From the NCBI RefSeq assembly GCF_014656095.1, contig NZ_BNBT01000010.1:1-64000 (forward strand): 64,000 nt of DNA. Reading direction: 5' to 3'. A model generated the notes under the pieces. That model was given only the letters and a program-made list of their open reading frames with translations. It had not been told where the DNA came from and searched no databases. The DNA is from Streptomyces longispororuber. GTDB lineage: Bacteria; Actinomycetota; Actinomycetes; Streptomycetales; Streptomycetaceae. This document shows positions 1-64,000 of this stretch, piece after piece (position 1 is the first letter of the stretch; the number at the start of each line of letters is the position of its first letter). The position numbers were made by a program, and so were the translations under genes.

Positions 1-831
1 CGGGTCGGCGGCCGGTCCGCCGGGGGCCGCCAGGGCGCGATGTGCCGCGTCCGGTGCTCCCAGGAGCCACTGTCCGGTGAGGAGTTCGGCGTGGCCGTCG
101 TACGCCGGGCCGCCCGCGGCGGTGTCGTCGGCGGCGCGCTGCCGGGCCGTCGCGAGCAGCGCCCGGGCGCGGCCCTGCTCGGCGGCGGCGTCGCGCAGGT
201 CCGCCGCGAGGAACGCGCGGTAGGCGGGTGGGGCCGCGTTCCCGCCGGTGGCGTCGAAGGACCGCAGGACGAGCGCGGCGTCGGGGCCCAGGTCGGCGTG
301 CACCCACGGCTCGTCCGCCCCGTGCGTCCGGGCCTCCTGTTGTGCGGTGAGCGTCCGCGCGAGGTGACCCAGCATCACCCGGGCGCCGAGCACGGCGGGG
401 AGGACCGAGCCGGCCAGCTCGGCGCAGCGGCGCAGCCGTTCGTCACCGACGGCCGCGACGGCCGCTTCCAGGCCCGCCGTCGCGGAGGCCAGCGCGGCGG
501 ACGTCCCGGCCGGGAGGAACGCCGTGCCCGCGACCGGGGTCCAGTTGTGCTCGACGTGCACGGCGGCGGCGCGGAGCGAGCGGGCCAGGGTGCGGTGGTC
601 GTACGGCAGGTCGTCGGAGGCGAGCGGGCCCTCCAGGAGCGCGCGTGCCCGCTTGCTCTCACCGGCGGCGAGCGCGGCGGCCACCTCGCACCACGCCTCC
701 TCCCTGCCGGTGGCGTGGGCGGCGCCCTGGGCGGGCCGCCGCCGCGCGGGTCCGGGCGCGGCACCGGTCCCGGCGGTGCGGGGGTCCGCGCCGCGCCGCT
801 CGGTCATCAGCAGATCCGTGAGCCGGTCCAT
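1..831 (-). CDS. Unknown protein, N-terminal part (runs off left edge)
   Basis: The minus-strand frame is open without a stop from an ATG at 831 to the first base of the window, giving at least 277 residues. A GAGGGGGA ribosome site lies about four bases before the ATG. The product is rich in Ala and Arg and looks mostly helical, with alternating charged and Ala-rich stretches such as AALAAGESKRARALLEG. I see no signal peptide, membrane segment or catalytic motif, and I do not recognise a family. The gene points away from the serine hydrolase gene to its right. The C-terminus is outside the window, so the function stays open. Confidence 0.6.
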   Translation of the reverse strand, partial: MDRLTDLLMTERRGADPRTAGTGAAPGPARRRPAQGAAHATGREEAWCEVAAALAAGESKRARALLEGPLASDDLPYDHRTLARSLRAAAVHVEHNWTPVAGTAFLPAGTSAALASATAGLEAAVAAVGDERLRRCAELAGSVLPAVLGARVMLGHLARTLTAQQEARTHGADEPWVHADLGPDAALVLRSFDATGGNAAPPAYRAFLAADLRDAAAEQGRARALLATARQRAADDTAAGGPAYDGHAELLTGQWLLGAPDAAHRALAAPGGPAADP

Positions 832-1210
832 GCCGTCCCCCTCGGTGCGGGCCGCGGTCGCGCGTCCGTCTTGTCCGTCCGTCCCCCTGCCGTCCTCCTG
901 CTTACACGGGATCCGCTCGCGAGATCCCGCACGGGCGCGGGTTCTGCCGGGCGTCGTGGCGCGCTCGCGGGCCGCCGGGCGGGCCGATGGAAGGCCATGC
1001 GTGCCACGGGGCTCCCCGCGGCGGGCGCTCGGGGGTTCGGCGGTACGGACGTCGGGGGGACAGCCCCAGCAGGCACCGTGCGGGTAGCCGGATCGCCGGG
1101 GGCGGTCTCCGTGCCCATGCTGGGACCGGCACGGGACTCCGCCCGCGCCACAGGGATCCAGCGGCCCCCGGGGCTTGCCGAACGGCCGCTCGGAACAGAG
1201 GAGTTGGCGC
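832..1210. other. Intergenic region between divergent genes
   Basis: About 380 bases between the minus-strand unknown gene and the plus-strand serine hydrolase. It must hold both promoters. I see no convincing -35/-10 pair, repeat or RNA gene. Confidence 0.5.
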
Positions 1211-2443
1211 GTGCGCGAACAGACAGAGCAGCGGTGCCGTCCGTCCGGACAGCGGGACAAGGGCCGGCGCGAGGTGGTGACGGGAACGCTCGCCGTGGCC
1301 ATGGGCGTGCTCGCGGCGGGGGCCGCGGTTCCGCCCGCCGCGGCGGCGCCCGCCGCGGCACCTCCCGCACCGTCCCCCTCCCCCGCCCGGCACGGCGCGG
1401 CGCAGGTCGTGCAGCAGGGCCTGGACGCGCTCGTGCGCTCCGACGGGGTGCCCGCCGCCCTGGCGAGCGTCACGGACGGCAAGGGGCACACCCGTTCGTA
1501 CACCGCGGGGCTCGGCGACATCGCCACCGGCGCCAGGGTGCCCCGCGACGGCCAGGTCCGCGTCGGCAGCAACACCAAGGCGTTCACGGCCGTGGTCGTG
1601 CTCCAGCTCGTCGCCGAGGGCAGCGTGCGGCTCGACGGCCGCGTCGACACGTATCTGCCGGGTCCCGTCCACGGCGACGGCGTCGACGGCGGCCGCGTCA
1701 CGGTCCGCCAGCTCCTCCAGCACACCAGTGGACTGCCGGACTACGTCGGCCACTTGGGCGACGACATCCGCTACTACGAGCCCCGCGACCTCCTCGACCT
1801 CGCCCTGCGGCACCAGGCCGACTTCGCGCCCGGCGAGGGCTGGGCGTACAGCAACACCAACTACCTCGTCGCCGGGCTCCTCGTGCAGAGGGTCACCGGA
1901 CGCCCCCTCGCCGTGGAGATCGACCGGCGCGTCGTCCGGCGCGCCGGGCTGCGCCACACCTACTTCCCCGCCCCCGGCGAGCTGCGCCCGCGCGAGCGCC
2001 ACCCCAGGGGCTACCACCAGGCGTCCGCGGGCGCGCCCGTCGTCGACGCCACCGAGTGGGACCCCTCCTGGGCCTGGGCGGCGGGGCAGCTCGTGTCCAC
2101 CAACTCCGACCTCAACCGCTTCTACTCCGCGCTGCTGCGCGGCCGTCTCCTGCCGGGGCCGCAGCTCGACCAGATGCGCACCACGGTCCGCGCCGGCCGC
2201 CCCTTCGCCGACGGCGCGCGCTACGGCCTCGGCCTGGTCGGCACCCCGCTCTCCCACGGCGGCCAGGTCTTCTGGGGGCACGGCGGCAGTATGACCGGGT
2301 ACGAGACCCGCGGTGGTGTCACCGAGGACGGCCGCGCCGTCCACGTCGCCGTCACCACGCAGCCCGGCAAGGCCGTGCGAGAGCACATGGAGGAGCTGGT
2401 GGACGAGGTGCTCCGCTCGACGGCGCGCGCCCGCAGGGGGTAG
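1211..2443 (+). CDS. Secreted serine hydrolase, beta-lactamase class C / DD-peptidase family
   Basis: 410 residues. The three active-site motifs of the serine beta-lactamase/penicillin-binding fold are present in order: S-N-T-K (SxxK) in RVGSNTKAF, Y-S-N in AYSNTNYLVA, and H-G-G in WGHGGSMTGY. The N-terminus has a positive stretch followed by a hydrophobic Ala-rich segment ending near AAAAP, so the enzyme is probably exported. The family includes D-alanyl-D-alanine carboxypeptidases, esterases and class C beta-lactamases; the true substrate cannot be told from sequence. I chose the GTG at 1211 because GAGGAG lies eight bases upstream; an ATG at 1175 has no ribosome site. The gene stands alone. 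Confidence 0.85.
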   Translation: MREQTEQRCRPSGQRDKGRREVVTGTLAVAMGVLAAGAAVPPAAAAPAAAPPAPSPSPARHGAAQVVQQGLDALVRSDGVPAALASVTDGKGHTRSYTAGLGDIATGARVPRDGQVRVGSNTKAFTAVVVLQLVAEGSVRLDGRVDTYLPGPVHGDGVDGGRVTVRQLLQHTSGLPDYVGHLGDDIRYYEPRDLLDLALRHQADFAPGEGWAYSNTNYLVAGLLVQRVTGRPLAVEIDRRVVRRAGLRHTYFPAPGELRPRERHPRGYHQASAGAPVVDATEWDPSWAWAAGQLVSTNSDLNRFYSALLRGRLLPGPQLDQMRTTVRAGRPFADGARYGLGLVGTPLSHGGQVFWGHGGSMTGYETRGGVTEDGRAVHVAVTTQPGKAVREHMEELVDEVLRSTARARRG

Positions 2444-2596
2444 CGCGGCTGGGGACGCAGGGCACCGGGCCGAAGCCGGTGGGCAGCCCGCCGTCGCTCC
2501 GTGCGATCATGCGGGTGCTTTCGATGGACCGGCACGGTTGTTCGGTTGACCGGCCGGTGCGAGCCATCGGGCATCGAGCGGAAACAGGAGTGCGGT

Positions 2597-3730
2597 GTGG
2601 CCAAGGGTGGGGGGCAGGACGAGGCGTCCGTGTCCGACGAGGAGTGGGAGCGGTTCCTCCGCGAGTCGGTGACGGGCGCGGCGGACGCCCCCGTGGAGCC
2701 GTCCGCGCGCGCCCGCGCCGTGCAGCGGCGGCTGCGCGAGAGCCCGGGGCAGCCGGAGGGCTGGCGCACGTACACCCCGGCCCCGCGCCGGCGCAGGACG
2801 GGCTGGTATGCGGCCGGGTCGGTCGCGGCGGTGGCGCTCCTGGCCGTGGCGCTGTTCCCGCAGGAGGTCGTCGGCTGGTTCGGCGGCGGTGACGGCGACG
2901 GCGGGCGGGCCGGGGGGACGGTGGCCGCCGAGACGGAGCGGCCCCGGGAGGCCCCCGCGGCGGAGCCGGCGCTGCGCCCCACCCTGGCCGAGCCGTTCCG
3001 CGGCTCGCCCGCCGCCCGCTGGGCCGACGGGGCGGCCGGGATCACGGTGCCGAAGGCGAAAGCGACCGGGTGGATGGACGCCGCCCAGGTCGAGCGGGCG
3101 CTGCGGCGCAGCAAGCAGTTCATGGTGGCCTCGGGGCTCGACACGCGTGTGCTGCGCGGTGAGCGTCCCGCGCGGGCGATCGCTCTGCTGAACCCGCACC
3201 AGAAGGACGTCCAGCGGTACCTGCGCGCCGCCCTGTCGTCGAAGGCGCCCACCGCCGAGAACGATCCGCTGCTGCTGTTCAGCCGCTTCCGGCCGGAGCG
3301 GGCCCGGCCGGCCGGGGACGTCGTCAGGACCCGGGGGCGGCTCACGTACCGGGAGGGGAAGCGGGGAGCGGTCGAGGTGACGGCGGACGTGACCTTCGTG
3401 TACCCGCTCACCCCGGCGGCCGGCGACGGCGGCCGGGACGCCGAGGTGGTCCGCACGGTCGTGCGCCGCGAGGTGGTGATGAGCTGGGACGACCCGGCGA
3501 AGGTCGTCACCGAGCCGGGCACGGCGTCCCTCGTCTCGTACGCGCTCGACATGACCAACGGCGGCTGCTCCGGCCCCACCGGCTTCTTCGAGCCGCCCTT
3601 CGGCACGGCCGGTGAGCAGCGCGCCGACGCCGCCCGCCGGGTGGACCCGTACGACCGCAGCGAGCCGGTCGACCGGAGCGGCGGTACGGCGTCCCGGGGC
3701 GACGACTGCGCGACGGCGACGCGTTCCTAG
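2597..3730 (+). CDS. Membrane-anchored protein of unknown function
   Basis: 377 residues. The first ~70 residues are hydrophilic with an Arg-rich patch, followed by one membrane segment (WYAAGSVAAVALLAVALF), then a long outer domain. The layout resembles actinomycete proteins with a short cytoplasmic head, one anchor and an extracytoplasmic domain. The outer domain contains NGGCSGPTGFF and repeated beta-like stretches (VEVTADVTFVYPL), but I recognise no family. GTG at 2597 is chosen because CAGGAG lies six bases before it; an earlier in-frame ATG at 2501 has no ribosome site. It ends 30 bases before the convergent HExxH gene. Confidence 0.7.
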   Translation: MAKGGGQDEASVSDEEWERFLRESVTGAADAPVEPSARARAVQRRLRESPGQPEGWRTYTPAPRRRRTGWYAAGSVAAVALLAVALFPQEVVGWFGGGDGDGGRAGGTVAAETERPREAPAAEPALRPTLAEPFRGSPAARWADGAAGITVPKAKATGWMDAAQVERALRRSKQFMVASGLDTRVLRGERPARAIALLNPHQKDVQRYLRAALSSKAPTAENDPLLLFSRFRPERARPAGDVVRTRGRLTYREGKRGAVEVTADVTFVYPLTPAAGDGGRDAEVVRTVVRREVVMSWDDPAKVVTEPGTASLVSYALDMTNGGCSGPTGFFEPPFGTAGEQRADAARRVDPYDRSEPVDRSGGTASRGDDCATATRS

Positions 3731-3762
3731 TACCTCCGGGCGTCCGGCTGCCTGACGGTACG

Positions 3763-4698
3763 TCAGCTCCGCTGGGCGGCGGTCAGTTCCTTCTCCCAGC
3801 GCAGGAGGTCGTCGAAGTACCGGCGGCCCTCGTCCGTCCACTCGGCGGCCGGTTCCAGGGCCTCGATGGTGCCCCGCAGGCGGTGCAGCGCGTCGTCGCG
3901 CCGTGCGGTGACCTCGGGCGGGGCCGCCGGTTCCGCCGCGGCCCAGCGGGTCAGCCCGTACGCCATGCGCGCCAGGACGTGCGCGGCGTGGACGGCCCCG
4001 CTGACCGGCCGCGGGTCGGGGCGGAGCGGGTGGCTGATCAGGACGTCGCCGTTGGTGACGAACGGGGCGAAGAAGTTCCGCAGGTACAGGGCGTGGTGCC
4101 CGGTCTCGTGCAGGAGCGCCTCGAAGGCGGCCGGGATGCTCGCGACGCTGGACGTGCCGAGGTACACCGCGCCGAAGGTCTGGCGGAGCGTGGCCGAGCG
4201 GAAGGCGCCGCCCTGGACGTACACGATGACGCGGACCAGCAGGTCCGACTCCAGGGCGGCTTCCGGCCACACCGTCCGCAGGGTGTCGCGGGCGGCTTCC
4301 AGGTGCGCGATCCCCTGTGTCGGGTCCGGTGCGCCGAAGTCGGCGTCGCCCGCGCCGCTGGTGCGGCGGATGTCGGCGAGGAGCTGGTCCGCGCCCCACC
4401 GGCACCACTCCGGTACGGGCGACGTGCCGCCGGGCGTGAGGTGTTCGAGCGGAGGCATCGAGCCCGCGCCCGTCAGCGAGCGGGCCAGCTCCGCGACGCC
4501 CGCGGGAGCCGTACCGCCGCCGGTGGGCGTCCGGGTGGCGGCCCAGACCAGGCCGGGGTGCGAACAGGCCGGTCCGGGCCCGGGCGGGAGGACCGGTGCC
4601 AGGCGGCCGAGGACGTCCCGGTGGTGGCTGCGGACCAGGCTCATGGTGCCGGCCGGGGTGATGCCGACCCGCACCACCTCGTCCCGTCCGGCACCCAT
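3763..4698 (-). CDS. HExxH-motif peptide-modification protein (candidate peptide beta-hydroxylase)
   Basis: 311 residues. The central motif H197-E198-T199-G200-H201 sits in LLHETGHHALYL, typical of the HEXXH-motif proteins found beside peptide natural-product genes. Some members of this family are known to be Fe(II)/2-oxoglutarate-dependent beta-hydroxylases of ribosomal peptides rather than proteases. The gene overlaps the cupin-oxygenase gene upstream by one base (4698), so both are translated from one message with the transporter, metallopeptidase and short peptide gene upstream. I infer that it hydroxylates the 50-residue peptide encoded at 8357-8509. The metal and 2-oxoglutarate dependence is from family knowledge, not visible here. 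Confidence 0.75.
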   Translation of the reverse strand: MGAGRDEVVRVGITPAGTMSLVRSHHRDVLGRLAPVLPPGPGPACSHPGLVWAATRTPTGGGTAPAGVAELARSLTGAGSMPPLEHLTPGGTSPVPEWCRWGADQLLADIRRTSGAGDADFGAPDPTQGIAHLEAARDTLRTVWPEAALESDLLVRVIVYVQGGAFRSATLRQTFGAVYLGTSSVASIPAAFEALLHETGHHALYLRNFFAPFVTNGDVLISHPLRPDPRPVSGAVHAAHVLARMAYGLTRWAAAEPAAPPEVTARRDDALHRLRGTIEALEPAAEWTDEGRRYFDDLLRWEKELTAAQRS

Positions 4699-5657
4699 CA
4701 GGCGTCACCCGCGGGGGACTCCACCGCCAGGATCTGGCCGAGGGAGGCCGTCTCGGCCTTCTTGAGCTGCTGCTCGCGAGCCTGGAGGCGGCGTACCACC
4801 AGGGCGGAGATCACCTCGTCGCCCAGGTCCTCCAGGGTGCGGAAGAGGTCCTCCCTGACCTCCTTCCACATCTCCTTCGACGCGCCGCTCAGCGCCTCGG
4901 CCGTGCTGGGCAGCCGGCCGCGCAGGGCGACGCTCCGCTCGGCGACGAGTTCCAGGGCGTCGTGGAGGATCTGGGTCCAGTTGTCCTCCACCCCGTCGGA
5001 GAAGGCGATGTGGACGGAGCCCTCCTCCGCCGTGGTGCCCTCGTGGTAGAAGCCGCGCGGCAGGTACAGGCAGTCGCCGGCGTGGAGGGTGACTTCGAGG
5101 CACTGCGGGGTGGGCGGGGTGACGCCCGGCTTGGAGCGCTTGACCGGCCACTGCTTCGGCGGTTCGTGCAGCCGCCAGGTCTTGGATCCTGCGAGCTGGC
5201 GCAGGAAGATGCTGGCCAGGTCGTAGTGCGCCTCGGCGCCCTTGGAGTGCGGCGGGGTCAGGAAGGCGTTGGCCGCGACGGGGACCCCGATGTCCTCGGA
5301 CAGCTCGGCGCAGAAGGCCTCCACCTCGGGGCAGTAGGTGGACATCGCCTGGAAGACGAGCGTCGCGCCCTGCCGCATCTGGGACACGACGTACGCCGGG
5401 TCGGCGAGTCCGGACAGCACCCGGCGCTCGTCGCTCCCGTCGTCCCCGGGTTTGGCGGCCTTGCGGACCCCGATGTCCTGACCGTGCCGCCACAGTCTGA
5501 TGTAGGGCGTCCGCAGCCCCCGCTCGAAGAGGAGCCGCTGTGCGAGGTCGGTCGAGAACACCTGGTCCAGCTCGCCCATGTCCCGGCTGACGTACGGCTC
5601 GGTGTCCCGGATGGACTTCAGCTTCGAGGGGTCGTCGAGGAGCTTCTCCACTGCCAT
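4698..5657 (-). CDS. JmjC/cupin-type Fe(II)/2-oxoglutarate oxygenase
   Basis: 319 residues with the full layout of cupin_4/JmjC ribosomal-oxygenase-like proteins. Metal ligands are visible as H144-x-D146 (AEAHYDLASIF) and H205 (YLPRGFYHEG); the first is followed by the usual strand LRQLAGSKTWRL. The C-terminal ~90 residues form the helical/winged-helix tail normally found in this group. Family members hydroxylate amino-acid side chains of proteins or peptides. It lies one base from the MFS gene upstream and overlaps the HExxH gene downstream, so it is probably a second tailoring hydroxylase for the same peptide. Confidence 0.8.
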   Translation of the reverse strand: MAVEKLLDDPSKLKSIRDTEPYVSRDMGELDQVFSTDLAQRLLFERGLRTPYIRLWRHGQDIGVRKAAKPGDDGSDERRVLSGLADPAYVVSQMRQGATLVFQAMSTYCPEVEAFCAELSEDIGVPVAANAFLTPPHSKGAEAHYDLASIFLRQLAGSKTWRLHEPPKQWPVKRSKPGVTPPTPQCLEVTLHAGDCLYLPRGFYHEGTTAEEGSVHIAFSDGVEDNWTQILHDALELVAERSVALRGRLPSTAEALSGASKEMWKEVREDLFRTLEDLGDEVISALVVRRLQAREQQLKKAETASLGQILAVESPAGDA

Positions 5658-5658
5658 C

Positions 5659-6918
5659 TCATACCTCCGCGTCTTCGGGAACCGGCTGTTCTTCCTGATG
5701 GAAATCGCGCACCCCGGGCACTGCCAGGACCAGCAGTGCGGCGCCGAGCTGGACGACCGCGGCGACGACGAGGACGGTCGTACGGCCCACCGTGTCCGCG
5801 AGCGGACCGATGACGGCCAGGCCGAGGGGGAGCAGGGCGAGGCTGCACAGCCAGTCGACGGAGCTGACCCGGCCGAGGATCGACGGGGGGAACTGGCGTT
5901 GCAGCGCGGTGTGCAGGAGCGTGTTGAAGGGCATCATCGCGAACCCCGCGAGCATGTATCCGGCGACCACCCACCACAGGGAGAACGGGGTGAGCAGCAC
6001 GAGCGGCACGACGGTGAAGAGCGCGTTGAACACCATCGCGCTCGTCCCGGGCCGCTTCAGCCGGATGCGCCCGACGACGATCGTGCCGACGAAGCCGCTG
6101 AGGCTGAACATGGCGATGACCAGGCCGTAGGTCGAGGGTCCGGAGAACTCCTCCTGGGTGATGACCGGCAGGAGGACCATGTGGGCCGCGACCACCAGCA
6201 TAGTCTGCACCGCGGTCATGGTGAGGAGGGCCGCCACCCAGCGCACGCGGCGCACCGCGGCCAGCCCCTCCCGGATCTCCTGGGCGATGGAGGAGCGTTT
6301 CCCCGCCCGGTCCATGGGTGGTTCGGTGACGGCGAGGACGCACAGCAGGCTCACCGCGAAGGTCGCCGCGTTGACCGCGAAGGCCGTGCGGGTGTCCGCG
6401 GTGGCCACCAGGACGCCGCCGAGCGCCGGGCCCACCACGGCGGCCGCGCTCTCCATGCTGCCCCGCCAGACGTTGGCGCTGAGCAGCCGGTCCTCGGGGA
6501 CGAGGGAGGGCACCAGGCCGCCGTACGCGGGACGGAAGAACGCCTCGCCGCTGCCCACCAGGAAGGTCAGCACGGCGAGCGCGAGCGTGGTGGAGTCGAA
6601 CGCGCCGAGCACCACCACGGTGATGGCGGCCAGCCGGAACGCGTCGGCGAGGATCATCGCCCAGCGCCGGGGCACGCGGTCCGCCCAGGCGCCGCCGACG
6701 AGTGCGAACAGGACCGTGGCGAGCATCCGGGCGCCGATCACGAGGCCGACGTCACCGGCGTCGCCGCCGCTCTCGATCACCCGCAGGGACACGGCGACGT
6801 TGAAGAGCTGGTCGCCGACGGCGCTGACCGCCTGCCCGGCCCAGAGGTAGCGGAAGTCGCGCAGTTCCATGGCGCTGCCGGCCAGTCGGCCCGCCACCGC
6901 GGTTCTCAGGTTGGGCAT
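5659..6918 (-). CDS. MFS transporter (likely peptide exporter)
   Basis: 419 residues with about twelve membrane segments, beginning FRYLWAGQAVSAVGDQLFNV, the usual first helix of drug-exporter-like MFS proteins. The loop between helices 2 and 3 carries GGAWADRVPRRW, the conserved MFS signature. Start is the ATG at 6918, two bases after the stop of the metallopeptidase gene, so the genes are translationally coupled. In a RiPP-like operon its likely job is export of, or self-protection against, the modified peptide. No substrate can be named. Confidence 0.85.
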   Translation of the reverse strand: MPNLRTAVAGRLAGSAMELRDFRYLWAGQAVSAVGDQLFNVAVSLRVIESGGDAGDVGLVIGARMLATVLFALVGGAWADRVPRRWAMILADAFRLAAITVVVLGAFDSTTLALAVLTFLVGSGEAFFRPAYGGLVPSLVPEDRLLSANVWRGSMESAAAVVGPALGGVLVATADTRTAFAVNAATFAVSLLCVLAVTEPPMDRAGKRSSIAQEIREGLAAVRRVRWVAALLTMTAVQTMLVVAAHMVLLPVITQEEFSGPSTYGLVIAMFSLSGFVGTIVVGRIRLKRPGTSAMVFNALFTVVPLVLLTPFSLWWVVAGYMLAGFAMMPFNTLLHTALQRQFPPSILGRVSSVDWLCSLALLPLGLAVIGPLADTVGRTTVLVVAAVVQLGAALLVLAVPGVRDFHQEEQPVPEDAEV

Positions 6919-6920
6919 GT

Positions 6921-8069
6921 TCAGTCGTTCGCGCTCGCAGCCGCGGGAGTCGCAGCCGCGGGGTCCGTCAGCTCTCCGTAGCCGAATCCGCAGCAGTCGC
7001 CCGTGATGTCCTCGTCCCGCACGAGTGTGGGGTGTTCCTCCCCGTTGGGCTGGAGGTTCGCCAGGTCGACGGGTTCGGGGTCGTCGTCGATCCAGAGTTC
7101 CGCGCCGTCCGTGATCAGATCGAGGTGCACCTTCTCCTCGTAGCCGACCACGGCACGGTCCTGGTTGTGCTGTCCGAAGCCGATGTGCACGCCGACGCGG
7201 CGTTCGTTGAGGTGCGAGTTGGCCGGGATGAACCGGTCGATGCCGGTGTTCGTGCCGAAGCCCAGCTCCCCCACCCGGGTGCCGTGCGGCTGCTTGAAGC
7301 ACAGCTCCACCAGCTCGCGGACGTCGTCGTCGCCGCCGGTGAAGCCCGTGGCGCGGCCGTCCGCGATGTCGACCGTCAGCGGGCGGGCCGCAAGCCGGGT
7401 GTCGATACGGGTGATGACGTTGCAGTTGAGCGCCCCGTCCGCCACCAGGCGGCCGTCGATCGCGGCCGGGTACGTGGCGATCTCCCCCGCCGGGAGGATG
7501 GTGAAGCCGCCCGGGCGCCACACCCCGCGGTTGCTGATCCAGTCGTACCGCTCGTTGTCGAGCCGGATCCGCAGGTCGGTGCCGCCCCGGCTGCGGACCC
7601 TGACGCTGCGCGCCCCGGTCAGCCGGGTCAGCAGCGCCGCGTTGCGGGCGCTGAGTTCGTCCGGGCCGAGGTTGAGCGCCAGCTCGAAGAACTCGCGCGA
7701 CGCGCTGATGACGCGGACCACCATGCACCGGTCGTCTCCGAACTGCCGCAGCACGTGCTGGAGTTGGGCGAAGTGGGACATCGTGTCCCGTTCGAGCGTG
7801 AAGATGACGAGCCGGCCGTCGAACGTCCCGGGGTCCGGCACGGCGGCGTTCAGACGGGCGGCGAACCCGTGGTCCACGAGGGGCCGCATGCCGATGAGCC
7901 GCGCGCTGAGCCGTCGTTGCTTCAGTCCGGCGACCAGCCAGGCGGCTGCCTCCCGGCTGTCCGGGGTGAAGACGACGACGCAGTGATCGCGCTCGGAGAG
8001 GCCGGCGTACCGGTCGAGGAGTGCGTCGACTCCGTCCCGTACGTCGCGGCTGGACTGCACAACGGTCAA
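6921..8069 (-). CDS. M29 (aminopeptidase T)-like metallopeptidase
   Basis: 382 residues with the C-terminal metal-binding layout of peptidase family M29: a Glu in VGELGFGTNTG, a His in VGVHIGFGQHN, and H-x-D in EKVHLDLI. M29 enzymes are two-metal aminopeptidases. Here the gene is the first after the precursor-like peptide, so it could trim the leader or follower of the modified peptide, or act as a modified, non-proteolytic partner. The chosen start is TTG at 8069 because AGGGAG lies six bases upstream; GTG at 8060 is the alternative and ATG at 8192 lies inside the tandem repeats with no ribosome site. Confidence 0.75.
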   Translation of the reverse strand: MTVVQSSRDVRDGVDALLDRYAGLSERDHCVVVFTPDSREAAAWLVAGLKQRRLSARLIGMRPLVDHGFAARLNAAVPDPGTFDGRLVIFTLERDTMSHFAQLQHVLRQFGDDRCMVVRVISASREFFELALNLGPDELSARNAALLTRLTGARSVRVRSRGGTDLRIRLDNERYDWISNRGVWRPGGFTILPAGEIATYPAAIDGRLVADGALNCNVITRIDTRLAARPLTVDIADGRATGFTGGDDDVRELVELCFKQPHGTRVGELGFGTNTGIDRFIPANSHLNERRVGVHIGFGQHNQDRAVVGYEEKVHLDLITDGAELWIDDDPEPVDLANLQPNGEEHPTLVRDEDITGDCCGFGYGELTDPAAATPAAASAND

Positions 8070-8209
8070 GACGTGCTCCCTGTGGCTTCGGGTCGGGTCG
8101 AGGGGCGTCCCCGGGAGGGGGCTCCGGCCGCGATGACCGATGCGGCCGGAACCCCCCGAGGGTCGTGCGGAACCGTCAGGCACGGGCCTCAAGTGGGCAC
8201 CGTCAGGCG

Positions 8210-8356
8210 CGAACCGTCAGGCACGGACCCTCAGGTGGCGCCCGTCAGGCGCGAACCATCAGACCCGGACCCTCAGGTGGCGCCCGTCAGGCGCGAACCA
8301 TCAGGTGGCGCCCATGAGGCGGCGCCCATGAGGCGCGAGCCGTCAGGCTCGAACCA
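8210..8356. repeat. Imperfect 42-bp tandem repeats between precursor and metallopeptidase genes
   Basis: Two near-identical 42-bp units (8210-8251 and 8252-8293, three mismatches) are followed by shorter partial units to 8356, and a diverged unit precedes at about 8170-8209. Each unit contains TCAGGTGGCG, which also forms the last codons and stop of the peptide gene at 8357. The array therefore looks like copies of the 3' end of the peptide gene. Confidence 0.75.
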
Positions 8357-8509
8357 TCAGGTGGCGACGAACCACGCCATCAGCGGACCCTCGTCACCAC
8401 TGCCGACCGGAACGAGCACCTCGGCCGACTCGGCCTCGGAGAGCTCGCGCAGAGCGTCCTCGACCAGCGACTCGTACGTGGGCGCTTCCACGGTGTCGGT
8501 TTGTGTCAT
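8357..8509 (-). CDS. Candidate RiPP precursor peptide, 50 residues
   Basis: A 50-residue acidic peptide beginning MTQTDTVEAP. The first ~32 residues form a Glu/Ala/Leu-rich amphipathic leader (SLVEDALRELSEAESAEVL); the end, VPVGSGDEGPLMAWFVAT, is Gly/Pro-containing and hydrophobic, as expected of a core. AGAGGAG lies nine bases before the ATG at 8509, and a good promoter lies just upstream. It heads an operon with two candidate peptide hydroxylases, a metallopeptidase and an exporter, which is the main reason for the call. There is no Cys, so it is not a lanthipeptide precursor. An ATG at 8563 in the same frame would overlap the promoter and is rejected. Confidence 0.7.
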   Translation of the reverse strand: MTQTDTVEAPTYESLVEDALRELSEAESAEVLVPVGSGDEGPLMAWFVAT

Positions 8510-8543
8510 CTTTGAACTCCTCTCAGACAACAACAGCGGCGCG

Positions 8544-8573
8544 ATGCTACGCATCATGTCCATGCAGGGTCAA
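8544..8573 (-). promoter_or_regulatory. Sigma-70-type promoter of the peptide operon
   Basis: On the minus strand TTGACC (8573-8568) and TAGCAT (8549-8544) are separated by 18 bases. This would start transcription near 8537, about 28 bases before the ATG of the peptide gene. The match to the actinomycete housekeeping consensus is good. Confidence 0.55.
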
Positions 8574-8659
8574 TCAAAATGACGGCGTAACTCCCGTTTA
8601 CTGTACGCCATTTGGGGTAGACGCCACCGGAAGGCGTGCCTCCGCAGCGGGGGTGCGGT

Positions 8660-9838
8660 CTACCGGGTGTGGCGCAGGAAGACGTCTTCCTGGCCGTTGG
8701 TGTCGCCGGGTACGAGGTCGGGCGCCGTGGAACCGAACACCACCGCGCCTCCGTCGGCGCTGACCCCTCCGGGGGTGACCCGGGCGCCGGCGGGGCCGAC
8801 GGCGGTGGCACGGCCGGTGCGCAGGTCGACCAGGTGCGGGCCGTCGGCCCGGGAGACGACGGCGTGGTGGCCGTCGTCGGTGGCCGCCGAGGCGCGGCCC
8901 TCGGTGACGCGCTCGGTGGTACCGGCGCTCACGTCGTACGCGTACAGGCCGCCGCGCGCGTTGAACAGGACGCGGTGGCCGTCGGCGGTGATCCGGACCA
9001 GCTCGGCGGTGCCGAGCCCGGCGTCCAGTGGGACGCGCCCTGCTCCGGAGGCCTTGAGGAACACGTCCGCCGTGTCCTCGGAGCCCTCGCTGTGGCCGCC
9101 GATCTGGTAGGCGACGCGGGTGCCGTCGCCGCTCACCGACGCGCCGCCCTTCTCGCCCTCCTCGGGCGGCGAGATCAGTTCGTCGCTGCCGGTGGCGGTG
9201 TGCCGGACGTACAGCAGCCGGAAGTTGGCGTCGCCGCGGCGGTTGCCGATGGTGTACGCCACGTGCGTGCCGTCGGGGCTGAGGGAGTTGACGGAGCCCA
9301 ACTCGTTGAAGCCGGGCGGGTCCTCGGGCCACAGCCGTTCGGTTCTGCCGGTGTTCAGGTCGTGCAGGTAGGGGCTGTTGAAGCGCTGGTTGGCCGTGAA
9401 CGCAACCCGGCTGCCGTCCGCGCTGAGCAGCGACGCCCCGTAGAGGTGACCGCCGCCGAGGTCGATGCCGGTGAGGGCGCCGGTGGCCAGGTCCTTGACC
9501 TTCAGGCACGACGTGTATCCCCCGCAGCCGAGGTCGGCCGCGCGCGTCACGAAGGCGACGCGGCGCCCGTCCGCGCTGATCGCTGCGGTGTACGAGGGGC
9601 CGTCGAGCTGGGTGCCGTCGGCGGCGGTGCTGACCCGCTCGGTGCGGGGCGTGAGTGGGGTGGGCGAGGTCGCCTGTGGGGTGGGCGGGGCGGGCGGGGT
9701 GCGCGGGCCGGGGTCTGCCGTGGCGGGGGCTGCCGTGGCGGGGGCTGCCGTGGCGGGGGCCGCGCCGAGGGTGGCTATCAGGACGGTGGCCAGGAGTGTG
9801 GTCGGAACGTACCGGTTCCGGAGCAAGAGGCCCTCCAC
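8660..9838 (-). CDS. Secreted TolB/WD40-like beta-propeller protein
   Basis: 392 residues. A signal peptide (TTLLATVLIATLGAAPATA) is followed by a Pro/Thr/Ala-rich linker, then repeated blades with the pattern SADGRRVAF / SPDGTHVAY / SGDGTRVAY / TADGHRVLF, typical of PD40/TolB-like propellers. The end, DLVPGDTNGQEDVFLR, is a common calcium-binding-like strand in these exported proteins. It probably binds a ligand or polymer outside the cell; no enzyme motif is seen. The gene lies upstream of, and in the same direction as, the RiPP-like operon but is separated from it by that operon's own promoter. Confidence 0.8.
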   Translation of the reverse strand: MEGLLLRNRYVPTTLLATVLIATLGAAPATAAPATAAPATADPGPRTPPAPPTPQATSPTPLTPRTERVSTAADGTQLDGPSYTAAISADGRRVAFVTRAADLGCGGYTSCLKVKDLATGALTGIDLGGGHLYGASLLSADGSRVAFTANQRFNSPYLHDLNTGRTERLWPEDPPGFNELGSVNSLSPDGTHVAYTIGNRRGDANFRLLYVRHTATGSDELISPPEEGEKGGASVSGDGTRVAYQIGGHSEGSEDTADVFLKASGAGRVPLDAGLGTAELVRITADGHRVLFNARGGLYAYDVSAGTTERVTEGRASAATDDGHHAVVSRADGPHLVDLRTGRATAVGPAGARVTPGGVSADGGAVVFGSTAPDLVPGDTNGQEDVFLRHTR

Positions 9839-10332
9839 AAAGGGGTGTCGGTGGCACCGCTCGGGTCACCGGGCGACGCCGGGGCGGACTGATCGGGGGT
9901 GTGGGTGTGGCTCTGGCTGTCAGGGTGGATGTGGTCGTGGCTGCCGCACACGAGGGGCTCCGCGCGGGTGTCCCTCCGCGTCGGCTACCTTTCCGCGTCG
10001 CCGGTGCCGTGTACACCCACATTGCCGGGGGGGTGGGTGCCTTGGGGGGGCGGTGGGTGCTGCTCCGTTGGGCCGGTGGGTGGGCCGCCATGTCGGCGGG
10101 TGGTGCACCTTCGGGCGGCCGGGTGGATGCGCCTCCGGGCGGCCAGCGGGTGCACCCCGCGTCGGCGGGAGGGGCCGCCCTCCGCGCCGGGGCCCACCCC
10201 GCTGGTGGCACGCTGGGGCTGCGCGCGGCCGCCCCCGGCGGCTCGGGCGCGTCCGCGCGCCCGCCTGCGCGGCCGGCCCGTTCCCACCCGCACCTACACC
10301 TACACCCACCGCACCACGGCAAGGAGAGTCCC
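9839..10332. other. Intergenic region between divergent genes
   Basis: About 490 G- and C-skewed bases between the minus-strand propeller gene and the plus-strand type III PKS. Runs of GGTGGG and CGGGTGGATGCG-like words give several spurious reading frames with Pro/Arg-rich products. I see no RNA gene or clear promoter. Confidence 0.5.
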
Positions 10333-11397
10333 GTGCAGACCTTCATAGGCCCGCCCGGCATCGCCCGGGGCGAGCACGAGATGACCACCGACGACGTCGT
10401 CGAGGCGTTACGCACCCTCCACCCTCGCTCGGCGCACCACCCGGACCTGCGGACGGCGGCGCAGGCGGTCGCCGGGCAGCGCCGCAGACGCGTGCACCCG
10501 CTGCGGAGCGAGTGCGCGACCAAGCCCTATCCGGCCGAGGAGCGCTACCGTGACCGGCGGGCGCTGATGGAGCAGGCGGGCCGACGGGCCCTCGAAGGCG
10601 CGGACATGGCCGCCCAGGACATCGCTGGCCTGGTGGTCGTACAGGACCCCTCCCCCACCGAGACCGACCAGCACCATCTCGACCGTGACCTCGTCCTGAC
10701 CCTGGGCCTGCCGGCCACCACCGCCCGCGTGCCGCTCACCGGTATGGCGGGGTGCGGCGTCGTGCACGCCCTGGCCGTCGCGGCCGACATGGCCGGCGTG
10801 GGCAGGCCCGCCCTGGTGGTCGCGGGTGAGGTGCACCAGCCGCTCCACACCGTCGACACCGGTGCCGTCTCCGCCACCTCCCTCGTCCGCCAGCTCATGG
10901 CCGGTGACGGCGCGGCGGCCGTCGTCGTCACCCGCGAACCCTTCGCCGTGCCGGGCCTGGCGATCGAGGACACCTGGCAGTACGCGCGCCACGCCGCGCC
11001 CCCGCGTGGCGAGGGGTCCGCCCACCGCGTCGCGGACCACCCGGGCCTCTCCGCCCTGCCCTGGCTGCGGCCGGGGCGGACGCTGCCGGAGTTCGCCCTC
11101 GTCCACCCGGGCGGCCCGGACCCGTTGCGCTCCCTCAGCCGTACGGCTCCCTTGCCGCGGCGGGCGCTGGAGACCTCGTACACCTGTATGGCCACCGAGG
11201 GCGACCTGGGCGGGGCGAGCGTGCTGCAGATGCTGGCGCGGCTGCACCGGAACCCGCCCGCCGTGAACACCCCCGGGCTCCTGCTGGGGCTCGCCCCCGG
11301 CGACCTCGCCGCGGCCTGCCGCGTGCGGTGGACGCGCCGCGCCCCGGCCCGGGGGCCGGAACCCTACGGCACGGCCGGGCGCCCGGCGGCCGGGTAG
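10333..11397 (+). CDS. Type III polyketide synthase-like (chalcone synthase fold) protein
   Basis: 354 residues, the normal length. The thiolase-fold landmarks are present: nucleophile C141 in TGMAGCGVVHAL, H258 in VHPGGPDPL (the HPGG motif), and a C-terminal strand EGDLGGASVLQML at the place of the usual G-N-x-S-S. The third catalytic residue, normally Asn, is Asp291 here. Members condense acyl-CoA starters with malonyl-CoA. GTG at 10333 follows AAGGAGAG by about five bases. The next gene is a small unknown protein. The Asn-to-Asp change may alter decarboxylation, so activity is uncertain. Confidence 0.75.
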   Translation: MQTFIGPPGIARGEHEMTTDDVVEALRTLHPRSAHHPDLRTAAQAVAGQRRRRVHPLRSECATKPYPAEERYRDRRALMEQAGRRALEGADMAAQDIAGLVVVQDPSPTETDQHHLDRDLVLTLGLPATTARVPLTGMAGCGVVHALAVAADMAGVGRPALVVAGEVHQPLHTVDTGAVSATSLVRQLMAGDGAAAVVVTREPFAVPGLAIEDTWQYARHAAPPRGEGSAHRVADHPGLSALPWLRPGRTLPEFALVHPGGPDPLRSLSRTAPLPRRALETSYTCMATEGDLGGASVLQMLARLHRNPPAVNTPGLLLGLAPGDLAAACRVRWTRRAPARGPEPYGTAGRPAAG

Positions 11398-11730
11398 CCC
11401 GTCACCGGTAACCCACGGCCGGGACGGCCACCCAACTCGCTTGCTGCCGTTCGGCGTTCGACGGCTCGCCCCTCACGGACGGTGCCCACACGCGGCGCCA
11501 GTCGAGAACAATCACCTCGCGGAAGACGGAGACGCGTCACACCGCCCCCGTGCACGGCCGTAGCGTGACCACGCGGTGCGGAACGGCCGGTCTCCGTCAC
11601 GCGGTACGGGCGAAGCCGCGTGGGGCGAAGGCGCGCGGGAGAGCCGCACGAGGCGAAGCCGCACAGGCAGAGCCACACGAGGCGAAGCCGCACGGAAAGA
11701 GCCGTACAGCCAGAGGAGAAGGAAATCCGT
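11398..11730. other. Intergenic region with short direct repeats
   Basis: 333 bases before the small Cys-containing gene. The right part (about 11600-11710) repeats GGCGAAGCCGCAC-like words: CACGAGGCGAAGCCGCAC starts at 11647 and again at 11676, a 29-bp period. No gene is supported. Confidence 0.5.
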
Positions 11731-12129
11731 ATGAACCATGACCGTCCCCGGTCCTCCGAGGAGTTATGCCGGACGCCGGACGGCCGTTCCGACGGCGCCG
11801 GTGGCCGTCTGGCGTGTCTGATCCAGCACATCGCGGACTCCCTCCACCGGCGGGGCTATCGCGTGCAGCAGGTCATCGAGCACTCGGTGGAGGACGGCTT
11901 CGGCCCGCAGGTGGTCGTCAAGGTCGCCGCCGCCACGTACATCAACATCTCCTGCCGGAACCCGCCCGCCACGACGGGATGGTGTGCCGTCAAGCTCACC
12001 GGCAGCGAGCGCGTCCTCTGCGAGGAACTGTGCCTGAGCGGCGGCGGGAAGGCGGCCACCGCCGACGAGATCGTGGACGCCGGCCTAAAGGCGCTCGACC
12101 TCCCCGCGGAGCGCCCCCGTAATGCCTGA
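11731..12129 (+). CDS. Small unknown protein with three conserved-looking Cys
   Basis: 132 residues with AGAAGGAAA a few bases before the ATG at 11731. The middle looks like a small alpha/beta domain (RVQQVIEHSVEDGFGPQVVVKVAAATYINISC) with Cys at three places in the second half (SCRN, GWCAV, LCEELC). No signal peptide or membrane segment. I do not recognise the family. It ends 40 bases before the M14 gene in the same direction, so they may share a message. Confidence 0.6.
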   Translation: MNHDRPRSSEELCRTPDGRSDGAGGRLACLIQHIADSLHRRGYRVQQVIEHSVEDGFGPQVVVKVAAATYINISCRNPPATTGWCAVKLTGSERVLCEELCLSGGGKAATADEIVDAGLKALDLPAERPRNA

Positions 12130-12169
12130 CGCGGTTTCACCCACCTCCCTCACAGCTGGAGAACCCACC

Positions 12170-13585
12170 ATGGCCCGACGGGCGTACGTCTCAGAACCAT
12201 CCTCCGGCGGAGTGTCACGGTCACGACCGCCTACCTGGCCGGCACTCAAGGCGCGGTTGCGTGGCCTGGCCGCCGCGAACCCCGCCGCATGCCGCATCAC
12301 CACGGCGGGCGTCTCGCGCGGCGGTGAGCCGCTGCTCCTGCTCACCCTGGGTCATGGCCCGCTCCGTCTGCTGATCGTCGGCGGAGCGCACCCCAATGAG
12401 CCGGTCGGCCAGGCGACGGTCGTCGCGCTCGCCGAGCACGTACTGGCCCATCCCTCGGCACGCGAGGACGCCACCTGGTACGTGCTGCCCTCGAGCGACC
12501 CCGACGGGGCCCTCCTGAACGAGTCCTGGTACGCCCGCACATGGCCGCCCACGCTGGAGTCGTACCACCGCGGCTTCTACCGCCCGGCCGCCGAGGACCA
12601 GCCCGAGGCCGCCTTTCCCGCCGCGCGGGGCGGCCCGGTCGCGCTGCCCGAGACGCGGGCCCTGATGACGGTGGTCGACACCGTGCGCCCCGACGCCATG
12701 GTCTCGCTGCACAACGCGGACAGCGGCGGCAGCTTCTACGTGACCACGCGCGCCGAGGCGGCCCTGGTGTCCCTCCTGTCCGACTGTGCGGCGCGCCACG
12801 ACCTGCCCGTGGCACGTCTGCCCGCCGACTGCGTCGACTGGCCCTCACCCGGCCCCGGGGTCTTCGTCCTGCCGCCACCTGCCCCACCGCGGACAGCCGC
12901 CACGGACCGTACTGAGGGCTCCGACGGCCCCGAGAACACAGCGGCCACCAAAGGCACAGCACGTACCGAGGACACGGCGGGCACCGAGCGCGCGGCGGGC
13001 ACAGCAGGCGCTGAGGACACAGCGGGCACAGTAAATGCCGAGGGCATCGCCGAGTGGCGGCCCGCCGGGGCCACCAGCGTCCATTACGCCGCCCACCACG
13101 GCTGCCTCGGCCTCTACCCCGAGGTACCGATGTGGCGCACCGAGCCCGTCGAGCTGCCGACCGCCGAAGGGGTACGCCATCTGCTGGCCGCGGCGGGCTT
13201 CCTCACCGGGGTGGTGGAGCGCACCGCCGCTGTCACGGGCGCGACGCCCTTCCTCCCGGCCGTGCGGGACACGCTGAAGGGCATGCGGCTCGTGGCCCGC
13301 CTCGCCCGCTGGCAGCCTCCCCAGGCCGGCGACCAGGACCTGCACCTCCTCCTGCCCCTCCGAGCCGCCGGAATGCTGCTGCGCCACCTGAACACTCAGC
13401 TCGACGCCACAACCGCGCCCCCTCCGCACCTGCTGGCCGAACGGCTGCTGCTGCGCGAGCACTTCGACCGGTGGCTACGGAAGACCGAGACGATACTGCG
13501 GCCCCGCCCCCGACCCTTGTCACAGGTGGTGGGCTTCCAACTCGACACGATCCTCGGCACGGCCAGCCTGCTGAGCCCGGAATGA
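12170..13585 (+). CDS. M14-type zinc carboxypeptidase-like protein
   Basis: 471 residues. Zinc ligands of family M14 are visible as H74-P-N-E77 (GGAHPNEPVG) and H181 (VSLHNADSG). The enzyme would release C-terminal residues or deacylate amide-linked substrates. No signal peptide is seen, so it is probably cytoplasmic. Residues ~250-300 form a Thr/Ala/Glu/Gly low-complexity insertion (EDTAGTERAAGTAGAEDTAGT) in a linker before the last third. ATG at 12170 follows TGGAG by nine bases; an ATG at 12122 overlapping the previous gene lacks a ribosome site. The stop overlaps the ATG of a truncated flavoprotein gene. Confidence 0.7.
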   Translation: MARRAYVSEPSSGGVSRSRPPTWPALKARLRGLAAANPAACRITTAGVSRGGEPLLLLTLGHGPLRLLIVGGAHPNEPVGQATVVALAEHVLAHPSAREDATWYVLPSSDPDGALLNESWYARTWPPTLESYHRGFYRPAAEDQPEAAFPAARGGPVALPETRALMTVVDTVRPDAMVSLHNADSGGSFYVTTRAEAALVSLLSDCAARHDLPVARLPADCVDWPSPGPGVFVLPPPAPPRTAATDRTEGSDGPENTAATKGTARTEDTAGTERAAGTAGAEDTAGTVNAEGIAEWRPAGATSVHYAAHHGCLGLYPEVPMWRTEPVELPTAEGVRHLLAAAGFLTGVVERTAAVTGATPFLPAVRDTLKGMRLVARLARWQPPQAGDQDLHLLLPLRAAGMLLRHLNTQLDATTAPPPHLLAERLLLREHFDRWLRKTETILRPRPRPLSQVVGFQLDTILGTASLLSPE

Positions 13586-13690
13586 GCCGACGCGACCGCA
13601 GTGCGCGCACAGTCCTCATCGTGGGAGCGGGCGTGGCCGGCCTGAGAGCGGCCACCGCCTTGGAGCGCCCTGTACGCGGAGGCCGAGAGG
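13582..13690 (+). pseudogene. Truncated FAD/NAD-binding oxidoreductase, N-terminal remnant
   Basis: An ATGA overlap with the M14 stop starts a frame that reads TVLIVGAGVAGLRAATALER, the dinucleotide-binding beta-alpha-beta unit of FAD-dependent oxidoreductases, and then loses similarity at about 13675. The frame continues into the antisense of the NUDIX gene. This is a deleted flavoenzyme gene that was once translationally coupled to the carboxypeptidase gene. Confidence 0.6.
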
Positions 13691-13718
13691 CGCGCACCCC
13701 GGTGAGGCCCCGCCGGGC

Positions 13719-14243
13719 TCACCCGCCGAGGTCGGGAGCCCGTCCCGGGCCGGACGCCCCACAGGCGAGGTACCGACCGAAGACCTCCTGGCTGTCAGGG
13801 GTGAAGGTCCACTCCCGCAGGGCACGTTGCACCTCGGACTCGGTCAGCCACCCATGCCAGGCCACCTCATCCGGATCGGGGGCAGGGATCTCCGCAAGTA
13901 CGGCATCGCACACCCCGAGCCAGTGCGGGCTGAGCCCGCTCCGGTTGAGGAACCTGAACCGAAGGCACACCGTCGCCGCCGTGCCCAGCTCCTCACCGAG
14001 CTCGCGGACAGCGGCCTCCTCGTACGACTCGCCGACTCCCGCAGCACCTCCGACCCCGAGTTCGTAGTGCCCCGGGAAACGGGACAAGTGCTCGGCGCGC
14101 CGATGGACGAGAAAGCGGCCCCCTCCATCCCGGCACACCACCGAAGCAACACGGTGCAGCCACCCCTCCCGAACGGCCCTCCACCGACTGACCACCCCCA
14201 GCACACGGTCCTGGGCGTCAACGCGTTCCACGAGTTCGTCCAC
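13719..14243 (-). CDS. NUDIX hydrolase
   Basis: 174 residues. A complete Nudix box GX5EX7REUXEEXGU is seen in GVGESYEEAAVRELGEELG. The N-terminal part (ELVERVDAQDRVLGVVSR, then WLHRVASVV) resembles the isopentenyl-diphosphate-isomerase-like/YfcD subgroup of Nudix proteins. It would hydrolyse nucleoside diphosphate-type or related substrates. Start is uncertain: GTG at 14243 is the best conserved position, but no strong ribosome site is visible. It is convergent with the truncated flavoprotein. Confidence 0.8.
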   Translation of the reverse strand: MDELVERVDAQDRVLGVVSRWRAVREGWLHRVASVVCRDGGGRFLVHRRAEHLSRFPGHYELGVGGAAGVGESYEEAAVRELGEELGTAATVCLRFRFLNRSGLSPHWLGVCDAVLAEIPAPDPDEVAWHGWLTESEVQRALREWTFTPDSQEVFGRYLACGASGPGRAPDLGG

Positions 14244-14322
14244 GACGCACACGATCGCAGAAACCACGGCTCCCACCTGACGGTTTCGGTTCCTGGTTCC
14301 GTCCGTGCGATGATCTCCCGCC

Positions 14323-14793
14323 ATGGGGAGAGACATGTGGGGAAAGGCGGTCGGCGCGCTGGTCCTGGCCGCGACCGTGGCGGCGGCGAGCGGCTGTGGC
14401 GGCTCGGGCGACGAGGACACCTCGAAGCCGACCGCGAAGGCGGAGAAGGCGCCGGGTGTGAAGGCGGCGGTCACCGCGTTCCAGGACGCGGTGACGGAGT
14501 TCGACGAGGACGGCGGCTGCGTCGAGAAGAAGCCGGGTACCTGCTGGCCGCAGATGAAGGCGCTGATGAAGCCCGCGCGTGACCTGCGGAAGGCGGCGAA
14601 CGCCGACACGAAGAACGGGCCCAAGTTCTGGTCGAAGGCGTACGCGCTGATCAGCACGATGGAGAAGGGCTTCAAGGTGGGGGACGACCAGGGTGTCCCG
14701 GCCGGCGAGTCGATGACCTCGACGAACCGCGACGAAGTCTTCGGCTCTGCCCGCGAGCTTTCGGTCTGGCTGGACCAACACCCCACTTCGTAG
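14323..14793 (+). CDS. Small lipoprotein
   Basis: 156 residues. A lipoprotein signal ends at the lipobox AAASGC, followed by a Ser/Asp/Thr/Lys linker and a helical domain with two further Cys (GGCVEKKPGTCW) that could form a disulfide outside the cell. No family recognised. The start is either ATG 14323 or ATG 14335, the latter having GGGGAGAG closely upstream. Confidence 0.75.
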   Translation: MGRDMWGKAVGALVLAATVAAASGCGGSGDEDTSKPTAKAEKAPGVKAAVTAFQDAVTEFDEDGGCVEKKPGTCWPQMKALMKPARDLRKAANADTKNGPKFWSKAYALISTMEKGFKVGDDQGVPAGESMTSTNRDEVFGSARELSVWLDQHPTS

Positions 14794-14940
14794 CGCGAAG
14801 CCGGAACACCGACGTCCGCCGCACCGCCAACGCATGGCTCACGTCCCGTCCACGCACGAGTACGAGCCGAGGACGAGCCCGAGTACCAGCGCGAGCTTCG
14901 ATACGAGTCCGCGTACGGGAAGAAGCCACAAAACACCAGC

Positions 14941-16077
14941 TCATCCCGTGTGCAGAACCCGAAACCGATCGGGTTGCGCGGGGTCCCGGTCGACGACGTG
15001 AACCGGCGCCCACGCCCACTGCCAGACGCTGATGTCCGGAACGCGGGTGAACCGGATGTGCCCGCGGGTGCCTTCGACTGCGACGCCCGGCCAGGACCCG
15101 GCCGTGCGCGCCCGGTCCACGCCGTGGGAACGGAACACCTCGGCGAGGACGGCGATCGTGTCGTAGCCCTCGAAGGCGACGAAGGAGGGCGCCTCGGCCA
15201 GCCGCTCGCGCAGGGCCGTCGCGACTCGGGTGCCGAGCGGGCCGAGGCGCTCGGGCAGGTAACGCAGGAACGGAACCCCGGCGCCGTCGTCACCCAGCGC
15301 CGTCGCCCACTCGGCGAACTCCGGCTGTCCGGCCGGAGCGCCGATCAGCACCTCGGCCAGGCGCTCGTCGGCGCGCACGGACTTGACGATCGGCACGGCC
15401 GGTTCGGGGTGGCCGACCAGCAGGAGCAGGGCCGTCGCACGGTTGTCGACGAGTTCGTCGCACAGAGCGGTGGGGCTGAGCGTCCGCATGTCGAGTTCGG
15501 TGACGGTGCCGCCGTACGGCGCGAGGTGGTCCCGCAGGACGCGGGCCCCGGACGCCCAGTAGACACTCGGCTGGGGCGCCACGGCGATGCGCCGGTGCCC
15601 CGCCCGCAGGAGGAAGTCCGCGTAGATCCGCCAGCCGTGGGACTGCGCGGGGGCGAGCCGCGCGACCCACTCCGTCGGCTGTTCGGTGAGCGCGTCCAGT
15701 ACCGCCGACGAGCAGAGGTATGGCAGGCCGACGGCCTCGGCCCTGGCGGCAGCCGCCCGGGCGACGACGCTGTGGTACTCCCCCGCCAGCGCGGCCACCC
15801 CCAGGCGAGCCAACTCGTCCACGGCCGCCGCGGCCCTCCCCGGGTCGGCTGCGGTGTCGCGGACCACCAGTTCGAGCGGCCTGCCGCCGATACCACCGGC
15901 GTCGTTGACTTCCCGCACGCCCAGTTCGAGTCCGGCGAGCAGGTGTCGGCCCGCCTCGGTCCAGCCGGGCCGCGTCAGCGGGACGAGCACACCGATCAGC
16001 ACGGACGGCCCGTCGGCCGACCCTCCCGTCGGCCCGTCGGTACGCTCCGCTCCCGGTCGTGAGGACGTCGTACTCAT
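14941..16077 (-). CDS. Periplasmic-binding-protein type I domain protein (branched-chain amino acid receptor-like)
   Basis: 378 residues with the fold markers of Leu/Ile/Val-binding-type receptors: IGVLVPLTRPGW, then REVNDAGGIGGRPLELVVRD, then a domain ending FVAFEGYDTIAVLAEVF. Unlike transport receptors it has no signal peptide or lipobox, so it is probably cytoplasmic and may sense a small molecule, as in amide-responsive regulators. No permease or ATPase gene is nearby. Start ATG at 16077. Confidence 0.75.
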   Translation of the reverse strand: MSTTSSRPGAERTDGPTGGSADGPSVLIGVLVPLTRPGWTEAGRHLLAGLELGVREVNDAGGIGGRPLELVVRDTAADPGRAAAAVDELARLGVAALAGEYHSVVARAAAARAEAVGLPYLCSSAVLDALTEQPTEWVARLAPAQSHGWRIYADFLLRAGHRRIAVAPQPSVYWASGARVLRDHLAPYGGTVTELDMRTLSPTALCDELVDNRATALLLLVGHPEPAVPIVKSVRADERLAEVLIGAPAGQPEFAEWATALGDDGAGVPFLRYLPERLGPLGTRVATALRERLAEAPSFVAFEGYDTIAVLAEVFRSHGVDRARTAGSWPGVAVEGTRGHIRFTRVPDISVWQWAWAPVHVVDRDPAQPDRFRVLHTG

Positions 16078-18200
<2,123 letters not shown>

Positions 18201-18231
18201 CCGACTCCGGCGACGGCGGCCCGGCCGGTAC

Positions 18232-18260
18232 CGCGCGGCGGCGGTGATCGCCGCCGCGCG
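18232..18260 (+). terminator. Strong hairpin after gdhA
   Basis: A perfect 12-bp inverted repeat (arms 18232-18243 and 18249-18260, CGCGCGGCGGCG) with a five-base loop begins 31 bases after the gdhA stop. There is no T-run, as usual for actinomycete terminators. Confidence 0.7.
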
Positions 18261-18320
18261 GGCGTTGGACAGCCTCACAGGGTGCCGACTCGCCCCGCCG
18301 CGGCCGCGCCGGAGGTCCTG

Positions 18321-18357
18321 CGCTGCGAAGGCGGCGGCTTCCGCCACCTTCGCAGCG
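18321..18357. terminator. Second hairpin between gdhA and the convergent gene
   Basis: A perfect 10-bp inverted repeat (CGCTGCGAAG at 18321-18330, CTTCGCAGCG at 18348-18357), extended inward by GGCGG/CCGCC. It lies between convergent genes and can serve both directions. Confidence 0.6.
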
Positions 18358-18507
18358 CGGTACCGGCCCCCCGTGCAGCGCTCTCCGTATCGGCATCGGC
18401 GCTGACCTCTCATCCGCACGCGTCCGACTCACCGTCCGGGGCCGCCGGACCTCCGGGGGGTCACCGCCCGCCGCTGCGCCCGTACGGGCATTGCTCCTGT
18501 ACGGGCA

Positions 18508-19632
18508 TTACTCCGGCGGAGGCCAGGGTCCTGCGAGCAGCCGTTCGGCTTCCGTGACGATCGCTTGCTCGCGTGTCCCGTGCTGGGTTGCCTCCCAGTC
18601 GTTGTACGCGTCGACCTTGTCGACAAGCGGCTGGAGCGACTGGGGACGGCCCAGTGCGCTCCAGCCCTCGTACGTGATCACGTCACCACCGGCGCCGGGG
18701 GCCAGGCTTCCGTTCACGATCAGCCGGAGCCACCAGCGGACGAGTTCCCAGCGTGCCGCCTCCCAAGGGATGTCGGTGTCATCGCCCGGCAGGCTCTCGG
18801 GGAGAGCGAGTTCGGTCAGTACGTGGTCGAAGAGCGTCTCGGCGCGGTCGTGCTCGGTGCGTGACAGACCGGCGAGCAGCGGAAGCGAGTCCGTCTCGAC
18901 GTCGAGGAGCAGCGCTGTAAGCCCTGCCTCGATCAGTTGGTGTGGGTGGTGCTGTCGGCCGATCAGGCGCTCCAGTGCCAGCATCCGGAGGTACTCGACA
19001 GCCTCCTGGGCGGTGACGGCGTAGGGGGTGTGTGGTGTGGGCGCGGTGACGTCGGTGCCGGCAGCGCCGTCGACGAAGTACGACCAGAAGCCGACGCTCG
19101 CACGGGCTGTGAGCCTGCTTGCCCGGCCGGTGAACTCGTGCCGTAGGTAGTCGGCGAGGTGGTTGCCGTAGATGATGATGTCGGTCTGGTGGACGGAGAG
19201 TACGGGGTGGCCGCTTTCGCCTGCGGTGCCCGGCAGGTAGCGGTGGCTGTAGACGGGGACCAGCTTCGGTGCGGTCGCCAACCGCGACCGTGCGACCTGG
19301 AGCGCATGGGAGGTTTCTGGGGGCCTCGGCGGCCAGGAAGGGTGCCAGAAGTTGTTGTGCTCGACGTCGAAGAGCACGCCCTCGATCGGTTGGGAGAGCC
19401 GTCCGGCCAGGTCCTGGGGGTCGCCGTTGCGCCAGTCCGGCCAGTGCCGTGATCCGTGCGGAAGCCCGGCGGCGAGAAAGACCCGGTGATCCGCCGAAAA
19501 CGTGAAGCCGAACCGCGCCTCGACCGCATCGAGTTCCCGCTCGCCGAGACCCGGCCCGATCTCGGCCCGGAGCATGTCCTGAAGGTCCCTGGCGGCTTCC
19601 AGGGTCAGCGGCGGGGCTGACTGCGCGATCAC
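18508..19632 (-). CDS. SMI1/KNR4 (SUKH)-like protein
   Basis: About 374 residues. The N-terminal part (ELDAVEARFGFTFSADHRVFLAAGLPHGS, then DWRNGD) matches the usual start of SMI1/KNR4-like proteins of actinomycetes, with the characteristic GVLFDVEHNNFWHPSWP stretch. SUKH proteins are often immunity proteins or protein-interaction modules; this long, stand-alone form is of unknown role. The start is uncertain; GTG at 19632 is the first reasonable in-frame codon but lacks a good ribosome site. Confidence 0.7.
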   Translation of the reverse strand: MIAQSAPPLTLEAARDLQDMLRAEIGPGLGERELDAVEARFGFTFSADHRVFLAAGLPHGSRHWPDWRNGDPQDLAGRLSQPIEGVLFDVEHNNFWHPSWPPRPPETSHALQVARSRLATAPKLVPVYSHRYLPGTAGESGHPVLSVHQTDIIIYGNHLADYLRHEFTGRASRLTARASVGFWSYFVDGAAGTDVTAPTPHTPYAVTAQEAVEYLRMLALERLIGRQHHPHQLIEAGLTALLLDVETDSLPLLAGLSRTEHDRAETLFDHVLTELALPESLPGDDTDIPWEAARWELVRWWLRLIVNGSLAPGAGGDVITYEGWSALGRPQSLQPLVDKVDAYNDWEATQHGTREQAIVTEAERLLAGPWPPPE

Positions 19633-19790
19633 CTCGGCAGCATAGTGACCGGTACGACCGCAGCCGTCATGAGGGCGTACGGATCCCCGAAGCTGGCGGG
19701 CGGTGACCGCCGCGGCGCCGTCGGCGGGCCCCGGCCGGCCCGCGTCCAGAACCCGCGTCCAGAACCCGTGTCCACGAGGAACGATCCAGG

Positions 19791-20247
19791 GTGCGCACGG
19801 CAACGAACGAGTACGACCAGCCCGCCAAGTACAAGAAGGACAGCACCTCCTCGAAGTACACCTACACCTACACCTTCATCAAGGCCGGACACGCACCCGG
19901 CGGCTTCAACTACCGCACGGTGCCCTTCCGCGCGATGACACCTTCTGGAGCGGGTCCACCCACCTGATGAAGGGCGGCTGCGTCTTCCACACCTACATCC
20001 CGGTGATGACGACGATGAGCGCCCTGCCGGACATCGCCCGCAACATCCGCAACGTCCGGGCCTGGCACGGCCCCCGCCCACCGTGCACCCGTGACCACCG
20101 GCGGAGAAAGGGCAAACGGACATGCTGGTTCCTGTTTCGCACCACCAGTACGTGCTGCTCGACACCGACGCCGAAGCCGCCTTCGAAGACATCGACGGCA
20201 GGCGGGCCGGCAGCGGCATGGTCAGCGTGAACCAAGCCGGCCCGTGA
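19791..20247 (+). pseudogene. Frameshifted and fragmented small gene(s)
   Basis: A GTG at 19791 opens a frame reading KYKKDSTSSKYTYTYTFIK and FNYRTVPFRA, which stops at 19967. The protein-like sequence continues in another frame from about 19933 (DDTFWSGSTHLMKGGCVFHT, then ALPDIARNIRNVRAWHG), so a frameshift near 19930 splits one gene. A third short frame, 20122-20247, encodes MLVPVSHHQYVLLDTDAEAA with its own stop. I do not recognise the family. These look like remains of one or two small genes. Confidence 0.4.
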
Positions 20248-20647
20248 CGCCGCTCGCGGCCACGCTCGAAGAAGACCAGCAGCAGTAGCCACACCGAGCT
20301 GCCGGGCGTGGCGGACCAGTGGCGCAGCACACTGCCGCTGATGGCCGGGAGAGCCCAGGCCCGGTCAGCCCTCAGGTCCTGCAGCATGACGGCGGCGCCG
20401 AACGTCCCTGCGGCCGTCGCGTTGCACGACCCGGGCGTCGGCCGGGCAGCCGACCTGCCGCCCTCCCCCGCACGCACCGACCCACCGCCTTCGCCGAGCG
20501 TGTCGCGTCCGGGCCGCCGCGTTCCGGAGGATCATCTGCGGCAGCAGCACACCCCGTGCGCAGGCCCCGGGGACGCCGGGCCTCCCGTGCCGCCGCCCCC
20601 ACCGCCCGTACCACCACCGCAAGGTGCCGGAACGCCGGAGCTCTCCC
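20248..20647. other. Intergenic region upstream of the flavin monooxygenase
   Basis: About 400 bases of GC-rich sequence with no supported gene. It should contain the promoter of the Baeyer-Villiger monooxygenase gene; no clear -35/-10 pair is seen. Confidence 0.45.
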
Positions 20648-22192
20648 ATGGACGTACGCCTCCCCGCCGCGAACGGCCGACAGGAGGACGGCGGGGCACC
20701 GCCGTCGGAGCGGACACCACCTTGGGAGGAGCACACCGTCGTGGTCGTCGGCGCGGGCGTCTCCGGGCTCGGCGCCGCCATCCGCCTGCGGCAGGCGGGC
20801 ATCCTCGACGTCGTCGTCCTCGAGCGGTCCGCGCACGTGGGCGGCACCTGGCACGACAACCGCTACCCGGGCGCCGCCTGCGACGTCCCCGGACACCTGT
20901 ACGCCTACTCCTTCGCCCCCTTCCCGGCATGGCGCTCGTCCCTGCCCGCCGCCGACGAGATCCGCTCCTACCTGCGCCGCTGCGCGACCGACTGCGGCCT
21001 CGACGAACACCTGCGCCTGGGCAGCGAGGTCCAGGAGGCCCGCTGGCACGAGGCCGAGGCGCGGTGGTACGTCCGGACCGGAGAGCGGCGGTACCGCTGC
21101 CGCTTCCTCGTCACGGCCACCGGCCTGCTCAGCGAGCCGCACGTGCCCGCGCTGCCCGGCCTCGCCACGTTCCGGGGAGCGGCCTTCCACACCGCGCGCT
21201 GGGACGGCGCCTGCGACGTGGCCGGCAAGCGCGTGGCCCTGATCGGGACCGGCGCCTCGGCGGTGCAGTGCGTCCCGCACCTCGCCGAACGGGCCGCGGC
21301 CCTCGACGTGTACCAGCGGACGCCGCCCTGGGTGCTCCCCCGCCTCGAACGGCGTGTCCCCGCGGCCGAGTCGGCGCTGTACCGGCGCTCGCCGCGCCTG
21401 CGCCGCCTGGCCAGGGCCGTCGCCTACTGGACGCGCGAGAGCTGGCTGCTGTGCTTCACCGGCCCGCTGCACCGCGTCGTGAGCAGGGGCGTGACGGCCC
21501 TCGCACGCCTGCACCTGCGCTGCCGCGTGCCGGAGCGGGAGCTGCGGCGGCGCCTGCTCCCGTCCTTCCGCCTGGGCTGCAAGCGCGTCCTGCTGTCGAA
21601 CGACTACTATCCCGCGCTGCGCCGCACCCACGTCAGCCTCGTCACCGACCCCGTCGCCGCCGTCACCGAGGACTCCGTCATCACCCGCGACGGGCGCGTC
21701 CGCCCCGCCGACGTCATCGTCTTCGCCACCGGGTACGCGGTCGGCAGACCGGCCCTGGCGCGGCGCGTCGTCGGCCGCGCGCAGCGGCGCCTAGCGGACG
21801 CCTGGAGCGAGGGGATGGAGGCCCACCACAACGTCATGGTGCCGGGCTTTCCCAACATGTTCGTGCTCCTCGGCCCGCACAGCGGGCTCGGCCACTCCTC
21901 CGTCACCCTGCTGCTGGAGGCCCAGCTCGACTACGTGCTGAGCTGTCTATCCCACCTGCGCGAGCACCGCCTCGCGGAGGTCGAGGTCCTGCCCGCGACC
22001 CAGCAGGCCTACAGCGCCGACCTGCGCCGCCGCATGCGCGACACCGTCTGGCAGTCCGGCGGCTGCCGGAGCTGGTACCAGGACCCTCGCGGGGGGCACG
22101 TCACCGCGCTCTGGCCGGGCTCCGTACGCCGCTACCGCACCCGGACCCGCACCTTCCGCGCCGAGGGACACCGCACCCGCGCGGAGCCGTGA
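20648..22192 (+). CDS. Flavin-dependent Baeyer-Villiger monooxygenase
   Basis: 514 residues. Two dinucleotide-binding motifs, VVVVGAGVSGLGAA near the start (FAD) and VALIGTGASAVQ in the middle (NADPH), flank the type I BVMO fingerprint F-x-G-x3-H-x3-W, seen as FRGAAFHTARW. These enzymes insert oxygen next to a ketone to give esters or lactones. CCGGAG lies seven bases before the ATG at 20648. It faces away from the sterol genes but next to the PKS block, so it may act on the polyketide; because BVMOs also act on steroids, a role on the sterol product cannot be excluded. Confidence 0.85.
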   Translation: MDVRLPAANGRQEDGGAPPSERTPPWEEHTVVVVGAGVSGLGAAIRLRQAGILDVVVLERSAHVGGTWHDNRYPGAACDVPGHLYAYSFAPFPAWRSSLPAADEIRSYLRRCATDCGLDEHLRLGSEVQEARWHEAEARWYVRTGERRYRCRFLVTATGLLSEPHVPALPGLATFRGAAFHTARWDGACDVAGKRVALIGTGASAVQCVPHLAERAAALDVYQRTPPWVLPRLERRVPAAESALYRRSPRLRRLARAVAYWTRESWLLCFTGPLHRVVSRGVTALARLHLRCRVPERELRRRLLPSFRLGCKRVLLSNDYYPALRRTHVSLVTDPVAAVTEDSVITRDGRVRPADVIVFATGYAVGRPALARRVVGRAQRRLADAWSEGMEAHHNVMVPGFPNMFVLLGPHSGLGHSSVTLLLEAQLDYVLSCLSHLREHRLAEVEVLPATQQAYSADLRRRMRDTVWQSGGCRSWYQDPRGGHVTALWPGSVRRYRTRTRTFRAEGHRTRAEP

Positions 22193-22233
22193 GGCCGGGC
22201 CCGGCGGCGGGGCGGCCGCCGGGCCCGCGGGGG

Positions 22234-23373
22234 TCAGGCCGGGACGGCGACCTGCCCGGCCCCGCACGCGCGGGCCAGGTACGCGTCGTCGACGGGCTCG
22301 GGGTCCGGCAGGTCCCCCACGGCCGCCAGCAGGTTCGTACGGTCGTAGGTCCGGTGGAACGCGCTGAACCCGAGCACGCCCGCGGCCTGTTGCGCGACCA
22401 GGGCCTCCAGGGGCGTGGGCCGGTCCACCTCCGGTACGAGGTGGACGGCGATCCCCGGGTAGCGGGCGTGCAGTGCCCGGACGGCGGCGCGGGCCGTGGT
22501 GTTGTGCGGGTGAGTGACGTGCACCGTACGGACACCGTCCCACCCCGCGGTCCGGGCCGCCGCGCGCACCATGGCACGCGCGGCGTACTCGGCGGGCACG
22601 ACATTGCCCTCCCCCTCGGGGTCCGCCGGGACGCGGATCCGCAGCGCCTCTCCGCGCAGCCCCGCTGCCGTCAGGTACCGGGTCAGGCCGTGACCGTGGC
22701 TGGCGCGGGCGCGCATGCCGTCGTCGACGATCCGCAACAGGACGTCCAGGGGCTGCCCGGGCAGGTGGCCGGGCACGGGCCGGTCGGTGGCGAGCAGGCT
22801 CGGCCGCAGGACGGTGACCCGGCGCCCGGTGCGCCCCGCCCAGGCGCGGACCAGGCGTTCGGCGGTGTACTTGCTCTCCTCGTACGACGTCTGGAAGCCG
22901 TACTCCTCACTCAGCTCGCTCTCCAGGACGTGGCCGGTGAGGCGGCGGCCGGCCACGTAGGCGGTGCTGACGTGCAGCACATGGGCGTCGGGCGCCTCGT
23001 CGGCGAGCTCCAGGACGTGCCGGGTGCCGAGCACGTTGGCGGCGTACAGCGGCACCGGGTCGCCCTCCAGCTTCAGCAGGGCCGCGCTGTGCCAGATCTC
23101 GGTCACGCCGTCGGTCGCCCGGGCGCGGTCCGCTGCCGACAGGCCGAGCCCCGGCAGGGTGATGTCCCCGCTGAGGAAGCGCAGGCGTTCGAAGGCAGCG
23201 GCCGGCAGGGGCGGGGTGTCCAGCCAGGTCACCGCGGCTTCGGTACGGGTTCGCAGGGCGCGTCCGCTGCCGCGGCCCAGGACGGTGATCGGTGCGTCGC
23301 CGCCCCTGGCGAGCAGTTCGCGCAGGACGCGGCTGCCGAGGAAGCCGGTGGCACCGGTGAACAGGATGGACAA
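22234..23373 (-). CDS. Thioester-reductase-like extended SDR
   Basis: 379 residues. It starts with the NADP-binding motif LFTGATGFLGSRVLRELL, has the catalytic Y-x3-K in TSYEESKYTAERLV, and the HSAALLKL stretch typical of the thioester reductase / fatty acyl-CoA reductase subgroup. Such enzymes release carrier- or CoA-bound acyl chains as aldehydes or alcohols. Chosen start is TTG at 23373 because AAGGAGA lies about five bases upstream. It is divergent from the PKS gene and convergent with the BVMO gene, so I infer reductive off-loading of the polyketide chain. Confidence 0.8.
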   Translation of the reverse strand: MSILFTGATGFLGSRVLRELLARGGDAPITVLGRGSGRALRTRTEAAVTWLDTPPLPAAAFERLRFLSGDITLPGLGLSAADRARATDGVTEIWHSAALLKLEGDPVPLYAANVLGTRHVLELADEAPDAHVLHVSTAYVAGRRLTGHVLESELSEEYGFQTSYEESKYTAERLVRAWAGRTGRRVTVLRPSLLATDRPVPGHLPGQPLDVLLRIVDDGMRARASHGHGLTRYLTAAGLRGEALRIRVPADPEGEGNVVPAEYAARAMVRAAARTAGWDGVRTVHVTHPHNTTARAAVRALHARYPGIAVHLVPEVDRPTPLEALVAQQAAGVLGFSAFHRTYDRTNLLAAVGDLPDPEPVDDAYLARACGAGQVAVPA

Positions 23374-23889
23374 GGCGTCTCCTTCACGCGGAGGGAACAG
23401 ACAGGGCACGGACACGGGACGGACGGACAGCGCACGCGGAGGCGTCTGGCGCGACCGGCGGCCCGTCGGGCCGCGCCGCCGGTGCGGGGTGTCCGGACGC
23501 GTACCCGGGCCCGCCGCCGGTACGGATGTCCGACGGTCTGCCCGTGGAACGGCACCGGCGCGGCGTCGCGCCGTTCCCTGGGCGAGGGCCGGGCACCGTA
23601 CCGGCCGTGGGAGCCCTCGGAGCGTTCCACGCTGGAGGGCGCGCTGTCCCGTCGGGGCGCCGTGCACGGCCGGTCCCCCACCTAACGAGTGATCCGGCGT
23701 CAACGAGCGCCCCGTTGCCGTTCCAGGTGAATCAGCCGTCGCGGAGAGTGTCGACCGGGCAGGAATCCGTTGCCGTGTGTAGTCAGTTCAGGACGCGTCG
23801 ATGTCATGCCGTCCCAGGACACGTCGATGCCATCGCGGCGCTCGCGCTGTCAGCCGAGCGGAACACCTGGTGCGAGGAAGGTCCGTCAC
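23374..23889. other. Divergent control region between thioester reductase and PKS genes
   Basis: About 515 bases carrying promoters for both directions. The right end has AT-richer words (CGTGTGTAGTCAGTTCAG). No gene, hairpin or firm promoter could be fixed. The PKS frame is open back to 23770, but that part has no KS homology and no ribosome site. Confidence 0.5.
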
Positions 23890-26800
23890 GTGAACCTGGA
23901 GCCAAGCCTTTACGGCGAACGAGCCGTCGCCGTCGTGGGCGTGTCCTGCAGACTCCCCGGCGGGATCGCCGACATGGACGGCCTGTGGAACGCCCTGCGG
24001 GAAGGGCGTGACCTCGTGACCGAGATGCCCGCCGACCGCTTCGACGCCGACCGCTTCGTGGACGCCACGATGCCCCGCACGGGCAAGAGCTACACGGCCG
24101 CCGGCGGCTTCCTCGCCGACATCGAGCGGTTCGACGCCGCCTACTTCGGCATCTCCCCGAAGGAAGCGGCCCACATGGACCCCCAGCACCGGCTGCTCCT
24201 CGAACTGACCGCCGAGGCGCTGGACGACGCGGGCGTCGACCCGGCGGCCCTCGCGGGGTCGGACACGGCCGTCTACGTCGGCATCTCGGACGCCTCCTAC
24301 GGTGTCCTGCAGATGCTCCGGCCCGACAACATCGGGCCCTACACGATGTCCGGCGCCGCCTCGTCCATCGCGGCCAACCGGCTCTCCCACGCCTTCGACC
24401 TGCGCGGGCCGAGCATGGCGGTCGACACCGCCTGCTCGTCCTCGCTCGTCGCCCTCGACCGCGCCTGCCGCACCCTGTGGGACGGCACCAGCCGCGTCGC
24501 CCTGTGCGGCGGCGCCAACGTCCTCCTCACCCCGTACCACTACGTGGGCTTCTCGCAGGCCGCGATGCTCTCGCGCCGGGGCAGGTGCGCGTCGTTCTCC
24601 GCGGACGCCGACGGCTTCGTGCGTGCCGAGGGCGGCGGGGTGGTGCTGCTCAAGCCCCTTCGGGACGCCCTCGCCGACGGTGACCGCGTGCACGGCGTGA
24701 TCCTCGGCACCGCCAGCAACTGCGACGGCCGGACGATGGGCCTGGCGCTGCCCAGCGCCGAGACGCAGGAGGGCCTGCTGCGCAGGGTGTACGCCGACTT
24801 CGGCGTCCACCCCGACGACCTCGTCTACTTCGAGGGGCACGGGACGGGCACGGCCGTGGGCGACCCCGTCGAGGCGCAGGCCATCGGCCATGCGCTCGGC
24901 GTCCGCCGCGTCAACGGCCCCCTGCCGCTCGGCTCGGTCAAGACCAACCTGGGCCACCTGGAACCGGCCTCCGGCATGGCCGGCCTGTGCAAGGCGCTGC
25001 TCGTCCTGCGCCACGGCGTGATCCCCGCCTCGCTGCACGCCGACCCGCCGAACCCCGCGATCGACTTCACCGGCCTCGGTCTGGACCTCGTCACCGAGAA
25101 CCGGCCCCTCCGGCAGACCGACCGGGCGGTCGCCGGAGTCAACTCCTTCGGCTTCGGCGGTGCCAACGCCCACGCCGTCGTCGCGGCCGCGCCGCCGGTG
25201 CCCGGGCCGGCCCGCCCCGTGGACGCACCGACCGAACTCCCGGTCGTGGTGACGGCCCGCACCCCGCAGGCGCTGCGCGAAGCGGCGTCCCGCACGGCCG
25301 CCCACCTGGCCGCGGCGGACCCCGGCGACTTCTACGACATCGCGTACACCTCCTGCCTGCGCCGCGGCAAGCACGAGCACCGCACCGCGGTGCTCGCCGC
25401 CGACGCCGCGCAGGCCGCCGAGCGGCTGGCCCGCGTCGCCGACGACCCGGCCGTCCCGGCCGACCTGGGGGTGAAGGCCGTCCGGCACGGGCGGGTGGCG
25501 TTCGTGTTCGCCGGGAACGCCTCGCAGTGGGCGGGCATGGGCGCTGATCTCCTCGCGGGCGACGACGACTTCCGCGCCGCGGTCACGGCCGTGGACGCCG
25601 AACTCGCCCCGCGCCTGGGCTGGTCGGTGACCGAGGAGCTCGCCCGGCCCGCGGACCGGTGGCGGCTGGAGGCGACCGAGGTCGCCCAACCGCTGCTGTT
25701 CGCCGTGCAGGTGGGCGTCGTCGCCGTGCTGCGGGCCCGTGGCGTCGAGCCGGCCATGGTGCTGGGACACAGCGTCGGCGAGGTCGCCGCCGCCCACACC
25801 GCCGGAGCGCTGACGCTCGCCGAGGCGGCACACGTCGTTCACGAGCGCAGCCAGGCGCAGGCGCTCACCGCGGGCAGCGGCCGGATGGCGGCCGTCGGCC
25901 TGGGCCGCGAGGACGCCGTCGAGGCGCTGGCGCCGTACGGGGGACGCCTGGAGATCGCCGGTGTGAACAGCGACAAGGACGTCACCGTCGCCGGAGACGC
26001 GACCACCCTGGCGGCGCTCGGCGAGGAATTGGCCGGGCGTAGCGTGTTCTTCCGGGACCTCGGGCTCGACTACGCCTTCCACAGCCGTGCCATGGACGCG
26101 CAGCAGGCGCCGCTCACCGCGGCGCTCAAGCACCTGGAGCCCGGCGCCGCGTCCGTCCCCTTCTACTCCACCGTCACCGGCGCCCGCATCGCCGGAGCGG
26201 ACCTGGACGCGGACTATTGGTGGCGCAACGTCCGCGAGCCCGTCGCTTTCGCCGCCGCCGTCGACGAAGCCATGGAGGACGGCGCTGACGTCTTCCTGGA
26301 GATCGGCCCCCACCCCGTGCTGCGCACCTACCTGCGGCGCGTCACCGGCAGCCGCCCGCACACCGCCACGGCCGTGCTGCCGACGCTGCACCGGGACGCC
26401 GACGGGCCGGACGGCCTGGCCCGCGCCCACGCCCGCCTGATCGCGGTCGGGGCGGTCACGGACTGGACGCGGTATTTCCCCGTGCGGGGCCGGGTGGCGC
26501 GCCTGCCCGCCTACCCCTGGCAGCGGGAGCGCCACTTCAGCGGCGGCAGGGACTGGTTCACGCCGGACGGCCCGTACCGGCACCCGCTGCTGGGCGCCCG
26601 GATCGCCGCCCCCACGCCGTTGTGGTCGGGGGCCGTGGAGCCCGTCCTGGTGCCGTGGCTCACCGATCACCGGGTGGCCGGGTCCGTCGTCATGCCCGCC
26701 ACCGGATACGTCGAGATGGCCCTGGCCGCGGGGCGCGAGGCCTTCGACGGACCCGCCGAGATGGAGCACCTGGAGATCACGACCGCCCTGGTCGTCCCCT

Positions 26801-29800
26801 GGGCGACCGCCTCCCAGGTACGGCTGCACGTCTCGCTCGACCCCGACGACGGGGTCCTGCTGGTCGCCGCGAGCGACGAACAGGCCAAGGAGCCACGCGT
26901 CCACGCCCGCGCCCGAGTGCGGCGTCTCGTCACCCCCCGCCCGGCCCCCGTCACCGACCCCGCCTCCCCGCCGGAGCCGTGCCAGGGGCGCCTCACCGCC
27001 GAGGACCACTACAGCCGCTGCGCCGCCGCCGGCCTCGGATACGGGCCCGCCTTCCAGGTGCTGACCGAGCTGCACGTGGGCGAGGGCGAGGTCGTCGCCG
27101 CCTACGCCTACGAGCCGCAGGCCGGTCCCCTCACCGTGCACCCGGCGCTGCTCGACGGCGCGCTGCAGGCCGGTGTGCCGCTGCTCGCCGACCGGCTGGA
27201 CGACGGCGAGGCGTACCTTCCCGCCCTCGTCGGTGCCGTCCGGGTGTGGGGCACCCCCGCGCCGACCGGCACCGTCCGGCTGACGGAGCGCTCCCGTTCC
27301 CGGGACGAGGTGTGCTGGGACATCACCGTCACCGACCCCGACGGCACGGTGTCCGTCCAGCTCGACGGCTGCCGCATGCGCCGCTTCACCGCGGCGCAAC
27401 GGCTGCCGCTGGCTGTCCTCCACACGGTGCCGCGCGCCGCGCCGTGGCCCGGCGAGCCGCTCGGCCCCGCGCCGATGCCCTCCCCCGAGCGCGTCGTAGC
27501 GGCCTGCGCCGAGTCCATCGGGCGGCTGCGCGAGGGCTGGCGGGCGCTGCGCTACGAACACGCGGGCCCGCGGTTCGCCGACACCTTCGTCGACCTCCTG
27601 GGCGATGTGCTGGCCGGCCTGGCCGGCGCGGCCGACACCCCGCTGAGCGTGCCGGACCTGGTGGCGCGCGGCCTGGCGGAGCGGCACGTCAGGCTCGTCG
27701 AACTGCTGGCCCCTGCCCTGTGCCGGCGCGGCCTCCTCCAGCCACAACCCGACGGCCGCTATCTCGTGCGCCCCGCCGGGCTGCGGCTGCCCGCGGTGAT
27801 GGCGCCCGTCTCGGCCGAGGCGTCGGCGTACGTCCACGCCCAGGCGCTGCTCGCCCGGCAGGCCGACAAGCTCGACGACGTCTTGCGCGGACGCCGGGAC
27901 CCGGTGGAACTGCTGGCCGACGACACCTCCGTCAGAATGCTCGAGCAGTTCTACGACACCGCGCCGGTCTGCCGGTTCCACAACCGGATCGCGCAGCGGC
28001 TGCTGCGGGAGATCGTGCGCGCCTGGCCCGCCGACCGGCCGCTGCGGGTGCTCGAGGTCGGCGCCGGCACGGGTGGCACCACGGCCGCCCTGCTGCCGGT
28101 GCTGCCCGCGGACCGCACCACGTACTGCTTCACCGACGCCTCGGCATTCTTCTTCGCTCGCGCGCAGAAGCGGTTCGCGGACCACGATTTCGTCGACTAC
28201 CGCACGTTCGACCTCGACCGGGACCCGGTCGAGCAGGGCTTCGCCCGGCACTCCTTCGACCTGGTGGTGGCGGGCAACGCGCTGCACACGGCGCGGGACC
28301 TGAGTGCCGCGCTGCACGCCGTCGCCTCCCTCCTGGCCCCCGGCGGCGGCCTGCTCGCCATGGAGTCCCACGACGCGGAGGTCCTTGCCCCGGTCTTCGG
28401 CGCGCTGGACAGCTTCCACGGACACACCGACACGCGGCTGCGCCCGCACTCACTGCTCCTGGCCCGCGACGAGTGGCCCGGACTGTTGCGCGCGTGCGGG
28501 TTCCCCGAGGTCGTCCAGAGCGGTGACGACCGGGCTCCCGCCCGGGACCACTACTCCGTCCTGCTGGCCCGCACCGCCACCGCCCCGCCCGAGCAGGCCG
28601 CCCAGGTACCGGCGGCTCCCCGAGCCCGCGAGGACGCCCTGGTCCTGACCGTGGCCGAGACCGCCGACGCACGGCCGCTGGCCCGCGCGCTGAAGGAGGC
28701 CGTCACCGCGGGCGGCGGCCGGGCCGCGGATCCGGCCACGGCCCCTCGTACCCCCGAGGACTGGGGACACCTGCTTCGCACGGCCGTCGGCACAGAACAC
28801 CGCGGCACCCTGGCGATCGTCCTGCTGCTCGGCGAGCCGGACGAGGAGGCCGCCGGTGACGTGCTCGCCCGCGCCACCCACCGGGCCGAGCTGCTGCGCA
28901 CCTGCGCCCTCGCCTGCGGCGAACTGCCGGAAGGCGTCCGTGCGGAGCTGTGGCTGGTGACCCGCCCCTGCGGGATGGCGGAGGGCACCGGGAGCAGCCA
29001 CCCCGCCGACGCCGTCGTCTGGGGTCTCGGCCGGTGCCTGGTCAACGAGCTGCCGGACCTCGACTGCCGGCGTATCTCCCTCCGACGCAACGGCACCGCG
29101 GACGACGCGCGGCGCCTGGCCCGTGAGCTGGCCTCCCCCACGGACGAGGACGAGATCGTGCTCACTGAGCGGGGCAGGTTCGTCCTCAGGACGATGCCGC
29201 GCCCGTCGGCCGTGCCCGCGACCGAGGACACACCGTACAAGCTGGAGGTGCGCCAACCGGGCCTGTCCTACCGGCTCGACTGGGAGGAGGCTCCCCCGTC
29301 GCGGCCGGGACCGGGTGAGGTACTGGTCGAGGTGAAGGCCACCGCCCTCAACTACCGGGACATCATGCAGAGCGTCGGCCTGCTCCCGAGGGAGGCCGTC
29401 GAGGGAACGGCCACCGAGTCCGGCTGCGGGCTGGAGTGCGCGGGCGTCGTCGCGGCCTGCGGCCCGGGCGTCACCCGGTTCAAGCCCGGTGATCCCGTCG
29501 TCGGGATGGCCTTCGCCTCGCTGGCCTCCCACTGCGTGGCTCCGGAGAGCAGTCTGCTCCCGCTGCCCGACGGCATGACGTTCACGGAGGCGGCCACCCT
29601 GCCGGTCGCGTTGACCACCGTGCACTACAGCCTGATCACGCTGGCCCGGTTGCAGCCGGGAGAGACGGTCCTCGTCCACGGGGCTGCCGGCGGGGTCGGG
29701 CTCGCCGCCGTGCGCTACGCCACCGCACGCGGCGCGCACGTGATCGCCACCGCCGGCAGCGAACTGAAGCGGGACTACCTGCGGTCCCTCGGGGTGGACC

Positions 29801-31455
29801 ACACGCTGAACTCCCGCTCCCTGGAGTTCGCCGACCAGGTGCGGGAGATCACCGGTGGCCGCGGGGTCGACGTGGTCCTCAACTCCCTCGCGGGCGAGGC
29901 CATCACCCGCAGCCTCGAACTCCTCCGCCCGGGCGGCCGCTTCCTGGAACTGGGCAAGCGCGACATCTACGAGAACAAGCCCCTGCTGCTCAACCCCTTC
30001 AAGAACAACATCGCCTTCTTCGGGGTCGACCTGACGAAGGTACTCAACGATCCCGCACAGACCGGCACCCTGCTGCGGGACGTGTCCGCGATCCTCCGCA
30101 CAGGTTTGCGGGGCGCGCTGCCGCACACCGTCTTCCCCGCGGCCCGCGTGGCCGAGGCCTTCACCCACCTCCAGCACTCGCGCCACATCGGCAAGGTGGT
30201 CGTCGCCTTCGACACCCTGGACGAGCCGCCGCTGGTCGTACGCCACCGGCGGGCGCCCCGCCTGGACCCGGACGGCACGTACCTGGTCACGGGCGGAACC
30301 AGCGGGTTCGGCGCGGCGACCGCCGGGTGGCTCGCCGACCTCGGCGCCCGGCACCTCGCCCTCGTCAGCCGCCGCGGTGAGCGGGCGCCGGAGGCCGAGG
30401 CGGTGCTCACGGCCCTGCGCGCCCGGGGCGTGACCGCCACGGCGTACGCGGCGGACGTCACCGACCTCGCCGCCATGACGGACGTGCGGGCGCGCGCCGA
30501 GGCCGGCGGGCACCCGCTGCGCGGGGTCGTGCACGCGGCGATGCACCTGGACGACGAGGAGTTCGTCGCACTCGACGCGGAGCGGACGGCCGCCGTCATG
30601 GCACCGAAGGTCGCCGGGGCCGTGGTCCTCGACACCCTGACGCGGGACCGCGACTGCGACCTCTTCCTCGCCCACTCCTCCGGCACCGGCACCATCGGCA
30701 ACGTGACCCAGGCCCCCTACGTCGCCGCCAACCTCTTCCTGGAAGGCCTCGTCCGCAAGCGCCGCCACGAGGGCCACCCCGGACTCGCCGTCGCCTGGGG
30801 AGCCATCAGCGACCACGGCTATGTCGCGCGCAACGACCTCGACGCCTCGGTGGCCTCTCTCGGGCTCCTGACGATGAAGCCGTCCGAAGCCTTCGCCCGG
30901 GCGGGGCACCTGCTCCACTGCGGTGACGAGACAGCGACCGTCGTACGCGCCGACTGGGCCCGCGTCAGCCGCCTGCTCTCACTGGTCAACACACCCCGGC
31001 TGCGGGACCTTGTCCCGGCCGGCAGCGCCGGTGACGGCATGGGCAAAAGGGAACTGCTGCGCAGACTGGCGCAGATGTCCCCCGAGGAGGCACTGGCGTA
31101 CCTCACCGACCACCTCGCCGGCATGCTCGCCGAGGTCATGCACATGGACCCCGGCCAGATCGACCCGCACCAGCGCGTCGACACCTACGGCCTGGACTCC
31201 CTCATGGCCGCGGAACTCCTGGTCACGCTCCAGAGCCGCTACGAGGTGGAGATCCCGCCCATGGAACTCATCCGCAGCGCCAACGGCACCCTGGCCGAGA
31301 TCGCCCAGCTCGTACACCTCCGCCTCGGCCTGGCCGGCCAGTCCGCCGCCCCGCCCGTGCCGTCGCCGCGCACGGCCGTGACCGCAGGGCCCGGCGAGGG
31401 GCGGGCACCGCACGCAGCGGATCCGGAGGGGACGGAAACGGCTGTCGGCTCCTGA
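23890..31455 (+). CDS. Iterative-type highly reducing type I polyketide synthase (KS-AT-DH-cMT-ER-KR-ACP)
   Basis: 2521 residues, one full module. KS residues ~13-430 with C182 in VDTACSSSL, His in EGHGTGT and KTNLGHLE; AT ~535-870 with GHSVGE (~625) and YAFHS, closer to malonyl-type; DH ~895-1170 with H-x3-G-x4-P (DHRVAGSVVMP) and HPALLDGAL; C-methyltransferase ~1350-1560 with LEVGAGTGG; ER ~1785-2110 with LNYRDIM and HGAAGGVG; KR ~2130-2365 with VTGGTSGFG, an LDD B-type motif and the Ser/Tyr/Asn set; ACP ~2400-2480 with GLDSLMAAEL. This order is that of fungal highly reducing PKSs. There is no internal thioesterase; a separate one follows. GTG at 23890 has GAGGAAGG seven bases upstream. It probably makes a short methyl-branched saturated chain by iteration. 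Confidence 0.92.
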   Translation: MNLEPSLYGERAVAVVGVSCRLPGGIADMDGLWNALREGRDLVTEMPADRFDADRFVDATMPRTGKSYTAAGGFLADIERFDAAYFGISPKEAAHMDPQHRLLLELTAEALDDAGVDPAALAGSDTAVYVGISDASYGVLQMLRPDNIGPYTMSGAASSIAANRLSHAFDLRGPSMAVDTACSSSLVALDRACRTLWDGTSRVALCGGANVLLTPYHYVGFSQAAMLSRRGRCASFSADADGFVRAEGGGVVLLKPLRDALADGDRVHGVILGTASNCDGRTMGLALPSAETQEGLLRRVYADFGVHPDDLVYFEGHGTGTAVGDPVEAQAIGHALGVRRVNGPLPLGSVKTNLGHLEPASGMAGLCKALLVLRHGVIPASLHADPPNPAIDFTGLGLDLVTENRPLRQTDRAVAGVNSFGFGGANAHAVVAAAPPVPGPARPVDAPTELPVVVTARTPQALREAASRTAAHLAAADPGDFYDIAYTSCLRRGKHEHRTAVLAADAAQAAERLARVADDPAVPADLGVKAVRHGRVAFVFAGNASQWAGMGADLLAGDDDFRAAVTAVDAELAPRLGWSVTEELARPADRWRLEATEVAQPLLFAVQVGVVAVLRARGVEPAMVLGHSVGEVAAAHTAGALTLAEAAHVVHERSQAQALTAGSGRMAAVGLGREDAVEALAPYGGRLEIAGVNSDKDVTVAGDATTLAALGEELAGRSVFFRDLGLDYAFHSRAMDAQQAPLTAALKHLEPGAASVPFYSTVTGARIAGADLDADYWWRNVREPVAFAAAVDEAMEDGADVFLEIGPHPVLRTYLRRVTGSRPHTATAVLPTLHRDADGPDGLARAHARLIAVGAVTDWTRYFPVRGRVARLPAYPWQRERHFSGGRDWFTPDGPYRHPLLGARIAAPTPLWSGAVEPVLVPWLTDHRVAGSVVMPATGYVEMALAAGREAFDGPAEMEHLEITTALVVPWATASQVRLHVSLDPDDGVLLVAASDEQAKEPRVHARARVRRLVTPRPAPVTDPASPPEPCQGRLTAEDHYSRCAAAGLGYGPAFQVLTELHVGEGEVVAAYAYEPQAGPLTVHPALLDGALQAGVPLLADRLDDGEAYLPALVGAVRVWGTPAPTGTVRLTERSRSRDEVCWDITVTDPDGTVSVQLDGCRMRRFTAAQRLPLAVLHTVPRAAPWPGEPLGPAPMPSPERVVAACAESIGRLREGWRALRYEHAGPRFADTFVDLLGDVLAGLAGAADTPLSVPDLVARGLAERHVRLVELLAPALCRRGLLQPQPDGRYLVRPAGLRLPAVMAPVSAEASAYVHAQALLARQADKLDDVLRGRRDPVELLADDTSVRMLEQFYDTAPVCRFHNRIAQRLLREIVRAWPADRPLRVLEVGAGTGGTTAALLPVLPADRTTYCFTDASAFFFARAQKRFADHDFVDYRTFDLDRDPVEQGFARHSFDLVVAGNALHTARDLSAALHAVASLLAPGGGLLAMESHDAEVLAPVFGALDSFHGHTDTRLRPHSLLLARDEWPGLLRACGFPEVVQSGDDRAPARDHYSVLLARTATAPPEQAAQVPAAPRAREDALVLTVAETADARPLARALKEAVTAGGGRAADPATAPRTPEDWGHLLRTAVGTEHRGTLAIVLLLGEPDEEAAGDVLARATHRAELLRTCALACGELPEGVRAELWLVTRPCGMAEGTGSSHPADAVVWGLGRCLVNELPDLDCRRISLRRNGTADDARRLARELASPTDEDEIVLTERGRFVLRTMPRPSAVPATEDTPYKLEVRQPGLSYRLDWEEAPPSRPGPGEVLVEVKATALNYRDIMQSVGLLPREAVEGTATESGCGLECAGVVAACGPGVTRFKPGDPVVGMAFASLASHCVAPESSLLPLPDGMTFTEAATLPVALTTVHYSLITLARLQPGETVLVHGAAGGVGLAAVRYATARGAHVIATAGSELKRDYLRSLGVDHTLNSRSLEFADQVREITGGRGVDVVLNSLAGEAITRSLELLRPGGRFLELGKRDIYENKPLLLNPFKNNIAFFGVDLTKVLNDPAQTGTLLRDVSAILRTGLRGALPHTVFPAARVAEAFTHLQHSRHIGKVVVAFDTLDEPPLVVRHRRAPRLDPDGTYLVTGGTSGFGAATAGWLADLGARHLALVSRRGERAPEAEAVLTALRARGVTATAYAADVTDLAAMTDVRARAEAGGHPLRGVVHAAMHLDDEEFVALDAERTAAVMAPKVAGAVVLDTLTRDRDCDLFLAHSSGTGTIGNVTQAPYVAANLFLEGLVRKRRHEGHPGLAVAWGAISDHGYVARNDLDASVASLGLLTMKPSEAFARAGHLLHCGDETATVVRADWARVSRLLSLVNTPRLRDLVPAGSAGDGMGKRELLRRLAQMSPEEALAYLTDHLAGMLAEVMHMDPGQIDPHQRVDTYGLDSLMAAELLVTLQSRYEVEIPPMELIRSANGTLAEIAQLVHLRLGLAGQSAAPPVPSPRTAVTAGPGEGRAPHAADPEGTETAVGS

Positions 31456-31499
31456 GCCCGCGACGGGGGCAGACCCGGGACCGAAGGAGACGTAGCACC

Positions 31500-32312
31500 G
31501 TGACCAGATGGCATCTCGCGGGCGGCCGTACGCCGTCGTCGTCCACGGCAGCACGGAACGCGGCATGGACCGCCGTCGGCAGCAGACGGCCGACGGCGGA
31601 CGTGCGGCTGTACTGCTTCCCCTTCGTCGGGGCGCCGGCGGAGATGTACCTGCCGCTGGAGGCGCACCTGCCGGAGACCGTCGAGCTGTGTGCGCTGGAG
31701 CTGCCCGGTCACGGCGCCCGGAGCCGGGAACCGCTCACGCGTGACGTGACCGCGCTCGGCCGCACCGTGGCCGACGTCGTGTCCCGCGACGCGGCGGGAC
31801 GGCCGTTCGCCTTCTTCGGGCACTGTGCCGGCGCCCTGCTGGCCTACGAGACGGCGTGCGCGCTGTCGGCGGCGCACCTGCCCGGCCCCGTGCTCCTCGC
31901 CGTGTCGGCGCTGGTCCCGCCGCACCGCTACGCGCCCCACATGGCGGCCACCGTGTGCCGCCCGACCGGGGTCAACATGGCCCTGGTCGCCGAGATGATC
32001 AGGGACGCCCGGCGGTGCGGCGTGGCCATGGCTGCCATCTCCAAGGCCGAGGCCGTCGCCTACAGCACGCACACCCCGGCGTACCCGCGCCCCCTCACCT
32101 GCCCGGTGACCGTCATGGGCGGAAGCGACGACTCCGTCTTCCCGCCCGACCGGCTCGACGGCTGGGCGGCACACACCACCGCCGGGCTCAAGGCGTTCCG
32201 GCTCTACCCCGGGCGCCACCTGTACCTCCTGGACCACTGGCGACAACTCGCCGACGACCTCGCGGAGGACCTCGACGCCCTGCCCCACGACGCCCGCCCC
32301 GTCCAGTTCTAG
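31500..32312 (+). CDS. Type II thioesterase-like hydrolase with Cys nucleophile
   Basis: 270 residues, alpha/beta-hydrolase of the external PKS/NRPS thioesterase group: YCFPFVGAPAEMY, then the nucleophile elbow FFGHCAGALLAYE, an acid region MGGSDDSVFP and the His in GRHLYLLDHW. The elbow reads G-H-C-A-G, so the nucleophile is Cys109 rather than Ser. It begins 44 bases after the PKS stop, so it belongs to the PKS operon and most likely releases or edits the chain on the ACP. GTG at 31500 has AAGGAG ten bases upstream. A decayed copy of this gene lies at 47422-47600. Confidence 0.85.
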   Translation: MTRWHLAGGRTPSSSTAARNAAWTAVGSRRPTADVRLYCFPFVGAPAEMYLPLEAHLPETVELCALELPGHGARSREPLTRDVTALGRTVADVVSRDAAGRPFAFFGHCAGALLAYETACALSAAHLPGPVLLAVSALVPPHRYAPHMAATVCRPTGVNMALVAEMIRDARRCGVAMAAISKAEAVAYSTHTPAYPRPLTCPVTVMGGSDDSVFPPDRLDGWAAHTTAGLKAFRLYPGRHLYLLDHWRQLADDLAEDLDALPHDARPVQF

Positions 32313-32320
32313 TGGCCGAC

Positions 32321-32359
32321 TGAAGCGCTCAGTCACAGCCAGTGTGACGGAGCGCTTCA
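32321..32359. terminator. Bidirectional hairpin between thioesterase and AraC-type gene
   Basis: TGAAGCGCTCAGTCACA (32321-32337) and its inverted copy (32343-32359) pair at 16 of 17 positions around a five-base loop. It sits between convergent genes, nine bases after the thioesterase stop. Confidence 0.75.
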
Positions 32360-32406
32360 TCTGGCGGGATCCGTCCACTCAAGCGCTCAACCGCGTCGAT
32401 GGTGCG

Positions 32407-33276
32407 TCAGGTCTGTTCGACAGGCAGCCATAGTTCGCAGGTAGCGGTGCTGAAGTCGTCCGCGCGCTCAAGGATCGCGACGATCGAGGGACCCGGTCGC
32501 AGCCGCCAGGGGTTGGAAGGGAACCACTCGGTCGCAGTCGCCGCCCAGGTCGTCTGCAATTCCTGCGGATGCGGTCCGCTGGTACGGAAGACCGCCCACA
32601 TCCCAGCCGGCACCTCGATGGTGTCGAGGTCGTCCGGAGCCGGCGTGTCGTGGGCGAGGGCCACTCCGTGCAGATAGGTCAGTTCGCTGCCCTCCCCGCG
32701 GTCGGGGCCGAGGTCGTCGGAGACCTGCAGCAGACCTCCCGGTTCGGTGTCACCAAGGGCCTTCAGCCTCAGGTGCTCCTCATGCGGCAGCGCGGCGATG
32801 TGCCGCTGGATGTGAGGATTGACGCCCTGATGGATCAGCGGGACCCGGACCGCGTGTCCGACGAGCCGGAACGCGTATCGGTCGATGAGGCGGGTGTCCA
32901 TGGGATTGCTCCCCTCGACGGTCAGGCGGAACCTGAGCTGCGGTTGTGTGCGCAAAGGGCCTCCATCGCGACGCACGTCACCGGGGCCGGCGCCGTGGAC
33001 CGCGCGGAACGCGCGTCCGAACGCCTCACTCGAGCCGTACCCGTGCCGGACGGCGATGCTCAGCAGATCACCCTCGCCCCGGACGACATCGGCGGCGGCC
33101 ACGGTCATGCGCCGTCGGCGTACGTACTCCGACAGCGGCATGCCTGCCAGCGACGAGAACATCCGACGCAAGTGGTACTCGGTCGTGCCGAACGCCCCGG
33201 CCAGGCCTCGGACGTCGGGATCCTCCGCGAGGTGCTCCTCCACAAGATCGACGAGCTGGTTGAGTGCCGAGATCAC
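32407..33276 (-). CDS. AraC-family regulator with GyrI-like effector domain
   Basis: 289 residues. The N-terminal ~110 residues hold two helix-turn-helix units (DVRGLAGAFGTTEYHLRRMF and LLSIAVRHGYGSSEAFGRAF), the classical AraC/XylS arrangement but at the N-terminus. The rest is a GyrI-like small-molecule-binding domain ending in ERADDFSTATCELWLPV. Such proteins respond to hydrophobic ligands. It is convergent with the PKS-thioesterase operon and may control it, but this cannot be shown here. GTG at 33276 follows AAAGGGGGG. Confidence 0.85.
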   Translation of the reverse strand: MISALNQLVDLVEEHLAEDPDVRGLAGAFGTTEYHLRRMFSSLAGMPLSEYVRRRRMTVAAADVVRGEGDLLSIAVRHGYGSSEAFGRAFRAVHGAGPGDVRRDGGPLRTQPQLRFRLTVEGSNPMDTRLIDRYAFRLVGHAVRVPLIHQGVNPHIQRHIAALPHEEHLRLKALGDTEPGGLLQVSDDLGPDRGEGSELTYLHGVALAHDTPAPDDLDTIEVPAGMWAVFRTSGPHPQELQTTWAATATEWFPSNPWRLRPGPSIVAILERADDFSTATCELWLPVEQT

Positions 33277-33465
33277 GAGGCCCCCCTTTCCACATCAACC
33301 CTGACACCAGCCACCCCGGCCGCACCCGACCGTTCCGAACCGATCCGATCATGCACCCGAGCTGACAAGCAGCCGCACACCCGCCTTCCAGCCGTTCCGT
33401 CTTCTAGCCGTTCCGTCGATTGCAACGCTCAGCGAGGTCGACGCCGGGCATCTCCGGGACGGCGT

Positions 33466-34158
33466 TCAGGCGATCACTCCCCGGGTCTTACTGTTCAGCG
33501 GACGGGCGGCGAGCTCGGGCAGGCGCTGCGAGCGCGGCGCGGGCCGGACCGGGACGGGGCGGGCCTGGGTGTGCATCTGCCCTAGCCGCACGGCGAGCAG
33601 GTGTTCGGCGGTGCGGGTCTGTGCCCGCGCGGCGGCGTCCGGGTCGGCTGCCTCCAGGGCCGCCGGGTCGGTGATCTTCTGGAACTCGGTCCACTCGGTG
33701 GCGATGGCGGCCTCGATGGCCGTACGGACCTCGACGGCGACGGCCGCGACGGCGACCTGGTCGGTCGGGTCGGCCGACCAGGCGGCGAGGAGACCGGCCT
33801 CGCCGATCGCCGCTCCGAGGCCCATCGGCTCGCGCCCGTCGCGCCGCGCCGTAGTGACGGCCCGTGGCTTCCTCTTCGCCTTCTGGCCGCCGCCGTTCCT
33901 GCGGGCCACCTCCCTCGCGGCCCGCAGCGGGACCCGGGCCAGGTCGACGCCGGACGTCTCGCCGCCGCTCATGCCTGCCCACGTGGCGCAGCCGAGGTCC
34001 AGGTGGCCGAGGCGGGAGAGGCGCTGCGCCTGGTCGACCAGTTGGTTGCTGAACAGCCGCCTCGCCGACGCCTCGCCGTAACGGGCGATGTGGTCGCACA
34101 CCACCCGGTGGTCCTTCAGCGCCCGAACCCGCCAGTCCCACACCTGATCGGGGGTCAA
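33466..34158 (-). CDS. DciA (DUF721)-like protein, probably truncated or chimeric
   Basis: About 230 residues from TTG at 34158. The middle reads SGVDLARVPLRAAREVARR, then RRDGREPMGLGAAI, which is the N-terminal signature of actinomycete DciA (DUF721) helicase-loader proteins. The globular C-terminal half expected there is missing; instead an Ala/Asp-rich helical sequence follows. The first ~70 residues (PDQVWDWRVRALKDHRVV) do not belong to standard DciA. No ribosome site supports the start, and the frame upstream runs into the methyltransferase region. I take it as a displaced or hybrid gene at the junction of two gene blocks. Confidence 0.45.
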   Translation of the reverse strand: MTPDQVWDWRVRALKDHRVVCDHIARYGEASARRLFSNQLVDQAQRLSRLGHLDLGCATWAGMSGGETSGVDLARVPLRAAREVARRNGGGQKAKRKPRAVTTARRDGREPMGLGAAIGEAGLLAAWSADPTDQVAVAAVAVEVRTAIEAAIATEWTEFQKITDPAALEAADPDAAARAQTRTAEHLLAVRLGQMHTQARPVPVRPAPRSQRLPELAARPLNSKTRGVIA

Positions 34159-34248
34159 GTCCTCGACGACCAGCTCCTGGTCTCGTCGACGTCGGCGGGC
34201 TCCGGCTCCGGAGCGAGCAGCGGCGGGCCTTGCCCCACGCTTCGGCGG

Positions 34249-35124
34249 TCAGGGCTTGCGTGCCACCCAGCACGCCATGACGAACGCGCCGCTGCGGGCC
34301 GCGAGGCACAGAGCGGTGCCGGCGCGCTCCATGAAGTCGAGCACGGGGGTCTTGTCCTGCTGCGGGACGGCCGCCATGACCTCCTCCATCTCACGCCAGT
34401 TGGGCTCCAGGTCGCCCTCGTCGCCCAGGTCGTGGACGTCCTCCACCACCAGGCCCGCCGCCGCGAGGTTCCGCCGCAGGTCCTGCGGGGTGCGCAGGGC
34501 GGGCAGCGCGAGGCCCTGGCACACCGGCTCCACCAGGCGCGCCTGCTGCCCGGGCGTGAGGCCGGCGGCCTGGAACCAGTCGCTGCCCAGGTAGACGCCG
34601 CCAGGACGCAGCACGCGAGCCACCTCGGCGTGCACCCGGGCGGCGTCCGGTGTGTGGCAGATGGCCTGGATGCTGTAGACGGCGTCGAAGGACGCGTCGC
34701 CGAACGGCAGGTGCATGGCGTCGCCCGAGCGGAAGTCGGTGAGGTGGGACATGCCCTGAGCCGCGGCGTGGGCCCTGGCGAACTCCAGTCTCTCCCGCAC
34801 CAGTTCCAGGCCCGTCACATGGGCCCCGCTGTGCCCGGCGATGGTGACGGCGGGTCCGCCGACCCCGCTGCCCACGTCCAGCACGGCCATGCCCGGGCGG
34901 AAGCCGCCGCGGTCCGCGATGGCCCGCTCGGCCGCGGCCATGGCCTCCGCGCGGCTCTCCCCACCGCGGAAGGGCGGGAAGTGGTGGGACTCGCCCCACA
35001 CGGCGCGGTAGAGCTCCGTGGCGAAGCCGTAGTAGTCGCGCACCAGCGAGGTGTAACACCGTCCGCGCTCGCCGGGATCCCGGGCCAGAGCCTCGTACGC
35101 CTGGACATCCGTGGCAGGTTGCAT
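34249..35124 (-). CDS. Sterol C24-methyltransferase-like SAM methyltransferase
   Basis: 291 residues. The N-terminal segment DYYGFATELYRAVWGESHHF corresponds to the sterol-methyltransferase signature (tyrosine-rich, then WG-x-S-x-HF) that Erg6/SMT proteins carry before the SAM site. The SAM-binding motif is VLDVGSGVGGPA, followed by GDAMHLPFGDASFDAVYSIQ. SMTs add a methyl group to C24 of delta-24 sterols. GAGGAG lies six bases before the ATG at 35124. It is the last gene of the sterol operon, after a 143-base gap. Shorter than yeast Erg6 (about 380). A tocopherol- or triterpene-type methyltransferase is the main alternative. Confidence 0.8.
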   Translation of the reverse strand: MQPATDVQAYEALARDPGERGRCYTSLVRDYYGFATELYRAVWGESHHFPPFRGGESRAEAMAAAERAIADRGGFRPGMAVLDVGSGVGGPAVTIAGHSGAHVTGLELVRERLEFARAHAAAQGMSHLTDFRSGDAMHLPFGDASFDAVYSIQAICHTPDAARVHAEVARVLRPGGVYLGSDWFQAAGLTPGQQARLVEPVCQGLALPALRTPQDLRRNLAAAGLVVEDVHDLGDEGDLEPNWREMEEVMAAVPQQDKTPVLDFMERAGTALCLAARSGAFVMACWVARKP

Positions 35125-35267
35125 GAGTCGCTCCTCAGCGAAGGACGCCCCGACGTCGCGGAGCGGAGATCGTTGGCGGACCGCGCGCGGCGGCACGGGT
35201 GGGGCGGAGGGGGAACGCGCGACGGATCCGGGCCGTGGTCGTCCGGCCGCAGCCGGGGGCAGGGTGG

Positions 35268-36632
35268 TCACGCCGTGCGGAAGCGGGGTCCCTGGCACAT
35301 CCGGCCGTAGAAGTTGAACCAGCGTGTGGCTTCGCGATGGCCCGCGAAGGGGTAGTCGGCACCGAGCTGGCGCGCCACGGCGAGGCCCGACAGGAAGGCG
35401 TGCTCCTGGCTGTTGACGGTGGTGTGGGCTCCGCAGTACCAGGTGCCGTGGCGGCCTTGGAGCGTGGGCAGGAGGGCGTGCAGCAGGACGGTGTGCCGGA
35501 TGTCGTGGACGACGTGCTGGAACTCGTAGCGGCCGACGACGTGCTGGGGTGCCGGAGGACGCTGGGCGTTGTAGGTGACCAGACGGGGGGAGGCCGGTCC
35601 GTCGCCCCAGGGCTGCTGGTTGTGCATGACGTAGGTGATCTCGTAGTTGTCGGGGGCGCTGCCGTAGTGGCGGACGTAGGTGCTCCTGGTCTCGCGTACG
35701 CGCAGCGCGTCGTCGGGCAGGAGGGAGTCGTCGGTGTGTGCCACGGCCGTGCCGTGCAGTCCGGCGTCGTAGCGCACGGCGCCGAGCAGGCGGCGCTCGC
35801 GGCGGGTGGGACGGGCGAGGAGGGCGAGCGCGTGGTTGGCGTTGCAGGCCAGGACGACGTGGTCGAAGCGCTCGCGCCCGCCGTGGGCGTCCACGAGGAC
35901 CACACCGCCGCCGTCGCGGATCACTCGCCGCACCGCGTGGTCGAGGTGGATGCGGTGGGCGAAGTCCCGGGTGAGCCGGGCGTAGATCGCGCGGGTGCCG
36001 CCCTGCCAGGTCACCATGGGTGAGCTGTGCTCGATGTCGAAGAAGTCCAGGTAGCGGACGAACATCGAGGCGGGCATGTCGAAGACGCCGGACGTCAGGA
36101 CGAAGTTCACGAACAGCGGCTTGAGCGCCTGGTAGCGGAACGCCTCGGAGACGCCCCACCAGTTCAGGGCCTGTCGCATGGAGACGTAGGTGAAGGGGTT
36201 GAGCAGCGCCGCGGTGAGCGAGGGCTGCTTGCTGAGGACGTTGAAACGGCCGACGGTGCGCAGCAGCCGGCGGAAGGCGGTGATGTCCGGCTGGAGCCGG
36301 CGGCGCAGCGCGCTGTCGGTGTCGTGGGCGTAGACCTCGTCGCCGTAGTGCACGGCGTAGCTGAAGCGGGTGGGGACGGTGTCGATGCCCAGCGTCCGCA
36401 GCAGGGCGACGTAGTTCTGGTAGACGGACGGGATGAACGCGGTCACCGCCACGTCCGCCGGTGTCGTGCCGCCGTCCTTCCGGGGGAAGTCCGCGGTCCG
36501 AGCGTTGCCGCCGACGGCCGGGCCCCGCTCGTACACCTCGATGTCGTAGCGCTGTGGGTGGCGGCTGAGGGCCCATGCCGCGCCCAGGCCCGCCACTCCG
36601 GCGCCCACGATCGCGACGCGCGTGCGGGTCAT
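35268..36632 (-). CDS. FAD-dependent amine-oxidase-like oxidoreductase of the sterol operon
   Basis: 454 residues. VAIVGAGVAGLGAAWALSRH is the FAD-binding unit, followed by IEVYERGPAVGGNARTADF as in amine oxidase / phytoene-desaturase-like flavoproteins; a second FAD contact is near the C-terminus (GTWYCGAHTTVNSQEHAFLSG). Closest in layout to the bacterial proteins often found with cyclopropane fatty-acid genes. In this operon a hydride-transfer step on the sterol is likely, for example C5 desaturation or C24 reduction, the two steps with no other candidate here; this is inference. The ATG overlaps the stop of the EBP-like gene by four bases, showing coupling. Confidence 0.75.
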   Translation of the reverse strand: MTRTRVAIVGAGVAGLGAAWALSRHPQRYDIEVYERGPAVGGNARTADFPRKDGGTTPADVAVTAFIPSVYQNYVALLRTLGIDTVPTRFSYAVHYGDEVYAHDTDSALRRRLQPDITAFRRLLRTVGRFNVLSKQPSLTAALLNPFTYVSMRQALNWWGVSEAFRYQALKPLFVNFVLTSGVFDMPASMFVRYLDFFDIEHSSPMVTWQGGTRAIYARLTRDFAHRIHLDHAVRRVIRDGGGVVLVDAHGGRERFDHVVLACNANHALALLARPTRRERRLLGAVRYDAGLHGTAVAHTDDSLLPDDALRVRETRSTYVRHYGSAPDNYEITYVMHNQQPWGDGPASPRLVTYNAQRPPAPQHVVGRYEFQHVVHDIRHTVLLHALLPTLQGRHGTWYCGAHTTVNSQEHAFLSGLAVARQLGADYPFAGHREATRWFNFYGRMCQGPRFRTA

Positions 36633-37201
36633 CGCGGGTCTTCCTTCCCGGCCGGTACGGCTTCCGCACCGGCGGCGAGGCGGCTCAGGGTGCGGAAGGC
36701 CGTCGCCGCCAGCCACAGGTTGCCCAGCAGCCAGGGCAGGTTGGGCGCGTAGAAGATGAAGTAGCCCCAGGCGTCGCGCACCGGCATCTCCGGATATCCG
36801 GCCGCGTGCGCGTGCCACAGGTAGAGGACGACGGAATACGTGAGGTAGGAGCCGACGGCCAGTTGCAGCGGATGCCGCCAGGGGCGCCGCCGCAGCACGG
36901 CGTAGGCCAGCGCGGCGTTGAGGATCTGGGTGACGAAGACGTTGAGCGACTCCAGCGCGTAGGGGAAGGCGATGTGCCCCTGCCCGTAGTAGGAGCGGTC
37001 CCCCGCCCCGTAGATGCGGAACAGGTCGGCGAAGACGTGGTCCTGTCGCCGGATGTCTTGATGGTGGACGACGAAGTAGAGCTCCAGCGACAACGCGAGT
37101 ACCCAGGAGAAGGCGAGAAAGGCCAGGGTCACCAGATCCCCGCGGCCCGGTCGGGCGCGCGAGGCCCCGGGGACGGGCAGCCGTGCGGCCAGCGGTGGCA
37201 A
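36629..37201 (-). CDS. EBP-type sterol delta8-delta7 isomerase (EXPERA domain)
   Basis: 190 residues with four to five membrane segments. The order SWVLALSLELYFVVHH, IYGAGDRSYYGQGH, ALESLNVFVTQ, RRPWRHPLQLAVGS, YLWHAH and FYAPNLPWLL parallels human emopamil-binding protein (GDSRYILGD, METITA, RQHPLRFILQLVVS, an E/H pair, then an N-x-LW motif). The Glu of ALESL aligns with the catalytic Glu of EBP. EBP shifts the delta8 double bond to delta7. TTG at 37201 has AAGGAG seven bases upstream. It is translationally coupled to the FAD enzyme. EXPERA proteins are mostly eukaryotic, so a bacterial copy inside a sterol operon is remarkable. Confidence 0.85.
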   Translation of the reverse strand: MPPLAARLPVPGASRARPGRGDLVTLAFLAFSWVLALSLELYFVVHHQDIRRQDHVFADLFRIYGAGDRSYYGQGHIAFPYALESLNVFVTQILNAALAYAVLRRRPWRHPLQLAVGSYLTYSVVLYLWHAHAAGYPEMPVRDAWGYFIFYAPNLPWLLGNLWLAATAFRTLSRLAAGAEAVPAGKEDPR

Positions 37202-37294
37202 GGCAAGTCTCCTTACGGGTCTCAGGGCCGGTCGCGGCCCTTGGACCGGCGACGCGTGCCTCGGGCGGGCAGGCGGGAGGACGGACGGGAAGGC

Positions 37295-37319
37295 GGGAGG
37301 GGTGGGGTGGGGAGAGGGG
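37295..37319 (+). other. G-quadruplex-like G-run in the OSC-EBP gap
   Basis: Four runs of three or more G separated by single bases (GGGAGGGGTGGGGTGGGG, then AGAGGGG) lie on the plus strand, which is the template strand for the sterol operon. The 160-base gap between the cyclase and isomerase genes (37202-37361) holds nothing else. Confidence 0.5.
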
Positions 37320-37361
37320 ACGCGCTCGCCGCGCCCGGCGACGGACCGTCGCGTGCGGGTC

Positions 37362-39425
37362 CTACGGGGCCGCACTGCCGCACGCCCCGTCGTCCTCGGT
37401 GACGGACTGTGTCCCGGCCAGGCGTACGCCCAGTGCCCACAGGGGGAAGTACGCGGCGTAGAGGCGGTAGTCGAGCATGGCCGAGCCGAAGAAGACCCCC
37501 GCGGGCGCCTCCTGCCGCCAGCTTCCGTCCGCCCGCTGGTGGCGGCACAGCCACGCCAGGCCTCGCTCGACGGCGGGGGCGGCAGCCGGGCGGAGGCCGA
37601 GCAGGGCCAGCAGCGCCCAGGCGGTCTGTACGGGCCGGCTGGTCTCGTCGGGCACGTACCGGCGCTCGACGCAGCCGCGGTGGTGCTCGCCCCAGCCGCC
37701 GTCCTCGCGCTGCACACGCTCCAGCCACCGGGCCGCGCGCTCGAGTCCTGGGTGGCCGGGCGCGAGCCCGGCGGCCAGCAGGCCCCGCACGGCGAACAGG
37801 GTGCCGTAGATCCGGTGGACACCCCAGGCGGCGGGCCAGGACCCGTCCGGTGCCTGGCGGCTCAGCAGGAAGCGGCGCGCGCGGCGCGCGGCGCGGTCCC
37901 CGGCACGGCGGTCGGGCGTCGGCACGTGGTCGCGCAGCGCCGCAAGCGCGACCAGGGCGGAGCCGGTGCACTCGATGTAGGAGTCCTCGACCACGCAGTT
38001 GGTGAACATCTCCGAGGGGTTGAGGCGTTCGAGGAGCCGGGGCCCGCGGCGGGGCTCGTAGGTGCCGAAGCCTCCGTCGCGGTTCTGCCGCTCCAGCAGG
38101 AAGCGGTGCGCGCGGACCAGCCGTTCCGGACCCGGGAGGGAGGTCGGCGCCTCGGTGCCCCGGGTGGCGTCGGCGGTGTGCAGCAGCGAGGCGGCGGCCT
38201 CGGCCGTGCAGTCGCTCACCGGCCAGCGGTGGGTGCCTTCGGAGAAGCACCACCCCCCGTCGGCGGAGGCGCGGGCGGTGACCCATGGGTCCGGGACGTC
38301 CCCCCTGAGCTGCGCGCCGATCAGGAAGGAAGCGGCCCGCTCAGCGGCTGCCGCCCGCCCCGCGACAGCCGTGGGCCCGGACGCGAACAGGGCCTCCAGC
38401 GCGAAGGCCGTGTCCCAGGAGTGCGACCGCGCGCCCGCGTAGCGGATCCCGCGCTCCTCGTCCTGCCAGCACCAGCTCTCCAGGCCCGCCAGCGCGCGGT
38501 CGACCTCCTCGGCTCCGGCGCCCGCGGCGTGCAGCACCAGTACGTTCAGCAGCGAGCTGACGGGGGAGATGCCCGCTTCCGCGGTGACCTGCTGCTCGTG
38601 GCGCACGCGGCGCAGGCAACGGTCCAGGGCCCGCGCCCGCGGCCCGGCCATCGGGGCGCGTTCGTACCACGTCAGGCAGGTGAACACGGCCCGCAGCACA
38701 GGCGCGGGCGGGTAGAGGGCGTCGGTGCCCAGCCGCGCCCGGTCGGCGGGGCGCGGCCTGCGGCCGGGGAACAGCTCGCCTTCCAGAGCCTGCGCGACGC
38801 GCGGGCGTACGGTGAACCGGGCCCCGTAGAGGTAGGCCATGGCCTGGTAGATCGTGCGGGTGTGGCAGTACAGGCGGTCGGGGTGGAACGGGACCCGGTG
38901 CGGCAGCAAGAAGATCTCCGGCGGCAGCGGGTTGACCGCCCGCCAGTCGTACAGCCCCAGCAGGGCCAGCCAGAACTTGCCCCATGTGGGCACGGACAGC
39001 GCCCCGCCCGGCTGGGCGGCCAGCCACGCGGCGGAGCCCGCGCACAGCGGATGCCCGGGGGGCAGGCCGAGCAGCCGCAGCGCCACGTGGGCGAGTGTGG
39101 TGCAGTACGCCGAGGGGCCGGAGGCCGGGTGCAGGCCCCAGCCGCCCTCGCCGGTCACGGTCGTCTCGTAGTGGCGGACGATCGCCGCGTGCCGCTCCTT
39201 CGGGACGGGGCGGTTCACCAGTTCCCGCACGATGACGTACTGGGAGAGGATCATGGTGTTCCACACCATCTCGCCCTCCCAGCTCCCGTCGTCGCGTTGC
39301 AGGGACAGCAGGTGCCGGACCGCCAGGTCGTGTGCCGCCCGGATGTCAGCGGTGAGCGTCGGCGGGGACGCGCCCGTCGGCGAGGGCGATGGGTGAGGGG
39401 CGCGGCCGGAGCCGGTCACGGTCAA
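37362..39425 (-). CDS. Oxidosqualene cyclase (lanosterol/cycloartenol synthase type)
   Basis: 687 residues. The catalytic motif is D405-C-T-A-E (in VSDCTAEAAAS), the hallmark of 2,3-oxidosqualene cyclases; squalene-hopene cyclases have DxDDTA instead. QW repeats of the triterpene cyclase fold are plain: QRDDGSWEG, QNRDGGFGTYE, QAPDGSWPA, QREDGGWGE, QRADGSWRQ. SHSWDTAFALEAL and YIECTGSALVAL are also cyclase landmarks. The enzyme would fold oxidosqualene into a tetracyclic sterol. TTG at 39425 has GGAGG seven bases upstream and lies 80 bases inside the Rieske gene, so the two are tightly coupled. Which protosterol it makes cannot be read from the sequence. Confidence 0.92.
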   Translation of the reverse strand: MTVTGSGRAPHPSPSPTGASPPTLTADIRAAHDLAVRHLLSLQRDDGSWEGEMVWNTMILSQYVIVRELVNRPVPKERHAAIVRHYETTVTGEGGWGLHPASGPSAYCTTLAHVALRLLGLPPGHPLCAGSAAWLAAQPGGALSVPTWGKFWLALLGLYDWRAVNPLPPEIFLLPHRVPFHPDRLYCHTRTIYQAMAYLYGARFTVRPRVAQALEGELFPGRRPRPADRARLGTDALYPPAPVLRAVFTCLTWYERAPMAGPRARALDRCLRRVRHEQQVTAEAGISPVSSLLNVLVLHAAGAGAEEVDRALAGLESWCWQDEERGIRYAGARSHSWDTAFALEALFASGPTAVAGRAAAAERAASFLIGAQLRGDVPDPWVTARASADGGWCFSEGTHRWPVSDCTAEAAASLLHTADATRGTEAPTSLPGPERLVRAHRFLLERQNRDGGFGTYEPRRGPRLLERLNPSEMFTNCVVEDSYIECTGSALVALAALRDHVPTPDRRAGDRAARRARRFLLSRQAPDGSWPAAWGVHRIYGTLFAVRGLLAAGLAPGHPGLERAARWLERVQREDGGWGEHHRGCVERRYVPDETSRPVQTAWALLALLGLRPAAAPAVERGLAWLCRHQRADGSWRQEAPAGVFFGSAMLDYRLYAAYFPLWALGVRLAGTQSVTEDDGACGSAAP

Positions 39426-40515
39426 GGAATTCCTCCCACTTGCGGATGGTGAGGTCCTGGAAGAGGCCCACGGCCGGGTTGAGTTCGACGACGGGCGCGG
39501 CGTGGTGGATCTCGTAGCCCGTCTGTTCCGCCTCGACCGCTACGCCGTCCTGCCTGAGCAGGGGCTTGACGGCGAGTGCGCCGGCCAGCCGCATCAGGGG
39601 GCCCATGAGCACGCGCGGCACCTGCCGCCGGGTGCCGGGGATCTTCAGGGAGTCGAAGTAGAACAGGAAGAACGCACGGGTGGTCCGCCGGTCCATGGGC
39701 AGCACGAAGCACCAGTGCTTGATCGAACCGCCGGTGTCCGAGCGCTGGTAGGGGTATTGGAAGGCCAGCTCGATGCCGGTGGTGTCCACGCGGCTGCGGT
39801 CCACGAAGCGGGAGGTGAACCGCCCGCCGCCGACGAAGGTGTCGTACGCCAGCTCCACGCTGTCCCCACGCGTCTCGTGCCGGGTGAGCCGGGCGTCCCA
39901 GAAGGGCCGGTACTTGCGGTGCAGATAGGCGTGGGTGAAGTCGCTGACGTTGTCGATGATCATCGAGTGATGGGCGTGCCAGGTGTAGGAGGCGTCCAGG
40001 CGTGCCCAGGGCCGGGCGCCCGTCACCTCGGGGATGTGCGGAATGCGGCGCTGTCCGGCCAGCTCGGGGTCGCCCGGGAAGATCCAGATCAGGCCGTGCC
40101 GGCTGACGACCGGATAACTGGGGATGCGCACTTCGGGCTGGGCCCTGCCGAACAGGTCGTGCGCGTAGTGGACGACGTGGCCCTGCCCGTCGTAGGTCCA
40201 TCCGTGGTACGTGCACGTCAGGCGGCAGCCGTCGACCTCGCCGCCGGAGAGTTTGAGCTGCCGGTGGGCGCAGCGGTCCTCCAGGGCGTGCAAGGTGCCG
40301 TCCGTCCCCCGGTAGACCACGATGTGGTGGCCCCAGAAGCGCGTGGCCAAGGTGGTGCCGGGGCGCAGCGCGGCGTCGTACTCCACCGGATACCAGTAGT
40401 CGGGGTCGAGGCCGGCGGCGCGGACCTTGGCCCGCTTGCTGCGGGCCCGGGCGAAGGACGGGGGCGCGTCCGGACCCGGGAGGCGCGCCGCGCGGCGGTG
40501 TGGAACGGTGCTCAC
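39346..40515 (-). CDS. Rieske non-haem iron oxygenase, sterol C4-demethylase (SdmA)-like
   Basis: 389 residues. The Rieske 2Fe-2S cluster ligands are C82-x-H84 and C101-x2-H104 (RCAHRQL ... TCTYHGW). A catalytic domain follows with the mononuclear-iron region (SDFTHAYLHRKYRPF). In methanotrophs the Rieske oxygenase SdmA removes sterol C4 methyl groups together with the SDR SdmB; here a Rieske gene and a steroid-dehydrogenase-like SDR sit in one operon. Cholesterol-7-desaturase-type chemistry is an alternative. GTG at 40515 overlaps the P450 stop by four bases. No reductase partner is encoded nearby. Confidence 0.82.
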   Translation of the reverse strand: MSTVPHRRAARLPGPDAPPSFARARSKRAKVRAAGLDPDYWYPVEYDAALRPGTTLATRFWGHHIVVYRGTDGTLHALEDRCAHRQLKLSGGEVDGCRLTCTYHGWTYDGQGHVVHYAHDLFGRAQPEVRIPSYPVVSRHGLIWIFPGDPELAGQRRIPHIPEVTGARPWARLDASYTWHAHHSMIIDNVSDFTHAYLHRKYRPFWDARLTRHETRGDSVELAYDTFVGGGRFTSRFVDRSRVDTTGIELAFQYPYQRSDTGGSIKHWCFVLPMDRRTTRAFFLFYFDSLKIPGTRRQVPRVLMGPLMRLAGALAVKPLLRQDGVAVEAEQTGYEIHHAAPVVELNPAVGLFQDLTIRKWEEFLDRDRLRPRPSPIALADGRVPADAHR

Positions 40516-41945
40516 GGCTGCTCCGGTACGGGGACGGATCGTTTGCGGTAGCGGACGCGCGGCGAGACGGGGCCCGGGATGAAGGTGGAGTAGTCGGGTC
40601 GGAAGTCCGCGTGTCCCGCGTCGAAGGCCACCTCGCGCAGCAGCACGCTCCAGACGGCCTTGACCTGGAGGTAGGCGAAGGCGGAGCCGACGCAGCGGTG
40701 TCGGCCACCGCCGAAGCCGATCAGAGCGTGGGGTTGACGGTGTTCCTCGCGCGGCGCCTCGTAGCGGGCGGGGTCGAAGCGGTCCGGGTCGCGGAAGACC
40801 TCCGGCATACGGTGGGCCACGGCGGGCGAGACCATGACCAGGGTGCCCGCGGGGACGGTGTGCCCGATGAGGTCCAGTTCCCGCAGTGCCGTGCGCATCA
40901 GCACCAGCAGCGGCGGATGGAGCCGCTCCGCTTCCCGGACGCAGCGCTCCAGCAACTCCATGCGGTGCAGCGGTTCGGCACCGAGCCGGGGGGTGCCGTC
41001 GGTCACCGTGTGCTGCTCGGCGAGCAGCGCGTCGACGTACTGGGGATGCTGGAGCAGCAGGACGCCGGTCCAGGTGGCGAGCACGGCGCTGGTGTGCTGA
41101 CCGGCGAAGATCATGCCGATGAGGATGCCGGTCACCAGGTCGTCGTCGAGCGGGGAACCGTCCGGGGCCCGGGCGGCCAGCAGCGTGGCCAGCATGTCGC
41201 TCCCGTCGACGTCCTCCCCGTGCGCGGCCGGCTCCCTCTCCAACCCGTCGGGGGCGCCCGCCGACGCCGCGCGGCGTGCCGCGATGACGTCGCCGATCGC
41301 CCGGGCGATGGCGGCGCGGGCACGGTCCCGGCGCCGGAAGGAAGGCAGCGGCAGCGCGGGGCTGAGGATGCCGGCCAGGCGGATACCGCTCTCCAGGTCC
41401 CGGTAGAGCCCGGGCAGGTGCGGCCCCATGCCGTGCTGGAACTCGTCGCCGATCAGACAGCGCGTGGCGATGGCGACCGTCATCCGGTTCAACTCGCTCA
41501 GCAGGTCGACCTCGCCCTGCGGTGCCCAGTGCGCGAGACGGGTGCGGACCTCCTCCTCGGCGATCCGGGCGTACCCGTCCAGCCGGCGCGGGCTCAGGGC
41601 CGGCAGGAGGTGGCTGATCTGGGCACTCATCTCCTGCGGTGCCGCGTCGTAGGCCACGCCGGGACCGAAGACCGGGGTGATGAAGCGGTAGGCCTCCTTC
41701 GGGCTGAGCACTGTCTCCTCGGCGCCGAAGACAGCCGCGTGCGCCTCGGGCCCGCAGGCGAACACCACCCGACGGCCCAGCAGCGGGAAGCCGAAGACGT
41801 TGCCCAGCCGTTCCCGCCCGGCGCGCAGCAGGGCGACCGGGTCCCGCCGGAACGACCAGCAGGGCCCGAACCACGGCAGCCCGCCGCCGGACAGGTGCGG
41901 GACCGCGGTGACCTGGGGTCGCGCCGCCGCATCGTCGAGAGCCAT
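40512..41945 (-). CDS. cyp51: CYP51, sterol 14-alpha-demethylase
   Basis: 477 residues. The I-helix carries A281-G-Q-H-T-S286 (FAGQHTSAV), the CYP51 fingerprint, and the B' region reads FITPVFGPGVAYDAAP, the substrate-recognition stretch of CYP51. K-helix E-x-x-R is in REAERLHPPLLVLMR; haem ligand C418 is in FGGGRHRCVGSAFAYLQVK. The enzyme removes the 14-methyl group of lanosterol-type sterols in three oxidations. AAGGAGGAG precedes the ATG at 41945, which overlaps the stop of the SDR gene by one base. No ferredoxin gene lies beside it, unlike in mycobacteria. Confidence 0.93.
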   Translation of the reverse strand: MALDDAAARPQVTAVPHLSGGGLPWFGPCWSFRRDPVALLRAGRERLGNVFGFPLLGRRVVFACGPEAHAAVFGAEETVLSPKEAYRFITPVFGPGVAYDAAPQEMSAQISHLLPALSPRRLDGYARIAEEEVRTRLAHWAPQGEVDLLSELNRMTVAIATRCLIGDEFQHGMGPHLPGLYRDLESGIRLAGILSPALPLPSFRRRDRARAAIARAIGDVIAARRAASAGAPDGLEREPAAHGEDVDGSDMLATLLAARAPDGSPLDDDLVTGILIGMIFAGQHTSAVLATWTGVLLLQHPQYVDALLAEQHTVTDGTPRLGAEPLHRMELLERCVREAERLHPPLLVLMRTALRELDLIGHTVPAGTLVMVSPAVAHRMPEVFRDPDRFDPARYEAPREEHRQPHALIGFGGGRHRCVGSAFAYLQVKAVWSVLLREVAFDAGHADFRPDYSTFIPGPVSPRVRYRKRSVPVPEQP

Positions 41946-43015
41946 CACGCGCTCCTCCTTCCGCTGCCGGTCCGTACGGCGGGCGCTCTCCGGGGCGCCG
42001 CCCTGGCCCCTCGCACGCGCGCGCTCCGCTCCACCAGGCCGCGGTCGACGAAGCAGCGGTACGCCTGCTCGACGGCGCTCGCGAGGGACGTGGGCCGGTA
42101 GCCCAGGACGTCCCGGCTCAGCGAGCAGTCGGCCCGGCGCTGCGAGCGCAGGAAGCGGACGGCCGCCGGGGTGAAGCGGGCCTCCCGGTCCGGAGCGAGG
42201 AGTGCCCTGGGCGCCTCGGCGAGCCGGGCCAGCACGGACATGGCCCGCGCCGGAACCCGAAGCGGAGGCTTGGGACGGCCGGTGACCTCCGCGTACAGCT
42301 CCAGCATCCGGTCCACCGTGCAGAACTCCGTCGACAACAAGTACTTGGCACCGGGGCGGCCGTGCCGCCAGGCCAGCAGATGCCCGTCCACGAGGTCGTG
42401 CACGGAGACGAACTCGAAGCCGCCGGGCAGGTAGGCGGTCAGCCTGCCGTGGGCGTGGTCGAGCAGCAGCCGTCCCATGCGCGACGGCACGTAGTCGTGC
42501 GGACCGATGATCGCCGTGGACACCGCGACGACCACCTCCAGCCCCTGGGCCGCCGCCTTGCAGCACTCGTGCTCCACCAGCACCTTGCTCCGGGTGTAGG
42601 GCGTGTGGCTCTCGAAGGGGTAGTGCAGGTCCCGCTCCGTGCTCGCCCGCCCCGGCCGGCCGCCCGTCGCGCTGAACGAGCCGGTGACGACGACCCGTCC
42701 CACCCCGCAACGCCGCGCGCTGTCCAGGACATTGCGCGTCCCGAGCACGTTGACGGCGTACGTGTCACGGTGTCCCCGGGCGGAGGTCGACACGCGGGCC
42801 GCGCAGTGGAAGACGCTCTCGCACCCCTTGACCGCGCGCTCCACGGCCGCCGCGTCCCGTACGTCCCCCGCGGCGCGCTCGACGGGCAGGCCCGCCAGTG
42901 CCTGCGAGGCGGACTCCCAGGCGGGCACCAGGGCGCGTACGTCGTGGCCGTCCGCCAGCAGCCGGCGTACGAGATTGGCGCCCAGATGGCCGCCGGCGCC
43001 TGTCACCAGGATCAT
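41945..43015 (-). CDS. 3-beta-hydroxysteroid dehydrogenase/C4-decarboxylase-like SDR (SdmB/NSDHL-like)
   Basis: 356 residues. Extended SDR: MILVTGAGGHLGANLVRRLL at the N-terminus, FHCAARVST and the catalytic Y-x3-K in HTPYTRSKVLVE. The length and C-terminal extension fit the 3-beta-hydroxysteroid dehydrogenase family, which includes NSDHL/ERG26 and bacterial SdmB for oxidative decarboxylation at sterol C4. It is the first gene of the sterol operon and is followed directly by CYP51. ATG at 43015 is preceded by GGAGGGG; a frame extension back to 43126 lacks a ribosome site and is AT-rich promoter-like DNA. Confidence 0.85.
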   Translation of the reverse strand: MILVTGAGGHLGANLVRRLLADGHDVRALVPAWESASQALAGLPVERAAGDVRDAAAVERAVKGCESVFHCAARVSTSARGHRDTYAVNVLGTRNVLDSARRCGVGRVVVTGSFSATGGRPGRASTERDLHYPFESHTPYTRSKVLVEHECCKAAAQGLEVVVAVSTAIIGPHDYVPSRMGRLLLDHAHGRLTAYLPGGFEFVSVHDLVDGHLLAWRHGRPGAKYLLSTEFCTVDRMLELYAEVTGRPKPPLRVPARAMSVLARLAEAPRALLAPDREARFTPAAVRFLRSQRRADCSLSRDVLGYRPTSLASAVEQAYRCFVDRGLVERSARVRGARAAPRRAPAVRTGSGRRSA

Positions 43016-43154
43016 GCCCCTCCCCCCGTACCCCATCGGCGGGCATGGAGCCGCCCTAGCCCATTGGGGTAACTTCACGTCATTATGTAGGAACTCTTGG
43101 TAATTGGGCGTCGTCTCCTGATTCATGCACTCGAACGTGTGACGGAGGTCGAAG
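43016..43154. promoter_or_regulatory. Divergent promoter region of the sterol genes
   Basis: 139 bases between the SDR (minus) and the epoxidase (plus) genes. The part from 43060 to 43125 is clearly richer in A and T than its surroundings (ACTTCACGTCATTATGTAGG, then CTCTTGGTAATTGGG), as expected for promoters. I cannot assign -35/-10 boxes with confidence. Confidence 0.5.
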
Positions 43155-44453
43155 GTGGAAGTCGCGGAAGCCGTGGTGGCGGGCGCGGGACCGGCCGGAT
43201 GCGCGGCCGCGCTCGCGCTGGCCCGGCGTGGTACGCACGTGACACTGGTGGAGCCCCGCCCCGAGCGCGGCGGCCGCTTCGCGGGCGAGTGGCTGCACCC
43301 GGCCGGTGTCGCGGCCCTGGCCCGGTTGGGCGTCAGCCTGCCGTCCGGCGCCTTCGTCGAGAAGCGCGGCTTCCTGGTCCATCCCGGAGCGGGGCACACC
43401 CCGATCGAGCTGCCCTACAGCCAGGGCGGCGCGGTGACCGCGCCGCACCACGTCTTCGCCGGTGCCCTGCTGGCGCAGGCGCGCCGCACCGGTTCCGTGA
43501 CGGTGGTGCTCGGCCCGCGCCTGACGGACGCGACAGCCCGCGGCGCCTGCCGGGTCGCCGGTGAACTGCTCCATGTGCCCCTCGTCGTGGGGGCGGACGG
43601 CCGCAACTCCGCGGTACGCAGGGCTTTGTACCGCAACGCGGCCCCGCCCGTGACGCTCTCGCACACCGCCGGACTGGTCCTGCGCGACGTCCCCCTGCCC
43701 ACGGAGGGGTACGGGCACATTTTCCTCGGCGGCCCCGGGCCGGCGCTCGTCTACCGCATCGCTCCCGCTCTGGTCCGCGTCTGCCTCGACGTCCCCCTCA
43801 GCCGCCCCGGGGCCGGGCAGGTGCGCGCGTACCTGGAGGGCCGCTTCACCGGGCACCTGCCCGCCGAGCTGGCCGAGGCGTTCCGCCGCGGCGTCCGCGC
43901 CGGCGACGTCCAGTGGTCCGCGGGCCAGTTCCGCCGCCGCGCCTGCTTCGGCCGCGGGCGGGTGGCGCTGGTCGGTGACGCAGCCGGATGCGGACACCCA
44001 CTGGCCGCCCAGGGGATGACGAACGCCGTCCTGGACGCGGAGGGCCTGGCCGCGGCCACCGACCTGGAGGGCTACCGCAAGGCGCGCACGCAGGCGTCCC
44101 GCGTTCCCGAGCGCGTGGCCGCGGCCGTCCACCGCGTGCTCACGGGACACGACCGGGCCAGCCTCGCGCTGCGCCACTCCCTGTTCGCCCTGTGGCGCGG
44201 CGACGCGCACGAACGGGCGCGCTCGATGCGGCTGCTGGCCCTGGAGGAGACCCGGCGCGGTGCGCTGTGCGGCTCGGTCGCCCACATCGCCGCAGGCGCC
44301 CTGGCGTACGCCGTGCGCGACGAGCGCAGTGACCTGCTCGACTCCGTCGCCACCGTCACGGGCCTCACGAACTGGCTGCTGTGGCTGGCGGGTTCGCACG
44401 TGGGCGTCCCGCCCCGGCGACTCGTGCGCAAGGTCGCCGTCATGGGGTGCTGA
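43155..44453 (+). CDS. Squalene-epoxidase-like FAD monooxygenase
   Basis: 432 residues. FAD-binding AVVAGAGPAGCAAALALARRG, then the GEWLHPAGVAALARLGV stretch that parallels squalene epoxidase (GELLQPGGV), and the second FAD motif GDAAGCGHPLAAQGMTNAVLD (D275), which carries the H-P-L-x3-GMT pattern of squalene epoxidases. It would make 2,3-oxidosqualene for the cyclase encoded opposite. Shorter than eukaryotic enzymes, which have an N-terminal membrane anchor. GTG at 43155 follows GGAGG by six bases. Related geranylgeranyl-reductase-like flavoproteins are the main alternative; the context decides for squalene epoxidase. Confidence 0.82.
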   Translation: MEVAEAVVAGAGPAGCAAALALARRGTHVTLVEPRPERGGRFAGEWLHPAGVAALARLGVSLPSGAFVEKRGFLVHPGAGHTPIELPYSQGGAVTAPHHVFAGALLAQARRTGSVTVVLGPRLTDATARGACRVAGELLHVPLVVGADGRNSAVRRALYRNAAPPVTLSHTAGLVLRDVPLPTEGYGHIFLGGPGPALVYRIAPALVRVCLDVPLSRPGAGQVRAYLEGRFTGHLPAELAEAFRRGVRAGDVQWSAGQFRRRACFGRGRVALVGDAAGCGHPLAAQGMTNAVLDAEGLAAATDLEGYRKARTQASRVPERVAAAVHRVLTGHDRASLALRHSLFALWRGDAHERARSMRLLALEETRRGALCGSVAHIAAGALAYAVRDERSDLLDSVATVTGLTNWLLWLAGSHVGVPPRRLVRKVAVMGC

Positions 44454-44500
44454 CCCCGCGGCGGACCGGGCCCGCCGCCCGGCTGCCGGGTGGAGGCGGA

Positions 44501-45562
44501 TCAGTACACGTACGGGAACATCCGGAACCGGGCCCGCTCGCAGTACTGGCTCCACACCGCTCCGTACTTGGCGCGGCAGCGCCGGTCGTCGCGGTGTGCG
44601 CGATGGACGAACAGGACGAGGAGGAACGCCGGGACCGTGTACGGCAGTGGCGAGTGCGCGCCGCACAGCAGCGTCCAGCTAACGTAGACGAGCAGCTCGC
44701 CGGTGTAGTTGAGCTTGCGGCCGATGCCCCAGAAGCCGGAGACCAGGAGCCTGCCCCCGACGGTTTCGGCCGGACGGCCCCAGATGGTCGCCCTCGCGTC
44801 CTGCTTGAAGCGGTGCTTCTGGTCGTTGGCGCCCCGGAAGAGCCAGAAGCCCAGGACGAACAGGAGACAGCACAGGGCCCCGAGCCAGAGCGGCAGCGGC
44901 TGGTGGACGTCCACCAGCACCAGGCCCGGGAGTCCGTAGAAGAACGGCACCAGCACGTAGTCGCCCCACACCAGCATCCAGCCGAAGCGCTCACTGGTGA
45001 GGTCCCAGGTGTGCAGCATGCCGCCCTCGAACTGGAAGTAGTTGGCGAGGTAGACGAAGAAGAAGACCTGGTAGAGCGCCATGCGCGGGGTGAGCGAGCC
45101 GTGCTCCACGTACTGCACGCAGGCCGCGGAGAAGTTGATCAGCAGCAGCCCGATGAGGGAGGGCCGGTAACTGAACAGCTTCAGGTCGACCCCACCCCAC
45201 CGGGGATTCAGTTCGACACCGAAGAAGTAGTCCTTCACCGCCGCCCACGGCCCGGGCCGCGGGCGCACCGGCTGATGGTGCCTGCCCCGCACCCAGAGGA
45301 TCCCGGCCAGGGCGAACGCGAAGACGTTCGCCGCGACGAACAGGTCCCGCAGATGCCGTACCGGATAGGCGAGGGCCTGGGGAGCCCGCCACCACAGCAG
45401 CACGCAGACACCGACCGTGAGGACGAAGAGCGCCAACCCGTTGAGCCGGTACACGGGGACCGGCCCTGAACCGGCTGCCGCTCCGCGCACCACCCGGCCG
45501 GGGAGCCAGCGGGAGCCGGCGAACAGTACACCGACGAAGCACAGCAGGATCACACCCGCCAC
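44501..45562 (-). CDS. Sterol C14-reductase-like protein (ERG24/TM7SF2 family)
   Basis: 353 residues with about eight membrane segments. The family signatures are present: FFGVELNPRWGGVDLKLF, WDLTSERFGWMLVWGD, FRGANDQKHRFK, and LLVSGFWGIGRKLNYTGE (~272-289), ending RCRAKYGAVWSQYCERA. These match ERG24/LBR/TM7SF2 C14 reductases, which reduce the delta14 bond left by CYP51. Its neighbour upstream is a paralogue closer to DHCR7. GTG at 45562 is preceded by GGAGG at nine bases; the frame is open to 45601. C24(28) reductase (ERG4) is the alternative activity. Confidence 0.87.
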   Translation of the reverse strand: MAGVILLCFVGVLFAGSRWLPGRVVRGAAAGSGPVPVYRLNGLALFVLTVGVCVLLWWRAPQALAYPVRHLRDLFVAANVFAFALAGILWVRGRHHQPVRPRPGPWAAVKDYFFGVELNPRWGGVDLKLFSYRPSLIGLLLINFSAACVQYVEHGSLTPRMALYQVFFFVYLANYFQFEGGMLHTWDLTSERFGWMLVWGDYVLVPFFYGLPGLVLVDVHQPLPLWLGALCCLLFVLGFWLFRGANDQKHRFKQDARATIWGRPAETVGGRLLVSGFWGIGRKLNYTGELLVYVSWTLLCGAHSPLPYTVPAFLLVLFVHRAHRDDRRCRAKYGAVWSQYCERARFRMFPYVY

Positions 45563-45623
45563 TTTCCAGCACCTCCGAACATGTCGGCACAGAGGGGGCA
45601 CGGACGACGGGCGGCGCCGCCCG

Positions 45624-46976
45624 TCAGTACAGGCGGGGGACGATCTTCCAGGGCACCCGCCGGCAGTACTCCAGGTAGGCCTCGCCGTACTTGTCCCGAC
45701 AGCGCCGCTCGTCGCGTCCGCAGCGGTCGAGCAACAGGACGGCCAGGAAGAGCAGATAGAAGTACGGCAGCACCCGCCCGGCTCCGACGGGCGCCACCCA
45801 GCACGCGGCGAGCACGAACTCGGGCAGGTAGTGGAAGTGCCGCGCCTGCCCCCACCAGCCGGAGTACAGCAGCACAGAGGAGTGCGTGCTGCCGTCGGCC
45901 GTCGTGTACGAGGCGTGCAGCACCCGCGCAGGACGGCCCCAGACGAGGGTGTCGCCGTGCGTGTCGCGTACCCGCTGGCGCTGGGCGTCCGCCGCGTAGT
46001 TGACGGCCAGCGCGGCCAGCCCCACGGCCAGGAGCAGCACGGTCTCCCACACCGGAAGAGAGCGGGGACGGACGACCAGATACAGCGTGCTCAGGGTGTA
46101 GACGCCGGGCAGCCACACCGTGACACCCCAGCACAGGTAGTAGCCGAACCGGTCGTGCATGACGTCGAGCGTCCCGAAGTAGCCGGCCTCCCAGACGAAG
46201 AACTTCACGATGTAGGCGAGCTGGAGGCCCACCGCGACGATCATCGAGGAGGACACCGCGCCGCTGCGCTCGTGCTGGGCCGCCGCGAACGACACCAGCA
46301 GCAGGCTCCACCCCATCATGCCCACACGGCAGTTGAACAACTGCTTCAGGTCGACACCACCGATGACGGGGTGCAGCTCAGTGCCCCAGAAGAAGTCCAG
46401 GACCGGGCGTCCGGTGCTGCCGTGGTCGGGGCCCGACGGGCGGCGCAGCCCCTTCACGTACAGCCCGGCGCACAGCAGCAGGCACAGCACGCACGACGTG
46501 GTCAGCAGCTCCCCGAACCGGTCGTACAGCACCCCGGGCGAGAACCACCCCAGTCCGGCCGAGGCGAGGAGGTGGACGAGGTGCGTCACGAGCAGGGCCA
46601 GGGGCCCGTTCGCACGGTACGAGGGCCGCACGCCCGCCGGGGTGACCGGCCCCCGCACCGTGCGCCCCGGCAGGAGCCGCAGCAGCAGGGCTTCGGCGAC
46701 GACGAACCCGCAGAGCATCAGCGCGGCGGAAGCGGACGGCCTCGGCAGCGCTGCCGCCAACCGGGGCCAGTCGGACGGGGTCAGCACAGGAGCGAGGGCC
46801 CCGTCGAACGCCATGACCAGCGTCACCAGGAGCAACACCAGAGGCGGAGTGACGATCACCAGGAGGGAGGGCAGGAGCACACACCGCAGGAACTCGGAGA
46901 GGCGGCCGAGCTGAGCACCCCTCCAGGCCGGGACGGCCGGTACGGCGGTACGCGCGTCGGCTCGGTCATCGGTCAC
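45624..46976 (-). CDS. Sterol C7-reductase-like protein (DHCR7 family)
   Basis: 450 residues, about nine membrane segments. Long matching stretches with animal/plant 7-dehydrocholesterol reductase: LDFFWGTELHPVIGGVDLK, DVMHDRFGYYLCWG, LVWGRPARVLHASYTTADG, LLYSGWWGQARHFHYLPE (~367-384), and RCRDKYGEAYLEYCRRVPWK at the end. The conserved RHFNYxGD is changed to RHFHYLPE, so the NADPH site may differ. DHCR7 removes the delta7 bond. It lies 61 bases upstream of the C14-reductase-like gene in the same direction. The GTG start at 46976 has no strong ribosome site. Confidence 0.87.
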   Translation of the reverse strand: MTDDRADARTAVPAVPAWRGAQLGRLSEFLRCVLLPSLLVIVTPPLVLLLVTLVMAFDGALAPVLTPSDWPRLAAALPRPSASAALMLCGFVVAEALLLRLLPGRTVRGPVTPAGVRPSYRANGPLALLVTHLVHLLASAGLGWFSPGVLYDRFGELLTTSCVLCLLLCAGLYVKGLRRPSGPDHGSTGRPVLDFFWGTELHPVIGGVDLKQLFNCRVGMMGWSLLLVSFAAAQHERSGAVSSSMIVAVGLQLAYIVKFFVWEAGYFGTLDVMHDRFGYYLCWGVTVWLPGVYTLSTLYLVVRPRSLPVWETVLLLAVGLAALAVNYAADAQRQRVRDTHGDTLVWGRPARVLHASYTTADGSTHSSVLLYSGWWGQARHFHYLPEFVLAACWVAPVGAGRVLPYFYLLFLAVLLLDRCGRDERRCRDKYGEAYLEYCRRVPWKIVPRLY

Positions 46977-47421
46977 GCACCCACGCTAGGGCGGGCCCGA
47001 GCGGAGGCAACGGCTTCCGGGCTCGCTGCACCCCGATCCGCGGAGGAAACCACGCGATCGTGTGGTCGCCGGGGGCCGGTCTGCAGGCAGGGGGTCGCCG
47101 GTGGCAGGCAGTCACCGGAGGCAGGCAGTCACCGGCGACAGGCAGGCACCGGCGACAGGCAGGCACCGGCGACAGGCAGGCACCGACGGCAGGCGGTTAC
47201 CGGCGGCTGCCGGTTCGTGGCGGACGACTGCGAGCGGCTTGCCATCTGTGCCTCCGCCTCCGCCTGGGCCCGCGTCACCCGTCGGGGGGCGGCGCTGACA
47301 CGGGGCGGGCGCGCGCTCCTGCGGGTGGGCGTCAACGCGGCGCACTCACGGTGAGACAGCTTCGCCATCGCCGGCCCGTGGAGCCCGGAGGGGCTGCCGG
47401 AGTGGCGGCTGAAGGGGCCGG
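46977..47421. other. Intergenic region right of the sterol genes
   Basis: No gene is supported. It contains the promoter side of the DHCR7-like gene and a 17-bp tandem repeat array, described separately. Confidence 0.5.
47100..47195. repeat. 17-bp tandem repeats
   Basis: Three consecutive copies of GGCAGGCACCGGCGACA, the last with changes, preceded by two variant units with GGCAGGCAGTCACCGG. The array is short and has no spacers of unique sequence. Confidence 0.7.
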
Positions 47422-47600
47422 GTGCTGCGCGCTCCCGAACTCCTCGCCGTCTCGACGATGGTGCCGCCGCACACCTACGCGCGCCGGATGACGGACACCG
47501 TGCGGCGCGCCCGACCGGCGTCGGAATGGCCCTCATCTCCGAGATCATTTCGGACGCGCGGCAGCGCGGCGTGGCCATGACGGCGATGGCCAAGGGCCAG
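47422..47600 (+). pseudogene. Decayed second copy of the PKS thioesterase
   Basis: Two frames together match residues ~128-180 of the thioesterase at 31500. From 47422 the frame reads LLAVSTMVPPHTYARRMTDT (intact gene: LLAVSALVPPHRYAPHMAAT); after a frameshift near 47512 it continues PTGVGMALISEIISDARQRG then VAMTAMAK (intact: PTGVNMALVAEMIRDARRCG then VAMAAISK). The N-terminal part with the nucleophile and the C-terminal part are missing. Confidence 0.8.
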
Positions 47601-47782
47601 CGGGGCCCACTGGCCGCGATGCGGGCCTGGTGGCCACGTTTTCGGTGCCCTAAGCCACCGGCGAAAGGGCCGCGCTGGCTGTGCCCCCAGAACCGACCGC
47701 GCAGAGGTCGCGCCAGGTGACAGCCGCACCGTGTCCCCCGGCGCGTGGACGCCGTGGGCGTGGCCGCCTCTGGCCCGCCGCC

Positions 47783-48412
47783 TCACCGACGACGCGGCCC
47801 CGCGGAACCTGAACCTAGGACAGACGGTGCAGGGGCTGCATCGTGCCCGGTCGCATGGCTGCTGGGGCACGGTGTCCCGTGCTGCTGTGCCGCGCTGCGG
47901 TCGATGCTTGCGGTGGGATGCGTTGATGTGGTTTCGCTTGCGGGTAACGTGGCGGACGGTGGGCAGGGAGGCGGTTCGGCCGTGGTGGAGCACGGTGCAC
48001 GGTCGGCGGAGGCTGACGCTCCGTCCGTGCTTGGCGGGCCGGGAGTGGTCGTGCCGGCCGCAGGTGTACTGGGCGTGGGCGTTGCGGAGGTTGGCGGCGG
48101 ACAAGGGGGCGGCGGGGGCCGCTCGGACGGTGCGGAGAAGGTGGGCGTCGCGGATGCTGCGGAGGTGCGGGCACTACTCGGCTCGGTTGGTCGGGCAGTG
48201 CCTGTGCGTGGTGTCGGGGCGGGTGTGGTCAGGACGGTCTTCGTCACTGCGGGGGCAGGTGTCGGCGGCGGAGAAGGTTTGACGGTGGCAGTAAGGGCCG
48301 GTGCCACCGGGGGCACATCCACGGTGACGTGGGAACGCAGCGAGGGCACTGCGGCGCAGCTCGCGGCTGCGGCGATGACACAGCCCAGTATCAGGACGAG
48401 GAGGGTGCGCAT
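47783..48412 (-). CDS. Probable Pro/Thr-rich lipoprotein or secreted protein
   Basis: 209 residues from ATG 48412, with AAAGG nine bases upstream. MRTLLVLILGCVIAAAASCA is a good lipoprotein signal with the lipobox AASC. The rest is very rich in Pro, Thr, Ser and Ala (PPPTPAPAVTKTVLTTPAP), as in cell-wall-spanning stalks; no folded domain is recognised. It lies 36 bases after the 56-residue membrane protein in the same direction, so it may be the last gene of the ACP-desaturase operon. The C-terminal half could be a fortuitous open frame. Confidence 0.45.
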   Translation of the reverse strand: MRTLLVLILGCVIAAAASCAAVPSLRSHVTVDVPPVAPALTATVKPSPPPTPAPAVTKTVLTTPAPTPRTGTARPTEPSSARTSAASATPTFSAPSERPPPPPCPPPTSATPTPSTPAAGTTTPGPPSTDGASASADRAPCSTTAEPPPCPPSATLPASETTSTHPTASIDRSAAQQHGTPCPSSHATGHDAAPAPSVLGSGSAGPRRR

Positions 48413-48448
48413 GGGTCCGGCCTTTCTCTGTACCGGCAGCGTCGGTGG

Positions 48449-48619
48449 CTAGGACATGCTGAGCGTTTCCAGGAACTTCCGGAGCCCGGTGAAGAACTTC
48501 TCGATGGCGTGGACCAGATCGAGGAAGAAGTGGGCGGACTCGACGGGGGCGACGGCGATGACGAACAGCAGGATGATCAGGACGAGCCAGAACAGCAGTC
48601 CCCGAGGCGCGCTCAGCAC
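48449..48619 (-). CDS. 56-residue membrane protein
   Basis: GTG at 48619, preceded by GGAGG at six bases, opens a 56-codon frame ending at 48449. The product begins with a short head and one strong membrane helix (LLFWLVLIILLFVIAVAP), then an amphipathic helix (HFFLDLVHAIEKFFTGLRKF). It follows the desaturase gene by 18 bases, so it is part of that operon. A small membrane partner for a lipid-modifying enzyme is plausible; no family is recognised. Confidence 0.75.
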   Translation of the reverse strand: MLSAPRGLLFWLVLIILLFVIAVAPVESAHFFLDLVHAIEKFFTGLRKFLETLSMS

Positions 48620-48637
48620 GGCAGCCCTCCTTCCTCG

Positions 48638-49618
48638 TCAAGTGCTGTGTCGGCCGCGCGACAGCGGCACGTCCGCATGGTGACGTGCCGCGGCTCGGCC
48701 GGATTCCGCGTGTTGCGCGGTCTGCCTGCGGGCGCGCAGTTGTATGCGGTCGATGTGTCGCAGCAGCATGTCGCGAGCCTTTTGTCCTTCACAGCGCAGA
48801 TCCGTGCGCTGCCGTACGCGCAGGGTGCGCAGGAGCGGTTGCAGGATGTCGTCGTGGTGGATGCGCAGGTCGTAGATGCCGGCCTCTGCGACCTCCTCGG
48901 CCTGGCGGGCGAAGCCGTGCATCGCGTGTCCCGGCATGCGGAAGGAGGTGACGACGGTGGTGAGGGCGCACATGGCCTGGTCGGGCGCGAGGTCGAAGGC
49001 CGCGGAGAGCATGTTGCGGTAGAAGAGCATGTGCATGTTCTCGTCGTGTGCGATGCGGCGCATGAGCTGTTCGCAGATGGGGTCGCCGCTGAGGCGGCCG
49101 GTGTTGCGGTGGGAGATACGGGTGGCCAGTTCCTGGATGGTGGTGTAGGCCAGGGCCGTGAGGGGGGAGCTTCCGTAGCCAAGGATGTAGCCGGTGGACA
49201 TGAGGTGGCGCCGGGCGTCTTCCAGGGCGACGGGGTCCACGGCGCGGGTGGCGTGGAGGTAGTCGCGCAGGGCCGTGCTGTGGCGGGCTTCCTCGGTGGT
49301 CCACTGGTGCACCCACTGTTCCCAGACGTCGTCACGGCCCAGTCGGACGGCCAGGACACGGTGGTAGCTGGGGAGGTTGTCCTCGGTGAGGAGGTTGCAC
49401 ACCAGGGACGTCGTCACGGCTTGGGGCAGGTGGCTGTCCTCGGGTCGCCAGGGCCGTCCGTGAAGGGGGCCCTCGAAGTTCCGTCCCTGGTCCCAGGGGA
49501 TGTACTGGTGGGGGTACCAAGGGATGGCGTCGCGCAGGTGTCGCTCGTACTCGCGCGCGGCATGGGGGGCCAGTTCGCGCAGTACGGTGACGTCGTCCAG
49601 TCTCGCCATGAGACTCAC
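48638..49618 (-). CDS. Acyl-ACP desaturase (soluble di-iron type)
   Basis: 326 residues. The two di-iron E-x2-H motifs are EEARHS and DENMH, as in plant stearoyl-ACP desaturase (EENRHG, DEKRH) and mycobacterial DesA. The enzyme introduces a double bond into acyl chains on ACP. The end is hydrophilic and Arg/His-rich. It overlaps the malonyltransferase gene by four bases (GTGA), and an ACP is encoded in the same operon, so the substrate is likely the chain on that ACP. Needs ferredoxin and a reductase, not encoded nearby. Confidence 0.88.
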   Translation of the reverse strand: MSLMARLDDVTVLRELAPHAAREYERHLRDAIPWYPHQYIPWDQGRNFEGPLHGRPWRPEDSHLPQAVTTSLVCNLLTEDNLPSYHRVLAVRLGRDDVWEQWVHQWTTEEARHSTALRDYLHATRAVDPVALEDARRHLMSTGYILGYGSSPLTALAYTTIQELATRISHRNTGRLSGDPICEQLMRRIAHDENMHMLFYRNMLSAAFDLAPDQAMCALTTVVTSFRMPGHAMHGFARQAEEVAEAGIYDLRIHHDDILQPLLRTLRVRQRTDLRCEGQKARDMLLRHIDRIQLRARRQTAQHAESGRAAARHHADVPLSRGRHST

Positions 49619-50715
49619 TCGCTTCTGTGCTGCCGCACGGGCGGCGTGAGCGGCGCGCAGGCGTTGAGGCGGCGCTCGACCAGGTGGGGGGCGGCATGGC
49701 CGCGCAGCGGTGCGATGACCGTGGCGGTCGGGAGTGTGGCACGGACCAGGGGGGATAGGAGCGCGCCGGGTCCGGTGTCGATGAAGACGTTGACGCCTTG
49801 GCGGTGCAGGTCGTGCAGGGAGGCCTGGAACTGCACGGGGCGCGTCAGGTGGTGGCCGGCCAGTTCCCGCAGCCGGGCGGGGGTGTGGACGGGCCCGGCC
49901 AGGGCCGAGGAGTACAACGGGACCGTGGGGGTGCGCAGGTCCACCGTGCGCAGGTAGGTGTGGAATTCCTCAGCGATCGCACTGAGGTGCGGGTGGTGGT
50001 ATCCGGTGCGGCTGGCCAGTCGGGTACAGCGGATCTTCGCCGTGCGGGCCAGCGCGTGCAGGATCTTCAGTTCGTGCGACGGCCCGGAGACGACCGTCTG
50101 CCCGGGCGCGTTGTCGCCCGCGGGGCGGGTGTGGTGCAGTCCGGTCACTGCGAGGAGCGCGGTCACCTCGGCGACGGGCAGGGCCAGGGCGAGCATGCCC
50201 GCGCTGTCCGGGGCGGCCGGTGGCGGCAGGTTTCGCAGCAGCGTGTGCCGGGTGTGCAGGATGCGGGCTCCGGTTGCCGGGGTGATGGCCTCGGCGACGG
50301 CGAGGGCCGCGATGTCACCGACGCTGTGGCCCATGACCCACCGGGGGCGGCCTTGCGAGGAGTGGCGCAGGAAGGTGCCGCATGCGACTGCTCCGGCGTA
50401 GGTGGCCAGGTCGAAGGCCAAGGGGTCGTCGGCCAGCAGCGCGTCGGGTCCAGGGGCGTCGGGGTCGGTGAGTGTTCGGGTGACGGTGTGCTTCGTGGCC
50501 GGCCTGACGGCGTCGATGGCGACCAGGGTGTGGATCACCTGCGGCACATGGGCAACACCCCTGAGCGCGCCGGGCCCGTAGGCGCCCTGGCCTGGGCAGA
50601 GCATCGCGCTTGTGCGGGCCTCGGCTGCACGGGGCTCGGCGTCAGGGACGTGCGGGTGGGTGATACGGGCACGGCCCGGCTGGAGGCGGGGCGAGGGTCC
50701 GGTGGGGGGTGTCAC
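49615..50715 (-). CDS. Malonyl-CoA:ACP transacylase-like (FabD-type) acyltransferase
   Basis: 366 residues. LCPGQGAYGPGAL at the start and the nucleophile motif MGHSVGDIAALAVAEA are those of FabD-type transferases; the second part has GNAPGQTVVSG-like and GYHHPHLSAIAEEF (catalytic His region) and VFIDTGPGALLSPLV. It loads malonyl units on the operon's ACP. GTG at 50715 overlaps the KS stop by four bases and its own stop overlaps the desaturase start, so KS, AT and desaturase are tightly coupled. Confidence 0.88.
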   Translation of the reverse strand: MTPPTGPSPRLQPGRARITHPHVPDAEPRAAEARTSAMLCPGQGAYGPGALRGVAHVPQVIHTLVAIDAVRPATKHTVTRTLTDPDAPGPDALLADDPLAFDLATYAGAVACGTFLRHSSQGRPRWVMGHSVGDIAALAVAEAITPATGARILHTRHTLLRNLPPPAAPDSAGMLALALPVAEVTALLAVTGLHHTRPAGDNAPGQTVVSGPSHELKILHALARTAKIRCTRLASRTGYHHPHLSAIAEEFHTYLRTVDLRTPTVPLYSSALAGPVHTPARLRELAGHHLTRPVQFQASLHDLHRQGVNVFIDTGPGALLSPLVRATLPTATVIAPLRGHAAPHLVERRLNACAPLTPPVRQHRSE

Positions 50716-51977
50716 GACGGGCTGCGCAGGACGAGGGCGACGTTGTGGCCGCCGAAGCCGAGGCTGGTGCTGAGGGCGGCGATGTCGCCGGGGGGAAGGG
50801 CGCGGGGCGCGGCACCGACGATGTCCAGGTCGATGCCCGGGCCGACTCGTTCCAGGGCGCAGGTGGGAGGCGCGGTGCGGTGGAAGAGGGCCAGGACGGT
50901 GGTGAGGGCTTCGATGGCGCCGGCGGCTCCGACGGTGTGTCCGAAGGCCGCTTTGGTGGCCGAGACGGCGGCGTGGTCCGTCGCGGAGGTCAGCGCGGTG
51001 CGCAGAGCCTGGGCCTCGGTGAGGTCGCCGACCGGGGTGGAGGTGGCGTGGGCGTTGATGTGCCGGATGTGGGAGGCGTCGAGGTCGGCGTCGGTGAGGG
51101 CGTCGGTCACGGCCCGGACGGTTCCGGCGCCGTCGGGGCTGGGCTGGGCCACGTGATGGCTGTCGTTGCTGATGCCGGCTCCGGCCAGGTAGCCGTAGAT
51201 GCGGGCTCCGCGTTGCCGCGCGTGGTCGGCTTCCTCCAGGGTCAGCATGGCAGCGCCTTCTCCCAGGACGAAGCCGTCGCGTTCGGCGTCGAAGGGGCGT
51301 GAGGCTCGCTGGGGCTCGTCGTTGCGCCGGGACAGCGCCCGCATGCGGCTGAAACCGGCGACTATCAGGGGGTGCAGGGCGGCGTCGGTGCCGCCGGCCA
51401 GGACGACGCGGGCCTGACCGGAGCGGATGAGGCTGAGGCCGAGGGCTATGGCCTCGGCTCCGGAGGCGCAGGCGCTCACCGGCGCGTGAACGGCGGCCTG
51501 GGCGCCGATGAGCAGACCGACCTGGGCTGCGGCGTGATTGGGCAGGATCATGGGTATGCAGCGCGGGTTGACGCTTGAGGGGCCCTGCCGCAGCAGGAGG
51601 TCGAGCTGCTGGAATTGGCTGATGATGCCGCCGATACCCACGCCGACGACCGCGGCGACGTGGGCGGGGGGCACGGCGTCGCCCCCGCCCACCGGGTGGC
51701 CGGCATCGCTCCACGCCTCGCGGGCGGCGACGAGGGCGAACTGGGCGGAGCGGTCAGTGTGGTTGACCTGTGCGGCCGAAAGCTGGGTCGCGGGGTCCAC
51801 GGCGGCCGGGGCGGCGATGCGTACCGGCAGGGTGTGCCCGCACTGGCTGCTGAGGTCGAGGTGGCACACGCCGGTCTTGCCGGCGGACAGGGCTTGCCAG
51901 GTGGTGTGGACGTCGCCGCCCAAGGGGGTGGTGGCGCCCAGCCCGGTGATGGCGACGTGGCGGGAGGATCGGTTCAC
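50712..51977 (-). CDS. Beta-ketoacyl-ACP synthase II-type (FabF-like)
   Basis: 421 residues. VAITGLGATTPLGGD at the N-terminus, nucleophile Cys in PVSACASGAEAI, His in NAHATSTPVGD and His in AAFGHTVGAAG give the full C-H-H set of elongating KSs, with SLGFGGHNVALVL at the end. It should extend acyl-ACP with malonyl-ACP. GTG at 51977 has GGAGG five to six bases upstream. It lies 31 bases after the ACP gene. Confidence 0.9.
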   Translation of the reverse strand: MNRSSRHVAITGLGATTPLGGDVHTTWQALSAGKTGVCHLDLSSQCGHTLPVRIAAPAAVDPATQLSAAQVNHTDRSAQFALVAAREAWSDAGHPVGGGDAVPPAHVAAVVGVGIGGIISQFQQLDLLLRQGPSSVNPRCIPMILPNHAAAQVGLLIGAQAAVHAPVSACASGAEAIALGLSLIRSGQARVVLAGGTDAALHPLIVAGFSRMRALSRRNDEPQRASRPFDAERDGFVLGEGAAMLTLEEADHARQRGARIYGYLAGAGISNDSHHVAQPSPDGAGTVRAVTDALTDADLDASHIRHINAHATSTPVGDLTEAQALRTALTSATDHAAVSATKAAFGHTVGAAGAIEALTTVLALFHRTAPPTCALERVGPGIDLDIVGAAPRALPPGDIAALSTSLGFGGHNVALVLRSPS

Positions 51978-52008
51978 GAGGCCCTCCGCGGAGGTGTGGG
52001 GGGTGGGG

Positions 52009-52266
52009 TCAGGTGGAGGTGCTGGCGGCCTGATCGATGTAGCGGACCGTCTGTCGGACGGTGTGGAGCTCGTCGGCGTCCTCGTCGGGGATCTTGATGC
52101 CCCAGCGTTCCTCGATGGCGGCAACGACCTCCAGCCTGGCCAGGGAGTCGATGCCCAGGTCGTCCTTGAGGTCACTGTCCGGCTGCACTTCCTCGGGGAT
52201 CAGGTCTTCGATGGTCTTGTCCAACAGCACGACCAGATCCTGGAAAAGGGACTGTTCGGAGGCCAT
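52009..52266 (-). CDS. Acyl carrier protein
   Basis: 85 residues, acidic, with the phosphopantetheine Ser in DLGIDSLARLEVV. The order of helices and the EERWGIKIPDEDADELHTV region are typical of fatty-acid-type ACPs. GAGGAG lies six bases before the ATG at 52266. It heads the minus-strand operon ACP-KS-AT-desaturase, opposite the ole genes. Confidence 0.92.
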   Translation of the reverse strand: MASEQSLFQDLVVLLDKTIEDLIPEEVQPDSDLKDDLGIDSLARLEVVAAIEERWGIKIPDEDADELHTVRQTVRYIDQAASTST

Positions 52267-53019
52267 GGTGCTCTCCTCATCGATGTGGAGGATCTTCGCG
52301 TGCGCCTTACGGGCCGCGAAAAGGGGCCGTTGTACCCCTCTGTCTGCCGAAAAGGCGCAAAACATCAGACTGAACATAACGTCAGGTCTTGCTGCGCTCA
52401 ATTGAGGCCGCTCGCGCTCCGACGTCGAACACGGGAATGCGAGTCTCCGGCTACAGATACCACAGCCCCTGGCTTCCAAACCAAACGGTGCCGGAAGGCC
52501 AGATATTCGGACAGGCAGTCCGAATCGAATGGGATAGCACTTCTCGAACCCCTCCAGTGAACAAGATTAACGGCAGTCGTATTGTGCCGCAGTCACATGC
52601 GCCCGCACCTGTGCTCCTGACAACTTTTCCGGACGAAGGAGACTCGATCAGCAGCACTGGAGAACGCTGTCGCACACCGACAAAAGACGCCACCACCAGC
52701 CCCTTCCCCTGATTACTCGCGATCACCTCGGCGGCAGATCAAGAAAGCGACACAGAGTTTTGGCCAACGATTACGGTGCCAGCTTGACACTGCAACACCA
52801 AGCTGGCTAAAACGGAAAAGCTGATTCAGCAGTCGGTTTACGGACCTCCGTCAGATGTGCGAGCACGCACCGATCTCCCTTTAGGGCCAGCTGCCCGGGA
52901 CCATCACCGGGCATCCCGAAAACTTGCATGCTCGCATTCTCGGGTAGCACGGCGACACCTGCACATATCTCACCCAATTTTCCCTTTGCGCTGCACATGC
53001 ACCCAAGGAAGGTGAGCCG
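52267..53019. other. Divergent control region between fatty-acid and ole operons
   Basis: About 750 bases, AT-richer than the genes on either side (e.g. AACATCAGACTGAACATAAC). No gene is supported. The promoter/operator at 52778-52813 serves the ole side; the ACP promoter must lie within about 200 bases of 52266 but could not be fixed. Confidence 0.6.
52778..52813 (+). promoter_or_regulatory. Promoter with overlapping operator-like palindrome upstream of oleB
   Basis: TTGACA (52784-52789) and TAAAAC (52808-52813) are 18 bases apart, a good housekeeping-type promoter. A perfect 9-bp inverted repeat, GCCAGCTTG (52778-52786) and CAAGCTGGC (52799-52807), covers the -35 box and the spacer, so a bound repressor would block RNA polymerase. 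The transcript would have a leader of about 200 bases before oleB. Confidence 0.6.
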
Positions 53020-54027
53020 GTGAAGCGGGAAGACATGAGCGCTGCCGGATACTCATTCCGTTCTCATTGGTTCAGGCATGAGGACGGCACTTCTCAGCAC
53101 TATCTGGACGAGGGGTCGGGCGAGCCGCTCCTGTTCCTACACGGAAACCCCACCTGGAGCTACTGCTGGCGCCGCCTCATCCACGCACTGCGCACCCGGT
53201 ACCGCTGCGTCGCACCGGACCACGTCGGGATGGGTCTGTCCGCCCGGCCCGACGAGCGTCACCACCCCTACTCGGCGGTGCGACACCTGACGGATCTCCA
53301 GGACCTGTTGGCCCATCTGGTGCGGGATCGGGGGATGCCGGGACGCGGGTGGACGCTGGTGGCCCACGACTGGGGCGGAGTCATCGGCATGGCCCTGGCG
53401 CGCCGCGATCCCGGCCTGGTACGGCGCCTGGTGCTCCTCAATACCGCGGCGTTTCCCTGGCCCGGCGGATACCGGCTCCCCCTCGCGCTGCGCCTCATCC
53501 GTGACCACCCGTGGGCGGCACGGGTGGCGCACGCCAGCAATGCCTTCGTCCACGGCGCCGCCCGGTGGGGGGTGACGCAACCGCTGCCGGACGAGGTGCG
53601 CCGCGCGTACACCGCTCCCTACCGCGGCGCGGCCCAACGACTCGCTGTCATCCGTTTCGTCCAGGACATCCCGATGAAGCAGGGCGACCCGGCGTGGCCG
53701 CTCGTCGACGGCACGGCGGAGGATGACGCGGTTCTGGCCGCCATGCCGGCCTTCATCGGCTGGGGGGAGAGAGATCCCGTCTTCAACGACGTGATCCTGG
53801 CGGAGTGGCGGCGACGGCTTCCGCTGGCCCGCGTGCACCGCTACCCGCAAGCCGGCCATTACGTCATGGAAGACGCCCACCACGAACTCCTCCCGGCCCT
53901 CGAAGCGTTTCTCGGCTCGACTGCGCCCGGCCCGCCTTCCGGCCTCTCCGCAGTGCAAGCGGCCAGGACAGGCAAGCAGCCGACATCTCCCACCAGTCCG
54001 CCGCCCCGTGCCGATCACAAGCCGTAG
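53020..54027 (+). CDS. oleB: OleB-type alpha/beta hydrolase (beta-lactone decarboxylase)
   Basis: 335 residues, haloalkane-dehalogenase-like fold: LFLHGNPTWSYCWRRLI, nucleophile D117 in VAHDWGGVIG, and a late His in YPQAGHYVMEDA. OleB turns the beta-lactone made by OleC into a cis-olefin and CO2. The gene starts an operon with oleA, oleC and oleD, which separates it from true dehalogenases. GTG at 53020 follows AAGGAAGG by seven bases. Confidence 0.88.
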   Translation: MKREDMSAAGYSFRSHWFRHEDGTSQHYLDEGSGEPLLFLHGNPTWSYCWRRLIHALRTRYRCVAPDHVGMGLSARPDERHHPYSAVRHLTDLQDLLAHLVRDRGMPGRGWTLVAHDWGGVIGMALARRDPGLVRRLVLLNTAAFPWPGGYRLPLALRLIRDHPWAARVAHASNAFVHGAARWGVTQPLPDEVRRAYTAPYRGAAQRLAVIRFVQDIPMKQGDPAWPLVDGTAEDDAVLAAMPAFIGWGERDPVFNDVILAEWRRRLPLARVHRYPQAGHYVMEDAHHELLPALEAFLGSTAPGPPSGLSAVQAARTGKQPTSPTSPPPRADHKP

Positions 54028-54040
54028 TGAGGGAATGGTG

Positions 54041-55054
54041 ATGGACCACAACGTGTACACCCGTATACGCGAGGTGGCGGTGGAGGTTCCGCAGGGGCGG
54101 CAGACCGTGGCCGAGCTGGATGCTCTGCTGCGCATCGCGGCCGAGGGGCTGCCCGTGCCGGACCAGCCGCTCCAGCGCCTGTACGGGCTGCAGAGCCGCG
54201 TGATCGCTCCACCTGATGTCTATCCCTCGGCCCTGGCTGCGGCCGCCGCGCGCACGGCTCTGGAGCGGGCCGGCTGCCCGGTCGGCGACATCGATCTGCT
54301 GATCTACGCGTCCGTCACCGCGGATGTGGAGGAGCCGGCCACCGCCCACATCGTGGCCGACGCACTGGGGGCACGGTGCTCCGCCTTCGATGTCAAGAAC
54401 GCCTGCAACGCCGTGATCAGCGCCCTGGACATCGCGGACGCCCTGATCCGCCGCGGCAGTTACCGGCGTGTCCTGATCGTCAGCGGAGAGGTGCTGTCCC
54501 GCTTCACCCGCCGCCGCATCCATGACCGGGCCGACCTTACGCTGGCGCTGGCCACGTTCACCGGCGGCGACCTGGGCGCCGCCTTCCTGGTGGAGGCAGC
54601 CTCCCGCCCCGGCATCCTGGGCAGCCGTTTCGCGGCGGACTCCAGCGGCTGGCGAGCGGCCTCGGTTCCCAACCCGTTCGCCCAGGGCGGCCACGACGGC
54701 CGCCTCGCTGAAGCCCGCGTCGATTCGGCCGGGCTGGTGGCGTCACTTGAGCGCGGGCCGATCAAGGAGACGGCGACCCTCTTTCCCGACCTCGACCTCG
54801 ACCCGGACCGGGTGGACTTCGTCTGTGTCCATCAGCCCTCGGTCAACCTGCTGCACTACCTGTGCCGCCAGTTCAGCGTCCCGCGGGACAAGATACTGCC
54901 CACCGTCGCCGAGTACGGCAACGTCGGCTCCAGCTCCCTGCCCCTGCAGCTCTCGCTGGCCCAGCAGCACGGGCGGTTGCGCCGCGGCGACCGTGTCGCG
55001 CTGATCGGTGCCGCCAGCGGTGTCAGCGTCGGCGTCATGGCCCTGCAATGGTGA
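54041..55054 (+). CDS. oleA: OleA-type thiolase, head-to-head acyl-CoA condensing enzyme
   Basis: 337 residues. Thiolase-fold (KASIII-like) catalytic triad C122 (VKNACNAVISAL), H264 (CVHQPSVN) and N294 (EYGNVGSSS). OleA joins two fatty acyl-CoAs to a 2-alkyl-3-ketoacid. The ATG at 54041 is chosen because AGGGA lies six bases upstream; ATGs at 54008 and 54035 are alternatives. The stop overlaps the start of oleC. HMG-CoA-synthase-like or KASIII proteins are alternatives, but the ole context is decisive. Confidence 0.88.
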   Translation: MDHNVYTRIREVAVEVPQGRQTVAELDALLRIAAEGLPVPDQPLQRLYGLQSRVIAPPDVYPSALAAAAARTALERAGCPVGDIDLLIYASVTADVEEPATAHIVADALGARCSAFDVKNACNAVISALDIADALIRRGSYRRVLIVSGEVLSRFTRRRIHDRADLTLALATFTGGDLGAAFLVEAASRPGILGSRFAADSSGWRAASVPNPFAQGGHDGRLAEARVDSAGLVASLERGPIKETATLFPDLDLDPDRVDFVCVHQPSVNLLHYLCRQFSVPRDKILPTVAEYGNVGSSSLPLQLSLAQQHGRLRRGDRVALIGAASGVSVGVMALQW

Positions 55055-56748
55055 GCGCCCTCTCCCCCGCCGCAGCCACGGGTCTGCTGGAAGCCTTCGC
55101 CGAGCAGGCCGAGCGCTGCCCCACGGCGCCGGTCCTGCACCGCCCCCTCCGGCACAACCGCTACGGGGCCACCACCTACGGCGAACTGCGGGCGCGGGTG
55201 CACCTGACGGCCTCCGCGCTCACCACGGCCGGCCTCCTGCCCGGTACCCGCGTGGTGCTGATGGTCCGCGAAGGGCGGGAATTCCTGACCGACCTGTACG
55301 CCCTGCTGCAGATCGACGCGGTCCCCGTCCTCATCGACCCGGGTCTGCCACGCGAGGCGGTGCGACGCTGCCTCGAGGAGGTCGCACCCCAGGCGTTCAT
55401 CGGCCAGCCTCTGGCGCACGTCGCCCGCACCGTACTCGGCTGGGCACGGCACACCGCGACACTGTGCCTCAGTACCGCCTCCCGCCCCTTAGGGCCCTGG
55501 CCCCGGCTGGCGGACCTGCGCCGCGCCGCCCGCCGAAGGCCGGTTCCCCTGCGCGGGAACAGCGACGCGCTGGCGCTGATCGCCTTCACCTCGGGATCCA
55601 CGGGCACCCCCAAGGGCGTTCAGTACACCTACCAGCAGCTTGCTCAGCAGGCCCGTCACGCGGGCAGCGCGCTGGGCATCCACGCGGGCGCCCCGGCCGT
55701 CTCGGCGTTCCTGCCCTTCACCCTGTACCTGCCGGCGCTCGGCGCGCACACCGTGCTGCCCTCCTTCGACCCCCGCCGCCCCGCCGACACCGATCCCCGG
55801 CCGATCGTCCACGCGCTCCAGCACTTCGGCGCCCGCAGCCTGTTCGGCTCGCCCGCGCTGGTGCGGAACGTGGCGCGCCACTGCGTCACGCACGGCATAC
55901 GGCTGGACAGCGTCACCGACGTCGCGACGTTCGGAGCACCGCTTTCCCCCGCGCTGCTGGATCTGCTCGACCAGTGCCTGCCCGCGGCCTGCCAGGTCCG
56001 CAGTGTCTACGGCGCCACCGAGTGCCTCCCCATCAGCATCGCCGACCGCGATGCCCTGCGCACCGCCCACACCGAACAACCCCCGGCACCGGGCACACCG
56101 ATCGGCGTGCCCGTGCCCGGCCTCACCATCCGCGTCATCGACGCCGGCCTTCCCGCCAGCGCCGACCTGAGCAGCGCCCCGGCACTCGCGCCGGGCGCCA
56201 TCGGCGAGATCACCGTCAGCGGCTCCCACGTCAGCCGTGCCTACTTCGGACGGCCCCGTGCCAACGCGGAGGCGAAGATCCGGGACGGCCACCGCGTCTT
56301 GCACCGCACGGGTGATCTGGGCTGGTTGGACGACGCGGGCCATCTGCACTACTGCGGCCGCAAGGCCCACACCGTCCACACCACCGGCGGCATGCTCCAC
56401 ACCGAGCAGATCGAAGCACCCTGCAACAGGCTGCCCCACGTCTCGCGCACCGCGCTGGTCGGCATCGGCCTCCCGGGGCAGCAGCAGGCAGTGCTGTGCG
56501 TCGAGCTCGAACGGCCCAGTGCCCTCTCCGACGTGGCCGACCTCGATCGTCTGGTACGCCGACGACTGCGCGACGTGCCCGGTGGCGAGCTGGTCGACCA
56601 CCTGCTCATCCACCCCCGTTTCCCCGTCGACATCCGGCACAACGCCAAGATCGAACGCGGAAAGCTGGCCCGCTGGGCAGCCCGCAAGCTGTCCCCGCCG
56701 GTCGCCGCCGCTCCGGCGGCCGTCACCACAGCCAAGGAGAAGGCATGA
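55048..56748 (+). CDS. oleC: OleC-type AMP-dependent beta-lactone synthetase
   Basis: 566 residues. Adenylating-enzyme motifs: IAFTSGSTGTPKGVQYTY (ATP loop), SVYGATECLP, HRTGDLGWLDDAGHLHYCGR and a late Lys region (RHNAKIERGKL). OleC uses ATP to close the 2-alkyl-3-hydroxyacid to a beta-lactone. The ATG at 55048 overlaps the oleA stop by seven bases and its own stop overlaps the oleD start. Confidence 0.88.
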   Translation: MVSALSPAAATGLLEAFAEQAERCPTAPVLHRPLRHNRYGATTYGELRARVHLTASALTTAGLLPGTRVVLMVREGREFLTDLYALLQIDAVPVLIDPGLPREAVRRCLEEVAPQAFIGQPLAHVARTVLGWARHTATLCLSTASRPLGPWPRLADLRRAARRRPVPLRGNSDALALIAFTSGSTGTPKGVQYTYQQLAQQARHAGSALGIHAGAPAVSAFLPFTLYLPALGAHTVLPSFDPRRPADTDPRPIVHALQHFGARSLFGSPALVRNVARHCVTHGIRLDSVTDVATFGAPLSPALLDLLDQCLPAACQVRSVYGATECLPISIADRDALRTAHTEQPPAPGTPIGVPVPGLTIRVIDAGLPASADLSSAPALAPGAIGEITVSGSHVSRAYFGRPRANAEAKIRDGHRVLHRTGDLGWLDDAGHLHYCGRKAHTVHTTGGMLHTEQIEAPCNRLPHVSRTALVGIGLPGQQQAVLCVELERPSALSDVADLDRLVRRRLRDVPGGELVDHLLIHPRFPVDIRHNAKIERGKLARWAARKLSPPVAAAPAAVTTAKEKA

Positions 56749-57749
56749 AAGTCCTGGTCAGCGGAGGCAGCGGCTTCCTCGGCCGCGCCGTGTGCCGGCA
56801 CCTCCTGGCCGCCGGACACGACGTACGCTCCCTGGCTCGCCATCCGAGCAACCGGCTCGATCCCGCTGTCCACCAGGTGCTCGGCGACCTGCGCGACACC
56901 GACCGGCTGCGTGCCGCGGTGCACGGCTGCCGGGCCGTCATCCACACCGCCGCCCGAGCCGGCATCTGGGGCACGCGCAGGGAGTTCTACGACATCAACG
57001 CCCAGGGCACGCAGAACCTGCTGGCCGTCTGCCAGGAGCAGGGCGTGGAACGCTTCGTGCACACCTCGAGTGCCAGTGTGGTCTTCGGCAATGCCCATGT
57101 GCGCGGCGCCGACGAATCCATCCCCTACCCCCGCCGATACCTGGCGCCCTACCCCTGGTCCAAGGCGATCGCCGAGCGCGCCGTGCTGGCCGCCAACTCC
57201 CCGGCCCTTGCCACCACCGCCCTGCGCGTGCACCTCATCTGGGGGCCGGAGGACCCACACTTCCTGCCCCTCCTGCTCACGGCGGCCCGCTCCGGTCGGC
57301 TGGTGCTGGTCGGCGACGGCACCAACCTCATCGACACTGTCTACATCGACAACGCGGCCGCGGCCCACCTGGCAGCGCTGGAGAACCTCTCTCCTACCGC
57401 TCCGACCGGTGGTGCGGCCTACTTCATCACCCAGGGACAGCCCATCGCGCTGGAACAGATGGCCCGCAACCTGCTGACGGCCGCCGGCGCCCCGGTACCG
57501 GTGCGCCATCTCCCGCGCCGGCCCGCCGTCGTCCTGGGGGCGGCGGCCGAGCTCCTGTGGCGCGCGCTGCGGCGTACCGACGCCCCGCCCCTGACACGTT
57601 TCCTGGCCGCCGAGCTGGCCAGCGAGCACTACTTCGACATCTCCGCGGCCAGACGCGACCTGGGCTACCGGCCGGCGGTGAGCACCGACGAGGGCCTTGC
57701 CCGCCTCACGGACCACTGCCGCACGGCATCCGGGGCCGCGCTCACCTGA
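56745..57749 (+). CDS. oleD: OleD-type 2-alkyl-3-ketoacid reductase (extended SDR)
   Basis: 334 residues. NADP site VLVSGGSGFLGRAVCRHLL, HTAARAGIWG, catalytic Y-x3-K in APYPWSKAIAERAV. OleD reduces the ketoacid from OleA before OleC acts. AAGGAGAAGG precedes the ATG at 56745, which overlaps the oleC stop (ATGA). The order B-A-C-D on one message covers the full hydrocarbon route. Confidence 0.88.
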   Translation: MKVLVSGGSGFLGRAVCRHLLAAGHDVRSLARHPSNRLDPAVHQVLGDLRDTDRLRAAVHGCRAVIHTAARAGIWGTRREFYDINAQGTQNLLAVCQEQGVERFVHTSSASVVFGNAHVRGADESIPYPRRYLAPYPWSKAIAERAVLAANSPALATTALRVHLIWGPEDPHFLPLLLTAARSGRLVLVGDGTNLIDTVYIDNAAAAHLAALENLSPTAPTGGAAYFITQGQPIALEQMARNLLTAAGAPVPVRHLPRRPAVVLGAAAELLWRALRRTDAPPLTRFLAAELASEHYFDISAARRDLGYRPAVSTDEGLARLTDHCRTASGAALT

Positions 57750-57796
57750 ACCGCACAGCGCACACCGTTATCGCCCCTTCACCCATGGGAGGACGT

Positions 57797-58132
57797 ATGT
57801 CCAGCAGAAGCTCGCACAGCCGTACCGGCCTGTCTCGTTTCCTCGGCGACATCGTCGACAGCTCCAAGGACTTCATCGACGGCGCCCTGGACCGCATGCA
57901 GGACACCGAACGCGACATCCGCCGCGGTTTGACCCGGGCCGTGGAGTACCGCGAACGCTCCGGAACGCGCGGCGAAGGACACCGTGAGGAGTACGAGTAC
58001 CGCACCGAGCGGCGGCACTACGACGACGACGCACGCTTCGACGAAGAGCGGGAGGTCGTACGGGAGGACACCACACGCAGCAAGAGCTCCCGGCCGACGA
58101 GCGCGACGAGCAGTACCAAGAGTGCACCCTGA
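57797..58132 (+). CDS. Small charged amphipathic protein (phasin-like?)
   Basis: 111 residues. GGGAGG precedes the ATG at 57797. The first ~50 residues form an amphipathic helix (FLGDIVDSSKDFIDGALDRM, then RRGLTRAVEYRER); the rest is highly charged (EEYEYRTERRHYDDD) and ends in a Ser/Thr tail. It follows oleD by 47 bases and lies before a PhaR-like and a UbiB-like gene. A similar short helical protein, now frameshifted, precedes the second UbiB gene at 60993. A lipid-droplet or membrane surface role is only an inference. Confidence 0.65.
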   Translation: MSSRSSHSRTGLSRFLGDIVDSSKDFIDGALDRMQDTERDIRRGLTRAVEYRERSGTRGEGHREEYEYRTERRHYDDDARFDEEREVVREDTTRSKSSRPTSATSSTKSAP

Positions 58133-58187
58133 CCCGTGACACGGCTCCGGGCCACCGGCACAGCCGCGTGTACCCGCACAAGAATGC

Positions 58188-58739
58188 ATGTCCGGTGGCC
58201 CGGCGTCGCGGCAGCTCGCACCTCACCACACCGCGGCGCCGTCCGCCACAGCACCCAGGATCAATGACCGCGGCACGACCCGCTGCGCAGGGCGACATCG
58301 GACCCTCCCGCAGCGCGACACGCGCTGCCGCCCGGCGTCTGCCGCTGCCGTACCGGCCATCGCACCGGCGAAGGAGCTGATCATTCCCACCGCCCCACAG
58401 CCCGGCGAGCGCATCGTGCACCGCACCGACGCCGGCGACCTGTACGAACCAGCGACCGGACGGACGGTGGACCTCGCCGTCTTGCGCGAGGACATCCGGG
58501 CAGGACGGCACTTCATCGCCCGGCACGAAACCACCGGAGCCGAGTGCACCATCGACGTCCTGCTGGACATCCTCACCTCCACGCTGCCCGACACCCTGGC
58601 GTGGCTGGCCGCCGCCCGACCGGCACCCGCCCCGTGCCGGCTGTCCGAAGCCGCCGTCCCCCGCTCCCACAGCCGCCCGGCGGCTCGCGGCGAAGCACGC
58701 GGAAGAAGGCAGCCCCGGCCACGCAGGGCTAATCCGTGA
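58188..58739 (+). CDS. PhaR-like (polyhydroxyalkanoate regulator N-domain) protein
   Basis: The conserved part starts near 58380: GERIVHRTDAGDLYEPATGR, then VDLAVLREDIRAGRHF and CTIDVLLDIL. It parallels the PHB-accumulation-regulator N-terminal domain (RLYD-x-YVTLxDL-x-G-x-F-V-x-TGED-x-VL-x-IL). The tail is Pro/Arg-rich. The start is unclear: GAAGGAG at 58370 points to a non-ATG start (CTG/ATC/ATT region near 58381), while an ATG at 58188 has no ribosome site. It overlaps the UbiB gene by four bases, so they are coupled. Confidence 0.6.
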   Translation: MSGGPASRQLAPHHTAAPSATAPRINDRGTTRCAGRHRTLPQRDTRCRPASAAAVPAIAPAKELIIPTAPQPGERIVHRTDAGDLYEPATGRTVDLAVLREDIRAGRHFIARHETTGAECTIDVLLDILTSTLPDTLAWLAAARPAPAPCRLSEAAVPRSHSRPAARGEARGRRQPRPRRANP

Positions 58740-60289
58740 GCGCGGCCCGCGCCCGCCTGCTGGCACACGTCGCCAAAGCCCTCCTCATGCGCGAAGTGAG
58801 CGAGACTCCCCTCGCGTGGCGACACCGCCGCACCGACGACAGCAGCGAGGCCAAGATGCACCGGCGTGCCGTCGCGGTACGCGAAGCGTTCGAACAGCTC
58901 GGCCCCTTCTACATCAAGATCGGCCAGATCCTCTCCACCCGGGAGGACATCGTTCCCAGCGCCATCGCCAGGGAACTGGAACACCTCCACGACCGTGCCT
59001 CCGTCATGCCCTTCACCCACATGGAACCCGTCCTGGAGGCGGCACTCGGCCGCGGCTGGCGCCGCATGTTCCGCAGCTTCGACACCCGCTCCCCTCTCGG
59101 CGCCGCCTCTCTGGCCCAGGTCTACGCCGCCCGCCTGGACAACGGGCAGCCCGTCGCGGTGAAGGTGCAGCGCCCCCGCATCCGTTATGTGGTCGAAGAA
59201 GACATGAAGATGCTGCAACGCGCTGCCCGCCGCTTCGCCGCCCACGCCCCCCGCTTCAACGCCACCATCGACACCCAGGCCATGCTCGGCGTCGTCCTGG
59301 ACGCCATGCGCCCCGAACTCGACTTCGTCCTCGAAGCGCGCAACATGGACCGCGCCCGCACGGCCGCGCGCTCCTTCGAGCTGGTCGACGTACCCGACGT
59401 CCTGGACGCCACACCCACCGTGCTCGTCCAGAGCATGGCCGCCGGCACGAACATCCGCGACGCGGACCCGACCGCCTTCAAACCCGACGAACGCTCCGCC
59501 ATCGGCCGCGACATCCTCGCCTACATGTACCGGGGCTATTTCGTCGACATGACCTTCCACGCCGACCCGCACCCCGGCAACATCTTCGTCGCACCCGGCG
59601 AACCCGCCTCGCTCATCGACTGGGGCATGGTCGGACACATCGACCGCCGACTGAGCATGTCACTGATGCTGATCCTGCTCAGCCTCTCCCGCAACGACGG
59701 CACCGCCCTGTCGAAAGCCTGGATCGAAATGGGGAAACTCACCCCCTGGGCCGACGTCTCAGCCTTCACCCAGGACATGACCGCCCTGGTACCGAAAATC
59801 GCCACGGCCTCCCTGGAAGAACTCAACTTCGGCACCACCCTGACACAAGTCCTCAGTCACTCCACCCGACGCGGCATCCAGACCAGCCCCATGGTCTCCA
59901 TACTGGGCAAATCATTCGCCAACACGGACGGATCCGTCCGCTACCTCGCACCCGAACTCTCCGTGACCGAAGTCTTCCAGGACCAAATGCGGACCATCCT
60001 CTTCGAATACGCCCGCCAGGCATTGTCCGAGGACCAGGCCGCACGCACCGCCATGGAACTCCTCATCGCCGCACAGTCAGCGCCCGGAGAACTACGCGGC
60101 CTTCTGCGCGACCTGGCCAACCACGAGCTGACCGTCCAATTCTCCCAAGTGCAGAAACAGAACTTCTTCCCCTACCAGGACCGCATCGACAGCAGAGCGA
60201 AGAGGGCGCTCCGTACCGTACTTGCCTTCGCAGCCCTCGGCTGGTGGCGAGCCGAGCACCTGTACCGCAAGACTCACCCATCCATCTGA
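58736..60289 (+). CDS. UbiB/ABC1 (AarF)-family atypical kinase
   Basis: 517 residues. The family marks are clear: KxGQ motif in FYIKIGQILSTREDIVP, Ala-rich nucleotide loop PLGAASLAQVY, VAVKVQRP with the Lys, catalytic FHADPHPGNIF, and metal-binding IDWGMVG. A weak hydrophobic C-terminal stretch (LRTVLAFAALGWW) may contact membrane. UbiB proteins are ATPases linked to quinone and other lipid pathways. Here it is coupled to the PhaR-like gene downstream of the ole operon, suggesting a role in handling hydrophobic products. Confidence 0.85.
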   Translation: MSAARARLLAHVAKALLMREVSETPLAWRHRRTDDSSEAKMHRRAVAVREAFEQLGPFYIKIGQILSTREDIVPSAIARELEHLHDRASVMPFTHMEPVLEAALGRGWRRMFRSFDTRSPLGAASLAQVYAARLDNGQPVAVKVQRPRIRYVVEEDMKMLQRAARRFAAHAPRFNATIDTQAMLGVVLDAMRPELDFVLEARNMDRARTAARSFELVDVPDVLDATPTVLVQSMAAGTNIRDADPTAFKPDERSAIGRDILAYMYRGYFVDMTFHADPHPGNIFVAPGEPASLIDWGMVGHIDRRLSMSLMLILLSLSRNDGTALSKAWIEMGKLTPWADVSAFTQDMTALVPKIATASLEELNFGTTLTQVLSHSTRRGIQTSPMVSILGKSFANTDGSVRYLAPELSVTEVFQDQMRTILFEYARQALSEDQAARTAMELLIAAQSAPGELRGLLRDLANHELTVQFSQVQKQNFFPYQDRIDSRAKRALRTVLAFAALGWWRAEHLYRKTHPSI

Positions 60290-60295
60290 CATGAA

Positions 60296-60620
60296 CTGTG
60301 GTCGTTGGTGGAGGCGTTGCTGTCGAAACCGGGGCCGAAGTCGGTCCAGGGCAGACTCGGGTGCCGGACCGGCAGGCCCTGTGCGGCATTCTCTTCGTCC
60401 TGCACACTGGCATCCAGAGGGAATACCTGCCCCTGAGGTCGAAGAACCATCTGGACTGGGAGCGGGCGGTGATCGACTCCTCGTACGTGCGGGCCGCCCG
60501 CAGGGGCCCAAGAGCGGTCCGAGCCCAGTCGACCGTGCCCGGCCCACCGCGCTCGCCCGTCGCGGCGGGCCTCCTCCGGGCTACTGGGCGCCACGCGGGA
60601 CACCCACCGGCTGCGGCTAG
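60296..60620 (+). pseudogene. Remnant of an IS5-family transposase gene
   Basis: Pieces in different frames: LWSLVEALLSKPGPKSVQGR, then VPDRQALCGILFVLHTGIQ and REYLP, then LDWERAVIDSSYVRAARRGP, and KSGPSPVDRARP. These are consecutive parts of the common Streptomyces IS5-type transposase, with frameshifts and a large internal deletion. No terminal repeats or flanking target duplications are obvious. Confidence 0.8.
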
Positions 60621-60992
60621 ACGGCATCATAGAGCGGCAGGAGAGAGCGCACCCACTCACCGAAACCTCGCTCATCAAGTCATGGTGCTCGCGCGCGACT
60701 CCGGAGACTTCTGAACGGGTCCCCGTTCGCCCCATCTCCCGCTTTTCGGGATTCGGATGCCGGCTCGGGTATGTGCCGCCGAGGCGTTTCTGGAAAATTC
60801 CGGCTCTGATACCAGCCGCGTGCGGTGTTGCTACAGACACGGCCAAACGTATCCATGATCGTTCAACGCGTGCACGCACAGATCTCCTGAGCCTCTTACC
60901 TTTTGCGCCGCTGTGGAGTGTTCTGGAAACGATGTCCCAGTGGCGTTCCTATGGGAACGGCCATCACCATCTATCGACGAGAGATAGCGGAC
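60621..60992. other. Gene-poor stretch after the transposase scar
   Basis: About 370 bases of lower GC. A short frame near 60615-60712 reads LDGIIERQERAHPLTETSLI but has no clear start. Nothing else is supported. Confidence 0.4.
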
Positions 60993-61243
60993 ATGGCCAG
61001 GAAAAGGCAAAGGAAAAACCTGATCGACGACTTGCTCGATCGAACTGACGACGCGAGCCGTGACATGACCCACGTGGTCCGCCGATCGGTCACAGGCCGA
61101 AAGAGGAGGAAGAGGGGAAGAAGGGGGGCGCGTGGGAGCAGGCCAAGCGGAGCAACCAGGCCATCGAAGCGCTGGCAGTCACGCTCGACCAGTACATCCA
61201 GCACGACCGGGAAATGGCACAGTCCTGCGGTAATGAGGCGTGA
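60993..61243 (+). pseudogene. Frameshifted small amphipathic protein preceding the second UbiB
   Basis: From ATG 60993 the frame reads RKNLIDDLLDRTDDASRDMT then HVVRRSVTG, like the helical start of the protein at 57797. It then turns into Arg-rich nonsense, whereas the -1 frame from about 61095 reads PKEEEEGKKGGAWEQAKRSN then QAIEALAVTLDQYIQHDRE and stops at 61243. The original gene probably used both; a one-base change in the purine-rich stretch 61096-61128 broke it, unless ribosomes shift frame there. Confidence 0.6.
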
Positions 61244-61307
61244 CCGGAGCGCGAGGCGCATACGCCTGCGCGAGCTGCGCTGCCGGCCCGGCCAGAAGGG
61301 GGCCTAG

Positions 61308-62834
61308 GTGACACAACGGCGCGGGCGGCGTGCCCTGCATATTCTTGGCCGCCTCGGTGCCCAGGAGACGTCCCGGGCGGTCAAGAGTCGGTGGACACAG
61401 CGCAGGGGGGAGCATGCGGAGGTAAGTGCCGACCGGCAACGGGCTGTAGCGATTCGCCAGGCGCTGGAGCAACTGGGGCCGCTCTATATCAAGATCGGTC
61501 AAATCCTCACGACCCGGCCGGACTTCGTACCCGACTATGTCCGTGAGGAGCTTGCGCTGCTGACGGACCAGGCCACAGTCCATCCCTTCGCTTCATTTGC
61601 GGAAGTGCTGGAGGAGGAGCTCGGCGCTGACTGGCATGCGTCCTTCAACTCTTTCGAGACAGACGAGCCGCTGGGGGCTGCCTCCCTGGCGCAGGTGTAC
61701 CGTACCACTCGCAGGGACGGGACTCCATGCGTAGTTAAGATCCAACGGCCGGGGTCCATCGAGGCCGTTCTCGGAGATATGCAGGTCCTACGCCGCGTCG
61801 CCAAAGTGATCGGGCGCGGGGCGCCTCGCTTCAACGAAGTTATCGATATTTCGGCCATGTTCGACGTCGTATTCCGTGCCATGGCCGACGAGTTGGACTT
61901 CACGCGAGAAGCCGACAACATGAAGGACGCCAGGAAGGCGGCTCGCGACTACAAGACCATCAAGATACCGAAGCCAATCCTGGCCACTCCGCGTGTCTTG
62001 ATTCAAACATTGGCCGATGGCCAGTCCGCCAACCGCCTGAAAGGCGATGAGTTAAGCACCAAGCAGCGAAAAAAAGTAGCCAAAGAGCTGATGGCCTATG
62101 TGTTTAAAAGCTACTTCACGGACCGTGCGTTTCATGCCGATCCGCATCCGGGGAACTTTCTGATCAGCCCCAACGGCAAGGCCCATATCATAGATTGGGG
62201 CATGGTCGGCCGACTGGACCGCAGCACGAGCACAGCAGTGCTGGGAGCCATGGTTTCGATAGCCTACAACGACGGACCAGCTCTTGCGCGGTCGTGGATG
62301 CAGCTCGGCACCCCGTTGCCCTGGAGTGACGTCGGAGGATTCATCTCAGACATATCTCGGTTCGTGCCTCACGTGACGGACGCCTCCTTGGAAAAGCTGA
62401 ACTTCGGCGTGGCTCTCACCAGCGTCCTGACTTTCTCCACTCGGCGAGGTATCCAGACATCACCCAACGTCTCCATGATAGGTAAGTCTATCGCTAACCT
62501 GGAGGGCACCGTCCGTTACATTTATCCTCGCATGAAGATGGCGGATATCATTCGAGATTTCACACAAAGCATCCTTACTGGGCTCGTGCATGAGAGCATC
62601 TCGCCAGAGCAGTTGGCTCTGCACGCGATCACAGCTATCCAGGGGATATCTCAGAACTATCCAGGGGATATCTCAGAATCCGAGGGAAATCAGCGGACTC
62701 CTCACGGACCTGGCGCGACGTCAGCTCACCGTGCACAATCAGACCCGACTGAACGACACCCGTATCAGCAAACCGTACATGGCCGCGCTTGTCGCCGCAT
62801 GCAACCGGGGCCAGTGAGGTGCAGTTCTTCGTAA
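61308..62834 (+). CDS. Second UbiB/ABC1-family kinase, C-terminus shifted by a duplication
   Basis: 508 codons. All UbiB motifs are present: LYIKIGQILTTRPDFVP, PLGAASLAQVY, VVKIQRP, FHADPHPGNFLI, IIDWGMVG. It is a clear paralogue of the protein at 58736 along most of its length. Codon use is less GC-biased (AAAAAAGTAGCC, GTTATCGATATTTCGG), suggesting a different origin. At 62635-62678 a 22-bp tandem duplication shifts the frame; without it the protein would end ISGLLTDLARRQLTVHNQTR and stop at 62817. The kinase core is intact, so it may still work. GTG at 61308 follows AAGGGGG. Confidence 0.8.
   Translation: MTQRRGRRALHILGRLGAQETSRAVKSRWTQRRGEHAEVSADRQRAVAIRQALEQLGPLYIKIGQILTTRPDFVPDYVREELALLTDQATVHPFASFAEVLEEELGADWHASFNSFETDEPLGAASLAQVYRTTRRDGTPCVVKIQRPGSIEAVLGDMQVLRRVAKVIGRGAPRFNEVIDISAMFDVVFRAMADELDFTREADNMKDARKAARDYKTIKIPKPILATPRVLIQTLADGQSANRLKGDELSTKQRKKVAKELMAYVFKSYFTDRAFHADPHPGNFLISPNGKAHIIDWGMVGRLDRSTSTAVLGAMVSIAYNDGPALARSWMQLGTPLPWSDVGGFISDISRFVPHVTDASLEKLNFGVALTSVLTFSTRRGIQTSPNVSMIGKSIANLEGTVRYIYPRMKMADIIRDFTQSILTGLVHESISPEQLALHAITAIQGISQNYPGDISESEGNQRTPHGPGATSAHRAQSDPTERHPYQQTVHGRACRRMQPGPVRCSSS
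62635..62678 (+). repeat. Exact 22-bp tandem duplication inside the second UbiB gene
   Basis: Two identical adjacent units, 62635-62656 and 62657-62678 (start CTATCCAGGGG, end TCTCAGAA). 22 is not a multiple of three, so it changes the reading frame. Confidence 0.9.
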
Positions 62835-63388
62835 TGCGAGTCTGACAGCGTTGGTCGGCGAAAGCTCTGCTGACCGCGGTCGGCTCGCTGTTGCGCTACC
62901 TGTATGTGGTCGGCCGCATCCCGGCTGACCAGGTGGGGCGCTTCCCATGTCGAACGTCTGCTGCTGACGGCCGAGGTCGGTGAGGTGCTGGCCGACTATG
63001 ACACACGGACGCTCCCGTTGTTCGGTCGCGTCAGTGTTCTTCACGGCCGGGCCCCTACCAGGCGCTGGACGGGTCTGCATGCGGGTAATCGTGAAGATGG
63101 GCTTGCACGAGGGCCGACCTGTGATCAAGTGCTGTGGCATCACAGCCAAAGCGCCAGGCCACATGAAGGACCTTCGCCACCGCTGCTGCGACGTCGGATG
63201 GTGACCGGCCTCAGACGAAGGCCACTGTACGACCCGAACAGTTGAGGCGACGACTAGAACCGTCTCTGACCTGCGCGTGTGCATGGTAGTTCTCCTCGTG
63301 GTGCACATTTGGTGCACATCCGTCACACACGCGTCGAGCACGGTGACGCGGAGTCCTGATGCGCCGACCATCGTCGCTCCCTTCTCTG
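62835..63388. other. Gene-poor stretch before the integrase
   Basis: No gene is supported. Short open frames exist (e.g. reading LRYLYVVGRIPADQ near 62890) but have no start or domain. GTGCACAT occurs twice, three bases apart, at about 63300-63319, between this stretch and the integrase end. No tRNA gene or attachment core could be identified. Confidence 0.4.
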
Positions 63389-64000
63389 TCACTCCCCGTA
63401 CGACTTGCGTAACGTTCGCCCAGTCCGCTTCTGCCTGCAGACGTCGGCGTACTTTCGGATCCTGTACCTCCGGACCACGGGCTCTTGAGTGGCGAGGCAC
63501 CGTAGGACGCAGCACCTACTCCCCACCGGGGCAGCCGAAGCCTGGCGAGGCTGCCCGCCGGCGTTCGCGCTCCGCCCGGGGCACAAGCGCCGCCTCCGCA
63601 GACCAGGTGGAGCCGGGATGCCGTACAGCTCCTCGAATGAGGCGGGAGCGTTCTCCCAGTCCACCTCCCACACCAGGTATCCGTACGTGTTCAGCGTCTC
63701 GGCAAGGCGGGCGTGCCGCATGCGGGCCTGCACTTTGCTCGGCTCCAAGCCGGAGGCCACCCAGACCGCGTCGGCGAAGTGACGCAGATCGTGGAATGTG
63801 GTTTCGTCCGGGATGTCGATACCCCGCGCTTGCACCCTCTTCTTCGCCAGCCTGAAAGCCTTGTTCAGAACAGCCGCCTGGATAGGCTTCCACTTGCGCG
63901 TCACCATGACCAGTTCGTCGTACTCACGCGTAATGGGCGCAAGGCCACGAAGCTCTCGATTCCTGAGCGCCGCGATGGGCAGCGGCGTCCTCCAACGGGC
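63389..64000 (-). CDS. Tyrosine-type site-specific integrase, C-terminal part (runs off right edge)
   Basis: At least 204 residues, open to the right edge. Catalytic motifs of the tyrosine recombinase family are present: H-x2-R in TFHDLRHFADAVW, a later His in VQARMRHARLAET, and the nucleophile Tyr in TLNTYGYLV. The N-terminal DNA-binding part is outside the window. After the catalytic Tyr the protein continues for an unusual ~90 Arg-rich residues, which suggests that the normal stop has been lost. It probably belongs to an integrated element to the right or is a relic of one. Confidence 0.75.
   Translation of the reverse strand, partial: ARWRTPLPIAALRNRELRGLAPITREYDELVMVTRKWKPIQAAVLNKAFRLAKKRVQARGIDIPDETTFHDLRHFADAVWVASGLEPSKVQARMRHARLAETLNTYGYLVWEVDWENAPASFEELYGIPAPPGLRRRRLCPGRSANAGGQPRQASAAPVGSRCCVLRCLATQEPVVRRYRIRKYADVCRQKRTGRTLRKSYGE

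Follow-up and report, generated by a model that had tools for sequence, protein, structure and literature searches.

We identified ten adjacent sterol-type genes (positions 34249-46976) in a Streptomyces longispororuber genome by profile and PDB-sequence comparison combined with scripted motif reading, and we consider it highly likely that together they form a cluster with which this Streptomyces makes its own sterol from squalene. The window, by which we mean the whole stretch of DNA analyzed, comprises 64,000 nucleotides (NZ_BNBT01000010.1, positions 1 to 64,000, assembly GCF_014656095.1). By their sequences the encoded enzyme classes cover squalene epoxidation, cyclisation, C14 demethylation, C4 oxidation/decarboxylation and the handling of double bonds, and the cluster very probably represents a de novo sterol pathway. 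An earlier note on this DNA had claimed a near-complete sterol pathway cluster in a Streptomyces-like genome, and this is supported, with squalene-synthase-family genes present elsewhere in the genome.

Seven of the genes form a run on the minus strand, namely those for a short-chain-dehydrogenase-type protein (SDR), CYP51, a Rieske protein, an oxidosqualene cyclase (OSC), an EBP-like protein, an FAD protein (FADao) and a methyltransferase. Four of the six junctions in this run are overlaps (1, 4, 80 and 4 bases) and two are gaps (160 and 143 bases). Two reductase genes, RED1 and RED2, form a separate minus-strand pair with a spacing of 22 bases. The squalene epoxidase gene (43155-44453) lies on the plus strand and is separated from the divergent SDR gene by an intergenic stretch of 139 bp (43016-43154); the ten genes are therefore not one operon. 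All ten genes of the cluster proposed earlier are present, with matches well above chance, but the description of the cluster as operon-coupled does not hold for it as a single unit.

A search of the genome for squalene synthesis genes, as the earlier note had proposed, located squalene-synthase-family genes outside the cluster: contig C110 carries two, close to a hopene cyclase, and contig C80 carries one. The epoxidase (432 aa) matches PF08491 with 76.2 bits (cut-off 20.1) and has the solved squalene monooxygenase 6C6N as its best PDB match (E=4.2e-23); it would convert squalene to 2,3-oxidosqualene. The OSC (37362-39425, minus strand, 687 aa) scores 456 bits against TIGR01787, above the cut-off of 322.7, and matches the solved lanosterol synthase 1W6K with E=8.5e-107, while it stays under the cut-off of the narrower curated model TIGR03463 (749 of 851 bits). 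Its acid motif VSDCTAE starts at residue 403, and the valine two residues before the catalytic aspartate, at the position numbered 453, is found in all nine aligned actinomycete OSCs. As valine at this position is described as a mark of lanosterol formation and isoleucine as one of cycloartenol formation (PMC10152446), 2,3-oxidosqualene would likely be cyclised to lanosterol. In a phylogenetic tree, 17 actinomycete OSCs form a single clade (support 100/100) and the two eukaryotic references stand apart; because of this, we reject a transfer of the OSC from eukaryotes, a test that covers the OSC only, and regard the cyclase as bacterial in descent. A gromomycin-type triterpene route, reported to be squalene-independent (PMC13010261), was rejected.

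The predicted sterol 14-alpha-demethylase CYP51 (40512-41945, minus strand) has CYP51s as its best PDB matches (best E=2.1e-92), is closest to sterol 14-demethylases and carries their signature, with the motif AGQHTS and the heme-cysteine motif FGGGRHRCVG. Its neighbours are candidates for C4 demethylation. The Rieske protein (39346-40515, minus strand) matches PF00355 with 75.1 bits and carries the C-x-H...C-x-x-H motif; its best family is the SdmA-type C4-methylsterol oxygenase NF052579, with 372.6 bits, below the curated NCBIfam cut-off of 600. A D-x-x-H-A-x-L-H stretch is present in all 15 rows of the SdmA-type Rieske alignment. The SDR (41945-43015, minus strand), a 3-beta-HSD-like protein with the motifs GAGGHLG (GxxGxxG) and YTRSK (YxxxK), likewise finds its best family in the SdmB-type C4 decarboxylating dehydrogenase/reductase NF052578 (290.3 bits, also below a curated cut-off of 600). 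SdmA and SdmB together remove one C4 methyl group in Methylococcus and both in Calothrix (PMC10202945), and the C4 demethylation by the cluster may accordingly be single or double. For the 4,14-demethylated sterol predicted earlier, the term 4-demethylated is uncertain because of these two precedents.

RED2 (44501-45601) and RED1 (45624-46976), both on the minus strand, belong to the ERG4/ERG24 family (PF01222, 240.8 and 247.8 bits, respectively, cut-off 27). In the reductase tree neither groups with the solved C14 reductase 4QUV; each is placed in another clade. Homologues of RED2 bear the name Delta14-sterol reductase, and Minicystis rosea encodes a homologue with 54% identity (P0330), annotated as Delta(24(24(1)))-sterol reductase. 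Because of the names of its homologues, its place in the cluster and the M. rosea protein, we regard RED2 as likely a C14-sterol reductase by function, though not as a member of the 4QUV clade. RED1 falls into a clade with 100/100 support together with homologues in which 7-dehydrocholesterol reductase is the visible sterol name, some rows being nameless and the tree being without a characterised DHCR7; its role is probably delta7 reduction. The EBP-like protein (about 36629-37201, minus strand, with an uncertain TTG start) matches the EXPERA/EBP family PF05241 with 33.6 bits (cut-off 25.7) and the solved delta8-delta7 isomerase 6OHT with E=2.1e-07. The active site of human EBP, which we take to consist of H76, E80, E122, N193 and W196, is retained in the alignment columns of E80, E122, N193 and W196, but the H76 column holds alanine in all nine actinomycete sequences. 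As the histidine of this column is missing, we file the protein as an EBP-family member and probable candidate for the delta8-to-delta7 isomerase rather than as a proven one. Fusions of RED2 with EBP occur in P0251 and L011. The position of RED2 outside the 4QUV clade weakens the C14-reductase assignment made earlier.

The SMT-like SAM-dependent methyltransferase (34249-35124, minus strand, 291 aa) had been called a C24-methyltransferase. Its assignment as a methyltransferase is supported by Pfam Methyltransf_11 (82.7 bits), but the sterol methyltransferase domain PF08498 (Sterol_MT_C), present in 10 of 14 scanned methyltransferases (ten from metagenome-assembled genomes (MAGs), four from actinomycetes), is absent from it (up to E 10) and from the whole genome (E<=1). 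The chance that it modifies another position or group than C24, for instance by O-methylation, falls only a little short of even, given that its best solved relatives are MitM and RebM by sequence and AtmM, MitM and SpnF by fold. In the methyltransferase tree, which has few outgroups, flagged long branches and a root-dependent choice of nearer kin, it belongs to a clade of its own (99/95) between the MAG sterol methyltransferases (SMTs) and paralogues including MitM and RebM; only the midpoint root groups this clade with the SMTs, and a split joining it to the paralogues is also supported. Against such a deviating activity stand the higher tblastn scores to MAG SMTs (124-155 bits, compared to 74-113 for paralogues in Streptomyces genomes), the appearance of FPP and GPP C-methyltransferases among the fold matches, and the adjacency to FADao, which is shared by the SMTs of L061, L070, L076 and L083. 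Orthologues of the methyltransferase occur in five of 392 genomes of the genus, and all five are among the seven genomes with an OSC (hypergeometric 2.8e-10, or 1.6e-8 when the genome of the window is left out). This strict co-occurrence supports a sterol substrate, and methylation of the side chain is probably the step catalyzed.

FADao (35268-36632, minus strand, 454 aa), a candidate sterol desaturase or reductase of the amine-oxidase superfamily, matches PF01593, and LkcE is its nearest solved chain. Sterol clusters of both MAGs and actinomycetes contain homologues with 50-75% identity, and four of the five carriers among the 392 genomes also have an OSC. In G241 the FADao gene has a conjugation gene and transposases nearby, and the 21,920 bases retrieved around it contain none of the other nine genes, which counts against a strict link between FADao and sterols. 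FADao is possibly a desaturase, such as for C5. No ERG3-family C5 desaturase is linked to the cluster, which leaves the substrate of the DHCR7-type RED1 unexplained. One PF04116 gene is present in the genome, as in 15 of 19 genomes; since PF04116 occurs in eight of ten OSC-less Streptomyces controls and is absent from two of nine OSC-bearing genomes (S. curacoi and Nonomuraea), the gene is not linked to the cluster, and an ERG3-type C5 desaturase acting in trans was rejected.

The cluster is rare and patchy and consists of a seven-gene core (epoxidase, OSC, CYP51, SdmA, SdmB, RED2 and EBP) and variable finishing genes. An OSC is encoded in seven of 392 genomes of the genus. Among 11 distinct Streptomyces and Nonomuraea genomes with an OSC, tblastn recovered the full core in eight, while in three it is incomplete within the stretches seen; in two of these three, G393 (L007) and G350, the search with RED1 gave no ERG4/ERG24-type match. 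Apart from the genome of the window, the carriers of the core are six further actinomycete isolates (L006 and L008-L012) and G035. FADao and the methyltransferase are each absent from some core clusters. Accessory genes encode MMPL-family proteins (L008, L010, L011, L012 and L127), a sulfotransferase (L012), a KshA-like Rieske protein (L008) and FAD_binding_4 proteins (L008, L011 and L127); DHCR24 is a tentative candidate identity of the latter, and the L011 gene matched only general FAD-linked oxidases (38 solved chains). The L006 locus includes a polyprenyl-synthase and a squalene-synthase-family gene, the L012 locus a squalene-synthase-family gene.

The novelty claimed earlier is weakened, as compact bacterial sterol clusters and actinobacterial carriers have been published, among them C-14 and C-4 demethylation genes in actinobacteria (PMC10202945), the cluster of Sandaracinus amylolyticus (PMC12004948) and MAG clusters with working SMTs (PMC10070321). 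Among the papers listed in searches of the open-licence literature, none was recognised as describing a sterol made by such a Streptomyces cluster. The 21-kb cluster of Calothrix sp. NIES-4105, likened here by its published description, is also a single cluster in a cultured bacterium that provides for making and cyclising oxidosqualene and for C-8 isomerisation and includes CYP51 and SdmAB, but its host is a cyanobacterium whose SdmAB was shown to strip both C4 methyls (PMC10202945). In 27 of 36 loci (L050-L085) similar to the MAG clusters of PMC10070321, though not necessarily the paper's own, SDR, Rieske protein, RED2, CYP51, epoxidase and OSC occur together, with RED2 52-59% identical where matched and FADao homologues beside the SMT in some. 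They differ from the window in coming from MAGs, in giving no EBP match by tblastn and in that RED1 matches only their RED2-type gene or a second reductase (L042 and L058); Sterol_MT_C, absent from the methyltransferase of the window, is present in 10 of the 14 scanned. S. amylolyticus has its pathway largely in a single cluster and M. rosea makes cholesterol, but in these myxobacteria a GGR-family Bsr reduces the side chain and cholesterol is the product (PMC12004948). Six Methylococcaceae loci (L014, L017, L019, L021, L035 and L037) share an OSC with 48-51% identity, an epoxidase gene and, in four, CYP51; they show no RED2 or EBP match, and this family instead uses 8,14-Bsr, with an SdmAB that removes one methyl (PMC13277303).

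Several other readings of the cluster have to be weighed. The sterol could serve only as the scaffold of a specialised steroid natural product instead of a membrane lipid, which we judge the less probable use, though one to be taken seriously: the OSC distribution is patchy, the accessory and finishing genes vary among strains, a type I PKS gene lies in the same window (23770-31455, its linkage to the cluster a candidate only), and a Streptomyces seoulensis natural product with a C7 ketone is cited in the steroid discussion of PMC10152446. On the other hand, the ten genes encode no P450 except CYP51, no glycosyltransferase and no sulfotransferase, and only RED1, the methyltransferase and FADao exceed the core. 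That the OSC yields a non-sterol triterpene on which the other enzymes act is very unlikely: a cyclase product is not readable with certainty from sequence and the TIGR03463 score is below cut-off, but the DCTAE motif with its valine, the gene run that the OSC shares with CYP51 and Sdm-type proteins and the core shared with MAG sterol clusters speak for a sterol. Streptomyces live alongside sterol-bearing eukaryotes and the relative L008 has a KshA-like gene, so degradation or remodelling of sterols taken up from outside could be imagined; it is hardly credible, as epoxidase and OSC serve no purpose for uptake and relatives carry squalene-synthase-family genes inside their loci.

In the favored de novo pathway, the lanosterol likely formed by the OSC would undergo C14 demethylation by CYP51, the resulting C14 double bond would likely be reduced by RED2, SdmA and SdmB would take off one or both C4 methyls, and the EBP-like protein would probably shift the delta8 double bond to delta7. 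Lineage-specific finishing would follow by the methyltransferase (probably on the side chain), FADao (possibly as a C5-type desaturase) and RED1 (probably at delta7). A bolder and rather doubtful proposal is that cultured Streptomyces make C24-methylated, ring-demethylated sterols by means of a separate actinomycete SMT family whose C-terminal domain was either lost or never present, and that a flavin amine-oxidase-type desaturase and a DHCR7-type reductase act after it. If true, side-chain-alkylated sterols, seen as eukaryotic markers, would come from soil isolates. With a near-complete pathway compactly encoded in a growable Streptomyces, bacterial sterol building could be tested directly, as could the safety of methylated steranes as eukaryotic biomarkers and the evolution of C4 demethylation, C14 reduction and side-chain methylation in bacteria.

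The ORF listing and profile searches recovered all ten sterol genes that the earlier note had placed within 34249-46976. Read 5' to 3' on the minus strand, with gene starts picked by us from ORF coordinates, these are two reductases of the ERG4/ERG24 family, RED1 (46976-45624) and RED2 (45601-44501), followed by an SdmB-type, 3-beta-HSD-like SDR (from 43015), CYP51 (from 41945), an SdmA-type Rieske protein (from 40515), the oxidosqualene cyclase (OSC, from 39425), an EBP-family protein (from about 37201), an FAD protein of the amine-oxidase type (FADao, from 36632) and a methyltransferase (35124-34249). The squalene epoxidase (43155-44453) is encoded on the plus strand between RED2 and the SDR gene and has a divergent stretch of 139 bp in common with the latter. 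Given the overlaps of 1 base (SDR/CYP51), 4 bases (CYP51/Rieske and EBP/FADao) and 80 bases (Rieske/OSC) and the short spacers of 160 bases (OSC/EBP) and 143 bases (FADao/methyltransferase), the seven minus-strand genes from SDR to methyltransferase probably form one transcript.

Several other gene groups lie nearby. Upstream of RED1 on the minus strand (48638-52175) are genes for a fatty acid desaturase, an acyltransferase and a ketosynthase; an ORF with 40% likeness to this ketosynthase is found near the S. eurocidicus cluster (L011). On the plus strand close to the sterol cluster (53020-57749), genes for an alpha/beta hydrolase, a ketoacyl-synthase-III, an AMP-ligase and a 3-beta-HSD-like SDR follow one another, a make-up that we take to be that of OleBACD olefin or beta-lactone genes. 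A single-module type I PKS with KS, AT, DH, MT, ER, KR and carrier domains (23770-31455, plus strand), apparently of the iterative highly reducing type, is followed by a thioesterase (31500-32312).

The window is the beginning of contig C10 of a 9.08 Mb assembly (estimated 100% complete, 0.66% contamination), and its two reductases are 98% (RED1) and 97% (RED2) identical to proteins of Streptomyces longispororuber and Streptomyces sp. CC224B, respectively. A search of the genome for squalene-synthesis genes found two squalene-synthase-family genes near a hopene cyclase on contig C110 and one on C80, so that the host likely supplies squalene for the pathway.

One scan of genome contigs with an OSC alignment yielded 189 relatives, and the best 80 of these 189, which were retained, include eight Streptomyces and Nonomuraea isolates (L006 to L012 and L020). 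With the window's genome and two genomes found by the genus search only (G035, G350), this gives 11 distinct OSC-bearing genomes; the remaining four OSC matches of the genus are assemblies of L008-L011. An Acidimicrobiaceae MAG (Actinomycetota, L060) with OSC and epoxidase matches only, whose OSC groups among those of other MAGs, was excluded from the actinomycete counts. At E<=1e-100, OSC was detected in 7 of the 392 genomes of the genus and 1 of the 394 of the class; both counts include the window genome. By tblastn presence, a seven-gene core (epoxidase, OSC, CYP51, Rieske, SDR, RED2, EBP) is shared by eight of the 11 (window, L006, L008, L009, L010, L011, L012 and G035), with a short SDR reading frame in L008. 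L007 starts at a contig end and has SDR, Rieske and OSC, S. griseocarneus (L020) carries OSC and SDR and, on a separate contig, CYP51 and RED2, and G350 has OSC and an epoxidase match at 38%; the RED1 query gave no ERG4/ERG24-type match in the genomes of L007 and G350. Of the eight core clusters, six have FADao, five have a methyltransferase orthologue and two, the window's and that of G035, have a RED1 orthologue. Among the 36 loci L050-L085, SDR, Rieske, RED2, CYP51, epoxidase and OSC occur all together in 27, and some of the nine without the full set are perhaps incomplete because the locus ends. Of the enzyme phylogenies foreseen in the earlier note, the one set against eukaryotic sequences is that of OSC: the 17 OSCs of the group form one clade (100/100), apart from two references that we take to be eukaryotic.

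The EBP-family protein matches its family clearly, and one of the two PDB chains found at E<=1 is the solved delta8-delta7 isomerase 6OHT. Of the presumed functional residues of human EBP, E80, E122, N193 and W196 are conserved, and the H76 column is alanine in nine actinomycete sequences. Fusions of RED2 and EBP in one protein, in S. eurocidicus (L011:6707-8431) and Streptomyces sp. NPDC046215 (P0251), argue for a sterol role, and the protein is a probable sterol isomerase. SdmA and SdmB types are both encoded in the cluster. According to one study, SdmAB takes off a single C4 methyl in Methylococcus and both methyls in Calothrix, but none in E. salina when SdmC is lacking (PMC10202945); the number of C4 methyls removed here is thus not predictable.

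In the reductase tree, RED1 groups with ten proteins from its homologue list (100/100) and RED2 falls in a separate clade (100/100), neither clade containing 4QUV or chain 9L5R, both called Delta(14)-sterol reductase. We favour RED2 as the candidate C14 reductase. Among its 120 listed homologues, the visible sterol-specific names are Delta14-sterol reductase, with the one exception of Minicystis rosea P0330, named Delta(24(24(1)))-sterol reductase. In MAG clusters, RED2 has the Sdm genes on one side and CYP51 on the other, it is present in three clusters for which the search gave no methyltransferase orthologue (L006, L011, L012), and M. rosea, the bearer of P0330, is described as a producer of cholesterol (PMC12004948), for which C14 but not C24(28) reduction is needed; all three points support this assignment. 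The functions of the RED2 and 4QUV clades could nevertheless be swapped, as RED2 does not group with 4QUV, and L042 and L058 each have, beside the gene of a sterol C24-methyltransferase (SMT), a second ERG4/ERG24-family reductase that branches on the 4QUV side and could be a C24(28) reductase.

The methyltransferase is present, but its designation as a C24-methyltransferase in the earlier note is not borne out by its domains: PF08498 (Sterol_MT_C, the C-terminal domain of SMTs) is found neither in the protein nor in the genome. Ten of 14 aligned methyltransferases (ten MAG, four actinomycete) contain PF08498, the window's does not, and the alignment gap at this stretch falls in the four actinomycete rows. 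In a tree of 41 sequences, of which 23 are MAG proteins and twelve are paralogues, MitM and RebM among them, the six actinomycete methyltransferases form their own clade (99/95) between MAG SMTs and paralogues, with both splits well supported. A midpoint root, used for drawing only, joins them to the MAG SMTs; the tree contains branches flagged as long. The tblastn scores favour SMTs (124-155 bits) over paralogues (74-113 bits). Nearest to the good AlphaFold model (pLDDT 91) are the folds of AtmM, MitM, SpnF and RebM, followed by those of FPP and GPP C-methyltransferases, and this likeness of a predicted fold leaves the acceptor unsettled. The strongest hint on its role is co-occurrence with OSC: all five of the 392 genus genomes with an orthologue (E<=1e-50) are among the seven with OSC (hypergeometric 2.8e-10, or 1.6e-8 minus the own genome, inflated by shared descent). 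S. griseocarneus has a partial homologue (45% over 189 residues).

FADao is also found among the 36 loci L050-L085: seven have a copy, which is partial in one case, and in four of the seven it adjoins SMT (L061, L070, L076, L083). As L006 and L012 carry FADao without the methyltransferase, its substrate does not have to bear a methylated side chain. Four of its five genus carriers have OSC; the fifth, G241, has a lone homologue (53%; L147:10350-11717, contig C470) with a conjugation-coupling gene on one side and transposases on the other, and the remaining nine cluster genes are not found nearby. Our guess is that FADao is a C5 or side-chain desaturase, because a DHCR7-type reductase such as RED1 requires a delta5,7-diene, because both RED1-bearing clusters also have FADao (2/2) and because it presumably resembles flavin desaturases of lipid operons.

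Among 20 selected ORFs scanned from seven loci (six clusters), MMPL-family genes were found in L008, L010, L011, L012 and L127 and FAD_binding_4 proteins in L008, L011 and L127. L006 holds a polyprenyl synthase and a squalene-synthase-family gene, and L008 a KshA-like Rieske gene. The sterol locus of Nonomuraea sp. PA05 (L012:272-18065) encodes a squalene-synthase-family protein, a GGR-like protein, which is a possible Bsr-type C24 reductase, a sulfotransferase and an MMPL protein; its product is possibly a sulfated, exported sterol.

Two earlier papers already list actinobacteria as bearing genes of this sort (PMC10202945; PMC12004948), and a third places Streptomyces CYP51s in a tree (PMC13277303). 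In searches of open-licence literature, we recognised no report of a sterol from such a cluster. Judged by its genes, this is a real, rare, predicted bacterial sterol cluster of a kind already known, and its newest part is the methyltransferase, which lies outside the SMT definition.
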